DNA from: Verrucomicrobiota bacterium
Lineage (GTDB): Bacteria; Verrucomicrobiota; Verrucomicrobiia; Opitutales; Opitutaceae
Assembly (NCBI GenBank): GCA_025352985.1
Contig: JANXRL010000165.1
Span: 1-33,474, forward strand
Direction: 5' to 3'
DNA: 33,474 bases
Each line of letters starts with the position of its first letter. The first letter of the stretch is position 1. A program made the translations under genes and the position numbers. The notes below the pieces were generated by a model. That model saw nothing but the letters and a program-made list of their open reading frames with translations. It searched no databases and was not told the DNA's origin. Below are positions 1 to 33,474 of this stretch, in pieces.

Positions 1-2
1 GC

Positions 3-422
3 CTCATCGACATCGGCGTGAAGCCGTTCCTCGTCTCGACCTCGCTCCGCGCGGCCGTTGCACAGCGCCTCACCCGCAAGATATGTAAGCAGTGCAAGAA
101 ACCCTACACCCCCGATTCCAAGGAGCTGCGTTCGCTTAACATCAGCGCGCAGCAGGCCGCCTCGGCCACTTTTATGCACGGCGAAGGTTGTCCCAATTGC
201 AACGCGACCGGCTTCCGCGGCCGCATCGGTATCTTTGAAATGTTCGTCGTTAACGAGGAAATCCAGCGTATGATCTACGACAACGCAGGCACCTCAAAGC
301 TGCGCGACAAGGCCCGGGCTCTGGGCATGCGCACCATGCGCGAGGACGGCATTCGCAAGGTGACTTCCGGGCAGACCACCATCGAGGAAGTCGTTTCGAT
401 TACCGTGGGCGACGCCAACTAA
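3..422 (+). CDS. PilB/GspE-family ATPase, C-terminal part (5' end outside window)
   Basis: This is the last 139 residues of a secretion or pilus assembly ATPase whose frame is already open at the window edge. The visible part holds the stretch that follows the ATPase core in this family ([20 protein letters not shown]), then the zinc-binding tetracysteine pair CKQC and CPNC, and the closing GMRTMREDG segment. The same segments occur in the complete PilB homologue at 1569-3269, so the two are paralogues lying on either side of pilT. In this family the enzyme is a cytoplasmic hexamer that powers pilin polymerisation or type II secretion. The Walker motifs are outside the window. The next gene starts 23 bases downstream, so it is probably co-transcribed. 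Confidence 0.9.
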
Positions 423-445
423 GTCCGCCCGAACATTCCAAAATC

Positions 446-1528
446 ATGAGCTACGAGATGAACGAACTGCTGGAACTGGTGGTCGATCAAGGCGCGTCCG
501 ACCTTCACATCCAAGTGGGGCAGCCCCCCACGCTGCGCATGAGCGGCAGCATGGTTCCCATTGAGGGCCCCGTGCTCACGCCGCCCGACACGGAAAAGTT
601 GATGTTGTCGATCACGCCCGACAACCACCAGCAAAACGTAAAGCTCAATGGCGGTGCGGACTTCGGTTTCGCGTTTCTCGACAAGGCTCGTTTCCGCGTG
701 AGCGTGCTCAAATCCAAGGGCAGTTACGGTCTCGTGCTTCGGCAGATTCCCAACAAGATGTTTGGCCTGCGCGACATCGGCCTGCCCGACAAGATACGCG
801 AACTCCTTTATCGCCCGCGCGGGCTTGTTCTTGTCACGGGTCCAACTGGCTCTGGCAAGTCCACCACGCTCGCGTCGATGGTAAACTACATCAACGAAAA
901 CCGCGATGGTCATATCATCACGATCGAGGATCCGATCGAGTATTATCACAACCACAAGCACTGCATCGTGACGCAGCGCGAGGTGGGTGTGGACGTGCCG
1001 AGCTTTTCGGAGGCGATCCGCCGGGCGCTCCGTCAGGACCCCGATATCGTGCTGGTGGGTGAAATGCGCGATCTTGAAACCATAGAGGCCGCGATCAGCG
1101 CGGCCGAAACCGGGCACCTAGTCTTCGGCACGCTCCACACCAACGGAGCGGCCAAGACCATAGACCGCATCGTCGATGCTTTCCCCGCCAACATGAAGGA
1201 CATGATTCGCACTCAGCTCGCGTCCTCTATCGTGGCGGTCATTTCCCAGGTGTTGTGCAAGAAAATCGGTGGCGGGCGCATCGCCAGCTACGAGATCATG
1301 GTCAACACTACCTCGATCGCCTCGCTCATCCGCGAAAACAAGACCTTCCGCATCTCGTCCGACATCCAGACGGGCGCGGCACTGGGCATGATTACTCTAG
1401 ATTCCCACTTGATGGGATTGGTCAACCGCAACCTCATCACTCCCGACGAAGCTTTAGAAAAAGCCCAGGATTCCATTGTCATGCGCGAGAAGCTTCTCGC
1501 GATGGGTGCACAGCTTCGCCAAGTTTAA
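446..1528 (+). CDS. pilT: Twitching motility / pilus retraction ATPase PilT
   Basis: This 360-residue protein has the normal PilT length. It shows a Walker A motif GPTGSGKS at residues 132-139, acidic residues in ITIEDPIEY (159-167), a Walker B region LVGEMRD (203-209), a His box [10 protein letters not shown] (223-232), and a segment [14 protein letters not shown] (290-303) that corresponds to the AIRNLIRE signature separating PilT from extension ATPases. It lacks the tetracysteine zinc site of PilB. PilT hydrolyses ATP to disassemble the pilus and drives twitching. It sits between two PilB-like genes and upstream of pilC. The start is the ATG directly before the conserved [17 protein letters not shown] segment. 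No strong Shine-Dalgarno sequence is visible. Confidence 0.95.
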
Positions 1529-1568
1529 TTTTTATCTTTTTCAGCCCACCGGCCAAAGCACTATCCCT

Positions 1569-3269
1569 ATGTTCGAGAGCCACAGCCAAGCTATTCTGGA
1601 ACTTTGTCGCGACCATCATCTCGTCGCACCCTCAACCCTCAACGACCTCAACGAAGAGCACAAGGCCACCGGAAAGTCGCTTGCCGATCTGCTCGTCGAG
1701 ATGGGCATAGTCGAGAAATCTGTTTTGCTCCAAAAAGTAGCCGGTCAGTTGGGCTACGAATACCTTGACGGTTCGCCGGGCGAGATTCCCGGTGAGGTAA
1801 TCGGCGCCCTTCAGGGAAATCTGGCCCGCATGTATGGCGTGGTTCCTATCCGCATGGATGCGCAAAGCATCGATTTGCTAGCCAGTGATCCTTTCAATAA
1901 TCAGGTCATCGACGACCTCACCTTCGCGTTGGGTAAAGACATCCGCCTGGTGGTCGGCGACCCCGTGCGTATCGAGGGCATGTTAAAACTCCACTACGGC
2001 GATGATGAAACCACCGTGGATGATCTCCTCAAGGAGTTATCCAGCGACGACCACGACGGCGCAGGCGGAGGCAACAAGGAGTTGTCGGAGCACGACCTGG
2101 AGTCCATGGCCGGGCAGACCCCGATCATCCGATTCGTCAACCTCGTGATCGGCCAGGCCATCCGTGACAAGGCCTCCGACATCCACTTCGAGCCGTTCGA
2201 ACATGAATTCAAGATCCGCTACCGCATCGACGGTTCGCTTTACGAAATGGCGCCGCCGCCCAAGCACCTCGCCCTGCCCATCACCTCTCGCGTCAAGGTT
2301 CTCGCCAATCTCAACATCGCCGAACGCCGCATCCCGCAGGACGGACGCATCAAGTTGACGCTTGGCGGCCGGTCGGTCGATCTGCGCGTGTCCACGCTGC
2401 CGACTCAGTTTGGTGAGTCCGTGGTGCTCCGTGTGCTCGACCAGTCGGCCGTGCAACTCGACATCACGTCTCTCGGCATGCCCAAGGATGTATTCGAGGG
2501 CATCAACGACATCATCCATCGTCCGAACGGCATTTTTATCGTCACGGGCCCAACCGGCTCCGGTAAGACGACGACTCTCTACAGCGCCCTTCGCGTCATA
2601 AACACCACCGACCTCAAACTGCTTACGGCGGAAGACCCTGTGGAGTATGAGATTGAGGGCATCATGCAGGTGCCGGTTAACCACGCCGTCGGCCTCACGT
2701 TCGCCGCCGCGCTTCGCTCCTTCCTCCGTCAAGACCCCGACGTGATCATGGTGGGTGAGATTCGAGATTTGGAAACCGCGCAGATCGCCATCCAAGCCTC
2801 GCTTACCGGTCACTTGGTATTGTCCACTCTGCACACCAACGACGCGCCCGGCGCGGTCACCCGCCTGGTGGACATGGGCGTGGAGCCCTTCCTCATCGCT
2901 TCCTCACTGGAGGCCGTGCTCGCGCAGCGACTCGTGCGACGCATCTGCAAGAATTGCCGCACGCCCTACGAGCCGCCGGCTGCGCTTCTCCAGCAGTTGG
3001 GCATCGATCCCGTGGACATTGGCAATCGCGAATTTTTCTACGGTCGCGGCTGCGAACATTGCAGCGACAGCGGTTATCGGGGCCGCATGGGCGTTTACGA
3101 ATGGCTCCGCCTGAGCGAGTCGATCCGCGATCTCGTGGTCGAGCGCGCCTCCACTATGGTCATCAAGCAAAAGGCTTTGGAACAGGGCATGCGAACCCTC
3201 CGCGATGACGGTCTGAGGTCCATTTTTGACGGTGCCACCTCCATCGAGGAAGTTATCAAGTATACCTGA
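1569..3269 (+). CDS. pilB: Type IV pilus assembly / type II secretion ATPase PilB (GspE family)
   Basis: This is a 566-residue extension ATPase. Residues 1-145 form an MshEN/T2SSE N-terminal region. The ATPase core follows, with Walker A GPTGSGKT (327-334), acidic TAEDPVEY (353-360), Walker B MVGEIRD (394-400) and His box [10 protein letters not shown] (414-423). A zinc tetracysteine is formed by Cys460/463 and Cys495/498. The start is placed at the ATG beginning MFESHSQ. An upstream in-frame start at 1476 would overlap the end of pilT and add 31 residues with no family resemblance. It is the second PilB-type gene in the cluster, so one may serve pili and the other secretion. That split is a guess. 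Confidence 0.93.
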
Positions 3270-3340
3270 TGCGGGCGTGCTTCCGCTATGGACTCCCGGG
3301 TTAAAGCCCGCACTTTCAAACTTAGTCACCCCTTAATCCT

Positions 3341-4633
3341 ATGCCCAAATTTAGCTATACCGCCATCGAGTCGACATCCGGAAAAGAAAAGAAAGGCACC
3401 GTCGAAAGCGCCACGCCTGAGCAAGCGTCCATCGAATTGAAGGCCATGGGACTGCTGCCCACCTCGCTCGCACCCGATGGTGCAGGTAAGTCCCCCCCCA
3501 AGGACCCCCGCAAAGTCGGTGGCCCCACCATGGCGGCTGCTTCCGGCCCCGGCCCCGTCAAAAAGAAAAAGGGCGGCATGACATTCGGCCGTGTCATCAG
3601 CACTTCGGGCCTCACGATTTTTACCCGCCAGCTCTCGACGCTCGTAAATGCCGGCATGCCCATCATGCGCAGTCTGGAGACCTTGGGGCGCCAGGAGAAA
3701 AACCCAGCGTTCAAGGAAATCATCGACACCTTGGTGGAAAGTATTCGTTCGGGTGGTAATTTTTCGGACGGGCTCCTTCAGCACCCTAAGGTATTTGACC
3801 GCCTTTACGTCAACATGGTGAAGGCGGGCGAGGCGGGCGGCGTGCTTGGCACGGTGCTTGATCGTCTGGCCAAATTCATGGAGAAGGCCGAGAAGATCAA
3901 GGGTAAGGTCAAGGCCGCCATGACCTATCCCGTTATCATCGTCTTTGTCGCGGTAGCGATTGTTTCCGCGCTGATGGTTTTCGTGGTGCCGCAATTCGAG
4001 AAAATCTTCCAGGGTCTGCTCAAGGGCCAAGCGATGCCCGGTCTGACCCTTATGGTCATCGGCTTTAGCAATTTCATTAAGCACAACATCCTTGTGACCA
4101 TCGGCATCATCGTGGCCGGTTGGTTCTCCTTCAAGGCTTGGCATCGCACGGCCAAGGGCACGTTTGTGGTCGATTGGCTGCTCATCAAGTCGCCAGCCAT
4201 CGGGCCACTTTTCCTCAAGGCGTCTATTGGCCGCTTCACGCGCACGCTGGGGACGCTCCTCGCTTCGGGCGTGCCTATCCTGCAGGCCCTCATCATCACC
4301 CGTGACACTTCGGGCAACGTTCATGTCGCCAATGCCCTCAGCCTTGTCCATGATCGCGTGAAGGAGGGCGACAACGTCGCCAAGCCTCTCGAATCCACCA
4401 AGGTTTTCCCCAACATGGTCACCTCCATGATCGAGGTCGGCGAGGAAACTGGCGCGCTGCCCGAGATGCTCAACCGCGTCGCCGACACCTACGACGAAGA
4501 AGTGGACAACGCTGTTGCCGGCCTCACCTCGATCATCGAACCGATCATGATCGTGTTCATGGCCGTGGTGGTAGGAACCATCGTCATCGCGCTGTTCCTG
4601 CCCATCATCGGCATCATCAAGGGCATGACCTGA
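3341..4633 (+). CDS. pilC: Type IV pilus inner-membrane platform protein PilC (GspF family)
   Basis: The 430-residue product is a polytopic platform protein with two T2SSF domains, about residues 90-215 and 290-420. It has three hydrophobic spans, near 197-220, 245-263 and 400-425. The first domain carries the typical text TRQLSTLVNAGMPIMRSLE and the second repeats it as TRTLGTLLASGVPILQAL, which is the duplicated architecture of PilC/GspF. The N-terminal segment FSYTAIESTSGKEKKGTVES is also typical. The protein anchors the ATPases encoded just upstream and couples them to pilin assembly. A 71-base spacer separates it from pilB, and the gene is followed at once by a strong terminator, so it closes this pilus operon. 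Confidence 0.94.
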   Translation: MPKFSYTAIESTSGKEKKGTVESATPEQASIELKAMGLLPTSLAPDGAGKSPPKDPRKVGGPTMAAASGPGPVKKKKGGMTFGRVISTSGLTIFTRQLSTLVNAGMPIMRSLETLGRQEKNPAFKEIIDTLVESIRSGGNFSDGLLQHPKVFDRLYVNMVKAGEAGGVLGTVLDRLAKFMEKAEKIKGKVKAAMTYPVIIVFVAVAIVSALMVFVVPQFEKIFQGLLKGQAMPGLTLMVIGFSNFIKHNILVTIGIIVAGWFSFKAWHRTAKGTFVVDWLLIKSPAIGPLFLKASIGRFTRTLGTLLASGVPILQALIITRDTSGNVHVANALSLVHDRVKEGDNVAKPLESTKVFPNMVTSMIEVGEETGALPEMLNRVADTYDEEVDNAVAGLTSIIEPIMIVFMAVVVGTIVIALFLPIIGIIKGMT

Positions 4634-4654
4634 GCGTCTTACGATTCATCACTC

Positions 4655-4689
4655 AAAAGGCGGAGGCTGCAAATGCCTCCGCCTTTTTT
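4655..4689. terminator. Bidirectional rho-independent terminator between pilC and yhaM-like gene
   Basis: A stem of 13 bases per arm (4655-4667 and 4675-4687) encloses a 7-base loop. The core is GGCGGAGGC pairing with GCCTCCGCC. A run of T follows on the plus strand, and the A run on the left gives a T tract on the minus strand. It lies between two convergent genes, 22 bases after pilC and 24 bases after the leftward gene, so it can stop both transcripts. Confidence 0.9.
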
Positions 4690-4712
4690 GCGCCTCCGGC
4701 CAGCGGGTTCGG

Positions 4713-5699
4713 TCACGCGATCGGCTTCGTTAGCAGAGCCGTGTTCAGCCCTGGCAGGCGCTCGGAGAATTCGTCCTGTTCGTTGGCCTGGCGGAGCGTT
4801 CGCTGGACCATGCCCATCTTGGCGTCGAGATTGTCGATCATTGAAACGAAGACGGCTTCGGGCGTCGCCGCATAAACCGCCGCACCCCACTCGGGTTCGC
4901 CTTGGTGGCTTAGGATGATGTGCTCCAGGCGTTCCAAGCGGTCATGATCAAGGCGGGCCTTGATGCCGGCCTTGCGGGCGAGTTGGTAGCCGAGCACGAC
5001 GTGCCCTTGGAGGATGCCCTTGCGGCTGCGCTTGGTCGCGAGGGTGCCTTGGTATTCCACGGTTTTGCCGGTGTCGTGAAGGAGGATGCCCGCCATCGCG
5101 AGGTCGGCGTCCACTTCTTGGTAGAGCGGCAGCAGCGCCTTGCAGACGCGGGCCATGTGGATGGTGTGCTCAAGCAGGCCGTGACGGTAGGCGTGGTGCA
5201 TCGAAACCGCCGCCGGACTCCAGCGGAAGGTTTCGCCCACGTCCTCGAAGACGCTGCGCACGGTCATCCGCAGTTCGTCGTGACCGATGCCTTCGATGAA
5301 GGCCTGAAGCTCCGCCCACAAGACCTCCGCCGACTCGGGCGCGACTTCGACGAGGTTGTCAATGAGTCCTGGGGCGGCCAGTTCCTCTTCGCTCAGGGCG
5401 ACCACTTTAAGAAGTTTGGGGGAGAAGCGTCCTTGGTAGTAGTCCACTCGGCCTTCGATGCGGAGCACGCCGCCTTCGCCGGCGGACTTGATGGCATCGA
5501 AAACCGCGCCGTCACTGAACACCGTGCAACCGAACGAGCCGGTGCGGTCGCCTAGCTCGACCACGAGGAAGGGGTTGCCGTTGGAGGCGGTCTTGCCCGC
5601 GAGCTTTTTGACGACCAGCACGCTGGCGAAAGCTTTGCCCGCGTCTTCGGCGAGGGCCTTGAGTTCGCGGACGGAAAGCAGGGAGGCGGCGTCGGACAT
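4713..5699 (-). CDS. yhaM: YhaM-like OB-fold / HD-domain 3'-5' exoribonuclease
   Basis: The 328-residue protein has an N-terminal OB-fold nucleic-acid-binding domain (about 20-105) and a C-terminal HD domain (about 160-300). The HD domain shows HGLLEHT at 173-179, the metal-binding doublet His208-Asp209 in LLHDTGK, and a further His265. This arrangement and length match the YhaM/CBF1 family, which degrades RNA and single-stranded DNA from the 3' end using divalent metal. It is the last gene of a three-gene leftward operon and starts only 3 bases after the stop of the hydrolase gene. The symbol is by family resemblance, and substrate preference cannot be read from the sequence. Confidence 0.85.
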   Translation of the reverse strand: MSDAASLLSVRELKALAEDAGKAFASVLVVKKLAGKTASNGNPFLVVELGDRTGSFGCTVFSDGAVFDAIKSAGEGGVLRIEGRVDYYQGRFSPKLLKVVALSEEELAAPGLIDNLVEVAPESAEVLWAELQAFIEGIGHDELRMTVRSVFEDVGETFRWSPAAVSMHHAYRHGLLEHTIHMARVCKALLPLYQEVDADLAMAGILLHDTGKTVEYQGTLATKRSRKGILQGHVVLGYQLARKAGIKARLDHDRLERLEHIILSHQGEPEWGAAVYAATPEAVFVSMIDNLDAKMGMVQRTLRQANEQDEFSERLPGLNTALLTKPIA

Positions 5700-5702
5700 G
5701 GC

Positions 5703-6263
5703 TTAGGAGTATTTTTTGACCAGCTTGGTGAAATCTTTAAAGAACGGGTGCGCGGCATCGTGCAGCAGCGAATAAAAAATCGTCTCGCCCGGCAGCAGAT
5801 GAACACCGCTGCGCGCCAGAGCCGAAAGGCAGGCGGTGGCGTCGCCGGGTCGGCGGGCGCCGATCGCATCGGTGAGCACGGTGGCTTGGATGTTCGCCTC
5901 AAGCGCGCCTAGGGCCGTCTGGTAAATACACACGGGGGTTTCTAGACCGCAGAGAATGACGTGTTCGATGTCCTGCGCACGGAGGGCGTCGCGAATGCCG
6001 TCGTCCGCGAAGACGGAGAAGGTGTTTTTGGCGTGAACGTCCGCGCTCGGGGCGAGTTTGAGCAGCTCTGGATCGGTGCCGCCCAGCTTGGCGGGCAACT
6101 GTTCGGTGAAGGCCACGGGAATGCCGAGGCCGGTGGCCGCCTCGATGGCGAAGGCGCAGCGTTTGAGTAATGTGTTCGCGTCGGGCATCACCTTGAGGAA
6201 GGGCGGCTGGAGATCCACGCAGATGAGCAGAACGCCCGAAACGGGGGAGGGTGTGGTGGCCAT
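5703..6263 (-). CDS. Isochorismatase-family cysteine hydrolase
   Basis: The 186-residue protein has the isochorismatase/nicotinamidase fold with the expected catalytic triad: Asp17 in LLICVDLQ, Lys79 in HAKNTFSVF, and Cys112 in GLETPVCI. The start is the ATG of MATTPSP. Longer in-frame starts would run into the neighbouring phosphatase gene and add Arg/Pro-rich residues without family resemblance. Members hydrolyse amides or vinyl ethers in small molecules. This one lacks features that would fix the substrate, and it resembles the broad YcaC-like hydrolases. It lies 2 bases after the phosphatase stop and 3 bases before the YhaM-like gene, so translational coupling is likely. Confidence 0.87.
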   Translation of the reverse strand: MATTPSPVSGVLLICVDLQPPFLKVMPDANTLLKRCAFAIEAATGLGIPVAFTEQLPAKLGGTDPELLKLAPSADVHAKNTFSVFADDGIRDALRAQDIEHVILCGLETPVCIYQTALGALEANIQATVLTDAIGARRPGDATACLSALARSGVHLLPGETIFYSLLHDAAHPFFKDFTKLVKKYS

Positions 6264-6265
6264 GG

Positions 6266-6925
6266 TCAGGGAAAATAGCGGCGGCGGGCCTTCACTTGCA
6301 CGAACCGTTTTTCGGGCAGGATGTAGGCGGTGAGGTGGCCGCCCATCACACAGGCGGTGTCGATGCCTACGGACCACTTGAGCTTGTAGATATCGGGCCG
6401 CGGGGTGTGGCCGTAAACGACGAAGGGCGGGCCGTTCCAGAGATCGGCCCACGGGGGAGACTCGGGGGATTCCGCGCGTTTGCCGGGGTTGCCATCATTG
6501 TCCACGACTTGGATGCGAGTGACCACGGAGGCGGGCTGGCGTTGCCAAGGCTCGTTCGGGAGAAAGCCGCCGTGCACGAATACAGTGTTCAACTCCTCGA
6601 CGTAGTGCGTAAGCGGCATGGTCTCAAGATATGCCCAGTCCTCGGGGCGGAGTTTGGCGAACGTCTCCGCGTCGGCGTCCCTGTTGTTGTAGGGCTCCTT
6701 CGTGCGGCGGTAGTTTAAGAGGCGAAGCTCGTGGTTGCCCAGCAGGGAGAGCGCGTTGTGTTGCTTTGCGAGGTCGATAACCCGGCAGCTGTCGGGGCCG
6801 CGATTCACCAGATCTCCGAGGAGAACCAGCCTGTCATCCTTGGTGAGGGAGAGGCGTTCCAGAAGCTCTGCAAACTCCTGGTGACACCCGTGGATGTCGC
6901 CGATGGCGATAAGACGTCCGTTCAT
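6266..6925 (-). CDS. PPP-family serine/threonine phosphatase / diadenosine tetraphosphatase-like
   Basis: The 219-residue protein carries the full metallophosphoesterase signature of the PPP family: GDIHG (9-13), GDLVNRGPDS (37-46) and GNHE (63-66), followed by later histidines in VFVHGG and VYGHTPR. This fits bacterial PrpA/PrpB-type protein phosphatases and ApaH-like enzymes, which use two metal ions. The ATG at 6925 gives MNGRLIAIGDIHG, the usual compact N-terminus. The longer frame to 6985 would overlap the divergent gene at 6984. It is the first gene of a tight leftward operon with the hydrolase and the HD nuclease. Whether it acts on proteins or nucleotides is not determined. Confidence 0.88.
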   Translation of the reverse strand: MNGRLIAIGDIHGCHQEFAELLERLSLTKDDRLVLLGDLVNRGPDSCRVIDLAKQHNALSLLGNHELRLLNYRRTKEPYNNRDADAETFAKLRPEDWAYLETMPLTHYVEELNTVFVHGGFLPNEPWQRQPASVVTRIQVVDNDGNPGKRAESPESPPWADLWNGPPFVVYGHTPRPDIYKLKWSVGIDTACVMGGHLTAYILPEKRFVQVKARRRYFP

Positions 6926-6983
6926 TCGTGCTGTGCGCAAATTTGCTAGCGTCTGCACCCTGGGGAAGTAAACAAGAAAGCCC

Positions 6984-7532
6984 ATGGAATTGAATCTGCA
7001 GCCCCTCGCCCTCGCCTGTCATTTTTCCGGCCAGACGTTCAAGGAAGGCGACCGCGTGATCAGTTTCCTCATCCGCAACGAGGCCTCGGTGGAGGTTGTG
7101 CGGCTTGATATTCTGGAATCCGTGCGGGCGGAGTTCGCGCCGTCGGGCTTTGTCGCCTGCCAGTGGGCGCATGTCTTCAAGCCGCGCAAGGCGGGAGAGA
7201 ATCCCGAGCGCGAACTCAAGCTGACCGCAGAAAACCTTTTCGTGACGCTGGCGGACCCGGCGGTGGAGCTCGCCCCCGAAAACGAGCGGCTCGTGCAGTT
7301 CCTCGCGTTGATGCTGGAGCGCAAGCGCCTACTGCGCCCCAAGGGACGCACGGCGGACGGGAAGCGAGCGGTTTACGAGCACGCCAAGACGAAGCGGATC
7401 TACGAAGTCCCCGCGGGCGAGCTCAGCCCGGAGTTTTTCATGTCGATCCAAGAGCAGTTGGGCGCGCTGGTAGGCGGTCCGAAGAAAATGGAAGAGCCGG
7501 CAGTGGCGCCAAAAATCGAGACGGCGACCTGA
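6984..7532 (+). CDS. Conserved hypothetical protein (unknown function)
   Basis: I do not recognise a named domain. The 182-residue product is soluble, with no signal peptide or membrane span. It begins with a short segment ACHFSGQTFKEGDRVISFL (11-29), a Cys/Gly-containing turn of the kind seen in uncharacterised planctomycete and verrucomicrobial proteins. A charged helical region follows, including LVQFLALMLERKRLLRPKG. The segment YEHAKTKRIYEVP near 131-143 looks ordered, and the tail is proline- and alanine-rich. It is transcribed divergently from the phosphatase operon across 58 bases and converges on hisF, whose stop lies 11 bases beyond its own. The start is the ATG at 6984. The reading frame shows normal coding composition. 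Confidence 0.75.
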   Translation: MELNLQPLALACHFSGQTFKEGDRVISFLIRNEASVEVVRLDILESVRAEFAPSGFVACQWAHVFKPRKAGENPERELKLTAENLFVTLADPAVELAPENERLVQFLALMLERKRLLRPKGRTADGKRAVYEHAKTKRIYEVPAGELSPEFFMSIQEQLGALVGGPKKMEEPAVAPKIETAT

Positions 7533-7543
7533 GCGCGCCTTTC

Positions 7544-8305
7544 TTAGCGGCGAACAGGCACGTTGTGCGCGGCCAAATAGGTTTTCACCTGCGGAATCGT
7601 GAGCGTGCCGAAGTGGAACAGGCTGGCGGCGAGCACCGCGCTGGCGTGTCCATCGGTGATGGCGTCGGCAAAATGGGAGAGTTCCCCGGCGCCGCCGCTG
7701 GCGATGACGGGCACGGTGACCGCGTCGCTCACGGCGCGGGTGAGGGCGCAGTCGTAGCCGGTCTTCATACCGTCGCAGTCCATGCTGGTGAGGAGTATCT
7801 CGCCTGCGCCGAGCTCGACGGCGCGGCGCGCCCAGTCCACGGCGTTCAGCTCGGTGGGGTTGCGGCCGCCGTGGGTGAACACGCGCCAGGATTTGCCGTC
7901 GGGTTCGCAGCGGGCGTCGATGGCGACCACGATGCACTGCGCGCCAAAGCGGCGGGAGGCGTCGGCGATGAGCTGCGGGGTGTTTATGGCGGAGGTGTTG
8001 AGAGAGACCTTATCGGCGCCGGCCTTGAGCATCTTTTCGATGTCTTCGACGGAGCGCAGGCCGCCGCCCACGGTGAGCGGCATAAAGCACTGTTCGGCGG
8101 TGCGGGCGACGACGTCGTGCATGATGCCGCGGCCGTCGCTGGAGGCGGTGATGTCGAGGAAGACCAGCTCGTCCGCGCCCTGTGTGTCGTAGACCTTGGC
8201 GCAGGCGACAGGGTCGCCAGCGTCACGTAGTTCCTGAAACTTCACGCCCTTCACCACGCGGCCGTTGGTGACGTCGAGACAAGGGATGATGCGTCGAGAG
8301 AGCAT
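7544..8305 (-). CDS. hisF: Imidazole glycerol phosphate synthase cyclase subunit HisF
   Basis: The 253-residue TIM-barrel protein has the expected HisF length and both catalytic aspartates, Asp11 in IIPCLDV and Asp130 in VVAIDAR. Phosphate-binding segments LTVGGGLRS and ASGGAG are also present. With HisH it converts PRFAR and ammonia to imidazole glycerol phosphate and AICAR in histidine synthesis. The start is [12 protein letters not shown], where the family normally begins. No other his gene is in the window, so the pathway is dispersed here. It lies 64 bases downstream of the toroid protein gene on the same strand. It may be read through from that gene or from its own promoter in the AT-rich spacer. 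Confidence 0.97.
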
Positions 8306-8369
8306 TGCAAGTAGTGAGTTGTGAGTAGTTCGGAGATTAATATACTCATAACCCATTACCCATTAATTT
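8306..8369. repeat. AT-rich spacer with degenerate short-word repeats before hisF
   Basis: The spacer between the toroid gene and hisF is built of decayed repeats. ACCCATT occurs twice in tandem near 8347-8361, and words of the type AGTAGTGAGTTGTGAGTAGT lie near 8311-8330. The composition is markedly more AT-rich than the flanking genes. It could contain the hisF promoter, but no clear -35/-10 pair was found. Confidence 0.4.
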
Positions 8370-10139
8370 TTAGCCGTCGATGTGGGCAACGTCGGGATCG
8401 AAGTTTACGGTCAAGTGATAGGACTGGCCGGGACGCATGACGAGCGGGTGGTCGCGCACGAGGTGCTGGAGATAGTGGATCTTGCCGTAGTTGGTGCGGT
8501 AAACAGGGTCGGCGCTGACGACCTCGGTCTCCTGCCACACTCCTTGGAAATCATCCTTCTGCACGGTGCAGCGATGACCCTGGGGACCGAGCGCGAGGGC
8601 TCCGCTGACGCGGTATTTGGAGTGGGGGGCGGCGATGGCCAGCACGTAGCGGAACTTGGTGAGTTCGACCTGCTGTTTCACCGTGTAAATGAACGTGCAG
8701 CCGATCTTCGAGCCCGAGAAATTCCACTGGACCTTCACGCTGCCAAGGTTCTTCAGGATTTCCTCCTTGGTGCTGATGAGGTCGGGCTGGTCGTATTTGA
8801 AGTAGAAGCTGTTTTTTTGGCCGAGGCCGGTGACGCAGTTCTTGCCGTAGAAGGCGGGGAGAGTAACCTGCTCGATGCCGCCGACATTGAAGGTCAGCTC
8901 GGGGAGCATGACGGGCATGTAAACGTTATTGGGCCAGTCGAACACGCCCGGGCAATGAGGGAAGGGCAGCGAGTCGCTGGTGAGGCGCGAGCCGGAGCTG
9001 ATGAGCGGAATCTGCGCGTGAAGGCCGCTCTCGGCGTCGCGGTAAAGGAAGAGGCCCTGTTCCTTGCGGTTGGATTTGTCGAACATGACAAAGCGGCCGA
9101 CGGTGCGGGCAGGCTCGGGTTTGGCGCCGGTGGGGACCTGCACGGTCTTGGCGAGGCGCGACCATTGGGAGAGGTAACGCGCGGCGTCGAAGTTGGCCAT
9201 GCGCGTGGTGTGGTGGCCGTAGGCGGTGCGTTCGTCGTCCCGCAGGTCGAGGAAGCCGTGCTCTTGGTCCAGATAGGTCTGGTAGAAAAACACGAAGAGG
9301 CGGCGGAGGACGTCGAAGTATTTTGATTTCTGCTCGTCGAGAATCCAGCCGTCGCGCAGTCCCTGAAGGATGAGCGAGATGAGGTGCATCTGGCCATAGG
9401 CGCCGGCCGCGCGGCCGAAGGCCCAGCCAAGACCATCGGCGCGGACGAGATCGGGGGCGATCTTGAGGTATTTCTCGGCGTAGGTGCGGAGGGTGGGGAG
9501 CTTGCGGTCGCGCACGCCGCTGTTGGCGTGGAGCTGGAGGGCGGAGCGGACGAACACAAAAGTCATCACGCCGTAGAGATTGAAATTGCCGCCGAGGCCG
9601 GTGGTCGAGTCGTCGAAGTAGCCGTTTGAGCTGGTCTGGTTGATGCGATCAACCATGCGCTCGATGAGGCGAGATGTCTCGTCCTTCTTGGAGAGGCCGA
9701 AGCTGTAACGGGCGACGGCCTTCGCGATGTTGAAGGCCTGCCAGTGATTGTCGTGGTCGCTGCGATGAAGGAGCTGTTTGTCTATGCGAACCTGGGTTTC
9801 CTCGACGAGGCGTTCCCACACGGGGTTGCGCTCTTTGGAGGGGCCAAAGCTGAGTAGGCCGAGGGCGGCGTAGGCTAGGCCGTTTTCAGTAGCGGGCTCG
9901 GTGAACATCTGGGCGGTGACACACCGCGCCGTGAGATCGATGAGGTCGTAGCCCTTGAGGGTGGTTTCACCGGTGGCGCGGTAATATTCGCCGAGGGCGT
10001 AGGCCACGTGGCCCGGCTCGTCAGGACGGGGGTCTTCGCCGGGGACGGGTAAAACGGTGCCGTCGGCTTGGATTGAATCAAGGTTGTGGGCCAGAATGGA
10101 TCGGGCCATGTCGAGGCACTGCTCGGAAAAACTATGCAT
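8370..10139 (-). CDS. Large conserved protein, (alpha/alpha)-toroid plus beta-sandwich, polysaccharide lyase-like
   Basis: The 589-residue protein has no signal peptide, so it is probably cytoplasmic. Residues 1-300 are rich in amphipathic helices with repeated Gly-Tyr-Phe-Trp turns (GHVAYALGEYYRATG, HDNHWQAFNIAKAV, GWAFGRAAGAYGQMH), as in (alpha/alpha)6-toroid enzymes. Residues about 335-580 are beta-rich and look like the C-terminal sandwich of heparinase-type lyases. I cannot assign a family or reaction. The ATG at 10139 is used. A TTG at 10163 would add eight residues, and neither has a convincing ribosome site. It lies directly upstream of hisF, and a 144-base spacer separates it from the small membrane protein gene upstream. 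Confidence 0.7.
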   Translation of the reverse strand: MHSFSEQCLDMARSILAHNLDSIQADGTVLPVPGEDPRPDEPGHVAYALGEYYRATGETTLKGYDLIDLTARCVTAQMFTEPATENGLAYAALGLLSFGPSKERNPVWERLVEETQVRIDKQLLHRSDHDNHWQAFNIAKAVARYSFGLSKKDETSRLIERMVDRINQTSSNGYFDDSTTGLGGNFNLYGVMTFVFVRSALQLHANSGVRDRKLPTLRTYAEKYLKIAPDLVRADGLGWAFGRAAGAYGQMHLISLILQGLRDGWILDEQKSKYFDVLRRLFVFFYQTYLDQEHGFLDLRDDERTAYGHHTTRMANFDAARYLSQWSRLAKTVQVPTGAKPEPARTVGRFVMFDKSNRKEQGLFLYRDAESGLHAQIPLISSGSRLTSDSLPFPHCPGVFDWPNNVYMPVMLPELTFNVGGIEQVTLPAFYGKNCVTGLGQKNSFYFKYDQPDLISTKEEILKNLGSVKVQWNFSGSKIGCTFIYTVKQQVELTKFRYVLAIAAPHSKYRVSGALALGPQGHRCTVQKDDFQGVWQETEVVSADPVYRTNYGKIHYLQHLVRDHPLVMRPGQSYHLTVNFDPDVAHIDG

Positions 10140-10283
10140 GCGTAAAGGGTTGCGGTCTGACAAATCGCCAGCGCCCGCACCTCGCGAACACCGGAAAGGT
10201 AAGTATGTTCAGGTTTTTGGCGGGTGGAGCAAGAGGGAAGTTTTCTTTTCCCATCATCCTTCGCGTAAACAACCCTGCAGTCG

Positions 10284-10607
10284 TTAACGACGGGCGTAAA
10301 AAAAGAAATAGACCGTGCCCACGGCCGCGATCAACAGGCCCTGTCCGGCGGCGAACGCTAGCAGGCACCCCCGTTTGGTAGATGTCGGATCGTGGCGCTC
10401 AGCCGCCGCATAGTCTTTGAACAGGACAACCTCGTCTGAGGCGGTAGAGTCGGCATGCGCCAGAATGCCAACGGGGGAGATGACGGCGGCGTTGGGCGTT
10501 GATAGCGAAGTGGAGCCGACCTCCCGGGCTATTTCCCGTTCCAGCCAGTCAAGACGCTCGCAGAGCAACTGGCGTTGGCGGAGGAGTTCCTGCTGGCGGT
10601 CACTCAT
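10284..10607 (-). CDS. Small single-span membrane protein, unknown function
   Basis: The 107-residue product starts with a charged, Gln/Arg/Glu-rich helix (MSDRQQELLRQRQLLCERLDWLEREIARE) that could form a short coiled coil. A Ser/Ala-rich linker follows, and the protein ends in one hydrophobic span, about 84-103 (CLLAFAAGQGLLIAAVGTVYFF), closing with YARR. It would therefore be a tail-anchored inner-membrane protein with a cytosolic N-terminus. The ATG at 10607 is preferred over a TTG at 10649. The gene lies just beyond the terminator of rpmA, so it needs its own promoter. No homologue was recognised. Confidence 0.6.
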   Translation of the reverse strand: MSDRQQELLRQRQLLCERLDWLEREIAREVGSTSLSTPNAAVISPVGILAHADSTASDEVVLFKDYAAAERHDPTSTKRGCLLAFAAGQGLLIAAVGTVYFFFYARR

Positions 10608-10650
10608 ATGATTGGAGGAGATGACGCTTTCAGGTCGCGATGACTGCAAA

Positions 10651-10680
10651 ATAAAAAACGCCGAGGAGTGAACCTCGGCG
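10651..10680 (-). terminator. Rho-independent terminator of the rplU-rpmA operon
   Basis: An 8-base perfect stem (CGCCGAGG at 10659-10666 with CCTCGGCG at 10673-10680) encloses a 6-base loop. Read leftward, it is followed by six T residues (the A run at 10653-10658). It starts 30 bases after the rpmA stop codon. Confidence 0.9.
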
Positions 10681-10710
10681 CTTGAGTGGAAACGATGATT
10701 TGGGAGTGCC

Positions 10711-10950
10711 TCAGACGACGTTCACCTTGCGGTGGACCTTGTCGAATTCGACGACGCCGTCCTTGAGGGCGAAAAGCGTCCAATCCCGGCCGATACCGAT
10801 ATTCTTGCCTGCGTGGAGTTTGCTTCCGCGCTGACGAACGATGATATTTCCGGCGATGACGGCTTGACCGCCAAACTTTTTGATGCCGAGACGCTTCGAG
10901 TGGCTTTCGCGACCGTTGCTTGTTGAGCCTGCACCTTTTTTATGAGCCAT
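10711..10950 (-). CDS. rpmA: 50S ribosomal protein L27
   Basis: The 79-residue basic protein matches bacterial L27 across its length: [10 protein letters not shown] near the start, the [12 protein letters not shown] segment, the [23 protein letters not shown] core, and a short C-terminal strand. The N-terminus begins at AHKKG, so there is no cleavable leader of the kind found in Firmicutes. L27 reaches the peptidyl-transferase centre. The gene follows rplU by 34 bases on the same strand, the usual rplU-rpmA order. One of the few clear Shine-Dalgarno sequences in the window (AGGAG on the minus strand, about 9 bases before the ATG) precedes it. Confidence 0.98.
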
Positions 10951-10984
10951 AACGTTATATCTCCTGTGTTAAAATGATGAGCGA

Positions 10985-11299
10985 TCAGGCCTTGATGGCT
11001 TCGATCTTGATGACGGATAGTTCTTGGCGATGGCCGCGTTTTTTCTCATGGCCCTTGCGCTTCTTCTTCTTAAAGACGATGACTTTGTCGCCGCGCTTGT
11101 TTTCGAGGATTTTGGCGGTTACCGAGGCTCCGCTCAGGGTGGGGGTGCCCACCTTGAAATCAGCGCCTTCGCCGGCTGAAAGAACGTCGGTAATCTCGAC
11201 GGTCGAACCTGCTTCCGTATTCGGGTAACGGTTTACAATGAGAATGTCTCCTTCGGAAACAGCGAACTGCTGCCCTTGGGTTTTGATGGTCGCTTTCAT
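10985..11299 (-). CDS. rplU: 50S ribosomal protein L21
   Basis: The 104-residue product is a typical L21. It begins [18 protein letters not shown], has the beta-rich core up to [20 protein letters not shown], and then the basic [13 protein letters not shown] segment that contacts 23S rRNA. It is the first gene of the rplU-rpmA pair, with the usual length. About 150 bases separate it from the divergent exported-protein gene, and that spacer contains a possible promoter and a 12-base palindrome in the predicted leader. Confidence 0.98.
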
Positions 11300-11388
11300 A
11301 AATAAAACGTCGAACTAAGAGGTTTTGATCCTAGGCATGCAAGGAGATATTTGGATAATTTGCGATGTCTTAACCATAGCAAAACTCT

Positions 11389-11400
11389 TCGCACGTGCGA
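11389..11400. repeat. Perfect 12-base palindrome in the rplU leader region
   Basis: TCGCACGTGCGA reads the same on both strands and lies about 90 bases upstream of rplU, inside the predicted 5' untranslated region. It could be a regulator site or an RNA hairpin stem. No trans-acting factor can be named from the sequence. Confidence 0.4.
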
Positions 11401-11409
11401 GTGGTTTTT

Positions 11410-11439
11410 AAGATAGCGCTCCCGTGATGATTGTTGCAA
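11410..11439 (-). promoter_or_regulatory. Putative sigma-70 type promoter for rplU-rpmA
   Basis: Read leftward, TTGCAA (11439-11434) and TATCTT (11415-11410) form a -35/-10 pair with an 18-base spacer. The start of transcription would fall near 11403 and leave a leader of roughly 100 bases before rplU. The match is moderate, and it is the best candidate in the spacer. Confidence 0.4.
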
Positions 11440-11448
11440 TTTGTTAAG

Positions 11449-12108
11449 GTGAATACCCCTTGTTTACATAGCGGCGCGATTGTCTTGATGGTCATTGGAT
11501 TTCTTGTTCCCCCCTGTGCGTTGCATGCACGGGTGGGCGAAACCCAGGGAGCGTTGGAAAAACGCATTCTCCAACCGGGCCTCGGAAAACTCTTTCCTCG
11601 CGTCTTGGATGCCGCGAAAGACAAGGAAAAGCCTAGGAAAAAAGACGAGGATCCCTTGAAGGACATCCGGGCAATGATGCCTGCCGACACGCATGAGATA
11701 ATATATTGGAAATCGGCGGTCGCAAATCAGCTCAGCAATGAGACCGGCTGGAAGATAGAGGTGTTGTTTGTCGGCGGGCGGTCAGCCCTTGAGTCCTACC
11801 GTCGCGTGGGCGATTCATTGAGCGAATTTGAAGTTCGCGGGATTCTGGCCCTCAATAAGGGTAATTCTTCCTGGAAAAAAAGCGGCAGCGACGGTGGCGG
11901 TGTTAACGGCATCGGCTACGACTACGAGCTTGAGGACGGTTCGCTGCGTGCCAAGCAACAGGACAACTGGTTTGTTGTTTTTTCGACCAAGCTGGACAAC
12001 TACGTGATGCAGCAGCAGGTCTCGGCAAAGGAATCGAGAGACGCCCTCAGAGAGCAGCAAAAACGAGATCAGGCGTTGAAGGCCCCTGAAAGTATCGCGG
12101 GTCTGTAA
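11449..12108 (+). CDS. Exported hypothetical protein
   Basis: The roughly 219-residue product begins with a hydrophobic stretch (GAIVLMVIGFLVPPCALHA, about 9-27) that looks like a signal peptide. A Lys/Glu/Asp-rich linker follows near residue 60 (DAAKDKEKPRKKDED). The rest is a mixed region containing ETGWKIEVLFVGGRSALESYRR and GYDYELEDGSLRAKQQDNWFVVFSTKLDNYVMQQQ. The tail is charged and helical. I do not recognise a family. Start choice is uncertain: a GTG at 11449 and a TTG at 11431 both leave an intact signal peptide, while the ATG at 11488 would shorten it too much. It is divergent from rplU. Confidence 0.6.
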   Translation: MNTPCLHSGAIVLMVIGFLVPPCALHARVGETQGALEKRILQPGLGKLFPRVLDAAKDKEKPRKKDEDPLKDIRAMMPADTHEIIYWKSAVANQLSNETGWKIEVLFVGGRSALESYRRVGDSLSEFEVRGILALNKGNSSWKKSGSDGGGVNGIGYDYELEDGSLRAKQQDNWFVVFSTKLDNYVMQQQVSAKESRDALREQQKRDQALKAPESIAGL

Positions 12109-12126
12109 GTTCCTAGATTAGGGACA

Positions 12127-12156
12127 CAAAAAAGCGCCGACTGTGCAAGCCGGCGC
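12127..12156 (-). terminator. Rho-independent terminator for the coiled-coil protein gene
   Basis: GCGCCG (12134-12139) pairs with CGGCGC (12151-12156) around an 11-base loop. Leftward, a T tract follows, corresponding to the A run at 12128-12133. It lies about 20 bases beyond the stop of the leftward gene at 12178. The facing exported-protein gene ends nearby but has no T tract in its own direction. Confidence 0.75.
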
Positions 12157-12177
12157 CTGTTCGCTAGTATGAGATGT

Positions 12178-12855
12178 TTATGGCTGGGCCGCAGGTTCGA
12201 CGGGGGTTTTTGTGGGAACGGCTGAGGCGTTGTTTAGCATGTCGATCTGCATGTAGTAGTGCTCGCGGCGATGGTAGTCGGGGGGCTGGACCGTTTTGCC
12301 AAGGATGACGCGTTTGGCGGCCTGCTCTTCGAGAGCCTGTTGGGCTTTGAGCGAGGCGAGGCGGGCGGCTTCACGGTCGGCGAGTTCGCGCTTTTCTTGC
12401 TCCGCCTGGGCCAGTTTTACTAGAGCTTCGCGACGGGCGGCATCGGCGGCGGCTTCATCTTTGGCTCGAAGTTCGGCTTGGCGGCGGGCTTCGGTGTCGA
12501 GAGATTCCCTTTCCTTGGCGAGGCGGGCGGTTTCGAGCTCGGCGGCGGCGGCAATTTTTTCTGCAGCGATACGGGCGGCTTCGGCGGCGGCTTGATCGGC
12601 GCGCAGCTTTTCAAGCTGGAGGGCGGAGGCTTCCGCTTCTTGCTGGGCTTTCAGGGCGGCCAGGCGGTGCGCTTCCGCTTCGGCGGCGTCGCGTTTGTCA
12701 GCCTCGGCCTGTAGGCGTGACTTCTCGGCTTTGTCGGCGATGTCGCGTTGTTCGGCGAGGGCTTTTTCAGACTGCTCTTTGTAGAACTTGAATCCGAATA
12801 CGGATAGCAGGGCCAAAATAATGACCACGACGGCGATGGTAACGTTTCTTTTCAT
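12178..12855 (-). CDS. Membrane-anchored Ala/Glu-rich coiled-coil protein (TolA-like architecture)
   Basis: The 225-residue protein has one N-terminal membrane span (about 5-22, VTIAVVVIILALLSVFGF). About 150 residues of Ala/Glu/Lys/Arg heptads follow (repeats such as AAEAARIAAEKIAAAAELETARLAKERE), which predict a long single helix or coiled coil. It ends in a short Pro-rich tail with a distinctive patch KTVQPPDYHRREHYYMQID. The architecture resembles the middle domain of TolA, but no TolA C-terminal domain is present and no tol/pal genes are nearby. The function is unknown. The ATG at 12855 is chosen because it begins right before the span. Confidence 0.65.
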   Translation of the reverse strand: MKRNVTIAVVVIILALLSVFGFKFYKEQSEKALAEQRDIADKAEKSRLQAEADKRDAAEAEAHRLAALKAQQEAEASALQLEKLRADQAAAEAARIAAEKIAAAAELETARLAKERESLDTEARRQAELRAKDEAAADAARREALVKLAQAEQEKRELADREAARLASLKAQQALEEQAAKRVILGKTVQPPDYHRREHYYMQIDMLNNASAVPTKTPVEPAAQP

Positions 12856-13008
12856 GATAAGTGATGAGGATGCGAATCCGGATTGCGGCAAAGGCTTCAT
12901 GACGAAGCCCGTGCGCCTTTCTTTGGTGCATCGGCGGGCGTGCAAGGCAAGGCAAACCCGCCGTGAGACCTTTGAATACGACTCTGGATAAGCCCGATAT
13001 GCCGACGG

Positions 13009-14379
13009 TCACCGTTTTTCGGGCGGCTTCACGAAGATGTAATCCACCAGGAAACTGACGCCGAAAAGCCCGCTGAGCGTGCGGACGTTGCGCATGGCGC
13101 CCACTACGCTGGAGAGGGGGCTGGCGGTAGGTTCATGCACTTTCATGAGCATCAAGCAGGCGAGCAATGCGAGCGTGGGAGTCACCAGGAAGATGTGATG
13201 ATAGACATCCAGTGGATTGTAATTTTGGGCGAGCAGATGCCTCAAGACGACGCCTCCGACGATCGGGGCCACGGCGGTCACCAGCGAGGTGACGGCCAGG
13301 TTCACGCTTATCGCGAGGGTCTTGGCCTTCTGGGGTATGACTTTCAGTTGAAGATTGAAAAGCGAGAGCGCGAAGCCTGCACCCATGGTGCCGCCAAACA
13401 CCCACATGCCGTAAAGCATCCATGAGTTGGCCGGCGTCAGGAAGCACCAGAGATAGTTTTGAAGCTGCAACGCGATCATGCAGAACAAAATCACGGGCTT
13501 GTTGCCGAACCGGTCAGACAACGCACCCCACGCCGGTGAGGAAAGCGCTCCGCCTGCGCTTGCAAGGATAACGAGGAAGCCCACCTGTTGAACCGAAAAA
13601 TCCAGGTGTTTATACATGAACACGGTGACGAACGGGCCGAAGCAACATGCGGCAAAGCCCCAACCCGCACCGTAAACAACGAGCCAGAGAAAGGCGGGCG
13701 TGGCCATGAGCAGCCTCATCTGTTCGCCCCAGGGAACTTTTGCCTCCATGCGCGTTAGTTCCGAATGGTCGGTCTTGATTGCATGTTGGTAAAACGCCGA
13801 GACAAGACGGAGCAGCACCGAGCCTAAGATCAGGCACTGGAAGGCGATCACAGAGCCGGCGAGCCGACTTATCAACAGGCCTGTCGCCAGCAAAAAGAGG
13901 ATCTGCGCGGATTGAAGCACGCGATTGCGCCGCCCGAAATATTTTCCGCGCAGTCTCATGGGAATCCATTCCTGCACCCACGACATCCAGCTCACGCCGT
14001 TCATCGAGGTAATCGCGGCGGAGACGGCGAACAGCACGATGAACCAGCGGCCGCTGGTTTCGGGGTCATTCGTCGGCAAAAAGGGAAGCATGACCGCCAG
14101 GGCCATCCAGCAGAGGGCCTGAAGTGCGGAGAACGCCACGGACACGCCTTTCGGTGACAACCATGTGTTTACGACAGGCATGAGAAACGCTTGTGCGAAG
14201 TTCCCCCAGAAGGGCAACGAGACGATGAGACCGTAAAGATCCGGCGGCAGGTGGAACCGCTCCACCAGCAGGGCCGCAATGATGAAGTTGCCCGGTTGCA
14301 GCAAGTAAACGATTGGCGTGGCCGCTAAGCCGTCGTAGGTGGACAGGCTCAGGTTGCGGCGTAGGGAGGAGGCGGGCAT
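13009..14379 (-). CDS. Major facilitator superfamily transporter
   Basis: The 456-residue integral membrane protein has about 12 hydrophobic spans. A loop after the second span and the cytosolic RLRGKYFGRRNR segment near residue 142 fit the MFS A-type loop region. A second half starts near 225 (ATPAFLWLVVYGAGWGFAACCFGPF), and the A-like motif GALSDRFGNKP lies near 290. It resembles unassigned MFS members of Verrucomicrobia and Planctomycetes. The substrate cannot be inferred. It is divergent from the DNA glycosylase gene across 46 bases, and no functional link is evident. Confidence 0.88.
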   Translation of the reverse strand: MPASSLRRNLSLSTYDGLAATPIVYLLQPGNFIIAALLVERFHLPPDLYGLIVSLPFWGNFAQAFLMPVVNTWLSPKGVSVAFSALQALCWMALAVMLPFLPTNDPETSGRWFIVLFAVSAAITSMNGVSWMSWVQEWIPMRLRGKYFGRRNRVLQSAQILFLLATGLLISRLAGSVIAFQCLILGSVLLRLVSAFYQHAIKTDHSELTRMEAKVPWGEQMRLLMATPAFLWLVVYGAGWGFAACCFGPFVTVFMYKHLDFSVQQVGFLVILASAGGALSSPAWGALSDRFGNKPVILFCMIALQLQNYLWCFLTPANSWMLYGMWVFGGTMGAGFALSLFNLQLKVIPQKAKTLAISVNLAVTSLVTAVAPIVGGVVLRHLLAQNYNPLDVYHHIFLVTPTLALLACLMLMKVHEPTASPLSSVVGAMRNVRTLSGLFGVSFLVDYIFVKPPEKR

Positions 14380-14425
14380 TACGGATAGTCGGGCGTTTGC
14401 TTAAAATCCAGCCTATCAAAATCAC

Positions 14426-15011
14426 ATGTCGTCTTTATTAGAAGCCAAAGTCGTCCGGTCAAAAAATACGGTTGCCTTGGCGCGACGATTACTGGGGAAG
14501 ATGCTTGTTACGGTGGATCGCGACGGCGTTTTCCACCGGTCTCGCATCTGCGAAACGGAGGCTTATCATGGCGAGGATGACCTTGCCTGCCATGCCAGTC
14601 GCGCGCGCACGGCCCGCACCGAGGTGATGTATGCCGCAGGCGGCGTTTGGTATGTCTATCTGTGCTACGGTGTTCACGAAATGCTCAATCTCGTCACCGG
14701 CCCCCGGGAACAACCCTCGGCGGTCCTCATCCGCGGCGTCGAGGAGGTCCTCGGTCCGGGACGACTTACGCGCCGTTTCGGAATCGATCGCCGTTTCAAT
14801 GGAAAGGCTGCCTCTCCCTCATGCGGTCTTTGGCTTGAGGATGACGGTTTCAGACCGCCTCGGAAAGCTATCCGGGCGGCGTCGCGCGTTGGGGGTAGAT
14901 TACGCGGGGCCGGTTTGGGCGGCCAAGCCGTGGAGGTTTTACTACGAGCCGGTGGTTATTGCACGGCAGCCACGGCCACGCCGGTGCTCTGCGCATCGGA
15001 GTGCTCGGTAA
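14426..15011 (+). CDS. DNA-3-methyladenine glycosylase (AAG/MPG family), frameshifted near the 3' end
   Basis: The protein removes alkylated purines in base-excision repair. Residues 1-155 match the AAG family: LARRLLGKMLV, the catalytic-region segment CETEAYHGEDDLACHA, AAGGVWYVYLCYGVHEMLNLVT and GPGRLTRRFGI. The family C-terminus (RVGVDYAG ... KPWRFYYEP) is present in the DNA but in another frame. Removing one G from the run of five at 14891-14895 restores a continuous 194-residue protein ending at 15011. As sequenced, the first frame instead runs to 15223 with an unrelated tail. Either a sequencing indel or a real lesion explains this. The repaired 3' end overlaps the convergent DUF3108 gene by 56 bases. 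Confidence 0.85.
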
Positions 15012-15741
15012 GCAACGCCACGGCGGTGCCCACCTGCAATTTCACATCGAAGCGCAAAGGAAGACGCGAGGCGTCATCCGCTATCCATACGCGCACCTCG
15101 CCGCCCTTGCGGAACATGCCCTTCGGCTTGCCCACCATGCGCGGCATCAGCAGCAAGGCCGATTTCCGTCCGTTGGCCGTGCTGATTTTTTCGATGCGTT
15201 CAGCGATGATGTTGAGATGGTAAAATTCATTGTCGAACAGAACGTAAACCTCGCGCGATTGCCCGGGCGACAGATTCCACCGGCGGGCTTGAATGAGCGT
15301 GGTGATGAAATCTGAAAACTGGCCTTCGGGCACGGCCAGCGTCGTGTTTCGCTTGGGTTTCAGGTGGTCGGTATAGACCGCTTTTGCCGTGCTGTAATCA
15401 AACAGGATCGAGGCGTCTGTTTTGTCTGATCGCGCCTGCGTCGTGGCATTCGCTTCCAGCAATCGACCGTCGTGGGGATCAAAAAAAGAATCTCCGGAAC
15501 CGTCGAAAGGGAAAAGCGCGCGGATGACTCCCCTCGAACGGGTGCGGGTGGTGATGCGCAGGCGTTCGAGGCCGTCCTTGGTCTCAGCGGCGGCGGCGAG
15601 GGAGATTTCGCCCGCGCCGAAAAACGGACCCCAGCTCACGCTGTAAGTATAGGATTCTCCGGGATTGAGCGCACTCGACGTCTGTGCATGAACGGCTGAA
15701 TTTAAGGCCAGACAAAAGATAATCCAGCGGAGGATTTTCAT
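14956..15741 (-). CDS. DUF3108 family exported protein
   Basis: The 261-residue protein has a signal peptide (MKILRWIIFCLALNSAVHA, cleavage after residue 19 or so). The DUF3108 pattern follows: LNPGESYTYSVSWGPFFGAGEISL, an AKAVYTDHLKP-type strand segment, and the later MPRMVGKPKGMFRKGGEVRVWIADDASRLPLRFD, typical of the family's C-terminal half. DUF3108 proteins are periplasmic beta-rich proteins of unknown function. It lies 80 bases downstream of the exonuclease-ligase gene on the same strand, probably as the last gene of that group, and converges with the glycosylase gene. Confidence 0.88.
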   Translation of the reverse strand: MKILRWIIFCLALNSAVHAQTSSALNPGESYTYSVSWGPFFGAGEISLAAAAETKDGLERLRITTRTRSRGVIRALFPFDGSGDSFFDPHDGRLLEANATTQARSDKTDASILFDYSTAKAVYTDHLKPKRNTTLAVPEGQFSDFITTLIQARRWNLSPGQSREVYVLFDNEFYHLNIIAERIEKISTANGRKSALLLMPRMVGKPKGMFRKGGEVRVWIADDASRLPLRFDVKLQVGTAVALLTEHSDAQSTGVAVAAVQ

Positions 15742-15821
15742 GCTTTGATAAGGTGATTGGAGCGCGGTCGGCCCGGTTCTGCTTTAATATGAATGGCCGC
15801 GTTTACGCGTATGGCGACACA

Positions 15822-18517
15822 TTACGCAGTCAGGCCGGCGGACGCGGGAGTGGCGGACCCGGCGAGACGGCGGCAGGTGGCGAGCGTGTCGATCTCGGCG
15901 GCAGTCTTGTCGGTGCGGATGCGGACGATACGTGGGAAACGCAGCGCGTAACCGCTCGCGTGGCGTTTGCTGGGCTGGATTGAATCGAATGCGATTTCCA
16001 GAATCACGTCAGGCAGCACCGTGCGCACGCGGCCCTTCTCTTCCAGCGTGCTTTCGAGGAAATGCCGCGTGAGCGCGGCGATCTCGGCGTCGGTAAGGCC
16101 CGAATAGGCCTTACCCACCGTGAGGAGGGTGCCGGTGTCGTCGTCGCGGACAGCGAAGGTGTAGTCGCTGAGCACGCCCTTGCGCTTGCCGTGGCCGTAT
16201 TCGGCGGCGACCACGACGACGTCGAGGGTGGCGTAGGCTTTCTTGAGTTTCAACCAGGCCTGCCCGCGTCTGCCTGGCGTGTAGGGCGAGGCGGGGTCCT
16301 TGGCCATGAGACCTTCGTTGCCGCGCGCGCGGGCGCGCAGGAAGGACGCTTCGATGTCCGACGCGGTGAAGGCTTGCTGAACGGGCGCGAGCAGGAGGTT
16401 CGCGACGGGCGCCACGAAGAGGGCGGCGAGGGCGGCGCGACGTTCGACAAGCGGCGCTTTTAGGAGCGCGTGTCCATCGCGCCAGAGCAGATCGTAGGCG
16501 GAGAACGATACGGGGATGGCCGCGCCCATGAAGAAGTCGTCGCCTTTGCGGCCGAGGCGTTTTTGCAGCTCGGCAAAGGGCAGGGCGCGTCCCTCGCGCC
16601 AAGCAAGAAGTTCACCGTCGAGCACGCAGTCGCCGGGGATGGCGCGGGCGGCGGTGGCGAGGTCGGGAAACTGGTCGGTGATGCGATGAAGATCGCGCGA
16701 GAAGAGTTCGACGCGGTCGCCGCGCTTGTGGAGCTGGCAGCGGATGCCGTCGTATTTTTCTTCGATCCACACGGGTGGGGCAAGGCGGGCGAGGATGGCT
16801 TCGGCGGTGGGTTCCGGGCTCGCAAGCATGAACTGGATCGGGTGAAACACGCGCAGGGTGATCGCGCCGAGCGTATCGGCGCGGGCCGCACGGGTGACCT
16901 CGGTGATGTCGCCGCACAGCATGTGCGCCTCGCGCACCGCCTCGACCGCACGGCCGGTGGAAGCGGCGACCGCCTCTTCGACGAGACCTTCTTTGAGGCC
17001 GATGCGCAGGTCGCCCGTGATAATCTTGATCAGGTATTTCGCGGCGGCGGGCGAGAGTGCGCCAAGCTTGGTTTTGAGGAGATCGAGTTTACGCAGCGGG
17101 CCGCGCGTTTCCGCGAGCTGGTCTAGCCAGCGGGCGAGGTCGGCGAGGGTGGCGTGGGCAGGCTGGGTGCGGCCGGCCAGAATCGCCTCGGCGGTGTCGC
17201 CGCTGTCGCTGAAGCGGAGATAAGCGCGGCGGTAGTCGCCTTCATTCAGGCCGGTGACTTCGAGGAGGGCGCGTTTGATCACCGCCCAGCCGAGATTGAG
17301 GGTGCGACCGGATGATTGAGGAAAGGACTGGCCGGTAAAGTAGAGCGCGGCTAGGGCGGCGTCGTCGGCGGAGAGAGCCGTAAGGTAGCCGCTTAGCAGC
17401 GCGATTTTCTCAAGTTTTCCCGAGGCGGTTTTGACTCGTTCGGCCACCGTCGCGAAGCGGCCCAGCATGTCGGGAGCGGTCGAAATTGAAGGCGTGGCGA
17501 CCGCGACTTTTTCTACGAAACGGGCACCGGGGAGGGCGAGGGGGATTTCGAGCTGGTTGTCCTGGCCGAGTGCCCAGGCTTCCACGCCGCGTTCGCGGAG
17601 TGTGCAGGCGAAGTCGGCCGCGAAACCGTGCAACGTGAGCACGCGACGGGGTTGCACGAGATCTACGAACCGCTGCAGGTCGTCAAAATCCGCATGGTCG
17701 GAAAGCGGGAACGCCTCGTCGCACTGGTAGCGGAACTTCGCGCCGGCATCGAGCGCCCAGCCGGTGATCATCGCGGTGCGGCGGCGCGTGATTTTTTTGA
17801 GGAAGGACGAGCCGGCCGCCTGAGGCGGACAGATCACCACGTGGCCGGGCAACTCGGCGGCGTCGAACTCGCGGTAATGCGGGAACGTCAGCCCGAGTTC
17901 CTCGTAGATCCGCGTGAGTTTCAGCGTCTGCGGGTGGAGCATCACCGGGAGTTGTCCGCCGGCCAGACTGCTGAGGAGCTCCTGGCTTTTGCCCAAGCTG
18001 TAGCCGAAGAGCACGGGCGTGTCGCCGTCGTCGAGCGCCTGGCGGCAGAAGAGCAGGATGCTGGCGAGCACGTCCGCCGTGGGCGGGAAAACATACTGTG
18101 GACGCCCGAAAGTCGTCTCCATGATGAGCGTGTCGGCGCGCGGCGTAGCGCAGGGTTCGGCTGAGCGACCGGGGCGGAGTTTGAAGTCGCCGGTGTAAAG
18201 GAGCGTGCCGTGCGTGACGTGTTCGAGCAGGCTCTGCGCGGAACCGAAGATGTGACCGGCGGGATGGAGCGTGACGCGTGTGTCGGCGGTGAGCGCCTCA
18301 GTCTGGCCGAATGGCAGGATATGTTCGCATCGCTCGTCAGGCATGCGCCGCGCATGAGCCTGGCGGTGCCTTCGGAGCAGAGGATTTCGCGGTGCGGGGC
18401 GAGGTGGTCGAAGTGCGCATGCGAGACGAACGACCGCTCTACCGGGTGATGAGAGTCGAGCCACCAGCCGATTTGCGGCAGCCATACGCCGCCTCGAAAC
18501 TGAACATCCCAAACCAT
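15822..18517 (-). CDS. Metallo-beta-lactamase exonuclease fused to ATP-dependent DNA ligase (frameshifted near the 5' end)
   Basis: After repair this is one 898-residue protein. Residues 1-325 form an MBL-fold exonuclease like the ligase-associated exonuclease family: HAHFDH (33-38), HPAGHIFGS, YTGDFK, METTFGRP and SDHADF. Residues about 345-890 form a ligase with an N-terminal DNA-binding domain, the adenylation motif EEKYDGIR (Lys near 587), DGELLAW, GNEGLMAKDP and an OB-fold ending PRIVRIR. The first 57 residues and the rest are in different frames. One extra base near 18348-18350 would join them (for example GG read as GGG). The ATG at 18517 begins MVWDVQFRGG. A DNA end-processing and sealing enzyme is inferred. 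Confidence 0.87.
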
Positions 18518-18571
18518 TTCCGGCAAGATTCGCTAGTTGCGCCGAACCTCAAGCCGCGCGCGCGGAAAAAA

Positions 18572-18988
18572 TTACTTGCCCTGGTCGAGAGAATATTTGC
18601 CCGGGCCGGTGAAGAAGAGCCCCAGGCTGACCACGGCCATGGCAACTGGATGCGCCGCGGCGTCCCAGCCCCCGAACGGATAAAATTTCCAAATCGCGGC
18701 CACCGCCATCGTCACTAGCAAAGCGAGCGCAGCCGGCCGGTGCGCGAAGCCGAGGATAAGGCAAAGTCCGCCCAGCGTCTCCGTCACCGCCGCCGCGAGT
18801 CCCCAGCCCGTGTAACCAAAATGGATGCCGAGGTAGCTCACCGCGCGTCCGACCGACGCCCATTCACTCGCGCCGCCGGCCAGCTTGTGGAAGCCATGCA
18901 CGATCATGAAAAGCGCGCCGACGCCCGCGCGCATGACGAGCAGGCCGAAGTCTGAAAACGCGTCCAGTTTCTTCCATTGCAGATTCAT
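18572..18988 (-). CDS. DoxX family membrane protein
   Basis: The 138-residue protein has four hydrophobic spans and the DoxX signatures FGLLVMRAGVGALFMIVHGFHKLAGG near the start, GWGLAAAVTETLGGLCLILGFAHRPAAL in the middle, and a C-terminal GLFFTGPGKYSLD. DoxX proteins are small inner-membrane proteins linked in various bacteria to thiol and redox stress. The role here is not evident. The start is the ATG at 18988, whose ATGA overlaps the stop of the zinc-ribbon gene upstream, so the two are translationally coupled. The next gene downstream is the exonuclease-ligase, 54 bases away. Confidence 0.88.
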   Translation of the reverse strand: MNLQWKKLDAFSDFGLLVMRAGVGALFMIVHGFHKLAGGASEWASVGRAVSYLGIHFGYTGWGLAAAVTETLGGLCLILGFAHRPAALALLVTMAVAAIWKFYPFGGWDAAAHPVAMAVVSLGLFFTGPGKYSLDQGK

Positions 18989-19272
18989 GGGCGTAAACCT
19001 AGCGCGGCAAATCCGAGCGTAAACAATAACATCACGCCGATCGCCCACCAATACCACGCCAGCCCGGCGACGCCGCGCGCCGAGCGTCTCGCCGGCGCGT
19101 CGTCGTCATCCGCGAACGCCTCCTCCGGCAGGTCGAGTCTGTCGTAGATCGAGCTTTCCCGCCAGCCGGTGCGTTCGTCGGCTCCGCATTCTGGGCAGGC
19201 GCTGGCCCTTCGCGGGATCGCGGTGCCGCATTGCGCACACTCTTCTGGAGCGGGAATGTTGACGCGTGCCAT
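18985..19272 (-). CDS. Zinc-ribbon protein with one membrane span
   Basis: The 95-residue protein has a zinc ribbon with two CxxC knuckles, CAQC at 12-15 and CPEC at 27-30. An acidic linker (EEAFADDDDAPARR) follows, and one C-terminal membrane span, WYWWAIGVMLLFTLGFAALG (about 73-92). The ribbon would face the cytosol and may bind zinc or nucleic acid. It lies 12 bases downstream of the AI-2E transporter gene and overlaps DoxX by 4 bases, so all three are in one operon. No named family was recognised. Confidence 0.75.
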   Translation of the reverse strand: MARVNIPAPEECAQCGTAIPRRASACPECGADERTGWRESSIYDRLDLPEEAFADDDDAPARRSARGVAGLAWYWWAIGVMLLFTLGFAALGLRP

Positions 19273-19284
19273 GGCGAGGGCGGA

Positions 19285-20451
19285 TCAGACTGCTGACTCT
19301 GCGCGAAAATACTTCCTCTTCGCGAGGCGCCAGGCGGTCACGAAAAACGCCGTCAACGGAATCGCCAGCACCATGCCGAGGATGCTGTTGAGTGCCGTGC
19401 CCCAGAAAAAAATCGAAACCATGATGGCGACCGGATGCAGACCGGTTCGTGTGCCCATGATCCGCGGCGTGAGGAACCAGCCTTCCGTCATCTGCACGAG
19501 GCCGAACACGCCTAGCACCAGACCGACCAGCGGTGCGCCACCACCGTCGGGCTGGAAGAACGCCAGTGGGATCGCGACGCTCAGTCCGAGGATCGTGCCG
19601 AGGTAGGGCACGATGTTGAGCACGCCAAGGCCAAGCCCGATAAAAAGACCGAACTTAAGTCCGACGACGGAAAATCCGGTGGCCAGCAGCGCCCCCATGA
19701 TCAGGCCGATGAGCAGTTGCCCGCGAAAAAATGAAATGACGATGGCGATAAATTCCCCGACGAGGAACACCACGTCCTCGCGCAGGTGCGGCTTCAAGAA
19801 CGGCAGATGCCGACCGAGGTTTTGGGTCGGCTCGTTGCTGGAAAGCAGAAAAAAGAAAAGATAGATGGGCACCACCGCGAGATGCGTGATGAACCCGAAG
19901 AGTGAAATCACTCCGAGGCCGGCAGACTTGAGGGTGGGCAGCGCGTGGTCGGCCATTTGCTTGGCCTCTTCCAGCATGCCGTGGACGATTTTGTTGACCG
20001 TCTCGTTCTGCATCTGGTTTCGCGCCAGCGTAACCCAGTCGGGATAGTGCAGCTCGACATAGTGAAACGCGCGCGTCCAAAACGTCGGGATGAAGGCGAT
20101 GAAATCCAGCACTTGCGCTACCAGCGGAGGCGTGATGAGAAATAACGCGCCCGCGACGAGCAGCACGAAGGTTCCATAGAGCGTGATGACCGCGCTGGAG
20201 CGGCGAAGCCGGAGCTTTGACTCCAGCAACTCCACGACCGGGCGCATGATCATCGCCATGATGCCCGCCACCGCCAGTGGCCATAGCACGCCGGAAATGC
20301 GGCCGAGGAGGAGTGAGAACACCCAGATGACTCCAACAAGTAACGCTATCGACACCGCCAGTGCGCTGAAGCCTAGGGAGAAGCCCACCACCCGTCGTTG
20401 ACCGCGTGTGAGAAGACTGGTTTCGGCGTATTCTGAATCGGACATGTTCAT
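19285..20451 (-). CDS. AI-2E / PerM family transporter
   Basis: The 388-residue protein has about eight membrane spans and the family pattern: an early pair of spans ([43 protein letters not shown]), a soluble middle region with [11 protein letters not shown], and the late conserved block [17 protein letters not shown] ... [19 protein letters not shown] ... [15 protein letters not shown]. Family members export autoinducer-2 or other small solutes, or act as Na/H antiporters, and sequence alone does not decide. Two adjacent ATGs, at 20451 and 20445, are possible starts. It is divergent from uvrA and is the first gene of a leftward group. Confidence 0.9.
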
Positions 20452-20543
20452 TAGAACAATGGGGTCCGTGGGCCGACGCCAGCCGAAAGGCGTGTGTGCC
20501 GTCTTGCTTTCGCCGGGGATTGGATAACGTATCGATTGCCCGT

Positions 20544-23411
20544 ATGCAGGCCGCGACCCACATCCACGTCAAAGGTGCCCGTGAGCACAACTTGAAGAAC
20601 CTCGAGTTGCGCATCCCGCGCGGCAAGCTCGTGGTCATCACCGGCCCGTCCGGTTCCGGCAAGTCGTCGCTCGCCTTCGACACCATCTACGCCGAGGGCT
20701 ACCGGAAATACATGGAGTCGCTTTCCACGCAGGCGCGCCAAGTCTTGGAGCAACTCAAGCGGCCCGACGTCGATTTCATTCATGGCCTTTCCCCCGTCCT
20801 CGCCATCGAGCAGCGCACCGGCGGTGGCTCGCCCCGCAGCACCATCGCCACCGTCACCGAGATCGCCGATTACGCCCGCCTCCTCTGGGCACTTCACGGT
20901 GAGCAACGCTGTCCCAAAGACGGCGGCCGCGTCATCCTCCGCTCCCTTGACGACAACGTCGCCCGCGTCCTCCGCGAAGTCCCCGGCGAACGCATCATAT
21001 TGCTCGCCCCCGCCCTGAGCGCGAAGCCCTCCGTCCTCCGCGACGAACTCCCGCGCCTCCGTCAACGCGGCTTTCAACGCGTCCGTCTCGACGGCGAGAT
21101 CAAAAATCTCGACGACCCCAAGCTTCTCCCTACCGGTGCCGGCTCGAAGGAAATCCGCGTCGATCTCGTCATCGACCGCCTCGTCGCCAGCGCCGACCAG
21201 CGCAGCCGTCTCGCCGACTCCCTCGAACTCGCCTTCTGCGAGGGTAAGGACCGCGCCATTGTTCTCGCGCAGAAATCCGCCGACGCCCCGTTGCGCGAGC
21301 TCACCCTCAGCCAGTCGCTCGCCTGCGAGATCTGCGGCGACACCTTCGATAAACTCACTCCGCGTCACTTCTCCTTCAACCACACCGAGGGCGCGTGCGG
21401 CACCTGCGGCGGTCTTGGTCGCAAGCTCCGCTTCGTCCCCGAGCTCGTCATTGCCGACCCCGAAAAATCCGTGCGCGGCGGCGCCATCAAACCGTGGCGC
21501 ATCGGCGGAAAAAATCTCATCATCAAGCACAACGCCCAGCTCAAGCAGCTGGCCGAGCAGCTCCCCTTCGATGCCGACACCCCGTGGAAAGACCTGCCCT
21601 CCGCGGTGCGCGACACGTTGCTCAATGGGGCGGGGGAGCGGTTGTTCGCCTTCAAACTGAAACGCATGCGCGAGCCCAAGGCCATGCCGTTTCCCGGTAT
21701 CCTCGCCGACCTAGAGACGAGCTGGCGCGAGACCGAAAGCGACGGCTTCCGCGCCCGCCTCACCACGTTCATGGTGAGCGGCGAATGCCCCGAGTGCCAC
21801 GGCACGCGCCTCAACGCCCGCAGCGGCGGCGTGCGCGTCGCCGGGAAAACCATCCCCGAGTTCTTCGCTCTCGACGTCGGCACCGCCCATGCCTTCGCCA
21901 ATTCCCTCGTCACCACCCTCGGCGCCAGCGACGCCCTCCGCGAGATCGTCACTGGAGTCGAGCAACGCCTCCGCTTCCTCCTCGAAACCGGCCTCGGCTA
22001 CCTCACACTCGAGCGCGACTACGACACGCTCTCCGGCGGCGAGGCCCAGCGCGTGCGCCTCGCCACGCAGCTCGGCATGGGACTCATGGGCGTGATCTAC
22101 GTCCTCGACGAACCCAGCATCGGCCTGCATCCGCACGACAACCAAAAGTTCCTCGATACGCTCCGCGAGCTGCGTGATCGCGGCAACACCGTCCTCGTGG
22201 TCGAGCACGACGAGGACACCATGCGCATCGCCGACGAGATCATCGAACTCGGCCCCGAGGCCGGCACCGAGGGCGGACAACTCCTCTTTCAGGGAACGCC
22301 CGCCGCCCTCATCGCCGCGCCGCCCTCTGTCTCGCGCACCGGCCCTTATCTTGCCCGAAAAATCCGCGTCACCAAGGACGCCAAAACCAAGAAGAGCGAC
22401 GGCACCTTCCTCACCGTGCGCGAGGCCCGTGCCAACAACCTACGCGACGTGGACGCCCGTTTCCCCGTGGGCCTGCTCACCGTCGTCACCGGCGTGTCCG
22501 GCTCCGGGAAAAGCACGCTCGTGAACGACGTCCTCGCCGCCGCCGCCGCGCGAAAGCTCAACGGCGCTAAGTCCATCCCCGGCAAGCACCGCCACATCGA
22601 GAACCTCGATCTCTTCGAGAAGCTCGTGCAAGTGGACCAGTCACCCATCGGCCGCAGCCCGCGCTCGAATCCCGCCACCTATACCAAGCTCCTCGACCTC
22701 CTGCGCGATCTCTTCGCCACCGTCCCGCTCGCCAAGGTTCGCGGCTACAAGGCCAGCCGCTTCTCCTTCAACGTGCGGGGCGGACGCTGCGAACGCTGCC
22801 AGGGCGACGGTGTCATCAAGCTCGACATGCAGTTCATGGCCGACGCCTACGCCCCGTGCCCCAGCTGCGATGGGCGCCGCTTCAACCGCGAGACGCTGGA
22901 AATCCTCTTCCACGGCAAGTCCATCGCCGACGTCCTCGACATGACCGTGCGCGACGCCATGCAGCTCTTCCGCAACATCCCCCGCGTGATGGACAAGCTG
23001 GAGACGCTCAACGCCGTGGGCCTCGGCTACCTCACGCTCGGCCAGTCCGCCACCACGCTCTCCGGCGGCGAAGCCCAGCGGTTAAAACTCTCGCTGGAGC
23101 TGAGCAAGCGTCAGCAAGGAAACGTGCTCTACATCCTCGACGAGCCGACGACCGGACTGTACTGGGTGGACATCCAGCACCTGATGGACCTGCTCTTCAA
23201 ATTGCGCGACGCGGGCAACACCCTCATCGTGATCGAGCACAACCTCGACGTGATCCACCTGGCCGACTGGCTGATCGACCTCGGCCCCGGCGGAGGCACC
23301 GCCGGCGGCGAGATCGTTTACGCCGGCGACCGTCCCGGCATCGAGAAAGAGCCGCGCAGCCTCACGGGACAGGCGTTGGTGAAGTGGGGCGCGGCAGGAA
23401 CTAAGAGCTGA
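20544..23411 (+). CDS. uvrA: Excinuclease ABC subunit A (UvrA)
   Basis: The 955-residue protein is a full-length UvrA, the damage-recognition ATPase of nucleotide excision repair. It has two ABC modules. The first Walker A is GPSGSGKS (34-41), with signature [13 protein letters not shown] and [11 protein letters not shown]. The second Walker A is GVSGSGKST, with signature [16 protein letters not shown] and [12 protein letters not shown]. Zinc sites appear as CEICG...[14 protein letters not shown] and CERCQG...CPSCDG. The usual TTGLHF of the second module reads TTGLYW here, and the first region RCPKDGG lacks the common CxxC. The start is the ATG at [17 protein letters not shown]. The final 150 bases are partly duplicated at 24503-24597. 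Confidence 0.96.
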
Positions 23412-23452
23412 TAGGTTAAGAGCTGAGAGCCAGAGGATCGGAGTTGTAACCA

Positions 23453-23773
23453 CTAAATGGAATCGCCCAATGCGGGCGATTCTCTGGGGGTGGCTTCTCG
23501 CCAATGGCTCCAGCGATTAAGCGCAGGGGCGGCTGATGCCGCCGGGATTAGAGCTTCGAAGTCGGGGTTTTCTGGCTCTAGACTCTCCACGAAGCGCATG
23601 CAGCGGTAGAGCACGGAGTCGCTCACCTTGAGGTCATGGGAGAGCTTGGACATGGTTGCGGTGCCGTAGCCGGGCTTGGCCTCGTTGAGCCGCAGGTGCT
23701 CGCCGATGAGCCGGCCCGTCTCCCGGTAGGTGCGGACCTTGGCCTGCTCGATCTCGCGCTGACCGGTGAGCAA
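23453..23773 (-). pseudogene. DUF1016-like N-terminal domain fragment without a normal start
   Basis: The frame encodes a helical segment of the DUF1016_N/YhcG-like type: GQREIEQAKVRTYRETGRLIGEHL, then YGTATMSKLSHDLKVSDSVLYRCMRFVESLEP. The matching region seems to begin earlier, around LTPIPQTYAALRRKVETALL up to about 23850, but no ATG or GTG lies in that stretch. The first possible start is the TTG at 23773. The C-terminal nuclease-like domain usually seen in full-length DUF1016 proteins is absent, and the last 35 residues are low in family resemblance. I read it as a remnant lying between uvrA and hicB. The family call is by recollection of pattern, so moderate. Confidence 0.5.
23460..23482. 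repeat. Perfect 9-base inverted repeat after uvrA
   Basis: GAATCGCCC (23460-23468) and GGGCGATTC (23474-23482) form a hairpin with a 5-base loop, 49 bases after the uvrA stop. There is no T run on either side, so it is not a standard rho-independent terminator. It lies inside the 3' end of the DUF1016-like fragment. It could be a junction or regulatory element. Confidence 0.55.
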
Positions 23774-23880
23774 CGCCGTCTCAACCTTCCGGCGCAGGGC
23801 CGCGTAGGTTTGCGGAATGGGTGTCAGCGCGGCGGAGGGTCTGAGGCGGAGAGGCTCTCGCCCAACTGGGGTCGGGGAAT

Positions 23881-24243
23881 TCAGGTGTCGGCGAGGGCCG
23901 TCGCGACAAACTGGTTGAGGCTTTCGCCGCGTGCGAGCGCCTTGAGAGAGGCTTTTTTATGAAGCTCGGGCGCGATACGGACGACAAACTGGCCGCTGTA
24001 TTTTTTCCCCGCCGTGCCTGCGGGGAGCGGATGGCCGTCGCCGAGCATGATTTCGATCCATTCCTCGACGAGGGTGCTGAGCTGGGCCATGACCTCGGCC
24101 TCCGTGCGACCGTGGCAGCAGGGGCCGATGATGGGTGGCGCGCTGCCGACAAAACAGCCGTCCTCGTCGGACCACTCCACGAGTTTGAGGTAGCGACGGG
24201 CAAGCACGGCCGGGGTTTCGGTTTTTTTTGCGAAGACTTTCAT
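23881..24243 (-). CDS. hicB: HicB family antitoxin
   Basis: The 120-residue protein has the HicB partial RNase-H-like N-terminal region, YLKLVEWSDEDGCFVGSAPPIIG then HGRTEAEVMAQLSTLVEEWIE (18-64). At the C-terminus is a ribbon-helix-helix DNA-binding segment, GQFVVRIAPELHKKASLKALARGESLNQFVATAL (84-117). HicB neutralises HicA by blocking its active site and represses the hicAB promoter. The start ATGA overlaps the hicA stop by 4 bases, so the pair is translationally coupled in the common toxin-first order. An inverted repeat just upstream of hicA is a likely binding site. Confidence 0.9.
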   Translation of the reverse strand: MKVFAKKTETPAVLARRYLKLVEWSDEDGCFVGSAPPIIGPCCHGRTEAEVMAQLSTLVEEWIEIMLGDGHPLPAGTAGKKYSGQFVVRIAPELHKKASLKALARGESLNQFVATALADT

Positions 24244-24434
24244 GGGCGGGAGAGAATTATTTTTTGGCGGACTTCCTTTTCCTGGTAGTGGCGGGCGTCG
24301 GCCCCGGCTTGACCGGAAAGCGTTACGCGGACGCCTTGGGGATGAATGTAATTGCGGTGACTGCCCTTGCCGCCCCGGTTGACGAAGCCGGCCCGTTCGA
24401 GGTCGGTCATCAGTTCTCGGAGCTTTCTGGGCAT
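24240..24434 (-). CDS. hicA: HicA family mRNA interferase toxin
   Basis: The 64-residue protein is a typical HicA with a double-stranded-RNA-binding-like fold: MPRKLRELMTDLERAGF, then the catalytic histidine His26 in GGKGSHRNYIHP, and a short strand VRVTLSGQ. HicA cleaves mRNA when free of HicB. Its C-terminal helix (HYQEKEVRQKIIL) is present, so the toxin looks intact. The start codon lies only 3 bases after an inverted repeat that overlaps a candidate -10 box, which suggests a leaderless transcript. The pair lies between uvrA and a displaced copy of a uvrA 3' segment. Confidence 0.92.
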   Translation of the reverse strand: MPRKLRELMTDLERAGFVNRGGKGSHRNYIHPQGVRVTLSGQAGADARHYQEKEVRQKIILSRP

Positions 24435-24437
24435 GCC

Positions 24438-24475
24438 AGTATCAAAACGATACTAAGATGGGCCTCAAGCGTCAA
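24438..24475 (-). promoter_or_regulatory. hicAB promoter with overlapping operator palindrome
   Basis: Read leftward, TTGACG (24475-24470) and TATCGT (24452-24447) form a -35/-10 pair with an ideal 17-base spacer. The -10 box lies inside an inverted repeat, AGTATC (24438-24443) and GATACT (24449-24454), spaced by 5 bases. This fits autorepression by the HicB ribbon-helix-helix domain. The predicted transcription start falls within a few bases of the hicA ATG, leaving little or no leader. Confidence 0.7.
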
Positions 24476-24502
24476 ATCGAGGGATGTGGCCTTACGCGCC
24501 CG

Positions 24503-24597
24503 TGACCGACTGGCCGATTGATCTGAGCCCCGTCGGAGGCACCGCCGGCGGCGGGATCGTCTGCGCTGGAGACCGCCCCGGCATGGAAAAAGAGCCC
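24503..24597 (+). pseudogene. Displaced copy of a uvrA 3'-end segment
   Basis: These 95 bases align without gaps to uvrA 23260-23354, with 16 mismatches by my count (about 83% identity). The match includes a 20-base identical run (24534-24553 with 23291-23310). It translates as DWPIDLSPVGGTAGGGIVCA, matching [20 protein letters not shown] of UvrA. It has no start and stops matching before the last 57 bases of uvrA. The hicAB block lies between the two copies. It is a remnant left by insertion or duplication, and the frame it keeps open runs on into the TPR gene only by chance. Confidence 0.8.
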
Positions 24598-24669
24598 CCC
24601 AGTAGTTACGATGTGACTAGCAGACTGAGCTTGGAGCCGTTGTCTAAACGCTGTGAGCTAGTCATTCCC

Positions 24670-25149
24670 ATGACTCTTTCCACCCACACGCTGCGGCAGC
24701 TTGGTTATGCCGAGGGGTATCTGGCGCTGGGGATGAAGGCGCAGGCGGCAGAGGCGCTCTCCCAGATCGCCGAGGCGGAGCGGGCGGCGTCTCCGGTGTT
24801 GGTGTTGTCGTTGGCGGTGCACACCGAGCGGGGCGACTGGCCCAATGCGGCGGAGGTCGGTGCGATTCTCTGCGAGCGTGAGCCTGGCGTTCACTGGCAT
24901 TGGATTCAGTGGGCCTATGCGGTGCGGCGGAGCAAGTCGCTGGACGCGGCCAAGGAGATTCTCATGCGCGGGGTGGCGCTGCATCCGCAGGAAGCGATCT
25001 TTCACTTCAACCTCGCATGCTACGAGGCGCAGCTCGGTCGGCTCGACGATGCCCGCGTGTTGCTGGAAACGGCCTGCGCGCTCGACGGGAGCTATGTCGA
25101 TCTGGCGAAGACGGACGCGGATTTGGCGCCTTTGCGCTGCACGAATTAG
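24670..25149 (+). CDS. Small TPR-repeat protein
   Basis: The 159-residue protein is all helical with TPR-like units: LRQLGYAEGYLALGMKAQAAEALSQIAEA (9-37), NAAEVGAILCEREP, WAYAVRRSKSLDAAKEILMRGVALHPQ and FHFNLACYEAQLGRLDDARVLLETACALD. The last two keep the TPR consensus of small residues and a terminal Pro or Asp. Such proteins act as protein-binding adaptors, and no partner can be named. The ATG at 24670 begins MTLSTHTLRQLGY. The open frame upstream belongs to the uvrA remnant. Its TTAG end is shared with the stop of the convergent regulator, and its last 200 bases recur in decayed form at 30231-30430. Confidence 0.8.
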   Translation: MTLSTHTLRQLGYAEGYLALGMKAQAAEALSQIAEAERAASPVLVLSLAVHTERGDWPNAAEVGAILCEREPGVHWHWIQWAYAVRRSKSLDAAKEILMRGVALHPQEAIFHFNLACYEAQLGRLDDARVLLETACALDGSYVDLAKTDADLAPLRCTN

Positions 25150-26347
25150 TGAGCAAGTCGCGGGGGCGCTTTGGGCGCGGGGGCGGGCTTGGTCGCGCGA
25201 TAACCGTTGGGCGAGCAGCCGACGTTTTTTTTGAAAACCTTGCACATGTAGTTTGCGTCGGAAAATCCACTGGCCGTCGCGATCGCATGAATGGGAGCGG
25301 ACGAACTCAGCAGAAGCGTCTTCGCCCGTTCGATGCGAACGCGGACGATTTCCTTGAGCAGGCTGCGTCCCGTGGACTTGACGAAGTGTGTTTCCAGCGA
25401 GCGGCGCGAAATACCCACATGCTCCGCAACTTCGCCCACTTGGATCATCTCGTGGGCTTTTTGGAGAATGAACTGCCGGGCCTTCCGGACGCGCTCGTCA
25501 TGCGCCATGGCTGTCGCGGTCGATTTTCGCGCGACTATCTGGATGGCGGGAATGTGGATTTCTCGGCTTCCAGGTGGTTTCTTTAGGATCATCGCGTGCA
25601 GTGCCTGCATCGTTCGAAAACCGGCGTCCACCGCGTCAAGGGTGATGCTGGTCAGCGGCGGATTGCAGAGGGAGCAGATGAGTTCGTCGTTGTCCGCGCC
25701 CACGACGGCGACTTCATCCGGAACCGCAAGGCCTGCCTGCCGGCAGGCGTCGATCACCTGTAGTCCGCGCGCGTCGTTCGCCGCGAGTATGCCTGCGGGC
25801 TTGGGAAGCTTGGTTAGCCATTTAACCATCCGGCGGCTTTCGGTCGTCCAATCGTCACCATTCTTGGGGTCATTGGGATAGACCAGTCGGAGCCGAGGTT
25901 TTTGGCGAACGCACGTTCGCGCCGTTTTGACCAGTCGGGATCGCGGGTGTGTCCCACAAACCCGAAACAGGTAAGGCCGCGGTCCTTGAGATGATCGGCC
26001 GCCAGCCGACCGATTGTGTCCGCCTCGACAAATACTTCGATAATCTCACGGTCCGCCGCCGCTCGCCGCTGTCTTTCGGACAGGGTAAAAAAAACCGTGG
26101 GCAGCTTTGTCTTTAGAATGGCGGAGAAAAGGGACGGCGAGGCGGCGCGCGCGATGATGCCGGCCCCCTTCCATGTGTCGGCGTGCGGGAGCACCTGGTT
26201 CAGGCCGCCCGGCTGGAGATCCAGGCTCCATGAACCATTCCGGTGGGCGTAATTCTGCACGCCTAGCAGAAAATCGCGCCCAATTTTGGTGGAAGTCTCC
26301 ACCAAGAGGGCGATTCGGAGGGGGCGTGATGGTTTTGGGTGCTTCAC
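25146..26347 (-). CDS. XylR-type regulator, LacI-like sensor plus AraC HTH (frameshifted)
   Basis: After repair this is a 400-residue regulator. Residues 1-270 form a LacI/periplasmic-binding-like sensor (LRIALLVETSTKIGRDFLLGVQNYA, DTIGRLAADHLKDRG, CFGFVGHTRD, then GILAANDARGLQVIDACRQAGLAVPDEVAVVGADND). Residues about 285-385 form an AraC DNA-binding domain with two helix-turn-helices (VAEHVGISRRSLETHF and IHAIATASGFSDANYMCKVFKKNVG). The two halves are in different frames. One extra C between 25891 and 25892 would give KNLGLRLVYPNDPK and join them. The start is a GTG at 26347. It is divergent from the uronate genes and probably controls them in response to a sugar. Its stop overlaps the TPR gene stop. 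Confidence 0.85.
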
Positions 26348-26499
26348 AGTGTGGGGAATTTTTGCGCGTTTTTACCATCATTATGCGTGATCTTGCTATA
26401 GTAAAAATAACCGTCCGGCGTTAGCTTTTATTGCGTCAGGTCACCTGACTCCACGCCTTTAACCCCGGCTGCACCCTTTTTCCCTCTTCATTTGTCCCA
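26348..26499. promoter_or_regulatory. Divergent control region of the uronate cassette
   Basis: The spacer between the regulator and the first catabolic gene is AT-rich near its left half. A possible rightward -10 box TATAGT lies at 26397-26402, without a good -35. TGCG-containing words occur at 26359-26368, 26381-26390 and 26430-26436 and could be direct-repeat sites for the AraC domain. A 15-base palindrome, GTCAGGT-C-ACCTGAC, lies at 26435-26449. Confidence 0.45.
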
Positions 26500-27393
26500 A
26501 TGAAATCCATCACCGCGTTGATCGGCGTGCTGGCGCTTGCCGGATTCCCGGCCGTTTACGCGCAATCTCCGACGCCTGCCGTGCTGCCCTCGACTTTTTG
26601 CCGTTATGTTCCGGAGCGCGCGGATGATTTTGCCTGGGAAAACGACCTGACCGCGTTCCGGACCTATGGGCCCGCGCTACAACATGGCGCGGAAAACAGC
26701 GGTATCGATTGCTGGCCCAAGCGCGTGAACTATCCGATCATCGATAAATGGTATCGGCTCGATCACGACCGGCATATCAGCTACCACAAGGAGCACGGCG
26801 AGGGTTATGACAACTATCACACGGGCAAGTCGCGTGGCTGTGGCGGAACCGCCCTGTGGATCGACGGAAAGATGGTCCTGTCTGGCGTGTATAAGACTTG
26901 GAAAATTCTCCAATGTGAACGGGAGAAGTCCGTTTTTGTCCTGACCTACGATTACGATCTCAAGGGCCGCAGGATTCACGAGGTCAAGACGATCACCATC
27001 GAGTTAGGCAAGCGCCTCTTCAAATCGGAGTCCGTGTTTACGGAGGGGGGCATGCCTGCGGATGTCGATATCGCGGTCGGCGTGACCACGCATGATCAAA
27101 AAGGCGTCTGCACGCTCAATCGGGCCGCAGGGTATGCGGGTGTATGGGAAATCATCGACCAGCAGGGACTGGGCACCGGCGTCGTCATGGATGCCCGTCG
27201 CATCACCGGTATGCAGGAAATCAAATCCGCCGTGCCGGATGAAAGCCATGCGTTGTTCCTCACCCATACGGATGGCGAGGGCAAAGAGGTCCACTACGCC
27301 GGCTACGGCTGGGAAAAGGCCGGCGTCATCACGACGCCGGAAAGATGGAACGATTACTTGGGCCGATTTGCCGCCGACCTTGCGCCGCGATGA
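26500..27393 (+). CDS. DUF4861 family exported protein
   Basis: The 297-residue protein has a signal peptide (MKSITALIGVLALAGFPAVYA). It matches DUF4861, a family common in polysaccharide-utilisation loci: RYVPERADDFAWENDLTAFRTYGPAL (38-63), ENSGIDCWPKRVNYPIIDKWY (66-86), then GCGGTALWIDGK and the late YAGYGWEKAG. The family is secreted and its reaction is not established. Its genes occur beside uronate catabolism genes, as here with kduI, kduD and GH105. The start is the ATG at 26500, with no Shine-Dalgarno sequence visible. It is the first gene of the cassette. Confidence 0.85.
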   Translation: MKSITALIGVLALAGFPAVYAQSPTPAVLPSTFCRYVPERADDFAWENDLTAFRTYGPALQHGAENSGIDCWPKRVNYPIIDKWYRLDHDRHISYHKEHGEGYDNYHTGKSRGCGGTALWIDGKMVLSGVYKTWKILQCEREKSVFVLTYDYDLKGRRIHEVKTITIELGKRLFKSESVFTEGGMPADVDIAVGVTTHDQKGVCTLNRAAGYAGVWEIIDQQGLGTGVVMDARRITGMQEIKSAVPDESHALFLTHTDGEGKEVHYAGYGWEKAGVITTPERWNDYLGRFAADLAPR

Positions 27394-27424
27394 TTCAGGA
27401 ATGGAAACACTCCTCCCGCCACCC

Positions 27425-28255
27425 ATGCAAATCCGCCATAGCATCAGCAAAAACGAATACCAGAGGATGACGACGCGCGAGCTGCGCGACACCTTTCTGG
27501 TTGACGGGCTTTTTGCCCCGGGGGAAATCCGGATGGTTTATTGGGAGACAGACCGCACGGTCATCGGCGCGGCGACGCCCCACGCGCAGCCCCTCAAGCT
27601 CGAAACCGAAAAGGAACTTGCTGCGGAGTTTTTTTGTGAACGCCGCGAACTCGGTGTCATCAACATCGGTGCGGCCGGAAAAGTAAAAGTGGGCGATGCC
27701 ATTTACGACCTGGCGCCGCTGGACGGCCTGTATGTCGGCCGGGGAAACCGCGATGTCACTTTTGTCAGCGACGATCCACGGACCCCCGCCAGGTTTTATC
27801 TGATCAGTTACCCGGCCCATGCCGTTTATCCGGTGGTCTTGGTGAAAAAGGCTGATGCAAAACGCATCGCGCTCGGCAGCCGGGTAACCGCCAACCAGCG
27901 CACCCTTTATCAATACATCCACGAGGACGGCGTGAAGAGTTGCCAACTGGTCATGGGCTTCACGCAAATCGACCCGGGTAGCGTCTGGAACACCATGCCG
28001 CCGCACACGCATCTGCGACGTTCCGAGGTCTATCTTTACTTTGACATTCCGGACGATGCGGTGGTCTTCCATTTTTTGGGCGCGCCCGACGAGACCCGGC
28101 ACCTTGTCGCGCAGTCGGCGGAAGTGGCGCTCTCGCCTGTCTGGTCAATTCACTCGGGGTGCGGCACGCGGGCGTATTCGTTCGTCTGGGCCATGGGAGG
28201 GGAAAACCAGCGTTTTGCCGACATGGACGCCGTCGCCTGTCGCGATCTGCGTTAA
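27425..28255 (+). CDS. kduI: 5-dehydro-4-deoxy-D-glucuronate isomerase KduI
   Basis: The 276-residue protein matches the KduI family in length and sequence. It isomerises 5-keto-4-deoxyuronate, the product of unsaturated uronate hydrolysis, to 3-deoxy-D-glycero-2,5-hexodiulosonate. The metal-binding set is present: His194, His196 and Glu201 in MPPHTHLRRSEVYLYF, and His243 in SIHSGCGT. The N-terminal FCERRELGVINIG segment (70-82) and the closing GENQRFADMDAVACRDLR are characteristic. The ATG at 27425 aligns with the usual KduI start. An ATG at 27401 would add eight residues. It lies 31 bases after the DUF4861 gene and 20 before kduD. Confidence 0.95.
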   Translation: MQIRHSISKNEYQRMTTRELRDTFLVDGLFAPGEIRMVYWETDRTVIGAATPHAQPLKLETEKELAAEFFCERRELGVINIGAAGKVKVGDAIYDLAPLDGLYVGRGNRDVTFVSDDPRTPARFYLISYPAHAVYPVVLVKKADAKRIALGSRVTANQRTLYQYIHEDGVKSCQLVMGFTQIDPGSVWNTMPPHTHLRRSEVYLYFDIPDDAVVFHFLGAPDETRHLVAQSAEVALSPVWSIHSGCGTRAYSFVWAMGGENQRFADMDAVACRDLR

Positions 28256-28275
28256 TCCCGAAATCGAAAATCCCC

Positions 28276-29046
28276 ATGCCTATTCTCGACCAGTTCAAAC
28301 TTGAAGGAAAGGTGGCGCTCGTGACCGGCTGCAAGCGAGGCATCGGCCTAGCGATGGCCGTTGCGCTGGCGGAGGCCGGGGCCGACATCATCGGCGTGAG
28401 CGCCTCGCTGGAATCAACCGGCAGCGATGCGGAGCGGGCCGTCACCGCCACCGGGCGCCGTTTCCGCGCCTACCGGTGTGATTTCTCCAAGCGGGATGCG
28501 CTCTATGACTTTATCCATCGCGTGGCGGCCGAGTGCCCGCCCGTCGATATTCTCGTCAACAACGCCGGCATGATCCTGCGCCGGCCGGCCGCGGAGCATC
28601 CTGATTCATCGTGGGATCAAGTCATGAACGTCAACCTGGACGCCCCGTTCATCCTCGGCCGCGAAATCGGTCGGGGGATGCTGGAGCGCGGCGCGGGTAA
28701 AATCATCTTCACCGCTTCTCTTCTGTCCTTTCAGGGCGGCGTCACCGTGCCGGGCTACGCCGCCAGCAAGGGCGCGATCGCCCAGCTCACGATGGCGCTT
28801 TCCAACGAGTGGGCGGGACGCGGCGTCTGCGTCAACGCCATCGCCCCCGGCTACATCGCGACGGACAATACCGAGGCATTGCGGGCCGACGGCGCCCGTT
28901 CCTCCGCCATTCTTTCGCGCATCCCCGCCGGGCGCTGGGGCGCGACCGCCGACCTGAAAGGCGCGACGGTCTTTCTCGCGTCTCCGGCTTCGGACTACGT
29001 GACCGGAACCATCCTCACCGTCGATGGCGGCTGGATGGGGCGCTAA
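28276..29046 (+). CDS. kduD: 2-dehydro-3-deoxy-D-gluconate 5-dehydrogenase KduD (SDR family)
   Basis: The 256-residue short-chain dehydrogenase reduces the KduI product to 2-keto-3-deoxygluconate using NAD(P)H. It shows the nucleotide motif TGCKRGIG (17-24), NNAG (95-98), catalytic Ser148, and Tyr161 and Lys165 in YAASK. The start MPILDQFKLEGKVALVTG and the ending TVDGGWMGR are typical of KduD rather than of FabG. It follows kduI by 20 bases and forms a direct metabolic pair with it. The enzymes that would take KDG onward (KdgK, KdgA) are not in the window. Confidence 0.92.
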   Translation: MPILDQFKLEGKVALVTGCKRGIGLAMAVALAEAGADIIGVSASLESTGSDAERAVTATGRRFRAYRCDFSKRDALYDFIHRVAAECPPVDILVNNAGMILRRPAAEHPDSSWDQVMNVNLDAPFILGREIGRGMLERGAGKIIFTASLLSFQGGVTVPGYAASKGAIAQLTMALSNEWAGRGVCVNAIAPGYIATDNTEALRADGARSSAILSRIPAGRWGATADLKGATVFLASPASDYVTGTILTVDGGWMGR

Positions 29047-29072
29047 GTTGTCGAACCCCCAATATAACCCCT

Positions 29073-30212
29073 ATGAAAACCATACTCGCGGCGACCTGTC
29101 TTTATTTCGCGACCGGCCCCGGTTTGTTTGCCAGCGGCGAAGCTCCGCCTGTAGTCGTGTCAAAGGAGCAGATCCTCGCTGCCGGCCAGCACATGGCGGA
29201 AGCCCAGATCGCTCTCTTTAAGGGCAATCTGCCCAAGACCGGTTGGGTCGAGGGCGTTATGTGGGCCGGTTTTTCGGCATTCTCCCACGTCGCCTCCGGC
29301 GCTGCCTGCGCCGATGCGGTGAATGCGATGGGCGCCGAGGCGCGGTGGACACCACCCTTGAGGCCGAAGTCGCCGCACAATGCCGACGACTTGGTCATCG
29401 GCCAGACCTTCCTCGACGTTTACGCCGACAAGAAAGACCCGACGATCATTGAGCCGACTCAAAGCCGCCTCGACGCCGCCTCCGCCTTTATCGCGACGCA
29501 GGAGAAACCCGGTGAGTTGACCTGGTGGTGGTGCGACGCCCTCTTCATGGCTCCTGCGGTGCATGCGCGCCTTTCGGTTCTCACCGGAGACGCCAAATAC
29601 CTCGCGGCGATGCACACGGAGTGGTGGCGCACCGCAGGGCTCCTCTATGACAAGGACGAGCATCTCTTTTTTCGCGACAAACGCTTTCTCGGGAAAATCA
29701 CCAAAAGTGGGAAAAAAACCTTTTGGTCCCGCGGCAACGGTTGGGTGTTTGCCGGACTCGCCCGCACGATCCCGTGGATTCCGGCAGACGATCCGCTGCG
29801 TCCGCGTTACGTGAAGATGTTTCAGGAAATGGCCGCCAAGCTCGCCTCGATCCAGCAGGCGGATGGGACGTGGCACCCCAGCCTGCTGGACTCCGCGGAA
29901 TTACCCTTTTCCGAGACCAGCGGCACGGCCTTGAATTGTTTCGCCTTCGCGTGGGGCATCAACAACGGCCTGCTCGACGCCAAAACCTATCGTCCCGTGG
30001 TGGCCGGCGCTTGGGCGGCATTGCTGGCGGCACGTCGTCCGGACGGCGTGCTCGGCCATGTCCAGGACGTGGCCGACCGTCCTGGTGCGGTTAAGGCTGA
30101 TACCACTAAAATTTACGCCACCGGAGCATTTCTCTTGTCCTCGGTCGAGCTCTCGAAACTGGCGCCGCTCACGCTCCCGACCTTGTCGCCATTGACGTCC
30201 GCTTCCCCCTGA
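29073..30212 (+). CDS. GH105 family unsaturated glycuronyl hydrolase
   Basis: The 379-residue protein has a signal peptide (MKTILAATCLYFATGPGLFA) and an (alpha/alpha)6-barrel of the GH88/GH105 type. Likely active-site segments are HNADDLVIGQ (102-111), WWWCDALFMAP (151-161, with Asp155), FWSRGNGWVFAGLAR (218-231) and ETSGTALN (281-288). GH105 enzymes cleave the unsaturated uronic acid left by pectin or rhamnogalacturonan lyases, giving the substrate of KduI. The product is probably periplasmic. It is the last gene of the cassette, and its stop lies 18 bases before the decayed copy of the TPR gene end. Confidence 0.9.
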   Translation: MKTILAATCLYFATGPGLFASGEAPPVVVSKEQILAAGQHMAEAQIALFKGNLPKTGWVEGVMWAGFSAFSHVASGAACADAVNAMGAEARWTPPLRPKSPHNADDLVIGQTFLDVYADKKDPTIIEPTQSRLDAASAFIATQEKPGELTWWWCDALFMAPAVHARLSVLTGDAKYLAAMHTEWWRTAGLLYDKDEHLFFRDKRFLGKITKSGKKTFWSRGNGWVFAGLARTIPWIPADDPLRPRYVKMFQEMAAKLASIQQADGTWHPSLLDSAELPFSETSGTALNCFAFAWGINNGLLDAKTYRPVVAGAWAALLAARRPDGVLGHVQDVADRPGAVKADTTKIYATGAFLLSSVELSKLAPLTLPTLSPLTSASP

Positions 30213-30230
30213 ACGGCGCGAAAACGCCGG

Positions 30231-30430
30231 CCAAGGAGATTTTCATGCGCGGGGTGGGCTCCATCCGCGTGAGGCGATCTTTCCGTGTTAACCTTGCGTG
30301 CTACGAGGCGCAGCTTGGGCGGCTCGATGACGACCGCTTGGTGCTGGAGATGACCTACGCGCTCTTCAGGACATAAGTCTAGCTGGCGAAGTAGGGCGAG
30401 GATCTGGCGCCGTTGCGGACTAATCGTTAG
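30231..30430 (+). pseudogene. Displaced, decayed copy of the TPR gene 3' end
   Basis: These 200 bases correspond to TPR gene positions 24950-25149. The two ends are exactly co-linear and overall identity is about 77% by my count, with one small deletion and one insertion that cancel. Identical runs include TGCTACGAGGCGCAGCT. The copy still translates as LACYEAQLGRLDD but meets a TAA at 30374-30376, and it has no start of the gene. Homology stops at the TAG on the right and about 18 bases after the GH105 stop on the left. The uronate cassette therefore lies between the intact and displaced ends. Confidence 0.82.
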
Positions 30431-30453
30431 TAACTAGGAGCTAGTGGCCAAAA

Positions 30454-31407
30454 TCACCCTGAGCCGATGAGCCAGCCGGCGGCGAAGACGAGCAACCCGC
30501 CGATCACGATCTGGAAGATGGCGGAGAGCAGCGGGGTGTCCATGTAGCGCTTGCGCACCCATGCGATCACGCCCAGCTCCACCACGACCACGATGGTGGC
30601 GAGCGTCGTCGCGAGGTGGAAATCTTTCAACAGGTAGGGGAGCGTGTGGCCGAGGCCGCCGAAGGTCGTCATAAGTCCGCAGACGACGCCGCGAATCCAT
30701 GGCGTGCCGCGTCCGCTGAGCTTGCCGTCGTCGGAGAGCGCCTCGGCAAAGCCCATGCTGATGCCTGCGCCGACCGACGCGGCGAGGCCGACTTTGAAGG
30801 TGTCGAGCGTGTTGCCCGTGGCGAAGGCGGCGGCGAAGAGCGGCGCGAGGGTAGAGACGGAGCCGTCCATCAAACCGGCGAGGCCGGGTTGGACGAAGCG
30901 GAGGACAAAGAGGCGCTTGGCGGCGAGGTGCTCTTCGTGGAGTTTGCCGTCGGCGGTCTGCTCGCCGTCGATTTTTTCGGCAGTGGTTTCGTGTTTTTGT
31001 TCTTCTTGGGCGAGGTCGTTGAGGAGCTGGCGGATGCTCGCGTCGGTCGTGCGTTGGGCGGCTTGTTCGTAGAAGTGGCGCGCCTCGATTTCCATGAGGG
31101 CGGCCTCGCCGCGGGCGGACTCGGGGCGGAGGTTCAGGGTGACCCAGGAGGGGCGGCGTTTGATGAAGCCTTGCACATCCTGACGGCGGATGAGCGGGAT
31201 GTGTTCGCCGAATTTCCGGCGGTAGAGCTCGGTGAGGCGGTGGCGGTGGCCATCTTCCTCGGCGGCCATGATGGTGAAGAGTTCGGCGGAGGCGGGAAAG
31301 TTGGCGCGGAGGGTCTCGGCAAAGTCGCGGTAGATGCGGCTGTCTTCTTCCTCGGCGCTGATCGCGAGCGCCAGGATTTGCGGTTCGGTGAGATCGCGAA
31401 AATGCAT
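30454..31407 (-). CDS. mbfA: MbfA-like membrane-bound ferritin/rubrerythrin with VIT1 domain (iron exporter)
   Basis: The 317-residue protein fuses a ferritin-like four-helix domain (about 1-150) to a VIT1/CCC1 membrane domain (about 160-317). The iron-binding helices carry [33 protein letters not shown] and LAQEEQKHE. The membrane part shows [26 protein letters not shown] and several further spans. This is the layout of MbfA, which exports iron and protects against peroxide in alphaproteobacteria. The ATG at 31407 ([15 protein letters not shown]) is used, and a longer TTG-type start adds 16 unlike residues. It runs leftward away from the SGNH gene and toward the TPR remnant. Confidence 0.9.
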
Positions 31408-31465
31408 CGTTGGGATGATATAGCCACTGCGCCCCAAGACTGCGAACCGATTCAAGAGGGGACTT

Positions 31466-31636
31466 TCAGTCCTTGGCTTTTCGCGTGAGTTTTATGGCAG
31501 GCGGCGCCGGGCGGCTAAACGCCTGCTGAGCATGATCGAGCTGCGTGAGGGCGGTTTTCATCGCTACGGCGGCTTCGGGCGAATAACTGCGGACGTCGTC
31601 GGCGATGGTGGCCAGCGTCACACGGATGATCTGCAA
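31466..31636 (-). CDS. Possible small helical protein
   Basis: Between mbfA and the SGNH gene (351 bases without a large gene) the minus strand encodes about 56 residues, [17 protein letters not shown] then [20 protein letters not shown] and a basic tail. It reads as a coherent amphipathic helix, but its best in-frame starts are a TTG at 31636 or a GTG at 31621. The helix seems to continue upstream as [13 protein letters not shown]. An ATG at 31680 would be in frame if the GGG at 31673-31675 had one more G. No family was recognised. Low confidence. Confidence 0.3.
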
Positions 31637-31758
31637 ATCCTCATCAAGGACTTGGCGTCTGAGCGGGGAGTCGGGTCCATGGGAAGGTTCGGACGCGGAT
31701 TCCCGGCAATAGTTTCAAGGGATTTCCAACTCGCCGCAGGGGAGGGAAATCCGGCGCA

Positions 31759-32541
31759 CTATTTCGCAGGAGCGGAAGGGATGGCGGCGGAAGGGAAATA
31801 CCGGTCGATGACGGGCTGGATGGCGTCGGCCCAGATTTGGTAGCCCTTCGCGGACGGGTGCAGGAAGTCTGGCATGATTTCGGGGCTGAGGGTGCCGTCG
31901 GCGTTCAGGAACTTTTCGCCAAAATCAAGGAAGATGACTTTTTTGCCGTCATGGAGTTTGGCGATGATTTCGTTGATGGCCTTGATGCGGGCGCGCAGGG
32001 GGTCGTCGGCCTTCTGGCCGCGAGGAAAGATGGCTTGCAGCAGCACGACGGCGTCTGGGCAGCGGGTGCGGTAGTCCTGGACGATGGCGGCGACGCCCTC
32101 GGCGATCTGTTCGTTGGTGTTGCCGGCGAGGTTGTTGGTGCCGATCATGAGGGCGATCAGCGTGGGCTTGAGGTTATCGACCTGGCCGTTGGCGAGGCGC
32201 CACAGGACGTGCTGGGTGCGGTCGCCTGCGATGCCGAAATCAAACGCGCCCAACGAGGCGTAATGCTGGGCCCAGACTTCCTTGCCTCTATTCTGCCACC
32301 AGTCGGTGATAGAGTCGCCGTCGAAGACGAGCTTGATGGAAGCGGCGACGGCTTGGGCGCGGTCGTTGGTAGATTGGACGCGCAGGACCCAGTCGAGCTT
32401 CGGGGCGGCGACGGCGGCGGAATTGACTCCGGCGGGCAGAGGCGGAGGGACGAAGCTGGAGAGCGATCCGTCGTAGGGGGCGGCTTGGGCTAGGGACGCG
32501 CCTGTGAGGACCCAGGTGCCGAGTAGAATTTGGAGTTTCAT
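31759..32541 (-). CDS. Exported SGNH/GDSL-family hydrolase
   Basis: The 260-residue protein has a signal peptide (about 1-20, ending AQA) and all four SGNH blocks: Ser77 in FDGDSITDWW, Gly in FGIAGDRT (102-109), Asn137 in GTNNLAG, and Asp225 and His228 in PDFLHPS. The GDSITDWW form and the acidic-His block resemble the PAF-acetylhydrolase and acetylesterase group. It is probably a secreted esterase acting on acetylated sugars or lipids, but no specific substrate can be read. It is divergent from the protease gene on its right across 80 bases, which include a run of seven G. Confidence 0.9.
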   Translation of the reverse strand: MKLQILLGTWVLTGASLAQAAPYDGSLSSFVPPPLPAGVNSAAVAAPKLDWVLRVQSTNDRAQAVAASIKLVFDGDSITDWWQNRGKEVWAQHYASLGAFDFGIAGDRTQHVLWRLANGQVDNLKPTLIALMIGTNNLAGNTNEQIAEGVAAIVQDYRTRCPDAVVLLQAIFPRGQKADDPLRARIKAINEIIAKLHDGKKVIFLDFGEKFLNADGTLSPEIMPDFLHPSAKGYQIWADAIQPVIDRYFPSAAIPSAPAK

Positions 32542-32621
32542 GGGTGGATTTCAACGTCGGAAACCGAACGGAAATTTACAATAGCCTTGTTGCCGTCGAT
32601 GCGGGGGGGTAGCCCTCAACC

Positions 32622-33474
32622 ATGACGCCAACCCGCAAGGGCTCCTTTCATCTTTTCAATTTGGTCGGCATCGATGTGCATCTGCACTGGTCGTGGTTTC
32701 TCGTGGCGTTCTACCAAATCTCCACCCGTCCCAATGCCTATTCCACGCCGGTTTGGAAGGTGGCCGAATACCTGTCGCTCTTCCTGATCGTGCTGATGCA
32801 CGAGTTTGGCCACGCGCTGGCCTGCCGGCAGGTGGGCGGGACCGCCGACCAGATCGTGCTCTGGCCGCTGGGCGGCGTTGCTTATGTGAATTCGCCGCAG
32901 CGTCCCGGAGCGACGCTTTGGAGCATCGCGGCGGGACCGCTCGTCAACGTGGCGCTTGTGCCGGTGTTTCTCGGGCTGGTCTGGCTGGACCGAGCCAACG
33001 ACTGGATCGTGCACCTGCCCGACCTGCACCGCTTCGTGCGGCAACTCGCGTTCATGAACGCGGGACTACTCATTTTTAATCTCCTGCCGGTCTATCCTCT
33101 CGATGGCGGACAAATCCTGCGCTCGCTGCTGTGGTATCCGTTCGGCCGGGCGCGCAGCCTTATGATCGCGACCATCATCGGGTTTACGGGCGGGTTGGCA
33201 TTGCTTGGCTGGCTGGTGTTGAGCCAGGACCCTGACGATACTCTTTCGGACCTGCTCTGGCCGCTGATGTTGATAGGATTCCTTCTGATGAACTGCTGGG
33301 GCGGTTTCAAGCATGCGCGTGAGCTTCAGAAGATCGCCCGGCTGCCGCGCCACGAGGGTTTCAACTGTCCCTCGTGCCATGCCGCGCCTCCCGCCGGCGC
33401 GTATTGGGGCTGCGCGCAGTGCGGGAAGCCGTTTGACATCTTTGCGGGCGGCGGCGCGTGCCCGCACTGCGGCG
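32622..33474 (+). CDS. Site-2 protease (M50 family) with C-terminal zinc ribbon, 3' end outside window
   Basis: The frame is open from the ATG at 32622 to the window edge (284 codons), so the gene is truncated. The zinc protease motif HEFGH lies at about residues 62-66 within a span, and the third-ligand motif NLLPVYPLDGG follows at about 154-164. Several other spans are present. Near the end are cysteine knuckles CPSC, CAQC and CPHC separated by Gly/Ala-rich residues, forming one or two zinc ribbons on the cytosolic side. Members cleave membrane-embedded regulators, releasing sigma factors or anti-sigma domains. The start MTPTRKGSFHLFNLVGIDVHLHWSW is typical for the SpoIVFB-like group. Confidence 0.9.
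   Translation, partial: MTPTRKGSFHLFNLVGIDVHLHWSWFLVAFYQISTRPNAYSTPVWKVAEYLSLFLIVLMHEFGHALACRQVGGTADQIVLWPLGGVAYVNSPQRPGATLWSIAAGPLVNVALVPVFLGLVWLDRANDWIVHLPDLHRFVRQLAFMNAGLLIFNLLPVYPLDGGQILRSLLWYPFGRARSLMIATIIGFTGGLALLGWLVLSQDPDDTLSDLLWPLMLIGFLLMNCWGGFKHARELQKIARLPRHEGFNCPSCHAAPPAGAYWGCAQCGKPFDIFAGGGACPHCG

Follow-up and report, generated by a model that had tools for sequence, protein, structure and literature searches.

Two neighbouring blocks of accessory DNA in the Opitutaceae genome G000 (2.88 Mb, 199 contigs, 92% complete) lie behind the genes uvrA and TPR, and each is followed by a worn duplicate of a 3' part of the gene ahead of it. Both blocks, together with the recurrence of this layout at other loci, are best read as insertions with long target duplication that took place without an integrase, a reading to which we give a probability of about 0.56. 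It rests on the combination of variable long duplications that have no linked element with the absence of an integrase core and of a fixed geometry. The window analysed was the whole of contig C10 of G000 (33,474 bases), and its features are collected in Table 1. The uvrA/TPR case is known from this single MAG-like assembly only.

In an event of this kind, accessory DNA would enter directly behind a gene and the far side would gain a long duplicate of the 3' part of that gene. The end of the target gene would be copied at insertion, either through fill-in of a staggered break or through invasion by a homologous end followed by illegitimate joining on the other side, and no recombinase encoded by the block would be needed. 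Because the target end would be copied at insertion, the gene would remain intact while the duplicate would be free to decay; toxin–antitoxin pairs, being hard to lose, would often be the cargo. The uvrA–TPR stretch would represent two such insertions in stacked accessory DNA. Insertion with long target duplication is marked by flanking repeats of variable length, about 100 bp, with no linked element; those in the window measured 100 and approximately 200 nt.

Table 1. Features of the uvrA–TPR stretch, in window positions.
Feature	Position	Strand	Basis or remark
uvrA, intact native gene	20544..23411	+	NCBIfam NF001503 above cut-off; orthologs in 10 same-genus genomes
Duplicated native uvrA stretch	23260..23359	+	ends 52 nt before gene end
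Dispersed ~108-bp repeat directly behind uvrA	23433..23549	.	similar copies: G000:C80, G005, G006, G009, G010, G016
Probable fragment, ORF weakly similar to DUF1016_N	23453..23773	-	PF17761 E 9.5e-4, below cut-off
hicB antitoxin-like gene	23881..24243	-	PF05534 above cut-off
hicA toxin-like gene	24240..24434	-	PF07927 above cut-off
hicBA cassette common at DNA level to other family genomes	23888..24479	-	best matches 79-87%
Worn uvrA 3' copy	24503..24602	+	83%
TPR gene	24670..25149	+	TPR_14 above cut-off; start codon picked by alignment to relatives
Duplicated native TPR 3' end	24947..25149	+	
Regulator C-terminal half, XylR/LacI-AraC-type	25146..25829	-	PF13377, PF12833
Regulator N-terminal half, other frame	25814..26347	-	weak PF13377 and PF22177
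DUF4861 protein	26500..27393	+	PF16153
KduI, 5-dehydro-4-deoxy-D-glucuronate isomerase	27464..28255	+	NF002091 above cut-off
KduD-like dehydrogenase	28279..29046	+	best match TIGR01832, 326.9 bits vs cut-off 338.85; PF00106
GH88-family hydrolase	29079..30212	+	PF07470 above cut-off
Worn TPR 3' copy	30228..30430	+	81%, with stops and indels

The two direct repeats from which the sequence-only reading started do exist, both on the same strand, and their similarity is far greater than chance would give. That of uvrA (23260-23359 / 24503-24602) spanned 100 nt at 83% identity (E 5e-23), and its downstream copy was open and in frame with TPR inside one ORF (24484-25149). It lacked the last 52 nt of uvrA and is therefore not a complete 3' end. 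The TPR repeat (24947-25136 / 30228-30417) covered 191 alignment columns at 81% (E 4e-43) and continued to the stop codon, an extension judged by eye; two TAG and one TAA codons lay inside the copy. The observation that each gene is followed by an accessory block and a diverged copy of its own 3' segment is confirmed.

Block 1 is a mosaic of the ~108-bp dispersed repeat, the DUF1016_N-like ORF, whose 3' part lies inside that repeat, and hicBA, which its adjacent HicA and HicB domains predict to be a toxin–antitoxin pair. Block 2 consists of a divergent split regulator, the C-terminal half of which has a stop codon overlapping that of TPR, followed by the DUF4861, KduI, KduD-like and GH88-family genes of a sugar degradation operon. 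Its cargo is metabolic, not addictive. Within the genus, KduD was found at E<=1e-60 only in G007, accompanied by a related gene set, and among 200 family genomes there was no near candidate for a recent donor of the sugar block, the best DNA match being 75%, in kduD.

Comparison with relatives supported the native status of uvrA. The genes upstream of it, presumably a permease-like, a DoxX-like and a ligase-like gene, were kept in same-genus genomes wherever the contig reached, and the sequence downstream differed in each of 10 same-genus genomes. Close orthologs of TPR (65-72% amino acid identity, aligning from about the ATG of the window gene onward) occurred at seven same-genus loci; none of these lay by uvrA, and homologs of the remaining window proteins were not found in the vicinity of any of the seven. 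The description of uvrA and TPR as two consecutive chromosomal genes therefore stands for uvrA only; since the adjacency of TPR to uvrA is not conserved, the stretch is stacked accessory DNA. The rubrerythrin/VIT gene behind the second copy was present in one of 13 genus genomes, G000 itself, and the SGNH and M50 genes at 31786-33470 had 85-86% matches on a single G005 contig. On these comparisons, almost all of the DNA that separates uvrA from the SGNH gene is accessory. Downstream sequence varied across the relatives fetched, and none of them offered a clean empty site for either uvrA or TPR.

The order of uvrA copy and then TPR, a gene that sits elsewhere in relatives, could also arise if a homologous flank had been carried along, so that the copy would be a donor's gene end at the seam and the downstream segment would come from the donor. 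This account would suit the gspF case described below, in which more accessory DNA lies behind the copy. TPR stood behind uvrA in none of the 10 same-genus genomes with a uvrA locus, however, and both window copies were closer to their own gene than to G003, which makes a carried flank very improbable. At the 12 uvrA sites where the G000 gene and G003 differ, the copy agreed with its own gene at nine and with G003 at two; at the 38 such TPR sites, the figures were 22 and seven. Both copies therefore arose in the own or a very near lineage. When changes were polarised, those on the copy side fell on codon positions 1/2/3 in the numbers 2/5/7 for uvrA and 9/7/8 for TPR, as would be expected of copies that decayed close to neutrally. 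A foreign-homolog origin of both copies had been considered from an unpolarised excess at third positions and was dropped when that excess disappeared on polarising. Raw divergence was 17/100 sites for uvrA and 43/~200 for TPR; by this measure the two copies look similar in age, and the difference in age that had been named as an argument against a shared mechanism was not seen.

The sequence-only reading had reported neither a recombinase, a transposase nor a tRNA in the blocks, and this was confirmed for what was scanned. No tRNA was found in the window, and no recombinase or transposase match was obtained among the 14 ORFs that were scanned of those between 20544 and 33473; among these ORFs, a linked integrase, transposase or known mobile element was absent from both blocks, though block 1 does hold the dispersed repeat. 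Four genes of G000 matched PF00589 above the cut-off, on contigs C11, C165, C185 and C166, and none on the window contig C10 (PF00589 was the sole model, and serine recombinases lie outside such a search).

Recurrence within G000 was assessed in 81 stretches totalling 1,002,933 bases (~35% of the genome) and containing 645 ORFs of at least 200 codons from stop to stop. Seven of these matched their own 3' end downstream on the same strand at E<=1e-8. Four were uvrA, TPR, gspF and ppdK; the matches at L120, L194 and L205 were judged to be neighbouring paralogs. A fifth case, mutS, came from a separate repeat scan, in a stretch (L159) chosen because it contains the dispersed repeat and not for mutS. 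The genome scan that had been proposed thus yielded gspF, ppdK and mutS as further cases. At gspF (L119), a 60-nt repeat of 97% identity that includes the stop codon surrounded a vapBC-like block, in which a PIN-domain gene with an in-frame stop was preceded by a short ORF without a Pfam match. At mutS, a 48-nt repeat (92%) included the stop codon and about 30 bases behind it, and the block held a HEPN-like gene and a nucleotidyltransferase gene (HEPN-MNT). The ppdK case (L127) was less clean: a 114-nt and a 41-nt piece lay in swapped order behind an SDR gene and a broken LysR gene, and neither reached the gene end.

The arrangement of gspF, vapBC-like block and copy was collinear in G005 at 93%, and the block was absent from the six other relatives examined (G006, G003, G009, G008, G001 and G010); in G000, a further ~1 kb separated the copy from the conserved neighbour. 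This sharing with a separate genome bears on the question of an assembly artefact, for which the 199 contigs of G000 and the ending of the G005 and G006 contigs inside uvrA might be cited. The copies are diverged and decayed, not identical, and we consider an artefact hardly conceivable. Among 448 genes of relatives, none had such a match at E<=1e-8, yet G005 carries the gspF case; the excess in G000, with 5/645 counted, was not significant (p 0.07).

In a random-position control, repeat pairs of similar size spanned 47 of 3689 positions. This control is not free of such loci, since it takes in an attC-like array, paralogs, gspF and ppdK. Among the repeat pairs listed, further candidates were set aside: L126 and L134 as paralogs lying side by side, on the evidence of ORF tables and translated sequences, L249 and L243 as repetitive proteins, L250 as terminators, and L163 and L122 as dispersed repeats. 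A mirror scan, which looked for duplicated 5' ends, produced 23 rows at E<=1e-6, one of which was the uvrA copy itself, and no decayed 5' fragment besides this was recognised among the rows, which were partly inspected. This result weighs against tandem duplication begun inside the gene and followed by partial deletion and accessory insertion, with the fragments as leftovers, since such a process would predict 5' fragments as frequently as 3' ones. Such duplication would account for the scrambled ppdK pieces, for the truncated uvrA copy and for two window copies that derive from the own lineage and decayed neutrally, but no remnant of block DNA was seen behind the gspF or TPR copies, and the link with the hicBA cassette described next would be left unexplained. 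Overall, tandem duplication is an improbable source of the layout.

The hicBA cassette provided a comparison across the family. Some part of block 1 was matched in 46 of 200 family genomes, and its hicBA DNA had matches of 79-87% over 386-600 nt in seven other family genomes, a similarity that is above what would be expected of genes that stay put. Eighteen further family loci and the window made a sample of 19, of which 16 had at least 600 bp on both sides (L171, L174 and L177 were left out for short flanks). When 1.5 kb to the left was aligned with 1.5 kb to the right, the flanks repeated each other in five of these 16 loci (the window, L167, L168, L169 and L261; scores 89-175); the remaining 11 scored 23-49 and had no flanking repeat in this test. 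The 240 mismatched left–right pairs had a mean of 28 and a 95th percentile of 34, with one above 89, at 182 (Fisher p 3e-6, or 4e-5 without the window; the pairs are not independent).

The repeats at the positive loci were imperfect direct repeats, and in all five one copy lay 0-24 bp from the cassette, which occurred in both orientations relative to the gene. At L169 (G124) the repeat was the 3' end of dapL (NCBIfam TIGR03542; 78-84 nt, 86%), and the locus mirrored the uvrA layout, with the gene, hicBA, and then a 3' copy ending at a stop. The L168 repeat was the end of a 153-aa ORF without a Pfam match, that of L167 is what we take to be a piece of hsdS, and that of L261 was not clearly a gene end. 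Pieces of L173 similar to the L167 repeat had no Pfam match. L173 has a repeat of its own (127 nt, 93%, 2.8 kb apart) that lies beyond the flank length of the test and was counted as a miss; L175 (219 nt at 68%) was not counted among the positives. A recurrent process is likely because of the further cases in G000 and the flanking repeats at other hicBA loci, and to this extent the proposal of one mechanism acting repeatedly is retained; its version as a trans-acting integrase with a common core is not supported, and the nested hotspot is not shown.

Carriage of the cassette by phages or plasmids was rejected for lack of a close match in plasmid, phage and viral records: 72,556 plasmid records yielded nothing at the DNA level, the HicB relatives in 30 phage records were all distant (<60% identity), and a single viral contig held a weak relative (38% over 38 residues). 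We tentatively consider that Opitutaceae toxin–antitoxin cassettes of several families may be integrase-free mobile modules, whose repeats would permit excision as a circle and re-insertion by homologous recombination, and which addiction would retain. Each cassette would create or bring with it a duplicate 3' end matching the gene ahead, and the excised circle would re-enter behind the same gene in another strain.

The junctions were compared in seven gene-end pairs. Relative to the gene end, the duplicated stretch ended at -52 for uvrA, 0 for TPR, +2 for gspF, about +30 for mutS, -197 for ppdK, about the stop for dapL and about +21 for L168, so that the duplicate reached the stop codon in five of seven pairs (TPR, gspF, mutS, dapL and the L168 gene). 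Across four junction types and k = 6 to 8, the seven sets shared no k-mer beyond random windows, and no common core was found. In the mutS pair, 4/4 changed codons were synonymous; in the dapL pair, 7/10 changes were at third positions, and six pairs pooled without polarising gave 46/94 (p 0.001). This pattern hints that some copies could be diverged functional homologs rather than decayed duplicates.

Integrases other than that of prophage e14 use protein-gene 3' ends. The blocks might accordingly be remnants of such elements, with an integrase that was later lost or acted in trans, and the element, above all at mutS and dapL, might have supplied a substitute 3' end and displaced the old one. 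The e14 prophage at icd, where 10 of 12 differences between icdA and icdC are synonymous in the excerpted report (PMC4759930), gives the same outline of an intact gene, an inserted element and, beyond it, a displaced 3' end that has diverged and runs the same way, and the synonymous pattern of mutS and dapL resembles that pair. The position of the copies downstream of 3' ends, with no decayed 5' fragment recognised in the partly inspected mirror scan, and the duplicates that extend to the stop codon would also suit an integrase. Against it stand the scanned ORFs of the blocks without an integrase, the junctions without a common core, the many unrelated target genes with variable stop-codon offsets, the small inserts, the cassette in both orientations and the neutral decay of both window copies from own-lineage sequence. 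Of the two window copies, that of TPR reaches its stop codon, as a substitute 3' end would, and that of uvrA does not. An integrase origin is thus unlikely overall, but less so for mutS and dapL.

Insertion with long target duplication has difficulties of its own. The ppdK mosaic, the synonymous or third-position changes at mutS and dapL, and the 11 hicBA loci without repeats speak against it, as do the metabolic cargo of block 2, the lack of a clean empty site for uvrA or TPR, the extra ~1 kb at gspF, the repeats around random positions and the non-significant excess over relatives. At uvrA, where the copy stops 52 nt short of the gene end, plain target duplication would need a later deletion. 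A single process may not account for all cases.

The kind of event is already known. Nobusato et al. in 2000 and Furuta et al. in 2010 are said to have described insertion with long target duplication for restriction-modification genes. The sequence-only reading knew of no described system with this pattern, yet such insertions are in print, as excerpts of four reports show (PMC3874152, PMC1643837, PMC3154945, PMC3031569), and integrase elements like e14 give the same outline. In those excerpts the cargo is an addictive gene pair; the hicBA domains of block 1 predict a comparable cargo, and the sugar operon of block 2 is not one. The present cases differ in carrying mostly toxin–antitoxin cassettes (hicBA, vapBC-like and HEPN-MNT) and one sugar operon, and in lying largely at gene 3' ends, in Opitutaceae and with worn copies. 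Cargo, gene-3'-end position and host family make them a variant.

Small mobile modules are also known as integron gene cassettes, in which an attC-type site lies next to the gene. One genome of the genus does carry an attC-like array (G010:C1:1-5400), but an integron origin of block 1 was rejected because its 108-bp repeat had no match to this array, in a comparison by repeat and not by attC model. The nearest toxin–antitoxin report found is a Microcystis ParE/ParD-like module behind MaOC1, between two 152-bp direct repeats (PMC7935541). As in our cases, the pair lies directly behind a gene and between direct repeats; in the excerpts of that report, however, the repeats are identical, start 14 bp after the stop codon, contain inverted repeats and are not gene ends.

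Toxin–antitoxin pairs spread widely, and the way in which solitary ones reach a chromosome with no mobile element in sight is an open question. If gene-end duplication marks their entry, the scars could be counted, used to date the events through their decay and followed from genome to genome, and the joining itself could be put to the test. A mechanism described for restriction-modification genes would then serve other addictive modules as well, and at least one metabolic operon.

Behind uvrA, the hicBA accessory block carries a dispersed repeat with hairpin-like parts, which recurs in five of the compared genomes. Among the matches listed, at least about 41 rows came from G006, at least 14 from G005 and at least three from G009, with G010 and G016 also represented; none was seen among these matches in G003. 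In G005 and G006, uvrA itself was interrupted by a contig end. In the sugar block behind the TPR gene, the coding sequence of the regulator is divided between two overlapping frames; either the gene is broken or the division stems from a sequencing error.

Downstream of ppdK, a source-genome gene followed by duplicated pieces of itself, one near-identical piece lies within a broken LysR gene. Its first bases are common to both genes, and from the sequence the junction looks as if it had been made at a short identity.

Short repeats were also found enclosing other genes, namely a PD-(D/E)XK_3 gene in the source genome (repeats 89% identical) and an ORF in G009, presumably a REP-associated transposase, which, together with its repeats, lies downstream of a gene read as metH. 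In G010, repeats ending in GCCGAAC...GTTCGGC are spaced one per few hundred bases, and this array resembles an integron cassette array.

Positions of the repeats, gene fragments and contig ends
Feature	Sequence	Position
~108-bp dispersed repeat, intergenic	window	23440-23547
XylR-like regulator	window	25146-26347
41-bp ppdK piece	L127 (G000:C29)	2949-2989
Two 36-bp repeats with gene	L122 (G000:C24)	9558-10062
Two 32-bp palindrome-like repeats with ORF	L163 (G009:C160)	3282-4025
~110-bp repeat array	L139 (G010:C1)	1-5400
uvrA contig end	G005:C30	about 22666 (window)
uvrA contig end	G006:C360	about 22813 (window)
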